A DNA stretch of 64,000 bases from Platanthera guangdongensis (taxonomy: Eukaryota; Streptophyta; Magnoliopsida; Asparagales; Orchidaceae), in the NCBI GenBank assembly GCA_039583875.1, contig CM077162.1:57315675-57379674 (forward strand). Direction: 5' to 3'. The translations under genes and the position numbers were made by a program. Within the stretch, counting starts at the first letter, position 1. The number at the start of each line of letters is the position of its first letter. This document shows, piece after piece, positions 1-64,000 of the stretch. The notes beneath the pieces were generated by a model. It did not search any database. It worked only from the letters and a program-made list of their open reading frames with translations, and was not told where the DNA came from.

Positions 1-2
1 AA

Positions 3-1175
3 GAGGAAGTCTATGTCAGACAACCTCCAGGTTTTATCTCTCCAACTCTTCCTGATTATGTTTTTAGACTGAACAAAGCATTATATGGTCTCAAGCAAGC
101 TCCTAGAGCATGGTATGAGACCCTAGCATGCTTTCTCTTGGAAAATGGTTTTATAAGGGGTAGAGTAGACCAAACTCTTTTTATTAGAACCCATAAGTCT
201 CATACCCTACTAGTACAAATTTATGTAGACGATATCATTTTTGGTTCTACTGACTCAAAATTGTGCAGAAGGTTTTCTAACCTGATGCATTCTAAATTTG
301 AGATGAGTAGCATGGGTGAGCTATCCTTCTTCCTAGGATTGCAAGTTAAGCAACATGCTAAAGGCATCTTTATTTCTCAAACCAAATATGCTAATGAACT
401 GGTTAAGAAATTTGGTATGTCTGAGGCATCTTGTATGAAAACACCCATGCCTACCAATGCTGTATTGGATGCTGATGAACATGGGAAACCTGTTGATCAG
501 ACAACATATAGAGCATTGATTGGCTCTTTACTGTATCTTACAGCTAGTAGACCAGATATCATGTTTGCTACATGTATATGTGCTAGGTTCCAAGTAAGCC
601 CTAGAGAGTCACATCTAACATTAGTAAAGAGGATTCTCAGGTATGTTAAAAGTTGTCCAAATCTAGGCCTCTGGTATCCAAAAGATTCAGCATTTGAGTT
701 AACTGGATTCTCTGATGCTGATTATGCTGGATGCAGAATTGACAGGAAAAGCACCAGTGGAACTTGTCAGTTCCTTGGTGATAGACTTGTCTCTTGGTTT
801 TGTAAGAAACAAACATCTGTGTCAACCTCAACTGCTGAAGCTGAATATATGGCTGTAGGCAGTTGTTGTTCACAAATTTTGTGGATCCAAAACCAACTCC
901 TAGACTATGGATACAACTTAGAGAAGTCTAAAATCTTTTGTGATAACACAAGTGCTATTTCCATAGCTCAAAATCCAGTCCTCCATAGTAGGACAAAACA
1001 CATAGAGATTAGGCATCACTTCTTAAGGGATAATGTTGAAAAGAACAAAATTGAATTACAATATATCCCAACTGATTTACAAAGGGGAGATATTTTCACC
1101 AAGCCTTTGGATGAAAAGAAACACACCTTCTTCCTAAATCAGTTAGGAATGTTAGATGGAGGAAGCCTTAAATAA
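3..1175 (+). CDS. Copia-1 pol, C-terminal part: reverse transcriptase (end) and RNase H, 5' end outside window
   Basis: This is the tail of a Ty1-copia polyprotein that copies retrotransposon RNA into cDNA inside virus-like particles. The frame is open from base 3 to the TAA at 1173-1175, about 390 residues with no stop, so the true start lies left of the window. Visible motifs, in order, are [26 protein letters not shown], the RT active-site strand [10 protein letters not shown], then the RNase H core with [31 protein letters not shown] and the tail RTKHIEIRHHFLRD and DIFTKPLD. This order and the family SIRE/Maximus are established knowledge. It is the only long pol segment here without a break. 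It is followed by the promoter-like spacer and ORF3 on the same strand. Whether the whole element is intact cannot be judged. Confidence 0.93.
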   Translation, partial: EEVYVRQPPGFISPTLPDYVFRLNKALYGLKQAPRAWYETLACFLLENGFIRGRVDQTLFIRTHKSHTLLVQIYVDDIIFGSTDSKLCRRFSNLMHSKFEMSSMGELSFFLGLQVKQHAKGIFISQTKYANELVKKFGMSEASCMKTPMPTNAVLDADEHGKPVDQTTYRALIGSLLYLTASRPDIMFATCICARFQVSPRESHLTLVKRILRYVKSCPNLGLWYPKDSAFELTGFSDADYAGCRIDRKSTSGTCQFLGDRLVSWFCKKQTSVSTSTAEAEYMAVGSCCSQILWIQNQLLDYGYNLEKSKIFCDNTSAISIAQNPVLHSRTKHIEIRHHFLRDNVEKNKIELQYIPTDLQRGDIFTKPLDEKKHTFFLNQLGMLDGGSLK

Positions 1176-1671
1176 TATCCAAGCTTTTGAAAGCTTAAAA
1201 ATTGACCAAGACTAGGCAAACATTCTGATTTTCCTTGGTGTCTAGAATCTTTCTGATCTCTGAACTGCGCTCGACGATTTCCACTAAGATCGTCGAACGG
1301 AGATCGACGATTTCCAAAAATCGTCGAACTGAGTTCAGCGCCTCTCAGATAGTATGAACTATCTCTTACGGTCAACGATCGTCGAACGGCGCTCGACGAT
1401 CTTGTTCTCTGCACGATCGTCGAACGGAGCTCGACGCTCTCCAATATCGTCAAACGGAGATCGACGATGTTGAAAACCTTTCAGATTCCTTTAGAAGCCT
1501 CGATCGTCAAACTGAGTTCAACGATCTTTCCAATTCTGCGTCGAACCCTAATATAAAACTCATTTTTCGCCGTCGTTCTCTCTTGCGCTTTCGATTTCTC
1601 TGCAAGGATTTTCTTTCCCTCCAAACAGTTCTACGCTTGGTCATTTTGTTTGTTGAATTTTTGCAGGTACA
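1176..1671 (+). promoter_or_regulatory. Copia-1 internal promoter-like spacer between pol and ORF3
   Basis: The 496-bp spacer holds about six copies of an imperfect inverted repeat of the form ATCGTCGA-(6 to 8 bp)-TCGACGAT, starting near 1290, 1321, 1379, 1417, 1447 and 1504. It then has a TATA box (TATAAAA, 1552-1558), a pyrimidine-rich leader, a 3' splice-site-like TTTTTGCAG ending at 1666, and the ORF3 ATG at 1672. The same word fills the LTR of this family at 4995-5290. Seen: repeats, TATA box, spacing of about 115 bp from TATA to ATG. Inferred: a separate promoter for ORF3. Here the word spacing is about 30, 38 and 58 bp, not the 21-22 bp of the LTR. Confidence 0.6.
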
Positions 1672-4641
1672 ATGGCTGTGTCCGTTGCAGTTCTAGCCGC
1701 AATGAAGTTCGATGCTGGATTCGACATTGATATGGAATCTTTCAACACCACTGATCAAATCTTCCAAGATATACTGGATTTATTCAAGGATCAGAATCTG
1801 TCTGCCCTCATGACCACTAGAATCAAGCTTGCTTCAGATGAGATAAAGGAGTGGGTCTATACTGCTCATAATCAAGACAACTCCACAATAGTTGGGTCCA
1901 TTGCTGGAACTCAGGTACCTCTGACCCCCACCATTTTAACAGAGGTTTTTGGACTAAGAAATGGAGATGATACTGCTGAGTTATCTGGAGAGGAGTTTTC
2001 TGACATGCTTGCCAGGATGGGTCATCCAGAGGGAAACCCTAGCAAGTTATTCAAGAGGAACCTGTCTGTTAAATACAGGTTCCTAGCAGATGTGGTAGGG
2101 AAAGTGCTGATGGCAAAGCACTCTGCACATGATACCATATCCAGATAGCAGCTCTGCCTCATGGGAGCTCTGGTGGATAAGAGAAGTTTGAACTGGGGAG
2201 AGGTCTTCTTTGACCTCATCAAGAAGAAAATCAACAAAGGTTTTGTTAACTTTGGAAGGATTCTTGGAGTCTTCCTGCAAAACAGGTGCCCTGCCTTGCT
2301 GGTCTCCTCTGGAGTGCACATAAATGCCTCCAAGAGACTCACCTGTGCCCTCTTTGGCAAGTGGGATAGGCAAATCAGCAAGCCTGGCAGGCCCTCCTCA
2401 AGTGCTCCTTCAGGCACCAGGACTCATAGAGTCACTCCCCGACAGGCCTCTGCTCCTGCAGCTGACCTGGCTGTTGCTGTTGCTGCCTCCTCTCCTCCTC
2501 CACTTCCAACCCTACCTCTTCCATCCACCATTCCAGCTCCATCCACCATTACCATCTCTAGCCCATCTCCAACAACAATTCCATCTCCAGAACCCATTCT
2601 GCCTCCATCAGTAGACCACTTCCACCCTCTGTTCTCATACCCTCCACCAGATGTCACCTCTTCTCCATCCATTCCATCCTTCACCCTCCTGGATGACTCC
2701 TATATGGATGATTCCCCATCCTCTCCTCCAGAATTACCCTCCACCTCAACTTCATTCCAAGATCTCCTCCACCATATCATTGACCAAACCACTTTCACCC
2801 CATCCATATCCATCCCCTTGTCCTCCATTTCCACCATCCCAACACCTGAGCCATCCATTCCACTCTCCAGCCCTCCACTTCCAGCATCCTCAGCTATCCC
2901 CATTCCATCTACCTCTGCTCCTATTATTGAGCCAGTAGACCTCTCAGCCCTAGCTGACAAGTTGTATGAGCTAATTGCCCCCATGCTCTCCCTACTCTTG
3001 GAGACCTCATTGGCACCTCTACACTTGTCAGTGGCAGCCCTCTCTGCCAGGCTTTCTTCCCTCCTTCCTCAGGCAGCACCACCAGCAGTTTGCCTTGATA
3101 TAGATGTATCTGCATCTAGGCAGGGGGAGATGCCCTATGAAGCAAGCCTTCATGCTGTTGCTGCTGCCGTTTCTGCTCCTGCTGCTGATGATACTGCTGC
3201 TGCTGCTGATGTTTCTGTGCCTGCTGCCCCTTCTGCTACTGTTGCTAAGCCTCCAGAATGTCAGGCTCCTACTGCAGTTCTTGCAATAGACCTAAGGTCT
3301 TTGCTTTCTGCCTTTGATCCTGCCTTCTTCAGCTGTTTGCCAGAGAGAAATGCTGTCCAGCCCACAGAAGATTTGTCCAAGGCACTGTTGCCTGTCTCTT
3401 GCTGTGACCCCAGCATTATCTCCTCTTTTGTATATTAAGTGATTGCTGATGCTGAAGAAAGGATTGTTGTTGTTGCTGCTGATTCTGATGAGCCAATATC
3501 CAAGGATCTTCTGATGTCAGAGGCCACTGTTTTTGAGCCTGCTGCAGTTTTTGATGTTGTTTCTGCTGTTAGTGAAATTTCTGCTGATGATAGTGAGACA
3601 GTTGCTGCTGTTGTCACCAGTCCAGTATCTGCTGCTGTTGTTGTTCCTGCTTCACCTCCTGTATCTGCTGCTGTTCAGCTAAAGAAAGATTTGATGAAGA
3701 GAATTGATGCTCTATATGATGCCCAGAGTTCTGAATCTGATGAGTTCAAGACAGACTCTGATGACTCTTCTGCCACTATTGCAAGGAAAAGGAAAGCTAG
3801 GAGCAAGGCTATGAAAAGGGTCCCTCCTGCAAAAGTCAAGGATGATAATGATATTCCTTATTACATTCTGCATAACTGCCCCATCACAGAACATTGGATG
3901 CAATATTCTAAAAATCAGCTCAAGGCCATGAAGAAGAAGAGAAAGTATGAAAAGGGCTCCTCCCAGTTCCAGCACCCTCATCCTCCTCCACCACCTCCTC
4001 CTGATGCAGGTGCAGGTGGCAGCTCTGCAAGTCAAGCCCCAGCTAGAAACCAGGCTCCCTATCAACCCCATGCCAGATCCTACCAAAGGGAAAGCCAGTC
4101 TAGGGGTTCTTATTCTAGGAGAGGAGGATACAGGGGTAATCAAAGAGATTTTCAGGTTTATTCCAAAGGGTACTCCAGGCAGCACCCATATTCTAGGGGA
4201 GGACATAGTCCTGCTGATACTACTTCTGGTCCCTTCCCCTACAAGCTAAAAGAGACAGTGTCTGCCAGGCCTCCTCAAGATAATTCTTCCAACAGGTATG
4301 AGCCACCTGTACCATTTGAGGACCCTGAAAAGAATCCATCTGCTTGGACTGCTAGGATGAAGGAAATGGCTGCACTAGATCAGATCAAGAAGGCCAAAGA
4401 GCAAGGTTTAGACACTTCAAATATTTCTACAATGTCAGAGCAAAGACAAAAGGAACTAGACAAATATGCTTCCAGCAAATTCTTTGATGCTGAGAGATAT
4501 ATGGAGTTGCATCCTGCTGCTGTGGTCCCCAGATCTTCAAAGCAAACTTATTTGGGTGCAGCAGATGACACCAGGTCCAACAAGGAAGCTCTAAATCCAA
4601 ACAGAGAAATCAAACTTGTCAAAGGCAAAGAGAAGAAGTGA
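1672..4641 (+). pseudogene. Copia-1 ORF3 (extra ORF downstream of pol), two in-frame stops
   Basis: One reading frame of 989 codons runs from ATG 1672 to TGA 4639-4641. It is broken only by TAG at 2146-2148 and TAA at 3436-3438. The first ~230 residues form a globular domain with KSTITGSIAG-like turn TIVGSIAGTQVPLTPTIL, FGLRNGD and LADVVGKVLMAKHSAHD; it resembles the Pfam 'putative plant transposon protein' group (Transposase_32), a call I hold only moderately. Next come a long Pro/Ser/Ala-rich linker, an acidic stretch, a basic segment (ARKRKARSKAMKR), the motif IPYYILHNCP, an Arg/Gly-rich region (GGYRGN) and a conserved tail around FEDPEKNPS and ELHPAAVVPRSS. No signal peptide or membrane span is obvious, so it does not look like the envelope-like ORF described for SIRE1. 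Function unknown; homologues occur in Copia-3, -4 and -7. Confidence 0.75.
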
Positions 4642-4823
4642 CAGTGTAAGGTGACAATTTTTGTGAATTCTGACTGCTATCTGGATGACATATATACATA
4701 TATATATCTCTGTGATGTTTCTGCAATGTCTAGATGTTATTTTTATGCTTCTCTGATTGTATGTTGTTATTTGAATTTTTCCAAAGTCTGTAAATAGTCA
4801 TCCTAACCCAAATAGGGGGAGAT
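4642..4823 (+). other. Copia-1 3' untranslated stretch and polypurine tract
   Basis: A short AT-rich stretch with TATATACATATA-type runs is followed by the polypurine tract AATAGGGGGAGAT (4811-4823) directly before the LTR start. The tract primes plus-strand synthesis in LTR elements. The same AAATAGGGGGAGAT appears before the LTRs of Copia-3 (8298-8312, minus) and Copia-4 (29061-29075, minus), which ties the families together. Confidence 0.8.
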
Positions 4824-5660
4824 TGTTGGAACACCCTATTACTAATTTGGTTCAGGATCACTATGTCTCTAGGAACCTTTACTTGACCTTCTGTATAGCT
4901 TAATAGGTCAATTAGAATTGAGTCTAAGGGTTAGAAGTCTAGGATTGGAAGCTGCCCTGGAGACCAAGTTTTTGTGTCTGGAGACTAAGTCTGATCGTCG
5001 AGCTCAGCACGACGATTCGTCGAACTCCGATCGACGATCGTCTAGCTCAACTCCGACGGATCGTCGAGCTCCACTCGACGATCGCTGAGCTCAACTTCAT
5101 AATATCGTCGAACTCAGTTCGACGATCGGTGATCTCAGGTCGACGATTTTGACTCTGCTTTGGATCTTTATCTCTGAGCTCAGTTCGACGATCTTTGAGC
5201 TTAGATCGACGATTATTTTTGCTGCTTGAGTTTTCCAGTTCGCTGAGCTCAGCTCAACAATAGCAGAGCTCAGTTCGACGATTTCAGATAACTTCCAGAA
5301 TTCAAATTCAAATCAGTCAGGAGTTATTCTGCAATTAATTCAGAGATTTGCTAGCCGTTTTCATTCAATTCTGGACCAAGTTTCAAGGGATTTTTCAAGG
5401 AATAATTCTGTGGACTTTCCTCCAGAAGAGTTTTTGCAATTAAGGATGCAATCAATGCAGACCAACGGCTATCCTTGACAGAGAATGACATTCTATTCTG
5501 GAACAGAGAATAAAAGACAGAATGGTTTTTGAATCAAAGTGAAGAACAAGACAGATACACACAATACAGATTACAGAAAAATAGTCAAAAATCTTCTGTC
5601 AAAAAGAATTCTGAAGAACACTCATCAAAGAGATCAAGCTTTCAAAAATCTTCAGATCTC
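4824..5660 (+). repeat. Copia-1 3' LTR, 5' part only (truncated)
   Basis: It starts TGTTGGAACACCC right after the polypurine tract and matches, inverted, the LTR at 6388-8019 and the LTR at 40627-42122. A word array (ATCGTCGA type) has starts near 4995, 5017, 5038, 5061, 5082, 5105, 5126, 5171, 5192, 5240, 5261 and 5282, which is 21-23 bp apart with two gaps of 45-48 bp. The match stops near 5660, about 837 bp into a ~1.5-1.6 kb LTR, where sequence switches to antisense gag. The U5 end, with its hairpin and primer site, is missing. Confidence 0.85.
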
Positions 5661-6256
5661 TTCAGCTCTTTCATGATCTCATTCAAACTTCTGGCATCCT
5701 TGATTGGCCAGATTCTTGAATCCCAAGTGCTTGGGAAGCACATTAGGATTTTGTCATTAAGTTCAGTCAGTGAGATCTCCTTATCCAGAGTCTTCAGTTC
5801 ATTTACTATCAAACTGAGTCTATTGTACATATCTCCAACTGACTCAGCTTCTCCCTTCTTGAAATTCTCATATTGAGATATGAGGTGGGATCTCCTGTCC
5901 TTTCTTTCATCAGCTGATCCTGAGACTATTTCAGTGAGCTTATCCCAGATTTCCTTTGCTGAATTGCATTCAGCCACCTTTTGGAAGATGTCATCAGACA
6001 TAGTTTGGGCTAAGATGTTCATAGCCTTTGCATCTGCAACCTTCCACTTCTTGATAGCAGCATCTGTTCCTGATGGAGGTGGAACAACATTTGTACTTGT
6101 GTTCTCTGGAGGTCTTGGACAAACTGTCAAAACAGAATTAAAAATGTCCTCGTCAATAGAATTCATGTATAGTCTAATCCTTGCTTTCCAAAGTACAAAC
6201 TTAGACAGATTGCACACTGGAGGTCTGGTGCTAGCATAATCTTTATTTTGGGCCAT
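5660..6256 (-). pseudogene. Copia-2 gag, N-terminal fragment
   Basis: Gag forms the virus-like particle. The ATG at 6256 opens a frame beginning MAQNKDYASTRPP, followed by NLSKFVLWKARIRLYMNSI, MSDDIFQKVAECNSAKEIWDKL and NRLSLIVNELKTLDKEISL. This is the gag_polypeptide/UBN2 domain of copia elements, closely matching the gag of Copia-5. It is cut after about 195 residues, where sequence switches near 5660 to the inverted LTR of Copia-1; the last residues of the open frame are chimeric. No zinc knuckle remains. The leader to the LTR is 6257-6375. Confidence 0.88.
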
Positions 6257-6375
6257 GATTGGTGAAAACTAAATCGAATAATAAAATAAAAAGAAAACAG
6301 ATCTAACTAGGGATATTTGGGTTCAGGTGTTAGCCTGTGCAACCACTGAGATATGATATATTTAACCAACCTCGC

Positions 6376-6387
6376 TCTGATACCAAT
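6376..6387 (-). other. Copia-2 primer-binding site
   Basis: On the minus strand this reads ATTGGTATCAGA, followed by GCGAGG, directly after the LTR end TTTCA. It fits the 3' end of initiator tRNA-Met, the usual primer in plant copia elements. It fixes the LTR boundary at 6388. Confidence 0.85.
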
Positions 6388-8019
6388 TGAAAGTGTGAGC
6401 TAGATCTGATATACTCTAGAGGGGGGGGGGGGGGTGGGGGGGGTGGGGTGAATAGAGTATGTTGCTTAAAAACTTTTTACAACAGTTGTTGTAATCTGAG
6501 TGAACAGGGAAACAAATATTAAATCTAATCACAGAACCTATCTAATCACAAACTATAAAAGAAACTAATCACAGATACTAACTAATCATAGATCAATCAC
6601 AGCCAGAAACAAAAATAAAGACAAGCAAGCCAGAAGACACAATGAGCTATAGTGGTTCCCCTAAACTTGCGTACATCCACTCTTCTACCACCCTAGGTAG
6701 GAATCCACTGCATGATGAGTTGATCAGGTATCCTGGGCACCAATGAGCTTTTGATAAGGTGCTCAAAAACCAAACCAGATTTTTTGATCAGGTGTCTTGC
6801 CACCAATGAGCTTTTGATAAGGTGCTCAAAAACCAAACACAAACTTTTGAAGGGAGTTTGAAAAACCCTTTACAGAGATGGGGATGAGAGAGTTATGGAA
6901 GTCTTCTCTTTCTCAGAGCAGCTGAGAAGACTATGTGGATTTTGATGATGTCAAAGCTCCCCCTGAGTTCTTGAGATGTTCAGGAAATAAAGCTTTGCTG
7001 TAGGGTGATAGGCCTTCAGAAAGTTGATCTCCAGCAATTGATGATTTCAGCAATAGCTGAAATGTTAGGTGTCTGGAGTCTTGAATGATGTTGGCCTTGA
7101 ACACTTGAATCACAAGAGATCTAAAGATTTCAGTTGGTTGATCTCCTTGGTTGTGTGTTCTTGTATGAATTCTTTTAGACAGAGAATGTCTACAACTCTT
7201 TCTCTTTTTCTCTTGTGAACAGTTGGTGTTGAGAAAGATGTTGTTCCAGAGAAAAAATTGTTCTTGTTCTTCTTGTTCTGCTTATCTGTGTTGTAAAAGA
7301 TTCAAAAATCTTGTATATTATTCCCTGGTTCTGAATAGAAAAAGAACCTCTGTCAAGAATAGCCGTTGGCCTGTCATTAATTGACTTCCTTAATTGCAAT
7401 TATCTTCTGGGGGAAAGTCCAAAGAAACATTCCTTGATAATCCCTTGAAACTTGGTCCAGAATAAATGAAAACGACTACAAAATCTTCTGAATTAATTGC
7501 TGACAATAACTCCTTAACTGTTCTGAATTTGAATCTTGAAAGTCATTGAACTCTTCAGAAAAACGTCGAACTGAGCTCTACTAACATCGAACTGAGCTCA
7601 GCGATTTGGACTTGTACAGCAACAGAGATCGTCAATCTGAGCTCAACTATCATCGAACTGAGCTCAGAGATAGAGAATCAATACTGGAGTCAAGATCGTC
7701 GAACTGAGCTCGAAGATCGTCGAATGGAGTTCGACGATTTGTTGAAGTTGAGCTCAGCGATCGTCGAATGGAGTTAGACGATCCGTCGAAGTGAGCTCAA
7801 CGATCATCGATTGGAGTTCGACGATTCGTCGTACTGAGCTCGATGAAATGACTTAGTCTCCAAACAGAAAAATCTTGGTCTTGAGGGCAGCTTCCAAACC
7901 TAGCTACCAACCCTTAGACTCAATCCTAATTGACCTTTAGATCTATACAATGAGGTCAAAAACAGGTTTCCTAGAGACATAGTGATCCTGACCCAAATTA
8001 GTAATAGGGTGTTCCAACA
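6388..8019 (-). repeat. Copia-2 5' LTR, complete (1632 bp)
   Basis: It runs TGTTGGAACACCC...CACTTTCA on the minus strand. The word array (ATCGTCGA and relatives) lies at about 7564-7830 with starts near 7629, 7650, 7696, 7717, 7739, 7761, 7783, 7804 and 7826: 21-22 bp steps and one 46-bp step. A conserved AGTGG...CCACT hairpin is near 6650-6680. A G-run hairpin, ATACTCTA (6411-6418) paired with TAGAGTAT (6453-6460), lies close to the LTR 3' end. On its right the LTR ends cleanly inside the 3' LTR of Copia-3 (junction 8019/8020), so Copia-2 landed there. The candidate duplicated site GAATA at 8020-8024 has no visible partner. Confidence 0.9.
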
Positions 8020-8312
8020 GAATATTTCCCTAAGGTCGTCGAGCTGAGAACGACTATCGTCGACCTGAGTTTGACGAACGTCGAACTTATTTTACTTAGT
8101 TTCTTGAGAAATCTCTGAATCTCTATAAAAACTCTAAGTCTTGAGTCTCTAGCAGTCTGATGATGACTTGTCCATGTGATGTTGTTACTGATGACTTGGC
8201 CTAGACTCTAGGACACAACTATGACCCTGGCTATACATGTTGGGTCACATCATCCTAGCTTCGTGAACCTAGCCCAAATCAAATAAGGGATCTAACAATC
8301 TCCCCCTATTTG
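8020..8312 (-). repeat. Copia-3 3' LTR, 5' end fragment, plus polypurine tract
   Basis: On the minus strand the polypurine tract CAAATAGGGGGAGAT (8298-8312) is followed by TGTTAGATCCC at 8297. The fragment matches the first ~280 bp of the Copia-6 LTR (49265-49561), including the GGGTCACATCATCC stretch and the start of a TCGTCGA array. The remainder was displaced by Copia-2. The 260 bp between 8313 and the ORF3 end hold nothing else I recognise. Confidence 0.85.
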
Positions 8313-8572
8313 GGTGAGGTCACTAATAGACTCAAAATAAAAACATAAAGTAAACAAAGCAGGAAAAACATATATCTGGCAGAGATAATTAACACATGCA
8401 GCAGATATACTTACACAAGAGCTTTGTTCATACAATATGAAATAGTTTAAGAGAGAAAAATAAAAATAAAATAGTTCAGATTTCATTTCTTCTGCTTCTT
8501 CTCCTGATGCTTTACATCCTTGCCCTTGTCTCATGGCTTGGTAAAGATTATTTCCCTGTTTGGATTTGAAGC

Positions 8573-11218
8573 TTATTCCATAGTCATTGTCATGTCAACA
8601 GCCCCTATAATCTTCAGAGATGTAGCTCTAGGGACCACTGCTTCAGGATATAATTTCATATAATCATCAACATTAAAAATTTTGTTAGCCTTTTCAAACC
8701 TTCTCAGTTCTTCTCTCCTGTATTTGGACATTGTAGTGTATTCAGAAATATCCTTCCCTTCAGCCTTTGCCTTATTAATCATAGAAAGACCTACTAGTTC
8801 CTGGAACCTGGCCATTTTAGCTGTGTTGGCTATTTCTGGATCTTCATAAGGAACAAGAGGAGAGGTTGATCTTCTAGAACTTTCAGATTGTTGATGTTGA
8901 TGCTGTTAATGTTGTTGTTGCTGATGTTGTTATTGCTGATGTTGTTGTTGCTGCTGATGTTGCTGTTGCTGCTGATGTTGTTTTCCTGAAGAGTGTTGCC
9001 TGTGCTGACTGCTACCAGGGGAAGATCTACCATGATGTCTTTGATAAGTTTAAACAGGGGCAGACCTTTGAGAGCTTGAACCACGAGCACCAGATGCAGG
9101 AGGAGGAGGAGGTGGTGGATCTTTTCTATACCTTTGAACTGGTGGAGGAGAGTACCTTCTACTCTTCTTCCTTTCCTTCTGCTGATTCTTAGATAGCCAC
9201 ATCCATGCTGGCATCCCTTTATATGGTGTTATCTTTTGAAGAATGTAATAGGGAGTGTCATTGTTTGGATTAGGCTTAGGAGCAGGAGGAGGAGGAGCTT
9301 TTCTTTTCTTTGATACTTGCTTCCTCTTCTTTGTATCCTCCTCATCTGAGTCCTCATCCTCATCTTCATCATCATCATTTTCAGAACCCTGAGGGTTATC
9401 ATATAAATCATCCAAAGCTTTCAAAACCTTAGCAAAAATAACAGGCTTTTCTGGAGCAGGAGCAGGAGTTTCAACAAGAGTTGAAGGAGAAGTTACAAAA
9501 GAATCAGAACTAACTTTGACAGAGCTTTCAGCTGCTGCCTTATTTTCCTCTTCAATATCAGCCAAGATTAGTTCATCTAGATTTGGCAATGGAGAGTCAT
9601 CCATGACAAAGGTTGGTGCTGAAGGTATTATTGGAGAAAAGGGAATAGCCACTACTTCTGGAAGTGGAGTGACTGCTGGCTGTGTAATAGCAAAACTTTC
9701 CCTAAGTTGCTTAGCAACTTCTGAAGAGATGGGGGAAGTGTATGGTATAATAGCCAAGGATGGCTTAGTAATCTCAGCTAGAAGGTAATTTAAATGTACA
9801 TTATCAAAAATAGTTAACAAATTAGTAATATCTACTGTGGGATTGAGAATGAAATCACCAACAGTAATTATTGTCTCAGAGACTGACGCTTCCAAGTCCA
9901 TGTCAGTATCAATAAAATTAATAAAATCAAGATCAACTATATCAATATACTCTGTACAGTCTGCTGCTACTGTTGCTGCCTCTGCTGCTGGAGCTGCTAC
10001 TGCTGGAACTACTGCAGCTACATCATCAGACATCTCCCCCTGCATGGTTTCAGTAATACCTGAAGCCATGCCCCTGACTGAAGATGGGGCAGTAGTGAGG
10101 GCAGTGATCTGTGCAGATAGGGTAGTAATTGAAGTAGCAAGAGGTGTAATGACCTCTGCTATTAGTGTTTTGAGAAGGGGAGTGAGGATTGCAATGAGAG
10201 AAGTAATTGTGGAGGTGTCCAATGGTGGAGAGGTAGATGGTGTTGCAGAAGGTGTAGAAGTGGGAACTGTGGGAGGGATAGAAAGTGGAGCATCTGGGAT
10301 GTGAACATTTTGAGGGGATGCATGTTGAGGGATGGTAGATGTTGATGGGGATGGATGGGTGACATCTTCCATGTGGGTGATTGGAGGAAGAGGGGAATTG
10401 GGAGGTGATGGTGGTGTTGAATGAATCTCTTCAGTAGGTTGGGGAGTGGCTTTAACAGCCCTGTAGCCTTCAGAAGCTGGGGTGGAAGAGGTAGAAGCCT
10501 TGGTTGGCTTGGTTATTGTCCTCTCTCACCTGCCAAATAAGGTACAAATTAGCCTTTTACTAGCATTGATGAATATGGTTTGGGAGACGAGTGATTCAAC
10601 AGCTTTTTCTTGTAAAAAGATCCCTAGGATCCTTATAAAGCAAACTTCCTTTTTATTATTTTTCTTCTCTATCAGATCAAAAAGAATCTGTGCCCAATCC
10701 ACCGGTTTCTTATTTATGATTGTACACATGACCAGAAACTGGTGTCTGGTGATGTAGTCATGGGCAGTATGTTTCTCAAGCAAAACCTTTCCAACCAAAT
10801 CTGCCAAAAACTAATAAGGGGCAGAGAGGTGTTTCTTCAAAAGTTTATTAGGGTTATCTCCAGTATAACCCATTAGGCCCAGCATCACGTCAGACTCCTC
10901 TATTTCAATCTCTAGTTGCTCTTCTCCATTCCTTAATCCAAAAATTTTAGTTAAAATTGTGGGAGTTAAGGAGACGGGGTTACCCGCAATGGTGCCTGTC
11001 ATCGTATTCTCCTCTGTTGGCGATAGGGTGTAGACCCATTCTCTGATTTCAGTGCTGTGCAGTTTGATTCTTCTTGACATTAAGGTTTTGAGTTCTTGTT
11101 CTTCAAGTAGTTCCAGAATGTAAAGGAATATGAGATCAGAATGCTGAAATGAATCAAAGTCCACATCAAAACCTGTATCGAACTTCATGCCTGGGAGAAT
11201 GCTTGCCTGAATCGCCAT
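8573..11218 (-). pseudogene. Copia-3 ORF3, several in-frame stops
   Basis: One minus-strand frame runs from the ATG at 11218 (MAIQASILPGMKFD) to 8573. It is interrupted by stops near 10808, 10526, 9050 and two in the glutamine-rich part near 8906-8945. I prefer this ATG to upstream alternatives because it aligns with the Copia-1 start and follows a CTTGCAG|GTG acceptor-like site. The order matches Copia-1: N-terminal domain (GTIAGNPVSLTPTIL, FGLRNGE, LVGKVLLEKHTAHD, RILGIFLQ), Pro/Ser/Thr linker, acidic run DDDEDEDEDSDEED, basic KKRKQVSKKRK, motif TPYYILQKITP, a Gln/His repeat, and the tail VPYEDPEIA and KLYPEAVVPRAT. Conservation of order across diverged copies argues for past selection on the protein. 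Function unknown. Confidence 0.75.
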
Positions 11219-11615
11219 GGAATCACCTGCAAGAGAGATATAAAAACGGCGATCAAGTGCAAAGGAACAGAAAGCGCGGGATGGAGGTCGAAGAAAACCT
11301 AAATATAGGGTTTTCAAGAATATTAATCGACAGACCGCGTTCCACAAAAATAGAAATAATTCTTCGAACTGAGTTCGACAAAATAATTTTGAATGAAATA
11401 ATTCGTCGATCCGATCCAGAAGAATTGAAGACAGTTCGTCGAACTCCGTTCGATGAATATCTTCTGAAGCAAGATCGTCGAAATCCGTTCGACGAAAATT
11501 ATTTCAGTCACAGAGAGTTCGTCGATCTCCGTCCGACGAATATCTCTCAAACTTTCCCCGGTTCGTCGAACTCCGTTCGACGAACTTTGGAAAATTCGTC
11601 GAGTGCAGAGAGAAA
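11219..11615 (-). promoter_or_regulatory. Copia-3 internal promoter-like spacer between pol and ORF3
   Basis: Read on the minus strand: word copies of the form TTCGTCGAACTCCGTTCGACGAA (11361-11603, plus-strand starts near 11361, 11403, 11436, 11475, 11519, 11563, 11596), then a TATATTT box (11301-11307) in CCCTATATTTAG, a pyrimidine-rich leader, CTTGCAG|GTG near 11227, and the ORF3 ATG. Word spacing is 33-44 bp. The layout equals that of Copia-1, -4 and -7. Promoter activity is inferred. Confidence 0.55.
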
Positions 11616-13118
11616 TTAAATAAAGTCTTCTCCATTGATCATTCCAAGCTGATTTACAAAGAACATATGATTTCTCTCATCCAGAGGTTTGGTGAATATA
11701 TCAGACCTTTGTAAATCAGTGTAGATAAAGACAAGCTTGATTTTATTTTTGTCTACACACTCTCTAATGAAATGATGTCTTATGTCAATATGTTTTGTCC
11801 TACTATGGTGAACTGGATTCTGGGCTATGGCTATAACACTTGTATTATCACAGAGTAGGGTTGAATTATTTAAGTTGAACCCATAATCTAGAAGTTGATT
11901 TTGTATCCAAAGCATCTGTGAACAACAGCTGCCTGCTGTAATATATTCTGCTTCAGCAGTTGTGGTTGACACTGATGTTTGCTTTTTACAAAACCAAGAT
12001 ACTAATGTCATACCCAGGAACTGACAAGTCCCGGAAGTACTTTTTCTATCTACCCTGCATCCAGCAAAATCAACATCAGAGTATCTAGTTAACTCAAATT
12101 CTGATTCAGCAGAATACCATAGGCCTAGATTAGGACAACTCTTGATATAGCTCAAAATCCTTTTTAGTAAAATTAGGTGAGATTCTTTTGGGTTCACCTG
12201 GAACCTAACACAAAGACATGTGGCAAACATAATATCTGGCCTACTTGCTATGAGGTATAATAAGGACCCAACAATGCCCCTATAAAGTTTCTGATGCACA
12301 GGTTTCCCTGGTATATCAGAGTCCACAACAACATTGGTAGCCATGGGTGTTTTCTTTGCTGAGGCATCAGGCATCCCAAACTTTTTTAGAAGTTCTTTAG
12401 CATATTTTGCTTGAGAGATCAAGATGCCATCAGGGAGCTGCTTCACTTGGAGACCAAGGAAGTAGAAAAGCTCACCCATGCTACTCATTTCAAATTTGGA
12501 ATGCATAAGGTCAGAGAACCTCTTGCATAATTTGGAATCTGTAGAGCCAAATATAATATCATCCACACAGATTTGTACTAATAAGATTTGGTCCTTATGA
12601 TGTCTAGTGAAAAGTGTTTTATCTACAGTTCTTCTTGTAAATTTATGCTCTAATAGAAAACTAGCTAAGGTCTCATACCAAGCTCTTGGAGCTTGCTTTA
12701 GACCATAAAGAGCCTTATGCAATTTAGAAACATGAGAGGGGTAAGTTGGAGAAACAAAACCTGGAGGTTGTTGTACATAAACCTCTTCTTTAAGCACTCC
12801 AATTAGAAAAGCACTCTTCACATCCATTTGGAAGACCTTGAATCTCTTGTATGCTGCATAGGCAAGGAATATTCTTATGACTTCCAACCTTGCAACAGGT
12901 GCAAAGGTTTGATCATAGTCAATTCCTTCTTCTTGCCTATATCCTTGAGCAATAAGCCTAGCCTTGTTTCTCACAATGATTCCTTGGGCATCCAGCTTGT
13001 TTCTGAAAACCCATTTGGTTCCAATAACTGGGTAGTTTTGGGGTCTTGGAACCAAATCCCAAACTCTACATCTCTCAAATTGATTTAGTTCCTCCTGCAT
13101 TACAAGGATCTAGTGGGG
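11616..13118 (-). pseudogene. Copia-3 pol, RT and RNase H part (3' portion of split pol)
   Basis: A frame of 494 residues is open from ATG 13100 to 11616. It holds the RT motifs [51 protein letters not shown] and VDDIIFGS, then RNase H with [29 protein letters not shown] and DIFTKPLDE. The RT active strand reads CVDD where the family has YVDD. The ATG is internal: the frame continues upstream but a TAG at 13110-13112 replaces the Trp seen in Copia-6. At 13119 Gypsy-1 interrupts; the rest of pol resumes at 21984. Confidence 0.9.
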
Positions 13119-13123
13119 ATCCT
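13119..13123. repeat. Target-site duplication ATCCT, left of Gypsy-1
   Basis: ATCCT directly precedes the LTR start TGTAACGCCCC and recurs at 21984-21988 after the LTR end GTTACA. Removing Gypsy-1 and one copy restores GGGGATCCTGCTCAGC, exactly as in the uninterrupted Copia-6 copy near 43537. Confidence 0.97.
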
Positions 13124-15130
13124 TGTAACGCCCCGAAAATTATATTTGAGTTGGTCGCGTAAATAGGGATTTTGGTGCCTGTATAGGGGTACACGGCCTA
13201 GGACACGGGCGTGTCCAAGGCCGTGTCTGGCATGGTGTTTTGGCCGATTTTATCCCGAGAAGGACACAACTAGGAACACAGATTAATGACACGGGCGTGC
13301 CATTTGACACGGGCGTGTGCCTACCCATGTCAGTACCCGTGTTCCAATGGGTCGTGTTGGTTGGCGTGGCGATTATGCGTGACACGCCCCCGGTCACGGG
13401 CCTGTCGAGGACCCGACACGGGCGTGTCAGGTGAGACACGGGCGTGTTAGGTGAGACACGGGCGTGTCAGGTGAGACACGGGCGTGTCATTGCCCGTGTG
13501 GTTGTTCTGCATTCGACGATCGTGCCTCGATCAAGGCACACGGCCTGGGACACAGCCGTGTGCGAGGCCGTGTTCGGCCCAGGTCTGGGGATTTTTGTGC
13601 AGATCTGAGCCATTCATTTTCTTTAAGTAAGATCCAATGGTTCAGACAGTTTCTTGCTCTGTTAAGGCCGGGAATGGGGGAGTTAATTCTTCATTTTATC
13701 CAAACCATTCTCTTTCTAAGGAGTTAGAGAGAGGAGGAAGAAGAAGGAGGATTCTGGCCGCCGGCGGAGCATCGAAGCACCATTTTGAGATCTGAGAGCG
13801 GATCCATGGAGGAAAGTTCGTTGGGAAGATTTCCATCCGTGTAGTTTTTCAATGGCGCAAAAGCGGACTACAAGGGTAACGATTCTCCACTTGAGCTTGT
13901 GAAGCTCTTCCTTTTTGCATAGGGAAAACCCGCTCCCGCGAGTGTGCAGCGAGTATGCGCTGTTCCTTGGGGTTGACGGGAATAGTCACCCTCGTGTTGC
14001 ATATAGAGTCCGGAATCGAAGTACGTGCATAGGCATTGTGTGTGAAGCCTACCCGGACATGTTGGTCTGGATCAGTGATGTTGCATTTATTATGATTTGC
14101 CGGAGAAGACTCCGTACTTTGGGTTTTCGGGTTTCTACGCGGTAGATTACAGCAGGGATCCTTGGAGGTTAGCTCCAAGGCGCACTCGAAAAATTGAGCG
14201 GAATCGTTGTTCTGCTAACTTGGCGGTCTGGGAACCGGCCTTGAACATAACTGGGTTATGTGATTGATTGGAATATTAGGATCCGAGAGAAGCATGGCCC
14301 GTGCGTACGTCTTAATGGGAGCTACGCGGTTGAGCAACAGGCAAGTGGAATTAGACCTGGGCTATGTGGTTCGGTGCGAGAGACCCGAAAAGGTGACTGG
14401 CCATTGGCTTAGTCGGGATCCTTAGACAGTGGTTAGGAAGGCTAAAATGCTCATGTTGTTGCCATCCTGGGGGTGGTGGTGAAGACGCTGAAGTGTCAGG
14501 ATTCACCGTTAATGTGCCCTGAGTGCACAGGGTGTTTGGCAGTGCGAGCCTACACCTGTGGCGAAGTATGTTTTTACATAATTGTTTAGCTGGGCTAATG
14601 ATATGCAGGGAAGGAGCACCGCCGTCCCGAGAAAGGGATGGGGTCGTTATAATTTGGTCGTCTTTAGCTGACCGTTGCCTGTTTTCCACCGTGCGGTGGA
14701 ATGTTGCTTGTAGGTGCTGCGGAGCCAAGTGCAAAATAGCGGGCTGGAGCCCATGTTGTCATGCTGGCCCTCGAAGGCCTTAGCGAATAGTTGTTTTTAT
14801 TTTGTCATGTGTGTCCGACCTGCGAGCCGATGTATGTAAGACACTATTTGATAAGTGAACTATTGTAAGGCCATAAGGCCATGTATCTTTCAGTGTATTG
14901 TTATTTCATTCCAGTGGTAGTGGTTGTGGACATTCATGTAAATTGATTATTCAGTTTGGGTTCTTTCTACTTTTAAAAAGCTTCCGCTAGAATGCTCTGT
15001 GTTAGGACGAGTAGTCTTAATTGGAATGTTTGGTTATTAATACGTAACCCTTCCGTCTGTCCGTGGTATATGGCGTCGGGTTCTAGCTGGACCTTCTGTT
15101 AAATGTCATACGACGGATGAGGGTGTTACA
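13124..15130 (+). repeat. Gypsy-1 5' LTR (2007 bp)
   Basis: TGTAACGCCCC...GGGTGTTACA. The U3 part (13180-13600) is dense in the palindromic word GACACGGGCGTGTC and degenerate forms. Four consecutive 20-bp units of it lie at 13415-13494. The 3' LTR has two, which accounts for the whole 40-bp length difference. The remaining ~1.4 kb contains no gene; short frames in it are chance. Confidence 0.95.
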
Positions 15131-15131
15131 A

Positions 15132-15144
15132 TTTGGTATCAGAC
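15132..15144 (+). other. Gypsy-1 primer-binding site
   Basis: TTTGGTATCAGAC follows the LTR end after one base. It is complementary to the 3' end of initiator tRNA-Met, as usual for chromoviruses. A ~220-bp leader without recognisable signal follows. Confidence 0.85.
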
Positions 15145-15350
15145 TTCTGGTTACAGTCAGGCTTAAATGAATTATTAGGAGAATTATTTTAAGGGGTGGT
15201 GAGCACATGTGTGCGTCATCGTTATAACATCAAAAAGAACCCATGAATGTCCACTTAGGAATGAAAAATACACTTATTTTTTGGAATCTGAGTGTTCCAA
15301 TGATTGCTTTTAGCAATTTGGTTGTTGTCTCATCTTGCGTTTTGCTTCTA

Positions 15351-16497
15351 TAGGCAGCTAGGAGCGGTGCTAGTCAATCAGAGCGTCCGCAATCGGCGGA
15401 AAGTAGTGCACCAAGAGACATGCCTACTACACCTACTTCAGCGGAAACCATCAGTATAGTGGTTGAAGCTGTATTTGTGATGATTAATGCCCAACCTTCA
15501 GGGCAAATGCACCACGCACCTCTTGTCGTGGAGAAAGAATCGGTTAGGGTGGCAGAGCCGAGAGTGGTGGAGCGCGCAACAGTTGATCTGGTAGAGCCGA
15601 GGAGAACTACGGAGAAGCAGCTTAAGCATGTAATGGGTTTTCATCCCCCAGTATTTGACGGGACTGGAATGCCAGCTCAAGCTGAGGACTGGCTCTCTAC
15701 GATAAAGAGGGTTTTGACAGGCACGTTAACTGAGGAGTGGCAGAAGACCACCATAGTAACCTTTCTTTTGGCAGGTGAAGCGAGGCTGTGGTGGGATGAG
15801 TTGGAGTTTCACCTCTTAGTGGGTAGGCAGCTTGCTGATGTGCATATGGAGGAATTTTCAAGATTGTTCCTGGCCAGATATCTACCCTCTGCTCAGAAGC
15901 TTGAGATGGAGAACCAATATCTTGGGTTGACTCAAGAATCCAGAAGCGTGGACGAGTACCTCCACGAGTTTACACGGTTGGGTCGGTATGCTGGGGCTAT
16001 GTTTACGGAAGAGGAGAGGAAGACCAAACGATTTTATGAGGGTCTTCGTGGTGACATACAGTTACTCCTTGCTGGGCCTAAGGCGCAGGGCTTCCTAGCC
16101 TTGGTCAATTTGGCCCGGTCATTGGAAAAGGTTGTGAAGAGGGTGCAAGAGAAGAAGGACCCAGGAGAAAAGAAGGCAGAGTTCAAAGTGCCTAGTGCAA
16201 AGTCAGGATTCCGCAGATGGAACAAGAAGCAGAGGACTTCGAACTCAGCCCCTTCGTTTTGTGCGTCAGGGGCAACCACAAGTCGAGTCCCAGGAGCTTG
16301 CTACAACTGTGGGAAGACGGGGCATTTTGCTCGTGAGTGTTGGAGCGGACGGGCAAAGTCCGAGAGGAATTCTGGAGCGACTTATGAGGAGAAAGAAAAG
16401 GCGGTGGAGTCAACCACATCCCATCATGCTCCAGTCCAGCCTAGAGTTTATAATCTTGGTCTGAAAGAGGCCATAAAGCAAGCTGACGTGGTGACAG
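15351..16497 (+). pseudogene. Gypsy-1 gag, start codon uncertain
   Basis: Gag (nucleocapsid/capsid) in the Tekay style. Homology with Gypsy-2 (MTRSGAGPSERP) begins near 15354 as AARSGASQSERP, where Gypsy-1 no longer has ATG; the first ATG in frame is 15420. Motifs are MGFHPPVFDGTGMPAQAEDWL, ARLWWDELEFHL (retrotransposon gag core), FSRLFLARYLPSAQ, RSVDEYLHEFTRLGRYA and one zinc knuckle CYNCGKTGHFARECW near 16300-16345. The frame leaves gag at GTGACAG|GT (16497/16498), where an intron-like segment starts; reading on gives TAA at 16506. Confidence 0.88.
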
Positions 16498-16575
16498 GTA
16501 TGAGTTAATTTATAACAGATTAACTTTTGTAGTTGTTACCTCTTTTATGTGTTAGCTTACTTCTGTTGTTGCTAG
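16498..16575 (+). other. Putative 78-nt GT-AG intron between gag and protease (Gypsy-1)
   Basis: ACAG|GTATGAGT at the left and TTGTTGCTAG|GATTTG at the right fit plant splice sites, and the segment is AT/T-rich. Removing it joins VTG to FVLI in frame and skips the TAA at 16506-16508. Gypsy-2 has the same arrangement at the same codon (59013-59089). Splicing is inferred. Confidence 0.65.
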
Positions 16576-19500
16576 GATTTGTATTGATTCTCGATTTTCC
16601 GGTGAGAGCCTTGTTTGATACGGGAGCTTCACATTCCTTCTTGTCCGAACGATTTATGATGCGCATCGGGGTCCCCCCCCCCTTGATGGCAAAAGACTAG
16701 TTGGATGTGTTGTTGCCCAATGGGTGCTCAATGCGTGCGGATAAGGTCTGTGTAGTCAAGGTTCGGATTGGGGATCAGGAGTTTGATTTGCGAGCGTTGA
16801 TTCTACCGTTAATAGAGTTCAATGTAATCTTTGGTATGGACTAGCTCTCGGAGTAGCGAGTTTACATTGATTGCAACCGAAAGGAGGTTAAATTGGGATT
16901 AAATTCTGAACGGGAGACTACGTTTGTGGGCATGAAGGGGTCAGGGAAAGTTTTGATGTCGGCCCTTCAGGTGATTAATGCAGTTCGGTCTGGGGCAGAG
17001 CTGTTTGTCACACTAGTGCAGTCTTCAATGCCTAGGCCTAGTCTGGACAGTATCCCAGTTGTGTTCGAGTATCCTGATGTGTTTCCAGATGATCTCCCAG
17101 GAGCCCCTCCTCAGTGGGAGATTGATTTTACTATTGAGCTGTTACCGGGTGCCAAACCGATGTCACGCTCCCCCTATCGGATAATGCCAAGAGAGATGAC
17201 AGAATTGAAGGTGCAACTTCAAGAGTTGTTAGAACAAGGTTATGTGCGTCCAAGTTCGTCATCTTAGAGCGCACCGGTTCTCTTCGTTAAGAAGAAAGAT
17301 GGGAGCTTGCGGCTTTGTATCGACTACCGGGAATTGAACAAGCTTACGGAAAAGAATAAGTATCCGATCCCGAGAATTGACGATCTATTTGATCAGTTGG
17401 TTGGGTCAACGATATATTCGAAGTTAGATCTGAAGTCCGGTTACTACCAATTGAGGATAAGGGAGAGTGACATCCCAAAGACAGCATTCAGTACGCGGTT
17501 TGGGCATTACGAGTTCACGGTCATGCCGTTTGGTTTGACCAATGCGCCATCCGTGTTTATGGATCTGATGAATAGGACGTTCAGAGAGTACCTGGAACGT
17601 TTTGTGATAGTATTTATCGACGATATCCTGGTGTACTCGTAGTGTGAAGAGGATCACTACAATCACCTGCACATGGTGTTGGTGACGTTGAGGAGAAACC
17701 AGTTGTATGCTAAGTTATCCAAGTGTGAGTTCTGGTTATCCTCGATAGCGTTCCTTGGTCATGTTGTTAGTGGAGAAGGGATAGCTGTGGATCCGGCGAA
17801 GATAGTGGCGATACAGGAGTGGCCTGCTTTGACTACAGTGGCGTAGGTCCAGAGCTTTCTAGGGCTTGCTGGCTACTACAGGCGCTTCGTAGAGAACTTC
17901 TCACGGATAGCGCTACTACTCACGACTTTGACCAGGAAGAATCAGAAGTTTGTGTGGTCTTCGGAGTGCGAATAAGCTTTTGAAGAGTTGAAGAGGCGGT
18001 TGACCACAACGCCTATTTTATGTTCCTCAAGTGGAACCGAAGGGTTCAAAATCTATAGTGATGCTTCGGGCAGTGGTTTGGGCTGTGTTCTGCTACAGTA
18101 TGGGAGTATGATAGCCTATGGTTCATGACAATTGAAGGCTCACGAGAGAAATTATCCGGTCCATGACTTGGATTTAGCGGCCGTGATATTTGCTTTAAAG
18201 CTGTGGAGGAACTATTTCTACGGTGTGAAAGTCGATATATACACCGATCATAAAAGCTTGAAGTACCTGTTAGATCAAAAGGATCTGAACATGAGGCAGC
18301 GGAGGTGGATGGAGTTCCTAGGGGACTACACCTTCAAGATACATTATGTGCCAGGGAAAGGTAATGTAATGGCGGATGTGTTGAGTCGTAAGGTTCCTGC
18401 ACAGGCCAACTGGTTGTAGGTACATAATGAGAGATCGGTCCGTAAGTTGGAGGCTTTGGAGATATCTTGCGTCGACAAGCAGTCTAGTACTGATGTGAAA
18501 TTGTTTTGGACCGAGGTGTAGTGTGACCTAGCTGATAGAGTTCGGCGGGCTTTGATTCAGGATAACAACATGAAGCAGATCTTGGATGAATCATTGGATG
18601 AGTCAAATTCCCAGTTTGCTGTTGAGGATGAGTTGCTAAGGAAGGACGGTCGCCTATGCGTTCCTAGTGCGGATAATCTTCGGGAGGAGTTGATGTACGA
18701 GGCTCATCATACCAAGTACTCAATCCACCTGGGAAGCACGAAGATGTATAGAGACATGAAGAAATTATTTTGGTGGCCAGGATTGAAGAAAGATGTGGCA
18801 CTTTATGTGGCCAAGTGCCAAACTTGTGCCTTGGTTAAGGCGGAGTGCCAGAAGCCCGGAGGTTTCCTAAAGTCCTTGCCTATCCCGGAATAGAAATTTG
18901 ACGACATATCTATGGATTTTGTGCATGGTTTGCCGAAGTCGCAGAGGGGAAATGACGCCATCTGGGTGGTCGTAGATAGGTTGACAAAGGTGTCGCACTT
19001 CATCCCGATCAGGAAGGAAGATTCGGTGGAAAGGTTGGCCAAACTCTTTGTGGAGAATATTGTACGGTTGCATGGTGTGCCCCGCAGTATTGTTAATGAT
19101 CGAGATGGACGCTTCACGTCGAATGACTGGAGGTTGGTGCATAGTCTGTTGGGTACTAAGCTAAAGTTTAGCACAACCTTTCATCCACAAACGGATGGCC
19201 AGACCGAGAGGGTCAACCGGATGTTGGAGGACATGCTTCGCATGTGCGTCCTAGATTTTGGAAAGCAGTGGGAAGATCACCTGTATATGGTGGAGTTTGC
19301 GTATAACAATAACTTTCAGGTGAGTATTGGAATGACGCCTTTCGAGGACTTGTATGGGAGAAAGTGTCGCACGCTGTTGTCTTGGTTGGAGACGGGCGAG
19401 TCGAAGCTTTACAAACGCCAAGCGGTGGAAGATGCCACTTCAGTGATACGAACAATTCAGGAACGGTTGAAGATCGCTCAGGACAGACAGTCAAGGTACT

Positions 19501-19964
19501 ATAACGCCAAACATAGGAACGTGGAGTTCAGTGTTGGTGACTGGGTGTACTTGAAAATCAAACCGTTTAAGGGTGTCTCGCGGGTTCGACGCTTGAAGAA
19601 GCTGAGTTTGAGATACCTTGGACCATTTGAGATCCTGGAGCGTGTTGGCGAAGCAGCGTATAGATTGAAGCTGTCGGTGGAGTTACGTGGGCTACACGAT
19701 GTGTTCCACGTATCGGTGTTGCGTAAGGCGGTGCAAGAACCTTCGCAGATAGTTGCGGTTGATCAAGTGCCAGTTGATTACGAGTTGACGACAAAGTTCA
19801 AGCCTATACGTATAGAATATGTTGAAGTCAAGCGACTCCGCAACAAGGATATCTGAATGGTTAAAGTCCGTTGGGATAATTGCGGACGTGAGGAGCTTTC
19901 TTGTGAGCGAGAGCAAACTATGTTGGAAGAATACCCCGAGTTATTCCGTTCAGGTAACTTGTAA
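16576..19964 (+). pseudogene. Gypsy-1 pol: protease, RT, RNase H, integrase, chromodomain-like tail; stops only
   Basis: All domains lie in one frame with no frameshift. Protease: [63 protein letters not shown], active site [10 protein letters not shown]. RNase [17 protein letters not shown] and [14 protein letters not shown]. Integrase: H2C2 zinc finger (HHTKYSIHLGSTKMY...CQTCALVK), DDE core with [20 protein letters not shown] and [12 protein letters not shown], then the GPFEILERVGEAAYRLKLS barrel. The tail after 19857 is chromodomain-like. Stops interrupt at about 16700, 16844, 16856, 17264, 17639, 17844, 17972, 18126, 18417, 18520, 18891 and 19854. Several replace Trp or Gln, as expected of methylcytosine decay. 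Not functional. Confidence 0.93.
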
Positions 19965-20002
19965 TTTTTGTACCTTTACTTAATTTTAGGACGAAATTCC
20001 TT

Positions 20003-20016
20003 AAGTGGGGGAGATT
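20003..20016 (+). other. Gypsy-1 polypurine tract
   Basis: AAGTGGGGGAGATT lies immediately before the 3' LTR start TGTAACGCCCC. Confidence 0.85.
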
Positions 20017-21983
20017 TGTAACGCCCCAAAAATTGTATTTGAGTTGGTCGCGTAAAAAGGGATTTTGGTGCCTGTATAGGGGTACACGGCCTAGTACACG
20101 GGCGTGTCCAAGGCCGTGTCTGGCATGGTGTTTTGGCCGATTTTATCCCGAGAAGGACACAGCTAGGAACACGGCTTAATGACAAGGGCTTGTCATTTGA
20201 CACAGGCGTGTGCCTACCTGTGTCAGTACCCGTGTTCCATTGGGTCGTGTCGGTTGGCGTGGCGGTTATGCGTGACATGCCCCCAGTCACGGGCATGTCG
20301 AGGACCCGACATGGGCGTGTCAGGTGAGACACGGGCGTGTCGTTGCCCGTGCGGTTGTTCTGCGTTCGACGATCGTGCCTCGATCAAGGAACACAACCTG
20401 GGATACGGCCGTGTGCGAGGCCGTGTTCGGCCCAGGTCTGGGAATTTTTGTGCAGATCTGAGCCGTTCATTTTCTTTAAGTAAGATCCAATGGTTCAGAC
20501 GGTTTCTTGCTCTATTAAGGCTGGGAATGGGGGAGTTATTTCTTCATTTTCTCCAAACCATTCTCTTTCCAAGGAGTTAGTGAGAGGAGGAAGAAGAAGG
20601 AGGATTCCGGCAACCGGCAGAGCATCAGAGCACCATTTTGAGATCTGAGAGCAGATACATGGAGGAATGTTCGTTGCGAAGATTTCCATCCGTGTAGTTT
20701 TTCCGTGGCGCAAAAGCGGACTACAAGGGTAACGATTCTCCACTTGATCATGTGAAGCTCTTCCTTTTTGCATAGGGAAAACCCGCTCCCGCGAGTGTGC
20801 GGAGATTGTGCGGTGTTCCTTGGGGTTGACGGGAATAGTCCCCCTCGTGTTGCATATAAAGTCCGGAATCGAAGTACGGGCATAGGCATTGTGTGTGAAA
20901 CCTACCTGGACATGTTGGTCTGGATTGGTGATGTTGCATTTGTTATGATTTGCTGGAGAAGACTCCGTGCTTTGGGTTTTCGAGTTTCTACGCGGTAGAT
21001 TGCAGCAGGGATCCTTGGAGGTTAGCTCCAAGACGCACCCGGAAAACTGAGCAGAATCGTTGTTCTGCTAACTTGGCGGTCTGGGAACCGGCCTTGAACA
21101 TAACTGGGTTATGTGATTGATTGAAATATTAGGATCCGAGAGAAGCTTGGCCTGTGCATACGTCTTAATGTGAACTACGCGGTTGAGCAACGGGCAAGTG
21201 GAATTGGACCTGGGCTATGTGGTTCGGTGTGAGAGACCCGAAAAGGGGACTGGCCGTTGGCATAGTCGGGAGACTTAGATAGTGGTCAGGAAGGTTAAAA
21301 TGCTCATGTTGTTGCCATCCTAGGGGTGGTGGTGAAGACGCTGAAGTGTCAGAATTTACCATTAATGTACCCTGACTGCACAGGGTGTTTGGCCGTGCGA
21401 GCCTACACCTGTGGCGAAGTATGTTTTTACATAATTGTTTAGCTGGGCTAATGATATGCAGGGAAGGAGCACCACCGTCCCGAGAAATGGACGTGGTCAT
21501 TATAATTTGTTCGGCTTTAGCTGACCGTTTCCTGTTTGCCACCGTACGGTGGAATGTTGCTTGCAGGTGCTGCGGAGCCGAGTTTAAAATAGCGGGCTAG
21601 AGCCCAAGTTGCCATGCTGGCCCTCGAAGGCCTTAGCGAATAATTGTTTTTATTTTGTCATGTGTGGCCGGCCTGCGAGCCGATGTATGTAAGACACTAT
21701 TTGATAAGTGAACTATTGTAAGGCCATAAGGGCATGTATCTTTCAGTATATTGTTATTTCATTCCAGTGGTAGTGGTTGTGGACATTCATGTAAATTGAT
21801 TATTCAGTTTGGGTTCTTTCTACTTTTAAAAAGCTTTCGCTAGAATGCTCTGTGTTTGGACGTGTAGTCTTAATTGGAATGTTTGGTTATTAATACGTAA
21901 CCCTTCCATCTGTCCGTGGTATATGGCGTCGGGTTCCAGCTGGACCTTCTGTTATATGCCATACAATGGATGAGGGTGTTACA
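20017..21983 (+). repeat. Gypsy-1 3' LTR (1967 bp)
   Basis: Same termini as the 5' LTR. It carries two 20-bp GACAC/TGGGCGTGTC units (20308-20347) instead of four and shows scattered transitions, so the insertion is not recent. It ends GTTACA and is followed by ATCCT. Confidence 0.95.
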
Positions 21984-23095
21984 ATCCTGCTCAGCATCAT
22001 GGATGGATAGAGGTTCAACCTGAGAGAGAAAACATGCATGCATCAAATCTTGGGTGAGTTGATGCCTTGTCTGTACACCTACTGATATGTCTACAATCAC
22101 TTGAGATCTGGGGTGATCCCTATGTGTGACAAAATCAGTAGGTGGAGTTGGTTGTGCAACAATATTTGTAATTAAGTCCTCCTGTGGAATTGTATTTGCT
22201 GTTGGTAGTGATTCATTTTCTTTAGCTTCTTCTTCTTCACTTTCTTCAATGGCTTGTGGAGAGGGATGAGTTGGAACCTCTTGGGTGAGGTTTAGTCCAT
22301 CCAAGGTCTCACATAAGTGGGGTGCCTACAAGTTGCTATTGGTAGAAACTTCTTTCTCCTTGCAATACATGTTAGTCTCATCAAATGAAACATGAATGGA
22401 CTCTTCAATTTTTAATGTTGATTTATTAAAAACCCTATAGGCCTTGCTTACTTGGGAATATCCTAGAAAAACACCCTCTTCAGCCTTAGCCTCAAACCTT
22501 CTAATGTATTTTTTATTGTTGTTATGAATGTAACATAAGCATCCAAATACTTTGAAGTAGTTGATTTTAGGTTTCTTCCCTTTGAGCAATTCATAGGGAG
22601 TCCTGTTCTTTAGTTTGTGAATTAGGCTCCTGTTCAGGATATAATTTGTTGTGCTTACAGCCTCTGCCCAAAAGGTTAGGGGCATGTAAGCATCTACAAG
22701 CAAAGTACCTGCAGCTTCAATGAGTGTCCTATTTTTCCTTTCAGCTACCCCATTTTGTTGGGGATTTCTAGGAGCTGAGAAGCAATGCCTGATACCTTCC
22801 TTCTCACAGAACTCATGCATAAGAAGAGACTCAAACTCTGTGCCATGATCACTTCTGATCAATGCAACATGAGTAGAGAACTCAATCTGTATGGTCCTAA
22901 GAAAATCTGTAAGAACGTTGAAGGTATCTGACTTAGATCTCAGAAAGAATACCCAACTGAACCTGGAGAAGTCATCCACTATAACCAAAGTGTAGGATTT
23001 CCCTCCTAAGCTTTGTAAAGCAATGAGTCCAAAGAGATCCAAATGTAGCAAGTACAAAATCCTAGGTGAATCACTCTTATTAACAGATTTAATCC
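21984..23095 (-). pseudogene. Copia-3 pol, integrase part (5' portion of split pol, truncated)
   Basis: It continues Copia-3 pol beyond Gypsy-1. On the minus strand from about 23095 the integrase core reads LYLLHLDLFGLI, YTLVIVDDFSRFSWVFFL, IRSDHGTEFES and NGVAERKNRTLIEAAGTLL (the three acidic catalytic positions), then PYELLKGKKPKINYFKVFGC and SIHVSFDETNMY. A TAG near 22328 replaces the CAG (Gln) found in Copia-6; the linker continues APHLCETLDG. The frame's apparent N-terminus 'MARI' is chimeric: homology to Copia-6 ends near 23095. Gag, protease and the 5' LTR of Copia-3 are absent. Confidence 0.9.
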
Positions 23096-23773
23096 GTGCC
23101 ATTTCACTTTCAAAGTTTCATTTATGCCATTTGAAACTGCTACTACATATGATAATACTCGAGTTATTACGAATGGTTCATAAGACTTTGATTTCAATTT
23201 TCCTATGAATAATTTCAACCTTGAATAGTAAATTTTTAGATATTTTATCCAACCCATACTCGCGGGAAGGTAAAAGATGCAAATCCTTTTAGGGATGGTT
23301 CTCGTTGGAAAAGGCGAGTTCTAACAGGATAGGATCTTGCTAATCGAGTATTCACTTAAAGGCTATTTGGTTCTCGCCCATCTCAAAGGAACTCGCCTAG
23401 GAAGGGATGTCCATGGAGCATGATCCTCGCCGCTAGAATGTCGTAGAAGGTACTAGAACACGTTATTCACGATTGGAAGCCCGGGTAGCTTGAGAAAAGG
23501 GAATTGATCGTAGTTCAGCTCCCATGCCTATAAATAGGGCCAAAACTGTTGCAGAAAGGCAACCGACAGAGATTTGAAGCAGGGCCAAAAAGTTCTCATC
23601 CCCCACGCGATTACCTTTTGGAACTAACAAAACCTCGCCCGACAACATCCAACACATGGAGGCCCTGTCTCTCCACCCCTCAACTAAAGTAAACGACCAC
23701 AAGAGGGTAAAAGACATTTATAGTTCAACACGCAACCTTCAGATTCTAGGCGATCGAATAGAAGAAAGTTGAA
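23096..23773 (+). repeat. Probable LTR/leader remnant of a Tat/Ogre-like gypsy element
   Basis: This stretch has no gene. It precedes a gypsy gag relic on the same strand and holds a good TATA box (TATAAATAG, 23529-23537) and several CTCGCC words in the region 23260-23420. I find neither LTR terminus nor primer site, so the outer boundaries are unknown. Assignment rests on position and the TATA box. Confidence 0.45.
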
Positions 23774-25020
23774 ATGACTAAACAAAACTCTGCCGATGGC
23801 CCATGCGAGGTTTCTCGCAACCCAGATAAGCCAGTCACCCGAGCGGAATTCGACCGAATGATGGATATACTCATTCGCATTTCAAAAAAATGTTGAAGGG
23901 GTCGAGGAGAGAGCGTCAACCCTAAGGAATCACCGTAGGAATCCCGAGAATTCTCCTCTACCCAGAATGGAGGAAGGAGTACTCACCTACGATAGGCGAG
24001 AACAATATAGAGTAGACGTGAATAAAAGCCCGCGGGTATTAGACTATGACATACTCGATGAGACAGGTGAAAGTGAACTCGTACAATGGAGGCGAGAATA
24101 TTCCCAACAACCCACTAATAGGCAATTGGAAGTGTACGATTACGGGTTACTCACCGACTTCAGGGAAGATGAGGATGAGCCCTCTCCCTTCACCGATAAA
24201 GTTAGTTGGGCCTCAATCCTGAATGGGTTTAGAGAACACCATCTAGCTCGGTTCTCAGGAACAGAAGACTCATCCTATCATTTGTAGATTTTTGAGTCTG
24301 TAACTTTGATCAGAGTCTTGACTGATGCAATTAGGTGCAAGTTGTTGGTCATGTCTTTTGACGGCAAGTCAAGGAGTAGTTTTACAAGTTTCCTTCCCCA
24401 TCAATTCACTCTTTTCGAGACCTTTATAGAGAGCTCATCCTGTGGTTTGCAACCTTAAAAAAGAGGAGGAGCGGCTTGTCTGCTCTCTTCGATATCAAGC
24501 AAAGGGCGGATGAATCCCTTGGAAGATACGTTGATAGGTTCCAAGAGTAAATCCTCGATATCCATGACGTGGAGCCCACCTGGTACCATGTTGCTCTAAC
24601 CCACGGTCTCCAAGAAGGCCTTTTAAATTTTGAGGTGGAAAAGAACACTCCAGTTTCTCTACGGAGACTTGATTGATAGGGCTAACCACCTCATTGAGGG
24701 TGAAAAGAGCAACCAAGATTTGGTTCCTTCTCTTAGCGAACTCATCCTCCAATGTCGAGAGTCCAGGGAGGTAGCTCGAGCAACCACTGTTCCTTATTCA
24801 AGTATGCCACCGCAACAAGAGTTTCTGCCAACACAGTCTAGACAGACTAGGAACAACTGCCCTCCTCAATTCCCCGCACTCTCAAATCGATTCAACCTAA
24901 TGAGATTTCAGAACTCATCACCCCCTCAAAAGAGCAAGGTGCCAGCTCTTCTCCATAATCACCCGTCCACCTCAAAAACTCGACCGACACCTCCAAAATA
25001 TATTCAGGAAATACATACAT
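23774..25020 (+). pseudogene. Tat/Ogre-like Ty3-gypsy gag relic
   Basis: ATG 23774 starts MTKQNSADGPCEVS and continues NPDKPVTRAEFDRMMD with a stop at about 23894. Further on are the family's landmarks, scattered over frames: SPFTDKVSWASILNGFR (the 'PF...I....P..F' entry of Retrotrans_gag), LARFSGTEDSSYHL, then about 24485-24720 FDIKQRADESLGRYVDRFQE, LTHGLQEGLLNF and LIEGEKSNQDL. This order (target strip, 'KQ.E.ESL..Y..RF', 'GL..G') is that of Tat-group gag. There are at least three frameshifts and several stops. No zinc knuckle, protease or pol follows, so the element is truncated near 25020. Confidence 0.7.
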
Positions 25021-25340
25021 AACTTGTAATTCTGATAGAAGAGGTAGTAGAGATCCTCCAGAGACAACCCAATTATAACGAGCCGGCCCCCTCCAAAGGG
25101 GATGCGTGAATAGGAATACAAATCTTTACTGCCGTTTCCATCGAGATACAAGACACGACATGGAGAGTTGTCGTGCTCTCTGAGATCTAATAGAAAATTC
25201 ATGCAATTATGACAAGTGCACAAATCATACAAGTAATATAAAATGAGGAGTGGATCCCCGAGTATCAGTCTCTTGAGGAATGTAGATTTGATTGTGTTTA
25301 TGGAGTTAAGAAAATTAATTATAAAGGTTTTATAAAAAGA

Positions 25341-25436
25341 GGTTTTAGGTTATTTGTTTAGTTGCAAAAGAGAAATGCAAAAAGAAAGGGGTTTTAGGTT
25401 ATTTGTTTAGTTGCAAAAGAGAAATGCAAAAAGATT
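25341..25436. repeat. Two-copy 49-bp tandem duplication
   Basis: GGTTTTAGGTTATTTG begins at 25341 and again at 25390. The two copies are almost identical over 45-47 bp (both end GAAATGCAAAAAG), so the duplication is recent or an assembly effect. Confidence 0.9.
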
Positions 25437-26089
25437 TGCAGGTTGCTTTCACTACTTTGCCATGGGCTTCACAAAGCTAAGCTCAAACTGCTCAAATACA
25501 GGTCTCCTTCAGCGCTTTGTTTATGAGAGTGAGAGTGAGGGTTGTAAACGCCTCTTCGCTTATCATCAAAGGCTTTATCACAACACAATAAATCCTAGAT
25601 TTTCTACAATCACAAGCTAGCTAGGTGATTATATTTACCAAGCACGAACAACACAGATTTTTAAGAAAGTTAAACTGAAAACATTTAGCATTTAAACAAA
25701 ATGTTTAGTAAGGTTCATCATCAACAATGTTACTAACATTACACCATAAAATTGTAGGGTTGTAGAAGAAAAAGGGAGAAATACAAACCGCGAATGAGAC
25801 TATGCCATAGAAATGGGAGGATGCACCAGGTTGTCAATCTATGTCCTGCAGGCCACTCATCAGTTGCGTTCGGGGTTGGGGAAGGCAGTCACTGCTTCCT
25901 AACTCCCGATTTCTCTTTTTTCTATGCAATCCACATCAATCCCTTCATTCTTCCTTGCTTGGCGGAGATTATGGAATGGAAATCACTTTATTTTAGCTTG
26001 GATGATGGGAATCAAGCCCTAAGGGTTTTTTTGCAGAAGATCCAAAATAATCTAAAAATGTAGCTTAAATAGCAAGTTAGGCAAAATTT

Positions 26090-26560
26090 TGTCATGCAAG
26101 GTTTGGCGCACGGCCGTGCGTGTCAACCATGTGATACCAATACATATGAAATGACATCTCAGCACTGTAGTTGGCGCAAATATTATATTTAAATGGAAAT
26201 ATAGTGCCAATGAGATTTGTTCACACACGATCAACATAGACCGTGCGAGAAGGAATCGCACGAGCGACGACAGATCACTTAAAAATTGGTCAGGTTCCAG
26301 AATATGATTGTGCACGATCGGAAACTCCCGTGTGCAGGGGAAATCACATGTCCGCACAATTATAGCTAAATGCACATACTCGTGTGATTTTGGGGATGCA
26401 CGGTTGAACCCAACCGTATGAGGCTAAAATGCACGAGTAGCGACATATTACACATTTTCATCATTTCAAAGAGTATGAACGCGCACAGTCAAAATGAGCG
26501 TGCATGAAGGACACACGCACGATCACGCGTGTTCAACGGAATTGAAATTTAAGTGTGTAC
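26090..26560. repeat. GCACG/CGTGC palindrome-rich stretch, probable U3 of an unplaced LTR
   Basis: It contains the perfect 14-bp palindrome CGCACGGCCGTGCG (26106-26119) and many partial forms such as GCACGATCGG, CCGTGTGC, CGCACGATCACGCGTG. Style and density match the word arrays of the Gypsy LTRs here, but the word is different. Ends not found. Confidence 0.45.
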
Positions 26561-27175
26561 TCTGCCCTCTTGCACACAATCGTATTTCTTTGGTGAATGG
26601 CCAGCGACATGTGCAGACATGTTGCCAAATTCATGAGTAAGGATGATGGGGAAAGCGACATGCTCTCCCAAAATGCGATAAAGCATGCATAGCACACCAC
26701 AATCGGCCCAGAATTACTCATTTGCTAGTCCACATTAAACAATTCTACATAAGGGTAAGAAAAGCTAGTGCTTGAAAAGAAAAATGACATATGGAGTAGA
26801 ATGAGAAGTCTTACGCCGACGTGTGTAGGAATCTCAGCAAAAGGACCTTCTTCTCTTACAAATTAGTTTATATATTTCTAACGTTAGTTTTGAATTATTA
26901 TCTCTACTCTTAATTAGAATCGGCGGTGAATCCTAAAGTCACGTATAGGGAGAAAATATCGTGATCATTCAGATTTACATTACTTGACATCGGATATCGG
27001 GGGCTGCCTCCAAAGAAATCCAACAATGACGATGTCCATAAGATTGCCCTTTCACCCCCTCTCCACGACACTGGTTATATTCATAAGCGTGAATCAATAG
27101 AACTTAAGTAGGATTAAGCATAGGCTTAGGTTTACAATATGGTATTGTATAAATAAATATGAAGGCTATATACCT

Positions 27176-29060
27176 TGAAAGTGTTTAGTTGTCTACCTAA
27201 ATCACCTAGAGGGGGGGGGGGATGAATAGGTGAGTTGTGCGTCTTTTTGCGGAATAAAAATTCAGAGATCTATGCACACAATAATATACCAAGCATTCAC
27301 AGACGAAAAAAGATTTATAGTGGTTCCCCAACCTTGGGTACATCCACTTTCCCTCACCGATCTAGCAAAGCACTAGACTCAGCTACTCCACTATCTCGGA
27401 TTGAAAACCAATCCTACGCCTCGGAACAAAGTTCCTACAATCTCGATCCACAACACGGATCTATACTCGGAATATAAAAACTTCCTACAACTCAGAGACA
27501 AAAGCTCCTACACTCGGAGAGAAATCTTCTACAAGAATAAATTGAGAATAATGAAATACAAACAGTAATTTTCAGATTTGGAAAATCTCAGGCAGGATCT
27601 TCTTCATTGATCTTTGCGACTTTATCAGAGAAATTTGAAGAAGAAACTCGACAAGATCTGGATCTGAAATTCCATTGACTCACACGATCCGATAGATGAT
27701 GAGAAGTTGAGAGACGATCTCGATCTGTAAGTCAACCTTGATCTGAATCTTCTTGAATCGAAAAACCTAGCCAAATTTGCACGATGAAGGTCGTCGGCTT
27801 CCGTTTTTAGAAAGAGAGAATTGGATTCAGATTTATTAGAATAAACTTGACAGCACTGGTTAGGGTTAGTCGATTTGACAAGACCTTATATAAGATCTCC
27901 CTAACAGTCATAATTAACATTAATGATGTACACGTGGACCGATCACGTCACGGTATTTGAAATTCCCATCGATTATGGACTTAGCGAATTTCTGGAAAAT
28001 TTGACTGATTTACTCGAGTAAAAGATTACCTGCTCGGGTACTAATCTGATTACTTGAGAGAATTTGGATAGACTACTCGAGTAGAAGACTTTGAGAAAAT
28101 TCAGAATAGAATGAGTAATCACTCGAGTAGAAAAGGACTTACTCGTGCGCTAGAAAATATAACACGAGACGTGGAGATGGACTACTTGAGTACTAGAAAT
28201 ATTACTCGAGAGGTAGAAGAATTCCTCGAGTCAAAGATTTAGCGGATTTTCTGAGAGAAGAAATCTGGTTACTCGAGTACTAGAACTGAACTACTCGAGA
28301 AGAGATTAACTGCTCGAGTATATGAATATTACTACTCGAGTATAGGACTTAGAAAAATTCTTAGGGATAAAAATCTGATCACTCGAGTATTAGAGCTGGA
28401 CTACTCGAGTAGTAGATAGACTACTCGAGTACATGAACTTGACTACTTGAGTGGGGTAAAATAACACGAGAATCTGTCTTCTGTAACTCGTGACAAAAGA
28501 CTTATCTACTCGAGTGGTTAACATGACTACTCGAGTAAATGACTTAGAAAATTTTCTGAGAGGAAAATCTATTAACTCGAGAATAAGAGAGGGTCTACTC
28601 GAGTAATGGACTTGGCTACTCGAGAGCTATATTCAGACTACTCGAGAGTCATTTCCCTTACTAGAGTACATCTGGATTTACTCGAGTATTAACTAAGTAT
28701 TCAACTCGAGTATATAACCTACTACTTGAGTAAAAGGCTTAGCAAAATTTTCTTCAACAAAATTTTCTCTTCTTCAATAAAATCAGCAACACTTATTTCT
28801 CCAATCAATCCTAGTGCTTGAAACATGATGCGTATCCTAATAGAGAGGCTACACATGAGTTAATACCATAGATCACACAGTGAGGGATTACATTGTATGG
28901 TCCTGCATTTGGTGAACCATTGTAGACTGATATTGGTCTACACTTGGCAATATAGTCCTGCAAACACATAACTCAAACAAGACATCAAATACAACTTAAT
29001 TCATCTTAGTTCAAGGGTGACTTCATCAAATCTGGGTTATTGTGGATATAATACCCAACA
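27176..29060 (-). repeat. Copia-4 3' LTR, complete (1885 bp)
   Basis: On the minus strand it starts TGTTGGGTATTAT after the polypurine tract (29061-29075) and ends CACTTTCA at 27176. Within U3 about 30 CTCGAG-type words lie at 28013-28730 with a pitch near 21.6 bp. A TATA box (TATATAAG, 27887-27894) follows directly downstream. Further on are the AGTGG...CCACT hairpin (27319-27348) and the U5 G-run hairpin CACCTA/TAGGTG (27203-27232). Left flank is TACCT; the other LTR is lost, so no duplication can be checked. Confidence 0.9.
28013..28730 (-). promoter_or_regulatory. Periodic CTCGAG word array in Copia-4 U3
   Basis: Plus-strand starts of CTCGAG or one-mismatch forms: 28013, 033, 053, 076, 122, 142, 163, 185, 205, 225, 272, 294, 313, 335, 382, 404, 424, 446, 465, 487, 509, 530, 576, 598, 619, 641, 661, 681, 705, 725. 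Steps are 19-24 bp except four of 46-47 bp. Each long step holds a related AT-rich piece (GACTTAGAAAATTTTCTGAG type). The array lies just upstream of the TATA box. Enhancer or silencer-target function is inferred. Confidence 0.85.
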
Positions 29061-29272
29061 ATCTCCCCCTATTTGTAGAAGTCAGAACCCTCTACACTAA
29101 GGTGAATTATATAGACAATAAAGAACTAGATATGCAATAGAGAAATCAGTGTAACAAGCATAAAGATTAAAATCAAAGAGTAGATGATCAAAATTAAGAA
29201 TTATATAAATAAGATTGTCCAAAAAGTCATTTCTACACAGATCATATCCCCACTCTCATAACTTATCTATGC

Positions 29273-31677
29273 TTAAACTTGAGGTTGTTGAGGTTGTTGC
29301 TGTTTATCTTTCTTCCCTTGCTGTGTTCTCTGGTAACTGTAAGGCTTGGGATAGTACTTTGGAGGCTTTGGAGGAGCAACAAGGTTGTTTCTTCCATATT
29401 CTTTGTCATATAGCCTTCTCTTTGTCATAGGCTTCTCATACAAGTCCCATTCTTGGGAGCTGTAATAATCATTCCTATTTTCATTGAAGTCCATGACAAG
29501 CTTGAAAGTATCCAGAATGAGTGACTTTGAAGTTGGGGACCAAATTTCTGCAACTCTGGAGCTTTCCTCTTTTCTGTATCTGGAACTGGAATTGATCTGC
29601 TTGTAGAGGCTCCATCACCATATCTTCTCTTCTTTAGAATGTGAATCTCAGGAGGAGCATGAAGGAATATGTTAGCTGGGTCAACCTCCCAAACCTGAGT
29701 ATAAGAATCTGGAGGAGGACCTTCACAACCTTCAGGTCTAGGAGAGAAGGTAGGCTGAGGAGCCGGAGCAATAGGGGCCAAGGGATTCAGATGGTGAGGA
29801 ATGATATTTGGAGCAGTTGGGAACTCAGGAAGAATCTAATTGTGCATCCAGACTACTGTATCATGAGTGTGGAACTTCTCTCTTTGAATCCGGCCTAGCA
29901 CATCATCATGAATCTCTTTTAGCTTCTCTTCCCAGAGAGTCTGCTTGATTGCATCTGATTTCTCTAGATATTCTTTTACTAAACTCTCCACCTTTCTGAC
30001 TTCTATAGTCAGAGTATTTATAGCATCTTCTTTAAATTTCCCTACCTCTTCAAAGACTTTGAAGGTGTGAGCTTGAGCATTCTTTTCCAACTGAATTTGA
30101 TTATTGGCAAAAGTAACAGCTTGATCCATGATATGACCAACACTAGTGATTGTGTGGTCTAGAGCTTTGTCACCTATCTGGAATTGCTGTCTTAATTGAT
30201 TTGTATTATTCTGAATCTCAGCAAAACCTCTGCTCATCTCTTTCTCAAGAGTAGTGACTTTCTCAGTGACAGCTTTAAATGAATCATCCAAATATTTTCT
30301 TTGTTCTTGGAGAAGTTGAACAAACATACCCATAATATCATTGGAAGCAGGAGGAGCAGCAGTAGATGTAGAAGGAACTAGAGGAGGAGGAGCAAACCAT
30401 GGGGCAATTTCTTCAATAACCACAGAGCTCTCAGCTCTGGTAGTGTGAATAAGGGCATCCCCTTCTTCAGTGATGAAGGTGGGGATAGGGAAATCTAAGC
30501 TCTTCAGGGGAGCTTCAGCTGGTTCTGGGGAGGGCTCTTTATCATCAGGGATCAAAATGGTCTCAACCTGCTCTTTATCAGCAGTAAGAGAGTGGTGAAC
30601 ATGGGATTGAGGAGATGGAACAGGAGATTTGGGAGGAGTATGAGTGGGAGATGGAACTGTGGTTTGCTGCTTGGATGCTTCAGTGGTTTGTTCTTTTTGA
30701 AGTGGGGGAAGAGGTTCTTAAGAAGTGAGTTCTTCAATCATCTCATTTATGGCTGCATCAGTGGAGAGAAGGGTTTCTTGGATCTGAGCATCTGTTGGAA
30801 CTTCTTCATGAGTGGTTGGAGGAGGAGAAATATCAACTGGAGGGGTAGGAATTCTGTCTTCTGGAACAGAAGGAGTAGACTCCCCCTCAATAGCTGCACC
30901 AGATGTGCTGGCAACAAGAGGTGGAGACGGACATGGGGTCCTGTCCTCTATAGCAGGAAGTTCATGGGCTTTGGCAGACTGAGCAGGGTTCAGTAGTTTC
31001 AAATCCCATCCCTGAATAGAGGATATTGAGACTTTCTTCATGTGATGTAGTATTGTACCTTTGGAGAAGTTGAACACCTCAGGATTAATCTCATGTAACA
31101 GAAGAGAGATAATCCTTGCATAACTTGGAGCCTTGATGCTTTCCTTGATCTTGTATAGAATCATCATACCAAATTGATATCTCTTCCTGCAAACAATAGC
31201 TTGCATGACGTCAAAAATGCTGAGTGAAATATCTCTGATTGAACTTGTGTTGCATAGAAGGATTTTCCCAATAATGTCGACCAAGAGTTTGCCTTCAGGA
31301 TTGAGTTCTGAACTACGAATGGTGAGAGCATCTCGAGAGACACCACAAAACATACATGTTATGTCAGACTCCTCAGGACCTAGGTCATCTTCTTCATCAA
31401 CAACTGACAGTCGAAGAAGAGTTGAAACAGAGGTTTTGGAGAGCTTGATTTTGATGCCCTTGACTGTGGACTTAAGAATTTTGCCACTTCCCTTAACCTT
31501 GATGTTCTTGAAGAATTCTTCGACCTCTGGAAACAAAATCTTGCAAGGTTGCTGTAGAACAAAAGTCAGGCCGGCGGTGTCGAAAAGGATGAGTAGATTC
31601 TTGAAATCATCGGATAAATCGGCTATCCCTGCGGCGACAAGCTCTAAACCTATTCCAATCTTAGACGGCGGCACCAT
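29273..31677 (-). pseudogene. Copia-4 ORF3, broken
   Basis: The ATG at 31677 (MVPPSKIGIGLELVAAG) starts a frame that is open to TAA at 30718-30720, continues to a stop at 29836-29838, goes on to about 29510 and shifts frame for the last ~75 residues (DFNENRNDYYSSQEWDLY...PKYYPKPYSYQR). The N-terminal domain has FVLQQPCKILFPEVEEFF, LVDIIGKILLCNTSSIRDIS and YARIISLLL, aligning with ORF3 of Copia-7. The middle is Pro-rich; residues ~390-560 are helical and likely coiled-coil (KAVTEKVTTLEKEMSRG, VTFANNQIQLEKNAQ). The tail is Lys/Gln-rich. Sequence is far from Copia-1 ORF3 but the architecture is alike. Function unknown. Confidence 0.7.
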
Positions 31678-32180
31678 GAACCAGAGATTTGAGAGCAAGC
31701 TTCTGCGGGGATGAAAATGGCGCGGGCTCTGCAACTGTCGGCGGAAGATGAAGCGTCTTTCGGCTTACTCGAGTGAATGGATTTTGGGTTGTGTAGAAAA
31801 TGGAAATCCGGACTTTTCTATTTATATAACCCGAATTTATCGATTATTAAGAGAGAAATTAAGCTTATATACCCGGGAAAGGGCGGTATAAGCCTCGGGT
31901 TGCGAATAACGAAATTTGAATTGAAGTTGAGAAAGAGTCTTCTTGGTACTCGAGTGAATCAGAAGTACTAAAGTGAATTGATGATAGTACTCGAGTGAAG
32001 AAATGGAAGTACTCGAGTCATCTGTCTTTATACGTCTCGATTGACAACTTAGTACTCGAGTAGGTTGCGGAGTACTCGAGTAGATTTACTCGAGCAACTG
32101 AAGAGGTACTCGAGTAGTTACTCGCTCGAGTGACTTACTTTTTACTTGTGTGGTCTTGGTCTTACTTGAGTCATAAAGAC
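31678..32180 (-). promoter_or_regulatory. Copia-4 internal promoter-like spacer between pol and ORF3
   Basis: On the minus strand, from pol towards ORF3: CTCGAG words at (plus-strand starts) 32125, 32109, 32089, 32075, 32055, 32036, 32012, 31990, 31949 and 31768, mostly 19-24 bp apart; TATATAAG near 31868; a canonical TATATAAATAG (31818-31828); a leader with TTGCAG; and the ORF3 ATG at 31677, about 145 bp below the TATA box. The word is the one used in this element's own LTR. Promoter function is inferred. Confidence 0.65.
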
Positions 32181-32248
32181 AGAATTTTGAAAAAGTCAGC
32201 TTTTGACATATTTCTTGAACTCTGAGCCTTTTTGTGAGTCCACCTTCT

Positions 32249-35200
32249 CTAATGTTCTTTGGTGAGCATTCCAAGTTCTGTTTTGAAGAATGAGAACTTG
32301 ATCTCATCCAGCGGCTTCGTGAAAATGTCTGCAATCTGCCTGTCTGTAGAGACATACTGTAGATCTATGTCCCCATGCTCCACATGCTCCCGGATGAAAT
32401 GGTACCGCAGCTCTATGTGCTTTATCCGGCTGTGCGAGACTGGCTTGTTAGCTATTGCAATTGCGTTGGAAGAGTCGCAAAATAATAGAATGTTCTGAAA
32501 CTTCATGTTGTAGTCTTCAAATTGGTTCTTTATCCATAGAAACTGTGCACAACAACTGCCTACAGAGATATACTCTAACTCACCTATTGAAATTGCAACA
32601 CAGTTCTGCTTCTTATTACTCTAGGAAATGAGCCTTCTTCCAAGTAATTGGCAAGTCCCGGAAGTGCTCTTCCTGCCATCTTTGCTACCTGCAAAATCAG
32701 CATCTGAAAAACCAATTAGCTCGCTGTCATTACTTCTTGGGTACCATAAGCCAAGATTTGGTGTACCTTTAAGGTATCTCAAAATACGCTTTGCAGTAAC
32801 ATAGTGAGATTCCTTAGAGTTCACTTGAAATCTAGCACAGACACATGTTGAGAACATTATGTCAGGTCTACTGGTAGTAAGGTAGAGCAATGATCCAATT
32901 ATGCTTCTGTATTTAGTTTCATCAAAAGGTTTCCCTTTCTCATCCTTGTCCAGAGACACAGCTGAACCCATTGGAGTCCTTATAGAGGCTGTGTTCTCCA
33001 TTCCAAATTTCTTAATTAGCTCTTTAGTGAACTTAGTCTGCGAATGAAAATTCCATCTTCAGATTGTTTCACCAGAAGCCCTAAGAAATACTTCTGCTCA
33101 CCCATACTGCTCATTTCAAACTTCCCTTGCATAAGTTCAGAAAACTTCTTGTAGAGGTTGTCGTCAGTAGAGTCAAAAATAATGTCGTCGACATAGATTT
33201 GCACTAGCAAAATCTTGCCTTTTATTTCCCTAAGAAATAATGTCTTATCTATCTTTTCCCTTGCGAACTTATTCTCAAGAAGAAAGCTAGACAACGCCTC
33301 ATACCAAGCTCAAGGAGCTTGTTTCAGACCATATAAAACTTTATGTAATAAATAAACATAATCAGGAAAGTTAAAATCAACGAATCCTGGAGGTTGTTCC
33401 ACATAGACCTCTTCCTTTATGTCACCATTAAGGAAGGCAGAATTCACATCCATCTGATAGACAGTGAAGCCCTTAAGAGCAGCATATGCTAGGAATAACC
33501 TGATTGCCTCCAGCCTTGCCACTGGTGCGTATGTCTGGTAAAAGTCGATTCCTTCTTCTTGACGATATCCTTTGGTGATGAGTCTGGCCTTGTTCTTTAT
33601 GATCGTTCCATCCTCGTCCATCTTGTTCCTGTAGACCCACTTTGTCCCAATGACATTCTTACCTTTGTGTCTTGGAATAAGTTTCCATACTTGGCAACGC
33701 TTGAATTGATTAGGTCTTCTTCCATCGCCATTATCCAAGATGCGTCTGAGTTTGCTTCCTCAAAATTCTTTTGTTCAACCTGTGAGAGAAAACTCAAATA
33801 TAAATTCTCGTTAGTTGTACCTCTATGAGTTCTGACACCATCCCGGGGATCTCCTATGATTTGATCCATGGGGTGATCCTTCAGATGTCTGAGCTCTAGA
33901 GACCTTGCATCTGGATTATCTTCAATCACCGGAGTGACTTCATCAACTTGGACGATTTCTTAATCTTGATCATCTACCTCTCCAATAAGGGTTGGGGTGG
34001 TGATCTTGATGAACTCTTCACCTTTATATTCAGTCGGTTCTTCCAAGTTAAGTTCATTCAACTTTGTACCTGCATCTTCAATGAACATAATAGAAGAGTT
34101 GCCTTATAACAAGCTCGTCTCATCAAATACAACATGTATTGATTCTTCTACAACCAGAGTTTTTCTATTAAATATCCTATATGCCTCACTGTGGCTACTA
34201 TATCCTACAAAAATACCTTCAAAACTCTTTTCGCTAAATTTGGTAGTATGATACTTGTCGTTGTTAAGCACGAAGCATTTACAACCAAAAATTCTAAAAT
34301 ATGAGACAGTAGGTTTCCTGCCCTTTAGAAGCTCATAAGATGCCTTATTATGGTTCTTATTTATGAGTGCTCGATTTTGCACATGACATGCAGTGTTGAC
34401 GGCTTCAACCCAGAAGTATTTCGGAAGTGAGGCATCACTCAACATGGTCCTGTAGGCCTTTATGAGTGTTCTATTCCTTCTCTCAGGCACACCGTTCTAT
34501 TGAGGAGTACGAGGAGAGGAAAACTCATGAAAGATACCCAGGCTTTCGCAGAATTCTATCATGGCCCCATACTTGAACTCTATTCTATTGTCACTTTTGA
34601 TTTTGACTATGGAACAGTTGTATTCATTCTGGACCTGCCTGACAAAATTAGTAAAGATTTCGAAGGTATCTGACTTGTGTTTCAGAAAGAACACCCACGC
34701 AAAGCGCGAGTAATCATCAACAATTACCAACGTATAATCCTTACCTCCCAAACTTCTAATTTGCAGTGGACCGAACAAGTACATATGAAGTAGATGTAAA
34801 CATCTATTAGAATCTTTGCCAATAACGCTTTTAAAGGTAGTCCTTGTTTACTTGCCTTTTACGTATACATGACAAGGTCTATCTTTGACGTACTTGACAT
34901 TTGGGGCATCACGTACTAAATTCAGTGAAAATAATTTATTAATGGTTTTGAAATTAATATATGCTAGTCTCTTGTACCATTGGTCACCAAGAGACGCACT
35001 ATCTTTTGCTAAAAAGCACACTGGTGTAGAAGAGTCTACAAATGAAATTTAAACAAAATATATTTCTGCTTCGAGTGCCTGATAGAATTGTTTCCATATT
35101 GTCAACTGATTTTATTAAACACTTATCATCATGAAATTCAACAATGTATCCTTTATCGCAGAGCTAGCCTATGCTTATGAGATTGTGTTCCAATCCTTCA

Positions 35201-35412
35201 ACATAAGCCACATTTGAGAGGGATACACTACCGTTAGTGATCATACCATAGCCTTTAGTAATTCCTCGGTCTGAACCTCCAAAAATGACCTTTGGCCCGT
35301 TCAAGACTGGAGAGTAGTTCTGAAGTAGGCTTCTTGTCCCGGTCATGTGCCGAGAGCATCCACTGTGTAAATACCAGATAGGCGTTTTGGTGGCCTTTGG
35401 ACATACCCGCAA
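32249..35412 (-). pseudogene. Copia-4 pol: protease, integrase, RT, RNase H; frameshifted
   Basis: Domains appear in the Ty1-copia order across at least four frames. Protease near 35365: WYLHSGCSRHMTGTRS, in which the catalytic Asp of the usual LDSG is His. Integrase 34104-34784: IRSLGGKDYTLVIVDDYSRF, KIKSDNRIEFKYG, RRNRTLIKAYRTML. RT 33016-33738: [62 protein letters not shown]. RNase H 32249-33001: [41 protein letters not shown]. Frameshifts and stops in every domain make it dead. The gap between 34785 and 35160 holds the decayed GAG-pre-integrase region. Confidence 0.9.
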
Positions 35413-37091
35413 TTACAGATAAATTTGCCTTAGGAACTCAAATATGTTTGGGTCCTTGGTCTCTTGTTAGAGTGCTCCCCGTATGAGTATTAGCATTATA
35501 AGTGGTCTTTCTCACATTGCTAACATGAGGAGTTGCAAAATTCCTGGGATTAAACCAGCAGTCGATGGCAAAGTGACCAATTTTGCCACAGCACCAATAG
35601 TCGAACCTGTTGTATCTTTGCCTTAAGTTCTCCTGCATGACCTTTTGAGATGGTGGTCTAGCAGGGGCAACATTCTTGGAGGAAGAAGCTTCATGATGAT
35701 GGCAATCACATGATTTATTCTCCTTCAGTGGACTTTCCACAATAGGCTTTACCTTTGGTGCTTTCTTGAAGTTATGACCATGATTATAAGGGCCATAACT
35801 CTAAAGAGTGATTTCTTCATAAGGTGACTTAAAGACACTCTCACCAAAGTTTCTGGGGCGAGTCCATCCTTGGTAACGAGACTTAGGCTATACATAGGTA
35901 GGCCTAGTCAAGTGACCATAGAACAAGTCAAGATCAAACTCGTTTGTAGGAAATATGACTTTCTTGAAAGAAGTCTGATCTTGAGGGGCTTTCCCCTTCT
36001 CTTTGGCCAAGGCCTTCTTGGCGGCCTTATTCTTTCTCTGAGCCTTATTCCACCTAGAAGATTTACTAGGAGCTTCGATATGGCCTAGCCCAGTACCCTT
36101 GGCCTTAGCTGAGAATTCAGTAATGAAAGGAGGAACAGTCTTCGACTTCGAGAAACTTTCAACAAGTTTCTTTTCGGCTTCAAGTTGTGCTTCCAATTCT
36201 TTTATGATTTTCTCCTTAAGGTCTAGGTGCTCGAGAGCCTTGTTATATTCTTCAATGGAAGCATTGAAGTTCTCTTTGAGTGAGTCCGTCTTAGCGACTT
36301 CCTCTCTCAAGATGCTCTCTTCAGCTTTTAGAGACTTTATCTCTTTAGCTTGAGTTTTCACAACTCGTCGACATTTGTCATAAGCTTTGATTAAATCCTT
36401 GTACTGGGCTATGAGTTCAGACTCACCACCAGAAGAGCTGTCCTCATAATCATGCTCAGAAATATCAGAATCAAAAAGAGGAGTGTGAGAGTTTACCTTC
36501 CCAGTGAACTGGGGCACTTGTTCATCATCAGTCTGAGCCATAAGCCCAAAGTAGGCTTCTTCTTCTTCACTCGACTCAGATGAGTCGGAGTCGCTGAGAG
36601 TTTTGCCCTTCTTGGCTATCAGGCTCTTCTCTGTCCTCTTCTTATTGTATGAGGACTTCTTTTCCTCTCTCTTTCCACCCTCCTTCTTTTGTGGTGGCAG
36701 TCAGTAATGATATGAGCTGGCTTATTACAACAGTAACAAACAATGTCAGTAGAAATATGTTTGTTCGGTTTGGAAGTATACCTGCATGGCTGCTTGAGCC
36801 TTTTCTGTGTCGATCACCCTCATGTCGTGATCTTCTGTAGGAGGCATCCTTGCCTTTTTATTGCTTCTTTTTGTTCAATAATTTCTTGGACTGTCGTGAG
36901 AGTAGAGAGAACTCCCTTCAGATAGCTCTGAGCCTGAGGTACTTGGCTCCGAGGTTTCTTCTTCACTTACTTATTGTGAGGGGAAGGTGAGCAGCCTTGG
37001 ACTCTCCTTTGAGGTGTCTTGCCTTTAGAAAACAGATTCTCCTTCGCTGCTTTCCAGGGACCTCCTTTCTCTCCTATCAGCTTTTCTTGTA
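35413..37091 (-). pseudogene. Copia-4 gag, runs into assembly gap
   Basis: Minus-strand gag pieces. Near 35580-35610 is a CCHC-like knuckle, FDYWCCGKIGHFAIDCW. At 35888-36541 an acidic start (DSDISEHDYEDSSSGGES) precedes a long coiled coil (KTQAKEIKSLKAEESILR, KEKIIKELEAQLEAEKK). Near 36690-36740 a second knuckle reads CYCCNKPAHIITDC. Two knuckles around a coiled coil differ from Copia-5 and -6, where I see one before the coiled coil. The N-terminal UBN2 part and the 5' LTR are lost in or beyond the N gap. Confidence 0.75.
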
Positions 37092-37591
37092 NNNNNNNNN
37101 NNNNNNNNNNNNNNNNNNNNNNNNNNNNNNNNNNNNNNNNNNNNNNNNNNNNNNNNNNNNNNNNNNNNNNNNNNNNNNNNNNNNNNNNNNNNNNNNNNNN
37201 NNNNNNNNNNNNNNNNNNNNNNNNNNNNNNNNNNNNNNNNNNNNNNNNNNNNNNNNNNNNNNNNNNNNNNNNNNNNNNNNNNNNNNNNNNNNNNNNNNNN
37301 NNNNNNNNNNNNNNNNNNNNNNNNNNNNNNNNNNNNNNNNNNNNNNNNNNNNNNNNNNNNNNNNNNNNNNNNNNNNNNNNNNNNNNNNNNNNNNNNNNNN
37401 NNNNNNNNNNNNNNNNNNNNNNNNNNNNNNNNNNNNNNNNNNNNNNNNNNNNNNNNNNNNNNNNNNNNNNNNNNNNNNNNNNNNNNNNNNNNNNNNNNNN
37501 NNNNNNNNNNNNNNNNNNNNNNNNNNNNNNNNNNNNNNNNNNNNNNNNNNNNNNNNNNNNNNNNNNNNNNNNNNNNNNNNNNNNNNNNNNN
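37092..37591. other. Assembly gap, 500 N
   Basis: Exactly 500 N, the conventional size for a gap of unknown length. Copia-4 is cut on its left side; the right side does not continue Copia-4. Open frames across it are meaningless. Confidence 0.99.
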
Positions 37592-37814
37592 CTCCTTATT
37601 GATGTATTTGGACTGTATAACTTAGTGTGGATTTCACTTCCTCTTGCTAATTAAGAATTTAGGTTGGGGTTTGGCATGATATATTAGTTTGAGCCCGCTG
37701 AATAGGAGTCATGTGGTACAGGTTATCAGTCTTCCTTAAAAGCTACCGCAAGGCGGGTCATCTACCGGGCTATAGATTCCCCCTAGTGCCGTGTTTGGAA
37801 CCATGGAGGGGGGG
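37592..37814. other. Unclassified 223-bp segment between gap and Copia-5
   Basis: No similarity to any element in this window that I can see. It has a short polypurine run (GGAGGGGGGGTC near 37804-37815) at the junction with Copia-5. No gene. Confidence 0.5.
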
Positions 37815-38419
37815 TCTACAGATCACACTCTTATTAAGTGACTTAAGCTATTTTTAGTTTGCTTGCCTAATTGACAAGCCCTGCAGAGTCCCTTCCTCTT
37901 GTAGGGGCCAGAAGGTAGTCCTCTAACAAGGTTGTCCTTGGATAGCCTAGCAATAGTTCTAAGCTTTAGGTGTCCTAATCTCTTATGCCATAAAACATTA
38001 GGTCTACAGACAGAATTAAATAAGCAGATATCTACATTAGTTGAAAGAAAATCTACTAGATAGATGTTACCTTTCCTTTTACCTGTCAACACAGTTGTGT
38101 TGTCCTCTGACTTGATTTTGCATAAGGCTTTGCTGAAGGTCACCTGGTAGCCTTCATCACACAGCCGACTGATGCTAATTAGGTTGTGCTTCAGTCCTTC
38201 CACATAAGCTACCTTCTTGAAAGTTACTGATCCAATCTGGATTGCACCATATCCTTTAGTTTGTCCAAAGTTTGAATCACCAAAGATAACTTTGGGTCCA
38301 AGCTTGGCTCTGAAGGATGTGAGGTTGTCCTTGTTCCCTGTCATGTGCTTAGAGCACCCACTATCCAAATACCATTGCTGGTTAGATGTTGGATAGGTCT
38401 TCACCTGCACATAAGACAA
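37815..38419 (-). pseudogene. Copia-5 protease and GAG-pre-integrase region, truncated
   Basis: The minus-strand frame from 38419 reads YVQVKTYPTSNQQWYLDSGCSKHMTGN; the catalytic Asp (LDSG) is present. Then LGPKVIFGDSNFGQTKGYG, VAYVEGLKHNLISISRLCDEG and the GAG-pre-integrase motif LWHKRLGHLKLRTIARLSK, with GLCRACQLGKQTKNS. The frame is shifted relative to gag at about 38415. Homology to Copia-6 stops near 37815, just before the integrase core, so the 3' half of Copia-5 is missing. Confidence 0.88.
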
Positions 38420-40494
38420 TTCATTTGTTTTGACCAGTTTACCTTGGGCCTGGGTTGATAACCTTTAAATTCTGAAATGAAAGACATCCCAGGTTGACTC
38501 TTATATCCTTCAGGATGATATCTCCTTGGAGGTATAATCCATTCAGTATAAGGGTTAAAGATTTGGGATGAAGGACCCTTAGGATTCAATTTTGATTTGC
38601 CTTTGAAAAATTTTCCAGAGCTCTGACCTCTGTTCGACGATCTTGGAGCTGCGTTCGACGATCTTGGGTCAGATCGTCGAGCTCCGTTCGACGGTCGACT
38701 ATGGCTGAGGTCAGGTATTTGAGATCGTCGACCTGCGTTCGATGACTTTGGCTGAGATCGTCGATCTGCGTTCGACGATTTTGCCTGAGATCGTCGAGCT
38801 GCGTTTGGCGATCGTCGATCTTCATTCGGTGATCATCGATCTCCGTTCGACGATTTCTGCTGGGACTTTGTTTTCTGAGGCAGATCAGAATTTTTCCTAG
38901 CAACCTCTACAACTCCCTTTCCTTTGTCAGAAATGAATTTGATTGGAGTTGTTAGGACTATAGGTTGGCTGGATGAAGCACCCAAGCCCAGTGTACTGTT
39001 AAATCTAGAGTTCACTGTGCTTGTGATGTCCATCAGCTTGATGCTTCTCCCATTAAGGAATTTTTCAAGCTTCTTGGCCTCAGAGAGCTCACTTTTCAGT
39101 GTAGCTATCTGTTCCCTACAGCACTCCAACTCCTGAGAGAGTTTGAGATTTTCTGACTTTAAAGTATTGTGTTCAGATAATTGATTTCTGAGAGAGATAA
39201 TCTCTTTCTCAGACTTTAGCAGGTCTAAACACATTGCTTTAAATTCAGATTTAAAATCCTCTGAACTAAAATCAAAAGAACCAATTACCTGATCTTCTTC
39301 AGGTTGAGTCTCTGAATCTGACTCTGACTCCTCTTCTTCTGAATTATGCTGTGAGGCATTGATTGCCATCATGCAGAACTCCTTTTCTTCTGCATCATCC
39401 TCATCATCACTGGAGCTGGATGAGGCTTCTGACTCTTCTTCAGTCTCACTCCAGGATTCAGCAACAAGCCCTTTTCTTGTATGTTTGTTGTTGCTTGAAG
39501 AAGGTTTGCTATTGCCATTCCTTTTGGAGTCTTTCTCCTTTCTTCTTTCTTTCCTGTCCCTTCTATCCTTGTTCTTGTTCTCTAGACAGTCAGGAACTAT
39601 GTGCCCTGGTTTTCTGCAACCAAAGCAAATAATGGCTTTATTATTACTATTGGACTTGTCATACCTTGGATTATCCTGCTCCTTGTATGATCTTCTTCTG
39701 AAGTCCTTTCTGGCCATTTTGCAAAATCTTTTGGCCAGCAGACTGAGTAGTTCATCATTGCCTGTGGCTTTATCTTCAGGCAGATGTTCAGTTGCCTTGA
39801 AGGCTATGGTCTTCTCTTTTCTTGTGGCTGGTGAGGCAGCCTTCTGTTCTTCCTCTCTATTTTTGATGAGTAGCTCATAAGATTTGAGCTTACCCAATAG
39901 AGCTTCAGTAGTGATCTCATTCAGACTTCTGGCATCCTTAATTGGCCAGATTCTTGAATCCCAAGTGCTGGGGAAGCACATTATGATGTTGTCCTTAAGT
40001 TCAGTTAGAGAGATCTCTTTGTCCAATGTTCTGAGTTCACTGACAATTAGACTTAGCCTGTTGTACATGTCTCCCACTGACTCAGTTTCTCCCTTCTTGA
40101 AATTCTCATATTGAGAGATGAGATGGGATCTTCTATCATTTCTCTCATCAGCTGAGCCTGAGACTATTTCTGAGAGTTTGTCCCAAATTTCCTTTGCTGA
40201 ATTGCATTCAGCCACCTTTTGAAATATGTCATCAGACATTGTCAGGGCCAAGATGTTCATAGCCTTGGCATCAGCTACCTTCCATCTCTTGATATCAGCA
40301 TCTGTTCCTGATGGAGGTGGAACAACATTTGCACTTGTGTTCTCTGGGGGTCTTGGACATACTGTCAAAATAGAGTTAAAGATATCTTCGTCAATAGAAT
40401 TCATGTAAAGTCTGATCCTTGCTTTCCAAAGTGCAAACTTGGATAGATTGCACACTGGAGGTCTGGTGCTAGCATAATCTTTGTTTTGGGCCAT
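38401..40494 (-). pseudogene. Copia-5 gag with repetitive gag-protease linker, one stop
   Basis: ATG 40494 (MAQNKDYASTRPP) opens a frame to a TGA at 38833-38835 and on to 38401. Order: UBN2-type domain (LWKARIRLYMNSIDEDIF, MSDDIFQKVAECNSAKEIW), zinc knuckle CFGCRKPGHIVPDC near residue 290, Lys/Ser-rich and acidic stretches, coiled coil (LKSEKEIISLRNQLSEHN, LKSELSEAKKLEKFLNGRS), then a linker made of the LTR word. The TGA fits CGA to TGA at a CpG. Beyond it the linker reads SSNxDRRS-type repeats, then PYTEWIIPPRRYHPEGY before the protease. Without that stop and the shift at 38415, gag-pro would be continuous. Confidence 0.88.
38630..38860 (-). repeat. LTR-word repeats inside Copia-5 gag-protease linker
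   Basis: Plus-strand starts of TCGACGA-type words: 38634, 38655, 38688, 38739, 38772, 38805, 38826, 38847. Steps are 21, 33, 51, 33, 33, 21, 21, all multiples of three, so each copy keeps frame and encodes SSNxDRR. The same word in this element's LTR has steps of 21-23. Confidence 0.85.
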
Positions 40495-40614
40495 GATTTG
40501 TGAAAACAAAATCTAATAATAAAATACCAAAGAAAAACAGATCTAACTTGGATCTTTGGGTTCAGGTGTCAGCCTGTACAACCAATTAAGTATGGTATGT
40601 TTAACCAACCTGCC

Positions 40615-40626
40615 TCTGATACCAAT
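40615..40626 (-). other. Copia-5 primer-binding site
   Basis: Minus strand ATTGGTATCAGA directly after the LTR end TTTCA; matches initiator tRNA-Met as in Copia-2. The leader 40495-40614 has no other signal. Confidence 0.85.
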
Positions 40627-42122
40627 TGAAAGTGCAGCTAGATCTGATATACTCTAGAGGGGGGTGAATAGAGTATATGGTGCTTTGAAACTTTTTACAA
40701 CAACTGTTGTAATAAGAGTGAGCAGGGAAGCAATAATAAATCTAATCACAGCACTAAGTTAAACAAAAGCTAAGCACAGAAAAATCAAGGCCAGAAACAA
40801 ACATAAACACAAGCAAAACCAGAAGACACAAGGAAATATAGTGGTTCCCCTAAACTTGGGTACATCCACTCTTCTACCACCCTAGGTAGGAATCCACTGC
40901 AGGATGAGTTGATCCGGTGTCCTGGGCACCAATGAGCTTTTGATAAGGTGCTCAAAAACCAAAGCAGATTTTTTGATCAGGTGTCTTGCCACCAATGAGC
41001 TTTTGACAAGGTGCTCAAAAACCAAGCTCAAACTTTTGAAGGGAGTTTGAGAAACCCTTTACAGAGAGGGGGTGAGAGAGTGATGGAAGTCTTCTCTTTC
41101 TCAAACAACTGAGAAGACTATGTGGATTGTTGATGTCAAAGCTCCCCCTGAATCCTTGAGATCTTCAGGAAGAAAAGCTTTGCTGAGGGGATAGGCCTTC
41201 AAAGATTGAACTCCAGCAATAGATGATTTCAGCAATAGCTAAATGTTGAATGTCTGGAGTCTGGAAATATGTTGGCCTTGAACACTTTGAAACTAAAAAG
41301 ATCTGAAGATTTGAGAAAGCTTGATCTCCTTGGATGTGTGTTCTTGAGAAATCTTTGAGACAGAATTTTTGAATGTGTCTCTGTAATCTGTGTTCTATGA
41401 GTGATTCAAAAATTCTTCTCTTTTATTCTCTGATACAGAATAGAATAATATCTCTGTCAAGAATAGCCGTTGGCCTGCATTAATTGCATCCTTAATTGCA
41501 CAATCTCTTCTGGAGGAAAGTCCACACAAATATTCCTTGAAAAATCCCTTGAAACTTGGTCCAGAAATGAATGAAAATGGCTAGGAAATCTCTGAATTAA
41601 TTGTAGAATAACTCCTTAACTGATTTGAATTTGAACTTAGAAACATCCTGGAAGTTATCTGAAATCGTCGGACTGAGCTCTGCTATCGTCGAGCTGAGCT
41701 CAGCGATCTGAAAATATACAGCAGCAAAATATCGTCGATCTGAGCTCAAAGATCGTCGAACTGAGCTCAGAGATAAAGATCCAAAGCAGAGTCAAAATCG
41801 TCGACCTGAGCTCACCGATCATCGAATGGAGTTCGGCGATATAATGAAGTTGAGCTCAGCGATCGTCGAATGGAGTTCGACGATCTGTCAAAGTTGAGCT
41901 AGACGATCGTCGACCGGAGTTCGACGAATCGTCGTGCTGAGCTCGACGATATGACTTAGTCTCCAAACACAAAATCCTGGTCTTCAGGGCAGCTTCCAAA
42001 CCTAGACTTCTAACCCTTAGACTCAATTCTAATTGACCTATTGAGCTATACAGGAGGTCAAACAAAGGTTCCTAGAGACATAGTGATCCTGACCCAAATT
42101 AGTAATAGGGTGTTCCAACATA
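40627..42122 (-). repeat. Copia-5 5' LTR, complete (1496 bp)
   Basis: TGTTGGAACACCC (42122) to CACTTTCA (40627) on the minus strand; same family as Copia-1/-2. Word starts near 41665, 41686, 41707, 41732, 41753, 41798, 41819, 41840, 41863, 41884, 41907, 41929: 21-25 bp steps with one of 45. AGTGG...CCACT hairpin at 40840-40870; U5 hairpin ATACTCTA/TAGAGTAT at 40649-40676 around a short G-run. Its right end abuts Copia-6 pol within the DLQRAD motif, so Copia-5 inserted into Copia-6. Flank TATCA (42123-42127) is one half of a possible duplication. Confidence 0.92.
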
Positions 42123-45100
42123 TCAGCCCTTTGTAAATCAGTGTAGATATAGACAAGCTTGATTTTATTTTTGTCTACACACTCTCTAATGAAATGATGT
42201 CTTATGTCAATATGTTTTGTCCTACTATGGTGAACTGGATTCTGGGCTATGGCTATAGCACTTGTATTATCACATAGTAGGGTTGAATTATTTAAGTTGA
42301 ACCCATAATCTAGAAGTTGATTTTGTATCCAAAGCATCTGTGAACAACAGCTGCCTGCTGCAATATATTCTGTTTCAGCAGTTGAGGTTGACACTGATGT
42401 TTGCTTTTTACAAAACCAAGATACTAATCTCATACTCAGGAACTGGCAAGTCCCTGAAGTACTTTTTCTATCTACCCTGCATCCGACAAAATCAGCATCA
42501 GAGTATCCAGTTAACTCAAATTCTGATTCAGCAGGATACCATAGGCCTAGATTAGGACAACTCTTTATATAGCTCAAAATCCTTTTTAGTAAAATTATGT
42601 GAGATTCTTTAGGGTTCACCTGAAACCTAACACAAAGACATGTGGCAAACATAATATTTGGCATACTTGCTGTGAGGTATAATATGGACCCAACAATGCC
42701 CTATAAAGTTTCTGATCCACAGGTTTCCATGGTACATCAGAGTCCACAACAACATTGGTAGCCATGTGTGTTTTCTTTGCTGAGACATCAACCATCCCAA
42801 ACTTCTTTAGAAGTTCTTTAACATATTTTGCTTGAGAGATGAAGATGCCATCAGGGAGCTGCTTCACTTGGAGACCAAGGAAGTAGGAAAGCTCACCCAT
42901 GCTACTCATTTCAAATTTGGAATGCATAAGGTCAAGAAACCTCTTGCATAATTTGGAATCTGTAGAGCCAAATATAATATCATCCACATAGATTTGTACT
43001 AATAATATTTGGTCCTTATGATGTCATGTGAAAAGTGTTTTATCTACAGTTCCTCTTATAAATTTATGCTCTAATAGAAAACTAGCTAAGGTCTTATACC
43101 AAGCTCTTGGAGCTTGCTTTAGACCATTAAGAGCCTTATGCAATTTAAAAATATGAGAGGGGTAAGTTGGAGAAATAAAACCTGGAGGTTGTTCTACATA
43201 AACCACTTCTTTTAGCACTCCATTTAGAAAGCACTCTTCACATCCATTTAGAAGACCTTGAATCTCTTGTATGCTGCATAGGCAAGGAATATTCTTATGG
43301 CTTCAAACCTTGCAACAGGTGCAAAGGTTTGATCATAGTCAATTCCTTCTTCTTGCCTATATCCTTGAGCAACAAGCCTAGCCTTGTTTCTCATAATGAT
43401 TCCTTGGGCATCCAGCTTGTTTCTGAATACCCATTTGGTTCCAATAACTGGGTAGTTTTGGGGTCTTGGAACCAAATCCCAAATTCTACATCTCTCAAAT
43501 TAATTTAGTTTCCTCCTGTATTGCAAGGATCCAGTGGGGATCCTGCTCAGCATCATGGATGGATAGAGGTTCAACCTGAGAGAGAAAACAGGCATGCATC
43601 AAATCTTGGGTGAGTTGATGCCTTGTCTGTACACCTGCTGATATGTCTCCAATCACTTGAGATCTGGGGTGATCCCTAAGTATGACAAAATCAGTAGGTG
43701 GAGTTGGTTGTGCAATAGAATTTGCAATTAATTCCTCCTATGGAATTATATTTGCTGTTGGTTGTGATTCATTTTCTTCAGCTTCTTCTTCTTCACTTTC
43801 TTCAATGGCTTGTGGAGAGGGATGAGTTGGAACCTCTTGGGTGAGGTTTTGTCCATCCAAGGTCTCACACAAGTGGGGTGCCTGCAAGTTGCTATTAGTA
43901 GAAACTTCTTTCTCCTTGCAATACATGTTAGTCTCATCAAATGAAACATGAATGGACTCTTCAATTTTTAATGTTGATTTATTAAAAACCCTATAGGCCT
44001 TGCTTACTTGGGAATATCCTAGAAAAACTCCCTCTTCAGCCTTAGCCTCAAACTTTCTAATGTATTTTTTGTTGTTGTTATGAATGTAACATAAGCATCC
44101 AAATACTTTGAAGTTGTTGATTTTAGGTTTCTTCCCTTTGAGCAATTCATAGAGAGTCATGTTCTTTAGTTTGTAAATTAGGCTCCTGTTCAGGACATAA
44201 TTTGCTGTGCTTACAGCCTATGCCCAAAAGGTTAGGGGCATGTAAGCATCTGCAAGCAATATACCTACAGCTTCAATGAGTGTCCTATTTTTCCTTTCAG
44301 CTACCCCATTTTGTTGGGGAGTTCTAGGAGCTAAGAAGCAATGCCTGATACCTTCTTTCTCACAGAACTCATGCATAAGAAGAGACTCAAACTCTGTGCC
44401 ATGATCACTTCAGATCAATACAACATGAGTAGAGAACTCAATCTATATGGTCCTGAGAAAATCTGTAAGAACCTTGAGGGTATCTGACTTAGATCTCAGA
44501 AAGAATACTCAACTGAACCTGGAGAAGTCATCCACTATAACCAAAGTGTAGGATTTCCCTCCTAGGCTTTGTACAGTAATGGGTCCAAAGAGATCCAAAT
44601 GTAGCAAGTACAAAATCCTATGTGAATCATTCTTATTAATAGATTTAAAACTAGTTTTAGTTTGCTTGTCTAATTGACAAGCCCTGCAGAGACCTTCTTT
44701 CTTGTAGGGACCAGAAGGTAGGCCTCTAACAAGGTTGTATTTAGATAACCTAGTAATGTTTTTCAGATTTACATGACCTAGTCTTTTTGTCATAAGTCAT
44801 TCTGATTACTAGTTAAATTAAGTAAACAGATATCAGTTTTGGCAGAAAGAAAATTTACTAAGTATATGTTGCCTTGTCTATTTCCAGTTAAAACTATTTG
44901 GTTATTTTTATCAATAATAGAACAAGTGGATGGGTTAAAGTATACCTGATAACCATCATCACATAACTGACTTATGGAGATGAGGTTATGCTTGAGTCCA
45001 CTTACATATGTCACCTTCTTGAATGTGATAGCTCATATTCTTACTTTTCCAAATCCTTCTGACTGACCACATTTGGAGTCACCAAAGATAACCTTTGGCC

Positions 45101-45215
45101 CAGCTTGGACTTGTAGTTGGATAAGATATCCTTGCTGCCAGTCATATGTTTGGAGCAGCCACTGTCCAGGTACCAAGTTTGATTTACCCATGGACAGCTC
45201 TTCACCTGTAATAAA
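42123..45215 (-). pseudogene. Copia-6 pol: protease to RNase H, interrupted by Copia-5, frameshifted
   Basis: Minus strand. Protease near 45180-45110 (TWYLDSGCSKHMTGSKD by reading across frames), GAG-pre-integrase RLGHVNLKNITRLSKYN, integrase 43738-44793 (YTLVIVDDFSRFS, GKKPKINNFKVFGC), RT 42616-43475 ([52 protein letters not shown]), RNase H 42123-42664 ([44 protein letters not shown]). At least five frame changes. The RT strand reads MDDIIFGS; the residue before DD is altered from Tyr. The final residues of the open frame (LEHPITNLGQD...) come from the Copia-5 LTR. Sequence is very close to Copia-3 pol. Confidence 0.9.
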
Positions 45216-47330
45216 AAACAGTTAATGGTTTTTGACCTAGGTTACCTTGGGTCCTTTGTATTGCTGATAAGATAAGCTGGAAATAACAGAGAATTCAGGT
45301 TGGGACTTTTATCCTAAGGGGTGATATCTCCTAGGTGGTATTATCTAGTGAGCTAGTGGATTAAATGGTTTTTTTAGAAATATTTAAGTTGCTGTTGAAA
45401 TTATAGTTTTGATTAAGTCTTCCTGGGTTCGATGAATTTCTATAAGTCGTCGACCAAAGTTCGATGAATTGGGTTGAAATCGTCGATCTATGCCCAGAGA
45501 ATGAACATGTTCATTCTCTGTGCCCCATGTTCGTCGACCTCTGCTCGACGAACCATACATAGTTCGTCGATCGCAGTTAGACGAGTAAATGTAACTATAG
45601 TTTGCGTTCAGAGTTCGTCGATCTGGGTTCGACGAACTGGCCCCATTTCGTCGATCTGAGTTCGACGAAAATTGCTGAACCTTGTTTTTACTGGGTGTTT
45701 TCTGGTTTTTGGTTTTCTGTCCTACTATCTTAGGGATCTTTTCTACTGTTTGTTTATCATTTACTGTTTCTTTCCCTTTAGCAGATACAAATTTTATTGG
45801 GGTTGATAAAATGTTCTTGCTGAGAATGGGGGGCAAACCTGATGGAGCACCCAAGCCTTGCTTTCCATCAAGTCTGGCATTAATAGTACTTGTGATATCT
45901 ATCAGCTTGAGGCTTCTCCCATTGAGAGTTTCCTCAAGTTGTTTGGCCTCACAAAGCTCAGTTTTTAGTGAATTTATTTTTTCATTTGCTAAGGTTAATT
46001 CATCTTTTAACCTAATGTTTTCAGATTGAACATCCTCTAAGTTTCCTAATTTTTTCCTAAGAATTTTAATTTCTTTTTCAGAATTAATCAAATCTATGCA
46101 CATTAACTTGAAATCAGATTTAAATGTTTCAGAGCTGTAGTCAAAGGAGGACAATACCTGATCTGCCTCTAATTCAGACACTCCTTCATCTTCAGACTCT
46201 TCTTCTTTTGAATGACTTCTGGAGGCATCAATTGCCATGAGGCAAACCTCCTTTGCTCTTTCTTCTTCCTCATCTCCACTGGAGCTTGAATATGTTGACT
46301 CATCTTCTCTCTCACTCCAGGTCTCAGCCACAAAGCCCTTTTCCTTCTTCTTGTGCTTGCTGGAAGAGGGTTTGCTGGTGTTCTGTCTTCTGGTTTCCTT
46401 CTCTCTTCTCTTCTCTTTCTTCTGGTTCTCTGAAGACTCAGAGAGGAAGTGCCCAGGCTTCCTGCATCCATAGCACACAATTGCTTTGGTTGGTGTCTTG
46501 TCATATTTTGGCTTGTCATCATTTCTTGATGACTTTCTCCTGAAATCCTTTCTGTCCATCTTGTAGAATCTTTTAGCAAAGATACTCATGAGCTTTTCAT
46601 TTAATGTTGCAGCCTCTGTCTCTTCAGTGGCTTTGAAGGCAATACTTTGTTCTCTTCTAGCTCTGCTGGAGGTGTTCTTTGTTCAGCTGCCTCCCTGGTC
46701 TTTATCAGTTGTTCATATGACTTCAGTTTGCCTAATAGAGATTCAGTTGAAATCTCATTCAGGTATCTGGCCTCCTTGATGGGCCAGATTCTTGTATCCC
46801 ATGAGCTTAGGAAGCACATAAGGATCTTGTCATTCACTTCAGTAAGAGTGATGTTCTTATTCAAGGTTTTTAGCTCATTGATAATTGAGCTTAACCTATT
46901 ATACATATCAGAAACTGTCTCAGCTTCTTCCTTCTTAAAGTTCTCATATAGGGATATGAGATTTGATCTCCTATCCTTTCTCTCATCTGCTAATCCATCC
47001 ACCATTTGGTTTAGGGAATCCCAAATGGCTTTTGCTGAGGTGCACTCAGCAACCTTCTGGAAAATATCATCTGACATAGTTTGCGCCAGGATATTCATAG
47101 CTTTGGCATCTGCAACTTTTGCCTTTCTTTGAGTTTCAGTCCACTCAGGTGGTGGAACTGCTGTTGAACTTGTAGGTGTTGCAGAGCTGGATGCTTGTGG
47201 GGGACCTGTCAAGATTGAATTGTAGATGTCTTCATCAATGGAATAGCCTAATTATTGTCTTCCAAATGGCAAACCTATTAAGGTTGCAAACTGGAGGTCT
47301 GGTGCTTGCATAATCCTTGTACTGTGCCAT
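45216..47330 (-). pseudogene. Copia-6 gag with repetitive linker, frameshifted
   Basis: ATG 47330 (MAQYKDYAS-like start) leads through a UBN2 region at 46601-47212 (MSDDIFQKVAECTSAKAIW, NRLSSIINELKTLNKN), a frameshift near 46600, then 45384-46589: zinc knuckle CYGCRKPGHFLSE (the last Cys is Ser), acidic/Ser stretch, coiled coil (NSEKEIKILRKKLGNLED, NEKINSLKTELCEAKQL), and a linker with SSNxDRR repeats. A frameshift also lies near 47240. Ser in place of the final Cys weakens the knuckle. Confidence 0.85.
45425..45670 (-). repeat. LTR-word repeats inside Copia-6 gag-protease linker
   Basis: TCGTCGA starts on the plus strand at 45447, 45480, 45531, 45564, 45615 and 45648: steps alternate 33, 51, 33, 51, 33, a higher-order unit of 84 bp (28 codons, four times 21). 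The words encode SSNxDRR on the minus strand. A perfect 26-bp palindrome (45495-45520) lies within. Confidence 0.85.
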
Positions 47331-47427
47331 GGCTGTGTTTATAATTTAAATGAAAATAAAATAATGTGTAGATCTAACAAATGATCTTTTGGTTCAAGAT
47401 TTAACTTGTACAACCAAAGGATCCTCC

Positions 47428-47439
47428 TCTGATACCAAT
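47428..47439 (-). other. Copia-6 primer-binding site
   Basis: Minus-strand ATTGGTATCAGA follows the LTR end TTTCA, as in Copia-2 and Copia-5. Confidence 0.85.
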
Positions 47440-49561
47440 TGAAAGTGAGAGTTAGATCTGAAATACTCTAGAGGGGGGGGGGTGAATAGAGTATTCTTAA
47501 TAAATTCTTAACAGCTATTACAACTTTTGATATAAATTAAAAGTGCAGAAATAAATATAGCTAGCACACAATAAACCTAAACCACAAGCACAACAAGAAC
47601 AAAAGAAAAAGGGGAAACCAGACGACACAAGAATTTTATAGTGGTTCCCCAACCTGGGTATATCCACTCTTCTACCACCCTTGGTAGGAATCCACTCAGA
47701 TTTTTGATCCGGTGCCTGACACCAATGAGCTTTTGATCAGGTGCTCAAAAACTAACCCAAGTCTTTTGATCAGGAGACTTGCAACCAAGGAATCACTTTT
47801 GAAGGGAGATGACAACCCTTTATACAGTGGGGTGGGGGTGAGATGATTTTGTCTTCTCTTTCTCAATATACAACTCAGAAGACTATGGATTTGATTATAG
47901 CTTATGCTCCCCCTGAGAAAACTGGATCTAAGCTTCAGGGTGATAGGTCTTCAAACTGAATCCTTGACCAGCAATAATCTTCAGGAACTTCTTTGATAGA
48001 TGGAACTGATGTTGTCCTTTTGAAGTGTCTTGGAGTGCTTGAAGAAAGAAGACTCTAGATATAGGTATTGTTGTTCTTCTTCTTCAGGTATTGATGAGCT
48101 TCTGGTCAAGGGCTTTTCTATATCAGAGAATGTTTCTTGTTAACAGAGCAGATTGTCAAGATTGAATGTTTCTCTGTAATCTCTGTATGCCTCTCAGAGT
48201 ACTGTGCTCTGTGAAAAAAACTTTTTTAATAATCCTTGATTGTTCTATATGTCTGTGTGTATCCGTTATTCTCTTCTATTCTTTTATATTTTCTGTCAAA
48301 TCTGTCTTTCAAAAATTTGAATTCTTCTGCAATTAATGCTGACAGCCTTGAGAATAAACGACATTGATTTATTTCCCCAACTGTCCCATGAAAAACGGAA
48401 AGCAATAATCCCGGAGAAGACTATAATTAATTCTCCTTCTAACGGTTAGATTCAGAGAATGTTAGAGCATTAATTACTCAGGAATTATCGCATTAGAGTG
48501 GGGACAGAAGGCCGGAAATAACTAAGTCTGGAATCGTAGAATAGTTGACAGAAATCGTCGAGCTGAGTCTGTAGTTCGTCGACCTGATGACTTCTGTTCG
48601 TCGAGCTGAGTTGCAGAATCGTCGATCTGGAAACTGAACTGCTGTCTCTTTTGAAGTTTGCCTATTCTGTCTGAAGTTCGTCGAGCTGGTAAATGTGTTC
48701 GTCGATTGGAGTTCAGCAACTATTCTAGAGTTATCAAAGATTCTATCTGTCGACTAATATCCTGTGTGTCGACACAAGTCTTCTGTGTGGTGTCGACACA
48801 ACCTTTCCACAATGTCGACTGATGATCTGGGTGTCGACACAAGTTCTTCTAGTGTCGACTTAGTTGGTGTCGATATATATTCTGAGTGCCGACACAAGTC
48901 TTCTAAGTTGTTGAAGTAGATAATTCCAGAATTCATCGGGCAGAGAACTGAGTTCGTCGACCTGAGACTAGAGAACATAGTCTTGATAGAATGCTGTAGT
49001 AGTCCAAAGATTCGTCGACCAAAGAATAGTGTTCGTCGAGCTAAGTCTGGAGAACCTTCAATTCGTCGAGCTGAAATTGATTCTGGACTTAGAGAAAAAT
49101 GATAAACCTCTGTCAATAGAGTTGAAGTGGAAGTCCAGAAATCGTCGAGCAAAGAATGAAGTTCGTCGACTTGAGAACTAGGTTCGTCGACCTGAGTCTA
49201 GAGAACAGCCTAGACTTAGAATTCTGAAGGTGGAGTCCTAGGATCGTCGATCTGTGACTGAAGTTCGTCGAGCTCAACTCAGAGAATATTTCCCTAAGAT
49301 AGTCAAGCTGAGAACGACTATCGTCGACCTGAGTTCGACGAACGTCGAACTCATTTTACTTAGTTTCTTGAGAAATCTTTGAATCTATGTAAAAACTCTA
49401 AGTCTCGAGTCTCTGACAGTCTGATGATGGCTTGTTCATGTGATGTTATTACTGAGGACTTGGCCTAGACTCTAGGACACAACTATGACCCTGGCTATAC
49501 ATGTTGGGTCACATCATCCTAGCTTAGTGAACCTAACCCAAATCAAACTAGGGATCCAACA
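47440..49561 (-). repeat. Copia-6 5' LTR, complete (2122 bp), two different word arrays
   Basis: TGTTGGATCCC (49561) to CTCACTTTCA (47440) on the minus strand. Its start matches the Copia-3 LTR fragment. The U3 holds TCGTCGA words (starts near 48555, 576, 598, 619, 678, 699, then 48954, 49012, 033, 063, 142, 163, 184, 244, 265, 321, 342) and, between them, TGTCGACACA words (48748, 767, 791, 813, 832, 853, 868, 887). Both keep steps near 21 bp. AGTGG...CCACT hairpin at 47640-47668; U5 hairpin at 47463-47494. It borders Copia-7 on the right. Confidence 0.92.
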
Positions 49562-49800
49562 GTTTAGTAAGTGAATTAACACATATAAACATACAAACTT
49601 AATAATAATGCTTAGTAGAGCATAAGGCAAACAATTTCAGTCCTATTTAATCAACACATGAAATGAAGAATAAGACTTGATTTTCATTAATTGTTTATCA
49701 TAAAATTTACTGATATAAGTTTTTTAATAGTTACAGATCAAAAAATCCATCAAAAATATAAAGCAAAGAAAATCCTAAGGCAACTTAGGTTCCTTAATCA
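49562..49800 (-). other. Copia-7 3' untranslated stretch
   Basis: AT-rich DNA between the Copia-6 LTR and the end of Copia-7 ORF3; no gene. The polypurine tract and 3' LTR of Copia-7 are not seen, so Copia-6 appears to have inserted between ORF3 and the tract. GTTTA (49562-49566) is the possible duplicated site. Confidence 0.55.
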
Positions 49801-52449
49801 CTATGCCTCTTCCTGATTGTATCTTGGCTTTCATTTCAGGCTCCTTGTCCATAACAACTTCCTTACCTTTGGCTTCCTTAGCTTTAGCTTTAGCTATTGC
49901 TTCTTCTTCTCCTCAGCTTTTGCCTCTCAAAATAATGATAAGGCTTTGGGAAATACTTGCTGGGCTCTATGGAAGTAGCAGGAAGCTTTCCTCTTTTCAA
50001 ATCCTACCTGAATTTCTGAATCACATCTTGCTATTTTAGGTGTTTAGAGCCCATTCCTGTTCAGAATACCATTTCCCTCTATCAGTAATATTAGCATTCA
50101 TAGCTTTCCATGTTGTAAGAATGATTGATCTAGAGGTTGGAATCCATTGCTCAAAATCAGTTTTAGTCTCAGCCTGTTCTCTAAACCTTTTCTTTGATAA
50201 CTGAGCCTCGGTCTCTGGAGCAGTAGCAGGACTGCCCACTTTCTCAAATATCACATTCTTATTTATTTCTTGAGGAGGACTATATATGTGGTTAACAGTT
50301 GCTTGAACAGACTCAAAGTTAGCTGGGGATGCAGGAGTAAATAATTCAGTAGGAGGTGCTTGAAGTAGAGGTGGTTGTTGACAACCAGATTCAGCTGTTT
50401 GATCACTTTCATACCAAAGGGGAGGAAAGCCTAAAGTATCTCTAATATTGTTTGCAATCCGGGTAGCTTGTTCAGCACTTGCCTGAATCATGACTCTCTA
50501 CCCCTTTATGACTTCTCTCTCAATGTGATCTCTTAGATCATTCTTTTGAAATCTGACCTGTCCTTCAACATAATTGATGTCTGTAGTCACTGTATTCTTA
50601 ACCCTCAGTAAATTGGTGTCCAAAGTTTTGTAAGAATCTTTGATATCCTAAAGGATAGATTCAGAATGACTTTTCAGTTTGGCATTAATTTCTATTCCAG
50701 TAGAATCTATTTTGCTTTCCAAAGTAATAGTTTGAGTTTTAATTTCACCCAAGGTAGTTTCATGCATTATTATCAGATTTTCATTCAGTCTGTTCTGATT
50801 TACAAGGACACAAACTTGCTTGATTGCTACATCATCCTGGATTTACTTGATATCCTATTGTTGCTTTGCCAGATAAACAACTGCATGAGCCCCTTTCTCA
50901 AAGAATGTAGTCATTTCAGTTTTCAGAATATTTACTTCAAATCTTATTGACTTGATCTCTTGGGTAAGCTGAAATTGCAACTCCTTGTTGCTTTCATCCA
51001 CATACTTCTCTAAATCTTGCCTTTGCCTATCAAGCATGAGCTGTAGATGCACAAGCAAAGAGCTGTGATCTATTGTAGTAGTAGCTTGTGGTCCAGACTG
51101 AAGATATTGTTTGTAGCTCTTGCTCTTCTTCTTCATTGCAGAAAGTTTTCTTTTCTTCTATTGAGAAGCATCTACATCCTCAGAGTCAGAAGAACTAACC
51201 TCATTAACTAGAGGTGTCTCTTTATTTTTCTTAGTAATAGGGGCCAACTCCCCCATAATTCCTGTATCTTCTTGATGGATAGAAATATTATCCACTTTAA
51301 TATCTGCATGCTGAACTTCAGCATCAGGTATGTCAATCTGAGAATCTGCAATTCTCTCTTCTTGAATATTGGTATCATTTGTCTTTGGAACTACTTCTTC
51401 AATCTCTTGGAGAGTTGCTTCTTCCATTACTTGATCAGATATTTCATGTGCAATAGCTTGTTCCTTTTCTAGGTCTTGAACTACATCCATGATGATTGTT
51501 GTGGCTGTATCCATTGACAATTCTGTGAGGTTCTCCCCCTCAGCTAATTTTTTTTTCTGGGGTGATCTCCCCATACACTTGTGCACTGGTCTCAGGGAAT
51601 TGACTAGGAGACCCACCTTGGACTTCCTCTGGATTGTCATCAGAATTGAAGTTAACCTCTTCTTTAGAATCACTTGAGTATACTACTTCCTATACCACTG
51701 TTTTCTTACCTTTTATTTACTTTTGCTGCTTAGGTGCATGGGATTCCTTAGTTAAAACTCTACCCCACTTAGAAAAGATTCTTAGATCCATTCTCCTCAT
51801 AAGATTAATCTTAGTTACAACTTTAAGATTGATGCAATTTGGAATTACCTTTACCAGACAAGCTAATTATCCTGCCCATATTGGGCTTCTGAATTCCTTC
51901 AACAATTTTATCAAATAGCACTCTATTCCAGTCAGTGTTGATTTTGAAGATAATTTTAGTCATCAGATTAAACATGACATTGGAAATTCTGTCATGTTCT
52001 CCAGTCTTACAGAGGAGCACTTTTCCTATAATTTCAGACAGGAATTTACCTTGGGAATTCATTCCCTTTCTGTTGAAAGAATGTCCAATACTAGTGGTTG
52101 GTGGTAGTCAACACCAAACTAGTGCCCCTGTTGTCTGGGATGAATCCAGGTCATTATCTTGTGAAATTCTTGGGATCTTAAAGACTTTAGCCAATCTTTT
52201 GGTATTTACCTTTATCCTTACTCCATTGACGCTGGATTTAATCTTGTTAGAGTTAGAGTTTCAGGAGGCATTAGAGAAAAATTTAGATACCTCTCTCTTC
52301 CAGATCTTGGTTGGTTCTGAAAGAAGATACTCCAACCCTGCCACATTCATAAGGTCAATTACTTTCTTGATATCTGCAGATGCGGTGTCGAATGCGTCAC
52401 ACAAAAGTTCATATCCCTCGTTGATGTGATCGTCCATCTTTGGTGCCAT
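49801..52449 (-). pseudogene. Copia-7 ORF3, broken
   Basis: ATG 52449 (MAPKMDDHINEGYELL) starts an N-terminal domain (MNVAGLEYLLSEPTKIW, LSEIIGKVLLCKTGEHDRIS, PNMGRIISLSG) that aligns with Copia-4. A stop lies at about 52261 and a frameshift near 51820. The acidic/Ser-rich linker (51158-51673), a Lys-rich piece KKKSKSYKQYLQSG, a coiled-coil part (VDESNKELQFQLTQEIKSI) and FEQWIPTSRSIILTTW with WYSEQEWAL follow. Beyond a stop at 50036 the tail KYFPKPYHYFERQK and a Lys-rich end remain visible to about 49800. It is the fourth ORF3 copy. Not functional now. Confidence 0.7.
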
Positions 52450-53059
52450 TCTTGTTAAAAGATCTTGAGTTAGAAGGGTGTCGACTATGGATTTCTAGGT
52501 CTCGACACACAACGATTAGTCTCTTAAGATTACTGGCGAGTGAAGTCGACAAAACCTAACATCTACTATTTATAGCATCAGTCTTTTGAAGGTGAAATAG
52601 CGTGCTGCATTTAGTGATTTTCTCAAAATTAAGTAATTTCAAGAGTCGACAAAGAAAACCTAAGCTGTCAAGATGTGTCGACATGTGTCAACACACAGTT
52701 TATTTTTCTCGACACACAGACCTAAAGGTCTCGACACAAACTTATAATATCTCGACACACATCCTTTTATTAGTGTCGACACACATCCGCTAATCAGTGT
52801 CGAAACACAGTCATTTGTCTCGACATACCTTTTCTACTAGTGTCGACACACGCTGTTGTGTCTCGACACACTTGAACTAATATGTCGACACACACCCTGG
52901 TGTCTCGACACAATTCTGTGACTTAGACAAATTTTGTGTTGTGACTTATATGTCCTAACTTATTAAAGTAAAAAATTTTAAACTATTTGCATTTCTAATT
53001 AGTCATACTTTTAAATGTAAATATTTATTCAATATTCAGCATACCTAGTTCAAATTTAA
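52450..53059 (-). promoter_or_regulatory. Copia-7 internal promoter-like spacer between pol and ORF3
   Basis: Words TGTCGACACA/TCTCGACACA lie at plus-strand starts 52666-52903 (for example 52707, 729, 750, 774, 798, 819, 841, 861, 883, 903) at 20-24 bp steps. On the minus strand they precede a canonical TATA box, TATAAATAG (52566-52574), about 120 bp before the ORF3 ATG. Further words (52479, 52500, 52520, 52543) lie between TATA and ATG. It is the cleanest case of array-TATA-ATG. Promoter function is inferred. Confidence 0.65.
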
Positions 53060-53601
53060 AATAATTGAACTTACTTTCATCTAGGGGTTTTGTAAAGATA
53101 TCATCAATTTGTCTTTCAGTTGAAATATGTTATAAGCTAATATTTTCTTTTTCTACATTCTCTCTGAGAAAGTGATATTTAATTTCTATATGTTTAGTTC
53201 TACTATGTGAAACAAGATTATTGACAATTGAAATTGCACTTGTAGAATTACAGAACATAATAGATTTACTTAGCTGAATACTGTAGTCCAGTAGTTGATG
53301 TTGAATCCACAACAGCTGTGCACAACAACTTCCAGCAGATATGTACTCAGATTCTGCTGTAGAGATTGCAACACTTGTTTGCTTCTTGCTACTCCACCTG
53401 ATAAGTCATTTCCCTAGAAACTGGCAAGTTACAGAAGTGCTTTTTCTGTATTTTTTACACCCTGCAAAATCTGCATCTGTGTATCCAGTAAGTTCAAAAT
53501 CAATATCCCTAGGATACCAAAGCCCAAGATTGGGTGTGCCCTTAAGATATCTCAGTATTCTCTTAACAGCAGTATAATGAGACTCTTTGGGGCATGCTTG
53601 G
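53060..53601 (-). pseudogene. Copia-7 pol, RNase H end (split by Gypsy-2)
   Basis: Minus-strand remnants: RKSTSVTCQFLG-like stretch near 53440, STAESEYISAGSCCAQ near 53350, MWIQHQLLDYSIQLSKS, NLVSHSRTKHIEIKYHFLRE and, past a stop at 53130, [12 protein letters not shown]. The frame joins the RT part at 63762 when Gypsy-2 is removed. Confidence 0.85.
53597..53601. repeat. Target-site duplication CTTGG, left of Gypsy-2
   Basis: CTTGG precedes TGTTACACCCC at 53602 and recurs at 63757-63761 after GCGTTACA. It proves a single insertion into Copia-7 pol. Confidence 0.96.
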
Positions 53602-55571
53602 TGTTACACCCCCTATCCGTCGCATAGCATATAGCAGTAGGTCCGGCCGGGGCCCGACGCCATATACCACAGACAGACCAGAAGGTTACTCAATGGAAAC
53701 CATCCAACTAAGAATCAACGTCCTACACAGAGTGCATTCTAGCGAAAGCAATTTAAAAGTTTCAATAAATAAAGAACCCTGCCAACATCATGAATGTCCA
53801 CTAAACAAGACCAGAAGGAATGAACATACAATACACAAGTACACGGCCTTATGGCCTTATAATAGTTTACTTAAATAAAATGTGTCTTCCAAACCTCGAC
53901 ACGTAGGCCAGACACACATGAATAATACATGGAAACATTCAAAATAGGCCTTCGAGGGCCGACTCAGCAACAAGGGCTTTTTGCTCGCTATTTACCACTT
54001 GGCTCCGCAACACCTGCAAGCACAATCTACCACGACGGTGGCAAACATCACAAGCGTAGGCTCGCACGGCCACACACCCCGTTCTCTCAGGGTACATTCT
54101 CGGTGAACACGGTCAAAGTCCGCTGACTCACCACCACCCCCTGGGCGGCAATATTGAATGAGCATTATGGTCTTTCCGACCAATACCTAAGACCCTCCAT
54201 CTATGCCAATGGCAAGTGCCATGTACCTTTAGGTCTCTTTAACCGAACGACATAGAGCGGGTACTGTTCCGCCTAACCCGTTGCTCACATCACCCTGTCA
54301 CCTTAAGACATGGGCACGTGCCAAACTTCCCCGAGTCCCAATCCGATCACACACTTCACATAACCCAGTTATGTGCAAGTTGGCTCCCAGGCCACCAAGT
54401 TGGCAGAATCATGCATCTGCCTAGTTTTCCGGGTTCACCTTGGGGTTAGTCCCCTAGGCTCCCTGTTGCAATCTACCGCGTAGAAAACCTAAAAAACAAA
54501 CATCTGCACAGAGTCTTCTCCGGCCATTCATGCAATGCAACATCACCGATCCAGAACAACTTGTCCGGGTAGGCTTCACACATCATGCCTATGTCCGTTT
54601 CTCGATTACGGACTCCACATGCTAAACAACAGGGGCTATTCATGTCTATCCGAAGGAATGCCTCACACTCACCGCAAACTCGCGAGAGCGGGCTTATGCC
54701 TATGCAAAGGAAAAGAGGACTTCACATGTCCTAGGATGAGAATAGTTACCCTAGAATTCCTCTTTGGCGCCATGGAAATCTATGCGGATGAAAATCACCG
54801 CAATGTCCTCGCCTCCGTAGATCCAAAGTCGGCTCGCGATTCGGGGCTCTGAAGCTCCGCCGGTGGCCGGATCTAAATCCCTTCTTATTTCTTGCTCTCC
54901 TCTCTCTCTAGAACTTTAGAAAGAGATTACTTGGATGAAATGAAGGCATTCAAACCCTATTCCTGGGTATAACCCATCCTGAAAAACCCTGAACCGTCGG
55001 ATCCCAAAATAAGGAAACAGACGGCCACGATTAGGACTTGAAATCCAAATCCTGGGCCGAACACGGCTTGTGACATGCCCGTGTCCAATGCCGTGTGCCC
55101 CATTCACCATCGAAACCGCCGCATCCCGAAAAGTACACGGGCTCTCGACACGTCTGTGTCCGATTTGACATGCCTGTGTCATCCAGTACACTGCCGTGTA
55201 GCGGGCCATGTTCCTCCATCGACACAGGACCTACACCAACCCGTGAAGGACACGGGTATTGGACACGCCCGTGTCCCAAATGATACGCCCGTGTCATTCC
55301 CGAACACGCCCGGGCTCCAGGCCGCGTTTATCCCCCAACTCAAATCGGCCAGCTACCCGAGTAGGACACGGCCTGGGACACGACCATGTCTCAGGCCGTG
55401 TTCGCTGATCGACGATCGTCGACTGAAATTCGTCGACCACACGACCATCGTCGAACCCGAGCACGACATGCCCCTGGGACATGCCCGTGTCCCAAGCCGT
55501 GTGACCCCTACCAAATTCCAAACTTGGATCAAAACGCCACCCGTTGCTCTTTTGAGTTTCGGGGCGTTACA
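53602..55571 (-). repeat. Gypsy-2 3' LTR (1970 bp)
   Basis: Minus strand TGTAACGCCCC (55571) to TGTAACA (53602). U3 (55030-55510) is packed with ACACGGGCGTGTC-type palindromes, plus one ATCGTCGA-like site near 55410. Relative to the 5' LTR it lacks about 114 bp near 54047, with AACA microhomology at the junction. Polypurine tract AAGAGGGTGAGAGT at 55572-55585. Confidence 0.93.
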
Positions 55572-55633
55572 ACTCTCACCCTCTTAAAAGAATTTCATCC
55601 CGAAATTACATAAAGGAAAGATAAAAACAAAAC

Positions 55634-58600
55634 TTAAACGGTACCTGAGTGGAATAACTCCGGGTACTCCTCAAGCATGGTCTGCTCTCGCTCCCACGAG
55701 AGCTCCTCCCGACCGCAGTTGTCCCAACGGACCTTGACCATCCTGATCTCTTTGTTACGCAACCGCTTGACTTCCGAGTTCTCAATGCGAATAGGCTTGA
55801 CCTTCATCGTCAACCCATTATCGACCAATACTTGATCGACCGCAATCACTTGCGAAGGCTCTTGCACCGCCTTTTGTAGCACTGATATATGGAATACATC
55901 GTATAGACCACTTAGCTCTACTGAAAGCCTCAATCGATAAGCTGCTTCGCCAATCCGCTCCAGCACCTCAAATGGTCCAAGGTACCTCGTGCTTAGCTTC
56001 TTCAAGCGACGCACCCGCGAGACACCCTTGAACAGCTTGATCTTCAAGTACACCCAGTCGCCGATAGCGAACTCCACATTCCTATACTTGGAGTTATAGT
56101 ACTTAGCTTGGCGGTCCTGAGCAATTAACAACCTCTCTCGAATCGTTCGAACCAACGACATTGCATCTTCCACCTCTTGGCGCTTGTATAATTTTGACTC
56201 ACCCGTTTCCAACCAAGACAACGACGTGCGACATCTTCTACCACAAAGGGCCTCGAAGGGCGGCATTTGTATGCTCGCCTGGTAGCTATTGTTGTAAGTG
56301 AATTCCACCAAGTATAGGTGATCTTCCCACTGCTTCTCGAAATCCAGAACACACATGTGAAGCATGTCTTCCATCATCCTGTTGACCCTCTCGGTCTGAC
56401 CATCCGTCTGTGGATGAAAGGCTGTTCTGAAACTCAGCTTTGTTCCCAACATCTGCTGCACCAGCCTCCAATCATTGGACGTGAACCGCCCATCATGGTC
56501 ACTCACAATGCTGCGGGGCACACCGTGAAGCCGTACAATATTATCCACGTATTACTTTGCCAATTTCTCCACGGAATCATCCTTCCTATGCGGAATGAAG
56601 TGCGACACTTTCGTCAAACAATCCATGACCACCCAGATGACATCGTTTCCATTCTGTGACCTTGGCAAACCGTGCACAAAGTCCATAGTAATGTCGTCGA
56701 ACTTCCACTCCAGAATAGGCAAGGACTTCAAGAATCCTCTCGGCTTTTGGCACTCCACCTTCACTAAGGCTCATGTTTGACACTTCGCCATGTATAATGC
56801 CATATCCTTCTTAAGTCCTGGCCACTAGAACAATCTCTTCACATTGCGATACATCTTCGTGCTCCCTGGGTAGATCGAGTACTTGGTATGATGAGCCTCG
56901 TACATCAAATCCGCCTATAGATTGCCCACGTTTGGGACGCACAGACGACCGTCTTTCTATAGCAATCCATCCTCAATAACAAATTGGGAATTTGACCCAT
57001 CCAAAGCCTCAACCATGATTTGCTTCATGCGGCCATCCATATCCAGAGCCTGCCGAATTCGATTAGCCAGGTCACACTGAACTTCTGTCCAGTTCAATAG
57101 CGCTTCGACACTTGTCTGCTTGTCTACGCAAGAGATCTCCAACGCCTCCAACTCCTGAACCAACCACTCGTCATGGACTGACAACCAATTGGCTTGAGCT
57201 GGGGCCCTGTGACTCAACGCATCCGCGACTGCATTATCTTTCCCAGGCACATAATGAATTTTGAACGTGTAGTCCCCCAGGAACTCCATCCATCGCCGCT
57301 ATCGCATGTTTAGATCCTTCTGATCCAACAAGTATTTCAGGCTCTTGTGGTCGGTATAGATATTGACCTTCACCCCGTACAAGTAGTGCCTTCACAGCTT
57401 CAAGGCATAAATCATGGCAGCTAACTCCAAGTCATGAATTGGATAATTCCTCTCATGCACTTTCAGCTGTCGCGAGCCATACGCTATCACATTTCCATGT
57501 TGCAGTAGAAAACAACCCAATCCACTGCCCGAAGCATCGCTGTAGATTTCAAAGCCTTCGGTCCCCCTCGGCGAACTCAGCACATGCTCCATGGTCAACT
57601 GACTCTTCAACTCTTCGAACGCTCGTGCGCACTCCGGCATCCAAATAAACTTCTGCTCTTTCCTCGTCAGAGTCGTGAGGGCTAATGCTATCCGCGAGAA
57701 GTTCTCCACAAAGCACCTGTAATAGCCGGCAAGCCTCAGAAAACTCCGGACTTCCGCTACCGTAGACAACACAGGCCACTCTCGTATCATAATAATATTT
57801 GCTGGATCCACCGCAATTCCCTCTCCACTGACTATATGACCAAGGAACGCTGCTGAGGACAACCAAAACTCACATTTGGAGAACTTGGCATACAATTTAT
57901 TCCTCCTCAGCGTCTACAACACCAAATACAGATGCTTGAAGTGCTCCTCCTCACTCTGCGAGTACACTAACATGTCGTCGATGAAGACGATCACAAAGTG
58001 GTCTAGGTACTCCCTAAAAGTCCTGTTCATCAGATCCATGAACACTGACAGCGCATTCGTCAGCCCAAATGCATGACCGTAAACTCGTAATGCCCATATC
58101 TCGTACTAAAAGCTGTCTTGGGGATATCACTCTCCCTTATCCGCATCTGATAATAACCGGACTTGAGATCTAATTTCGAGTACACCGATGACCCGACTAA
58201 CTAATCAAAGAGATCATCAATCCTTGGGATCGAGTACTTGTTCTTCTCCATCAACTTGTTCAGTTCTCGGTAATCAATACAAAGTCTCAAGCTTCCGTCC
58301 TTCTTCTAAACAAAAAGGACCAATGCGCTCCAAGGCGACGAACTTGGACACACATACCCCAGCTCCAACAACTCTTGAAGTTGTACCTTCAGCTCCGTCA
58401 TCTCCTTAGGCGCTAGCTGATATGGATAGCGTGACACAGGTTTCGCACCTGGCACTAGCTCGATGGTGAAATCAATCTCACGTTGAGGTCGGGATCCAGG
58501 AAGATCGCCAGGGAACACATCAGGGTACTCGGATACCACTGAAATACTGTCTAACATTGGCTTAGCCTTTGCAAACTCCAGTAGCGTGAAGAACAGCTCT

Positions 58601-59012
58601 GCTCTAGCACGAACTGCCATCACCACCTGAAGAGCATACATCAAAGTCTTGCTAGACCCTTTCAAGTCCGTAAAAGTCGTCTCACGACCTGTTCCCAACT
58701 TGACCTCCTTGCGACTGCAATCAATATAAGCTTGCTGCTCCGAGAGCCAGTCCATGCCAAATATCACGTCGAACTCCACCAACGGTAGTAAAGACGCTTG
58801 CAAATCGAACTCTTGACTCCCAATATGAATCTTAATTCCACAGATTCTATCCGCGCGCATCGAACACCCATTCAGCAACAACACATTCAGTTTGCCCTTC
58901 GCCATCGAAGAAGGTACTTCGATGCGCGATATGAATCCTTCGGACAAAAAGGAGTGCGAAGCTCCCGTATCAAAGAGTGCTCTTACCGGATTCTCACAAA
59001 TCAAAACAAAGC
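55634..59012 (-). pseudogene. Gypsy-2 pol: protease, RT, RNase H, integrase, chromodomain-like tail
   Basis: Minus strand from the intron end. Protease: RALFDTGASHSFLSEGF. RT: DLPGSRPQREIDFTIEL, PKEMTELKVQLQELL, then after a frameshift between 58305 and 57895 the active site [10 protein letters not shown] near 57965. RNase [17 protein letters not shown] and [15 protein letters not shown]. Integrase: [55 protein letters not shown]. Tail: [20 protein letters not shown] and EYPELFHSG, a chromodomain-like end in better shape than in Gypsy-1. Stops at about 57290-57390, 56955 and 56550. Confidence 0.92.
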
Positions 59013-59089
59013 CTATACAAGCAGTGGTAAGGTAACACGTGCATAATTAATATTTTAAAAAATTACCTTGCTATAAATTTAAACCGTAC
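59013..59089 (-). other. Putative 77-nt GT-AG intron between gag and protease (Gypsy-2)
   Basis: Minus strand: GTAACAG|GTACGG at the 5' end, CTTGTATAG|GCTTTG at the 3' end. Splicing joins VTG to FVLICENP and moves gag (frame 2) into the pol frame (frame 0), bypassing TAA at 59079-59081. Position is identical to the Gypsy-1 intron although the internal sequence differs. Inferred. Confidence 0.68.
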
Positions 59090-59757
59090 CTGTTACCATA
59101 TCCTCTTGCTTGATGGCCTCCTTCTGGCCAAGATTATAAACTCTAGGTTGAGCATAATGGGATCCGGTTGACTCTACCGCCTTGCCCTTTTCCTCATATG
59201 TTGCTCCCGGCTTCCTCTCGGACTTTGGACGTCTACTCCAGCAGTCTCGGGCAAAGTGTCCCGGCTTTCCACAAGTAAAGCATGCGCCCGGGGTCCGACC
59301 CGTCGTCGCCCCAGAAGCACCAGAAGAAGGGGCTGGACCCGAAGCCCTAGCCTTCTTAGACAACCTTCGGTACACAGGCTTTGAGTTAGCCGGCACCTTG
59401 AACTCAGTCTTCTTATCACCAGAGTTTTTCTTCGCTTGAACATTCTTCAAATCCTTTTCCAACGACCGAGCCGTACTGACCAAGGTCATGAAGACCTGCG
59501 TCATAGGCCCCGAGAGCAGTGGCCTTAAGTCATCTCTCAAACCTTCATAGAATTGGTTTGTCTTACGCTCCTCATCCGCAAATGTAGAGCTAGCGTACTG
59601 ACCCAACCGAGTAAATTCGTGGAGATACTCATCCACGCTAGTCTGTCCTTGTGTCAGCTTCTGTAACTCATTCTCCAATGCTATCCTCTGAGCCGAGGGA
59701 AGGTACCTTGCCAAGAACAGTCTCAAAAACTCCTCCATCGAGACGTCCGTAAGTTGC

Positions 59758-59817
59758 TGATGGCGACGGTGATGGCGACGGTGATGGCGACGGTGATGGC
59801 GACGGTGATGACGACGG
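59758..59817 (+). repeat. 12-bp tandem repeat TGATGGCGACGG, five units
   Basis: Four exact units and a fifth with one change (TGATGACGACGG). They start exactly at the outer end of the inserted LTR-like segment and encode a Gly-Asp run on the plus strand. Confidence 0.95.
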
Positions 59818-60972
59818 CCACCAGGACGGCCAACTTGGGAATGACTATGTTGAAGATGTGCCGGCAAAGGACGTGCGACATCATAGCGGTCATGGTTACA
59901 AGCTTCGCCCTCGCAACAAGACTCATATTTGATATTTTAGCTTTGGTGTGCTAATACCCGTTTCATGATGGCTCTTTAAAAAAAAACTTTATTTAATTTC
60001 TGCATTTTCTTTATGTGGTGTGCCTTTAGACACTTGTTATTTTTTTGAGATGTAAGCCTATATAAGGCCTTGAACTTTTCATTTGATGGTAGAATGAAAT
60101 TGAAATCAAAACTTGAATTTTGCCAACCCTAATATTTTCCCTCTCTTCTTCTCCTAGCCGCCCCCCTCTTTCTTCCTTCCTCCAAACCGCCGGCCTCAAG
60201 GCTCCCTCCTTCAAGAGTTCGGCCATCTCCTCTCTTCCCCTTGCTCTCGGCCGCCCCCTTCTCTTTAGCGCTCGGCGACTCTCCTCTCCCTCTTGCTCAC
60301 GGCCACCCGAGATCCTCTCTCTCCAAGGATACTTTGGCCCATGCATGAGAGGTTGTTTGCAAGGAAGAAGATAGGGGTTTCCTCCACGACGTGAAGTGAA
60401 GGAGATTAGCACGTTCGTCATCCGTAGCGCGCTTCCCGTGGACTTTCAATGGAGGAGCGATCAAACTTGGTGGATCCACGCATCACGGATCTACAAATCC
60501 GAGAGGGGTAACGAAAATTTCTACCAAGAGTTTTCTTTCTCTAGATAGTTCTTGTGGTGGACGAATTTTGCGTTATTTTCCGATTCGTTTTTCTTCGCGG
60601 TTAATCCCCTAATAGATCGGTATTTTTCGTTTGGATTTCCGAAAGATTCGTAAGAGGATTGGCGATCCTCGCTATCTTTTTGTTGGGATAGATCCTACCA
60701 TCTTTCGAATCATTTTGTTTTTGGTGGATCTATTTTGGTACAACCCAAAAGCTCGTTCGGGATCAAGATTATCCCATTTAGCCGGAAAGAGTTTGGCCTA
60801 TAGCCAACACTCGATCTATTTGCGGAACGGCGATCCGTATCGTTAGCGCGAGCGATAAATAAAATAATTGTTGTGGCTGCGTTTTCGTCAACGTGTGGAA
60901 TAGAGAGGGTAGATCGTGTCATAAGCGTTGTCGTGGCCTCCGTGACGAATCTCTAGGATATACCCGGCATCA
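59758..60972 (+). mobile_element. Probable solo LTR, CRM-like (TGATG...CATCA), 1215 bp
   Basis: The insert begins TGATGGCGACGG and ends CCGGCATCA, with GTTGC (59753-59757) and GTTGT (60973-60977) as a near-perfect duplication. TGATG...CATCA ends, a TATA box in GTAAGCCTATATAAGG (60052-60067) and a coding tail that overlaps the LTR start (DVRHHSGHGYKLRPRNK, stop near 59919) are features I associate with CRM chromoviruses, in which pol runs into the 3' LTR. No internal region is present. The alternative is a truncated element end. Family call is tentative; the insertion itself is well supported. Confidence 0.55.
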
Positions 60973-61660
60973 GTTGTCTTCCCCTCAAGTGATGTAGCTC
61001 CAAACCTTCCCACCACAGCCTAGCATCTCCGTCCAACAGGAATGCAGCTATGGTGGTAATCTGCCACTCTTTCATTTCAGTAGCTGTCAGTACTCTCTTC
61101 ACTCAGGAGAGCCAATCCTCTACTTGGGATTGGGTTCCCGTCCCCGAGAACACTGGAGGATTGAATCCCATAACATGTTTGAGCAGCCTTTCGGTTGCTC
61201 TCCTAGGCACCAAAGGCTCCACCACCACCTTCTCCACCCTTCTCGGTTCATCAGTGTGAAGCGGTACCTGCTCCATCATAGGAGCGGGCTGCTGCATTTG
61301 CCTTGCAGGCTGTGCGTTGATCATAGCATACACCGCTTCGACCACCAATCGTATGGTTTCTGCCGAGGGAGGTGTTGCAGGCGCATCATTTGGTGCGCTA
61401 CTAGCCTCAGAAACTGGCCGTTCTGACGGACCTGCACCACTTCTGGTCACCTATAGTTGCACAAAACACCGTTAAGCGACCAAATAAAATTGCAAAAAGC
61501 AATTATAAGAACACGTAGGTTCCCCAAACACGTGTATTTTCATTCCTAAGTGGACATTCATGTGTTCTTTGATGTTATAACGATGACATACACACATGTG
61601 CTCACCACCGCTTAAAAGAATTCTCCCACGAATTCATTTAAGTTAACCGAAACCAGTAGT

Positions 61661-61672
61661 CTAATACCAAAT
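61661..61672 (-). other. Gypsy-2 primer-binding site
   Basis: Minus strand AATTTGGTATTAG follows the LTR; one C-to-T change from the TTGGTATCAGAC of Gypsy-1. The ~210-bp leader to gag (61451-61660) shows no other signal. Confidence 0.75.
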
Positions 61673-63756
61673 TATAACACCCCCTATCCGTCACATAGCA
61701 TATAGCAGTAGGTCCGGCAGGGGCCCGACGCCATAAACCACAGACAGACCGGAAGGTTACTCAATGGAAACCATCCAACTAAGAATCAACGTCCTACACA
61801 GAGTGCATTCTAGCGGAAGCAATTTAAAAGTTGCAATAAATAAAGAACCCTGCCAATATCATGAATGTCCACTAAACAAGACCAAAAGAAATGAACGTAC
61901 AATACACAAGTACGCGACCTTATTGCCTTACAATAGTTTACTTAAATAAAATGTGTCTTCCAAATCTCGGCACACAGGCCCGACACACATGAATAATATA
62001 AGGAAACATTAAATATAGGCCTTCGAGGGCCGGCTCAGCAACAAGGGCTTTTTGCCCGCTATTTACAACTTGGCTCCGCAGCACCTGCAAGCACAATCCA
62101 CCGCAACGGTGGCAAACAAAAGCAATGGTCAGCTATGCTGACCAAATTATAACGATCCCTCCCCCAAACTCGGGGCGGCGATGCTCCTTCCCTGCACTTA
62201 TTAGCATTGCCATATAATAAAGAAATTACACAACATCACAGGCATAGGCTCGCACGGCCACACACCCCGTGCTCTCAGGGCACATTCTCGGTGAACACGG
62301 TCAAAGTCTGCTGACTCACCACCACCGCCTGGGCGGCAATATTGCTTGAGCATTATGGTGTTTCCAACCAATGCCTAAGACCCTCCATCTATGCCAACGA
62401 CAAGTGCCATGTACCTTTAAGTATCTTTAACCAAACGACATAGAGAGGGTACGGTTCCGCCTAACCCATTGCTCACACCACCCTGTCACCTTAAGACAAG
62501 GGCGTAGGCCAAACTTCTCCGAGTCCCAATCCGATCACACACTTCACATAACCCAGTTATGTGCAAGTTGGCTCCCAGGCCACAAAGTTGGCAGAATCAC
62601 GCATCTGCCCAATTTTTCGGGTGCACCTTGGGGTTAGTCCCCAAGGCTCCCTCTTACAATCTACCACGTAGAAAACCCGAAAAACAAACATCCGCAAGGA
62701 GACTTCTCCGGCCATTCATGCAATGCAACATCACCGATCCAGACCAACTTGTCCGGGTAGGCTTCACACATAATTCCTATGTCTGTTTCTCGATTACGGA
62801 CTCTACATGCTAAAAAATGGGGACTATTCATGTCTACCCGAAGGAACGCCTCACACTCACCACAAACTCGCGAGAGCGGGCTTCCTATGCAAAGGAAAAG
62901 AGGACTTCACATGTCCTAGGATGAGAATTGTTACCCCAGCATTCCTCTTTGGTGCCATGGAAATCTATGCGGATGAAAAGCACCGCAATGTCCTCGCCTT
63001 CGTAGATCCGAAGTCGGCTCGTGATTTGGGGCTCCGAAGCTCCGCTGGTGGCCGGATCTAACTCCCTTCTTCTTCCTTGCTCTCCCCTCTCTCTAGAACT
63101 TTAGAAAGAGATTACTTGGATGAAATGAAGGCATTCAAACCCTATTCTCGAGTATAACCCAGCCTGAACAGCCCTGAACCGTCGGATCCCAAAATAAGGA
63201 AACATACGGCCACGATTCAGACTTGAAATCCAAAACCTGGGCCGAACACGACTTGTGACACGCCCGTATCCAAGGTCGTATACCCCATTCACCGTCGAAA
63301 CTGCCGCGTCCTGAAAAGTACACGAGCTCTCGACACGCCCGTATCCGTCCTGACATGCCCGTGTCATCCAGTACACGGCTGTGTAGCGGGCTGTGTTCCT
63401 CCATCGACACAGGACCTACACCAACCCGTGAAGGACACGGGTATTGGACACGCCCATGTCCCAAATGACACGCCCGTGTCATTCCCGAACATGCGTGGGA
63501 TCCAGGATGTGTTTCTCCCCCAACTCAACTCTGCCAACTATCCGAGTAGGACACAACATGGGACACGCCCGTGTCTCAGGCCATGTTCGCTGCTCGACGA
63601 TCGTCGACTGAAATTCGTCGACCACACGACCATCATCGAACACGAGCACGATATGCCCCTGGGACACGCCCGTGTCCCAGGCCGTGTGACCCCTACCAAA
63701 TTCCAAACTTGGCTCAAAATGCCTCCCGTTGCTCTTTTGAGTTTCGGGGCGTTACA
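61673..63756 (-). repeat. Gypsy-2 5' LTR (2084 bp)
   Basis: Minus strand TGTAACGCCCC (63756) to the mutated end TGTTATA (61673). U3 (63240-63700) carries the same ACACGGGCGTGTC words as its partner; it keeps the ~114 bp lost from the 3' LTR. Short frames inside it are chance. Confidence 0.93.
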
Positions 63757-63761
63757 CTTGG

Positions 63762-64000
63762 TACCTAGCACAGACACATGTTGAGAACATAATATCTGGC
63801 CTACTAGCAGTTAAATACATGAGTGATCCAATTATGCCTCTATACAAGGTTTCATCAACTGGTTTTCTAGATTCATCCTTGTGTAGTGACACTGTAGAAC
63901 CCATTGAAGTTCTCATGGTAGAAGAATTCTCAATACCATATCTCTTAATCAACTCCTTAGTGAACTTAGATTGAGAGATGAATATTCCATCCTCAGATTG
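63762..64000 (-). pseudogene. Copia-7 pol, RT/RNase H junction, continues beyond window
   Basis: Minus strand reads, from the right edge, [72 protein letters not shown], stopping at the CTTGG site. It joins the segment ending at 53601. The rest of pol and gag lie to the right of the window. Confidence 0.88.

Follow-up and report, generated by a model that had tools for sequence, protein, structure and literature searches.

Clusters of short palindromic words that change in sequence from one retrotransposon family to another and recur at similar distances raise the question of whether selection acts on the words, on the spacing between them, or on both. Such clusters occur in the LTRs and internal regions of several elements within 64,000 nucleotides of the orchid Platanthera guangdongensis (contig CM077162.1, positions 57,315,675 to 57,379,674 of the forward strand; hereafter the window). 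A reading made from the letters of the window had proposed that steps near 21-22 bp and double gaps of 45-48 bp are common to its Copia families, that all words have a TCGA or CGA centre, and that either geometry is selected or the arrays arise by one shared mechanism with units of about 21 bp.

The arrays of the window are part of Sirevirus (SIRE/Maximus) elements, a very abundant plant group of Ty1/copia retrotransposons, here in a host genome of 4.25 Gb. The Sirevirus 5' LTR/PBS junction has been defined as CA/ATTGG/TATCAGAGC; an exact match was found at one junction (W1), and two others (W2 and W3) read TATCAGAGG, which differs in the final base. Genome-wide, exact TTTCAATTGGTATCAGAG occurs 22,661 times, with 0 occurrences of the reversed control. 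The copia assignment is by domain matches, namely RVT_2 in element E3 (E 2.3e-75) and Retrotran_gag_2 in E4 (E 2.3e-22). An extra ORF (eORF) downstream of pol, reported in 74% of SIRE elements (PMC6317226), is present at 1672-2148 after the pol ORF 138-1175, and at 10811-11347 after the pol ORF 11616-13100. The eORF of E3 has an inner ATG near 11215, and the ORF 30718-31734 is a third candidate. The sole protein match of this candidate is from Platanthera zijinensis (60%); its match to PF20167 (E 4.4e-8, 33.7 bits, cut-off 45) was the best, and sub-threshold, among nine ORF pieces scanned, in which no known DNA-binding family was found above the cut-off. The window also holds a gypsy-type element (Retrotrans_gag, RVP_2, RT_RNaseH and SH3_Tf2-1 domains) whose LTR pair carries TCGACGATCGTCGA at 55409 and 63594. 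L096 was dropped as a Sirevirus with a non-TCGA word (ACACGGCCGTGT), since close to the junction it has the same kind of end as the window's gypsy-type LTRs; it thus looks like a gypsy-type LTR nested inside a Sirevirus LTR.

Table 1. Word arrays and associated features of the window (positions counted from its first nucleotide).
Feature	Position	Strand	Basis or remark
Sirevirus 5' LTR, element E4	40627..42120	-	PBS junction 40615, word positions; ATCGTCGA array 41686-41949
Sirevirus 5' LTR, element E5 ('Copia-6')	47440..49561	-	PBS junction 47428, word positions
TTCGTCGA arrays in E5 5' LTR	48555-48705, 48954-49350	-	Word positions; T before TCGTCGA 12/17
TGTCGACACA block in E5 5' LTR	48748-48873	-	Word positions
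ACTCGAGTA array, LTR of second Sirevirus lineage ('Copia-4')	28012..28711	-	Orientation from gap box
One of several gap boxes of the Copia-4 array, exact AGAATTTTTCTAAGTC	28346..28361	-
ACTCGAGTA array between pol side and eORF	31767..32130	-	TATA-like sequences (by eye) precede last word
eORF downstream of the 31767..32130 array	30718..31734	-	PF20167 (Transposase_32) match, weak and sub-threshold
ATCGTCGA array between pol and eORF, element E1	1271..1545	+	A before TCGTCGA 8/8; downstream, a TATA-like sequence and the eORF at 1672
ATCGTCGA array, 3' LTR of E1	4993..5281	+	A before TCGTCGA 10/11
ATCGTCGA array in LTR 6388-8018, element E2	7566..7845	-	A before TCGTCGA 5/5
TTCGTCGA array between pol (11616-13100) and eORF, element E3	11290..11605	-	T before TCGTCGA 7/8
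ATCGTCGA array, gag-pol junction of E4	38634..38853	-	A before TCGTCGA 9/9
TTCGTCGA array, gag-pol junction of E5, within end of gag-side ORF	45429..45668	-	T before TCGTCGA 7/9
TGTCGACACA/TCTCGACACA array upstream of ATG	52481..52910	-	Most words before TATA-like sequence, few after

The regular arrays are real: sequences contain 6-34 soft-matched words, against 0-1.8 when shuffled. When 90 LTRs were sampled by the PBS junction, the top word class was TCGTCGA in 69, ACTCGAGT in 10, TGTCGACA in 7, TCTCGAGA in 2 and TAGTCGA in 1, with none in the remaining one; TCGA is common to all five classes called, as had been proposed for the centre of the words. L025 resembles a simple repeat. The Copia-4 array includes 13 exact ACTCGAGT. 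The LTR and internal arrays of an element share the same word and the same A/T dialect, and the internal arrays starting at 1271, 11290, 31767 and 52481 precede an ORF or ATG. Words are mostly symmetric in LTRs of classes B (ACTCGAGT) and C (GTGTCGACAC), with 22 of 25 in L010 and 26 of 30 in L018. In two LTRs of class B2 (TTCTCGAGAA), the two halves of a word more often differ (14 TTC-TAC and 2 TAC-TTC) than match (11 TTC-TTC), and no departure of the half-sites from independence was found (Fisher p 0.22). Words with unlike halves also make up most of the 52481-52910 array.

Arrays of this type have a counterpart in the RM boxes of Sireviruses, palindromes that have many copies in the LTR, ahead of the TATA box, and further ones upstream of the ENV-like gene, with a single consensus per element for both places, and that are conserved although their flanks diverge (Bousios et al. 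2010, PMC2829016). The arrays studied here resemble them in having at least 8 copies of a palindromic motif clustered in the LTR, and further copies before an ORF or ATG where RM boxes lie upstream of the ENV-like gene; they differ in that the RM core is CGG-CCG, except in Tnd-1 (PMC2829016), whereas the five word classes centre on TCGA. In the open-access literature, the relevant portions of PMC2829016 describe RM boxes without a spacing rule or gag-pol junction arrays. RM-type arrays have been known since 2010, and the TCGA-core words, gag-pol arrays, gap box and measured pitch are additions. In maize Sireviruses, LTR palindromes have been described as fast-evolving clusters of the cis-region, for which strong structure is predicted (Bousios et al. 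2016; PMC5311732, PMC10760457). These are clustered in the LTR like the arrays of the orchid, and their word, CACCGGACNNNGTCCGGTG, differs. Another comparison is offered by the VANDAL elements of Arabidopsis, which are DNA transposons. Their non-coding tandem motifs evolve by repeat formation, and are bound by VANC proteins that the elements themselves encode; for VANC21 the motif is YAGTATTAY (Hosaka et al. 2017, PMC5735166). The likeness lies in tandem, non-coding motifs that reside in mobile elements and differ between related families; unlike those of VANDAL, the present arrays belong to retrotransposons.

In the minus-strand 5' LTR of E4, the steps between TCGA centres are 46, 21, 45, 21, 44, 11, 33, 11 and 22 bp. 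That of E5, on the same strand, opens with steps of 21, 22, 21, 59, 21 and 48 bp, followed by a TGTCGACA block (19, 24, 22, 19, 21 and 15 bp) and by further TCGTCGA with several steps of 21 bp, and the Copia-4 ACTCGAGTA array (28014-28706) combines steps of 19-24 bp with gaps of 40, 45-47, 63 and 83-85 bp. The mean of steps of 14-28 bp was 21.2 bp in B, 21.0 in B2, 20.0 in C, 20.8 in TTCGTCGA and 21.1 in ATCGTCGA; the C block of Copia-6-type LTRs has a mean step of 18.8 bp, with steps mostly of 16 and 20. These class means come from 39 class-by-sequence sets, two of them internal arrays, in 36 of 96 sequences chosen by the analyst. Steps near 21-22 bp are thus present in the LTRs of the window, but one shared pitch was not confirmed, as the class means range from 18.8 to 21.2 bp. 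Genome-wide counts of exact GTGTCGACAC pairs over steps of 17-32 bp gave 969,612 at 17-24 bp (reversed-pattern control 1) and 29,376 at 25-32 bp (control 0), the former being 33-fold commoner; counted at 17-24 bp, TACTCGAGTA formed 125,254 pairs and TTCTCGAGAA 15,740 (control 0 for both). Other steps were also seen, namely 14 bp in a GTGTCGACAC array at C1:18192409-18192561 and 35 bp in L081, an array of near-identical 35-mers. Double gaps of 44-48 bp were confirmed, but they are not one thing: a 44 gap in L043 (ATCGTCGA class) contains an inverted word, a 43 gap in L047 (B) contains a mutated word, and B gaps of 47-48 and 67-70 bp hold a second conserved box, CTAAGT; in 32 of 44 B cases the start of this box lies 13 bp ahead of the TCGA that follows. 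The 47-48 bp gap of the ACTCGAGT lineage is a composite with this second box, and the idea of a missing word was rejected for the B/B2 gaps that bear it.

The rates of change of words and spacers were compared in a single lineage (B/B2). In five LTR pairs, taken as such because their members lie ~10.7 kb apart and yielding only 5 indels, words (30/1550) and spacers (27/1573) differ alike. Between families, the differences were 717/6976 in words versus 3355/7667 in spacers (45 overlapping pairs), and over 945 disjoint pairings the Fisher p for word versus spacer was at most 1.1e-4 (median 3.1e-8), with odds ratios of 3.3-7.8. The between-family tests included 10 of 12 B/B2 LTRs (L011, a near copy of L010, and L040, with a short array, were left out) and were restricted to alignment columns in stretches more than 50% identical and to spacers at steps up to 26 bp. 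Because words are conserved between families and yet differ like spacers between paired LTRs of this one lineage, they are, as judged from these substitutions, under purifying selection in the active lineage.

With moderate confidence, we favour the reading that these are enhancer-type arrays for sequence-specific factors, which would have grown by in-register unit duplication and would owe their pitch largely to inheritance. Within Sirevirus promoters, the arrays would be putative binding sites for DNA-binding factors that are probably dimeric. They are placed in the LTR U3 and, further inside an element, again ahead of its putative internal promoters. Each family has its own word around TCGA, apparently held by purifying selection. 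Growth would proceed by duplication of whole word-plus-spacer units, whose spacers would afterwards lose identity and rarely alter their length, so that the pitch would persist largely by inheritance. Weak selection against length change, supported but not proven, is perhaps added, and the bound protein may set loose limits that bring unrelated arrays near 19-22 bp. A host origin is more likely for the factor that would recognise the TCGTCGA word, since the same 14-mer occurs in the LTRs of the window's gypsy-type element.

Growth by units is documented in L101, which has recently duplicated one unit of 22 bp and, separately, one of 21 bp. Each duplication is an exact word-plus-spacer repeat, and both are absent from the partner LTR and eight other copies; these two events replace an earlier account of the 43-bp gain as one two-unit block. 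Spacers within an array are weakly alike but above shuffled expectation (z 18.7 in a B LTR, and 12.7 in a C LTR, with one repeated C spacer counted once). The mean identity of adjacent spacers is 0.41-0.45 in B, B2 and C versus 0.34-0.36 when shuffled, and adjacent pairs above 0.8 identity amount to 26% in TTCGTCGA and 0-4% in the other five classes. Simulated decay of equal 11-bp spacers to an identity of 0.44-0.46 gave a step SD of 0.87, 1.65 and 1.96 at 0.03, 0.06 and 0.093 indels per substitution, respectively, and the observed B spacers have an identity of 0.454 and a step SD of 1.49, so that decay of equal units yields scatter of much the same size. At the flank indel ratio the simulated scatter (1.9-2.0) exceeds the observed one (1.5), which leaves room for weak constraint on spacing. 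Between the two causes that the sequence-only reading had offered, the shared unit mechanism fits better, given the L101 duplications and the spacer similarity, and selected geometry is weakly supported by an indel shortage and partial compensation of steps.

A decisive role of geometry, in which a protein bound to words spaced by some two helical turns would require that distance or a single DNA face, so that pitch-breaking indels are removed, is doubtful. The narrow range of the six class means and the excess of C pairs at 17-24 bp are consistent with it, as is one B element whose LTR and internal arrays have like means (21.5 and 21.2) despite spacers that are weakly alike between them; however, the class means are unequal, steps of 16 and 20 bp are mixed in one block, and the 46-48 bp gaps are not whole turns. 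Helical phasing as a general rule was not supported, the Fourier power at 10.5 bp being weak (R 0.07-0.25 versus noise of 0.05-0.10, pairs up to 120 bp) in the 20 chosen sets that served for the phasing and autocorrelation tests. Lag-1 step autocorrelation indicates some compensation in B (-0.21, 4% of shuffles as low) and B2 (-0.52, 0.5%), but none in C (+0.27) or A6 (+0.06). Spacer indels per substitution were below the flank value in all 945 disjoint pairings (median ratio 0.64, 5-95% 0.50-0.79), although Fisher p was below 0.05 in 340 of them only (median p 0.08); a previous conclusion of no shortage, drawn from five hand-picked disjoint pairs (0.073 in spacers versus 0.080 in flanks, p 0.74), proved unrepresentative of the 945. 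The size of this shortage is unsure, because diverged spacers hide gaps, the flanks are themselves constrained and spacers were called at steps of 26 bp or less, and part of it may be method bias. Spacing is therefore selected at most weakly.

A vocabulary-switching promoter code is a speculative and rather unlikely extension. Arrays in the LTR U3, at gag-pol and between pol and eORF would share the family word and a like register of ~20-22 bp, and words would switch jointly, half-site by half-site via hybrids as in the B2 arrays, since one trans-acting factor must follow; gypsy-type LTRs would join. It is improbable that the words are targets of a VANC-like factor encoded by the element (e.g., the eORF product), with word and protein changing together. 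The word is identical at two distant sites of one element and differs between families, gag-side sequences group the B and B2 elements in one clade, and the motifs targeted by VANC are arranged in tandem and vary among related elements (PMC5735166); on the other hand, TCGACGATCGTCGA is present in gypsy-type LTRs too, L019 and L038 combine Copia-6-like LTR words with the gag of the other clade, and the nine ORF pieces lack a recognised DNA-binding family. It is still less likely that the palindromes are maintained for hairpins in RNA or single-stranded DNA instead of duplex binding: RNA of the arrays folds much better than shuffled versions of it (z -11.0 for 28000-28725, 20 shuffles; z -5.5 for 41660-41960, 100 shuffles), but palindromic arrays fold well whatever their purpose, and the symmetry of B and C words and the description of maize Sirevirus palindromes as small-RNA hot spots (PMC10760457, PMC5311732) are countered by the dominance of unlike-half words in two B2 LTRs and the 52481-52910 array. 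Recent tandem duplication of identical 21-mers, which had been named beforehand as a possible refutation, is hardly credible as the source of the pitch, for it accounts for parts (L081, TTCGTCGA, L101) and is refuted by spacer identity as a full account of B, B2 and C.

The regularity of a motif alone is thus not proof of selected geometry. The statement that Sirevirus LTRs contain palindromes becomes a testable account, in which words would be selected, spacer sequence free and the rhythm mostly inherited, and the approximately 1 million GTGTCGACAC pairs with regular spacing in this genome are a source of natural variants with which the factors behind very abundant plant retrotransposons could be sought.

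The sequence-only reading held that, across 40627–49561, the words of the Copia families differ while a pitch of about 21–22 bp, with double gaps of 45–48 bp, is kept. A direct reading of the TCGA-centred words in the window sequence, and of the steps between them, showed this rhythm to be real in the LTRs of elements E4 and E5 (the Copia-6 element) and also present in the ACTCGAGTA array at 28012–28711. A single pitch conserved across families did not hold, since the class step means range from 18.8 to 21.2 bp. Using soft-matched words in 39 chosen sets, and taking means from steps of 14–28 bp only, the values were 21.2 bp for class B, 21.0 bp for B2, 20.0 bp for C, 18.8 bp for the C block of Copia-6-type LTRs, 20.8 bp for TTCGTCGA and 21.1 bp for ATCGTCGA, the classes being named by their dominant palindrome. 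Genome-wide, pairs of the C-class word GTGTCGACAC are 33 times as frequent at 17–24 bp as at 25–32 bp. The pitch therefore occupies a band close to two helical turns, within which each class has its own value; the 10.5 bp coherence of word positions is weak. A satellite-like GTGTCGACAC array with 14-bp steps, at G000 C1:18192409–18192561, departs from this pitch.

LTRs of the Sirevirus elements E4 and E5 in the window
Feature	Position	Strand	Remark
LTR	40627–42120	-	adjoins Sirevirus primer-binding junction
LTR	47440–49561	-	adjoins Sirevirus primer-binding junction

The gag and reverse transcriptase of the window elements match copia families, their primer-binding junction equals that of Sireviruses up to the last base, and pol is followed by an extra ORF, one of which has its sole protein match in the orchid Platanthera zijinensis (60%). 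A run of 500 N occupies 37092–37591. A count over the 4.25 Gb genome gave 22,661 exact copies of the 18-base junction and none of its reversed control. LTRs were sampled by this junction and not by word (the first 90 of 100 listed junctions, 30 + 60 loci, all on contig C1); the top word was TCGTCGA/TCGACGA in 69 of the 90, ACTCGAGT in 10, TGTCGACA in 7, TCTCGAGA in two and TAGTCGA in one, with none in the remaining one. In a quick gag-side tree of 30 loci and three window elements, where several long branches make placements unsure, five ACTCGAGT/TCTCGAGA elements group together, distant from the rest, and Copia-6-like elements are split from those like Copia-1/2/5. Two loci, L019 and L038, join Copia-6-type LTR words to a gag of the Copia-1/2/5 clade, which suggests an exchange of the LTR cis-region. 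At G000 C1:6279291–6300188 two Sireviruses (L010 and L011) are, from array positions alone, apparently in tandem with shared LTRs (LTR-internal-LTR-internal-LTR).

The long gaps of the B class are associated with a CTAAGT box, found in 10 B LTRs as 48 forward copies and a single reversed one, against 3.9 expected. Of the 44 boxes followed by a TCGA within the region, 32 have that TCGA beginning exactly 13 bp beyond the start of the box; the previous TCGA lies 34–35 bp before the box in 6/38 and 54–57 bp in 12/38, and therefore gaps of 47–48 and 67–70 bp result. Near-exact gap-box 16-mers occur in L041, L052, L071, L075 and L084. The box is also in excess in TTCGTCGA LTRs (28 forward, 18 reversed; 5.4 expected), at distances other than those of B, most commonly 23 bp; C LTRs (8 forward, 12 reversed; 3.7 expected) showed no clear strand bias.

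The array RNA folds strongly, as expected of palindromes. Evidence on half-sites is mixed and small, because words with unlike halves outnumber symmetric ones in the two B2 LTRs while most words in B and C LTRs have matching halves. At 52481–52910, words vary between GTGTCGACAC and TCTCGACAC types, with mostly unlike halves.

LTR words recur at gag-pol junctions and, close to TATA-like sequences, ahead of the ORFs that follow pol; TACTCGAGTA arrays lie 5.7 kb past each primer-binding site in L010 and L011, and in three C elements the word clusters follow a pattern read as LTR-internal-LTR. In each of the three elements compared, the LTR array and the internal array share one A/T dialect of TCGTCGA: E1 (10/11 versus 8/8), E4 (8/9 versus 9/9) and E5 (12/17 versus 7/9); the E3 LTR fragment has too few words for this comparison. 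This agreement is already known, because the passages of Bousios et al. 2010 (PMC2829016) on Sirevirus boxes give a single consensus for the LTR and pre-ENV boxes; gag-pol arrays, present here, are unmentioned in those passages. Within 45384–46589, the E5 gag-pol junction array is in frame, with SNxDRR-like repeats ending the gag-side ORF.

A gypsy-type element with Retrotrans_gag, RVP_2, RT_RNaseH and SH3_Tf2-1 domains carries in its LTR pair (55409–55451 and 63594–63636) the 14-mer TCGACGATCGTCGA, the word of Sirevirus A families. Palindromes ACACGGGCGTGT/ACACGCCCGTGT also occur in gypsy-type LTRs at 13416–13489, where four copies are spaced exactly 20 bp, 20329–20345 and 63468–63680.

As to tandem duplication, the identity of neighbouring spacers is little above that of shuffled spacers in B (0.454 versus 0.359), B2 (0.407 versus 0.354) and C (0.408 versus 0.338), and residual similarity within arrays exceeds shuffles. 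In the TTCGTCGA class some copies are recent, adjacent identity being 0.588, with 26% of adjacent pairs above 0.8. In L101 two adjacent units of 22 and 21 bp are each exactly doubled; neither the partner LTR, L100, nor any of eight other copies has the extra 43 bp. Array spacers showed no likeness between one B LTR and one C LTR (z 0.1). When the LTR array of an element was compared with its internal array, spacers were likewise unlike in a C element (z 0.7) but showed weak likeness in a B element (z 7.4).

The words are under selection. Within one B family, five inferred LTR pairs show similar rates of difference in words (30/1550 sites) and in spacers (27/1573); between families (ten LTRs, 45 overlapping pairs), differing sites number 717/6976 in words, 3355/7667 in spacers and 7715/34714 in flanks, and the word/spacer ratio departs from that of the LTR pairs in all 945 disjoint pairings (Fisher p ≤1.1e-4, median 3.1e-8). 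As to spacing, spacers in the pooled pairs had 0.059 indels per substitution against 0.093 for flanks; the spacer/flank ratio is below 1 in 945/945 disjoint pairings (p <0.05 in 340/945, median p 0.08). A hand-picked pair set lacking this difference was unrepresentative of the 945. The shortage may reflect a real weak constraint, or may be an artefact of calling spacers only where the step is ≤26 bp, of gaps hidden in diverged spacers and of constrained flanks. The five inferred LTR pairs gave 5 indels per 177 substitutions. When equal units were simulated to decay to the observed identity, raising the indel ratio from 0.03 to 0.093 increased the step SD from 0.87 to 1.96, and the observed 1.49 lies within this range. 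The repeated motif of Sireviruses is known, and the arrays described here are a variant of it; as for the proposal that geometry itself is selected, the pitch appears to be mostly inherited and, with a median spacer/flank indel ratio of 0.64, at most weakly guarded.
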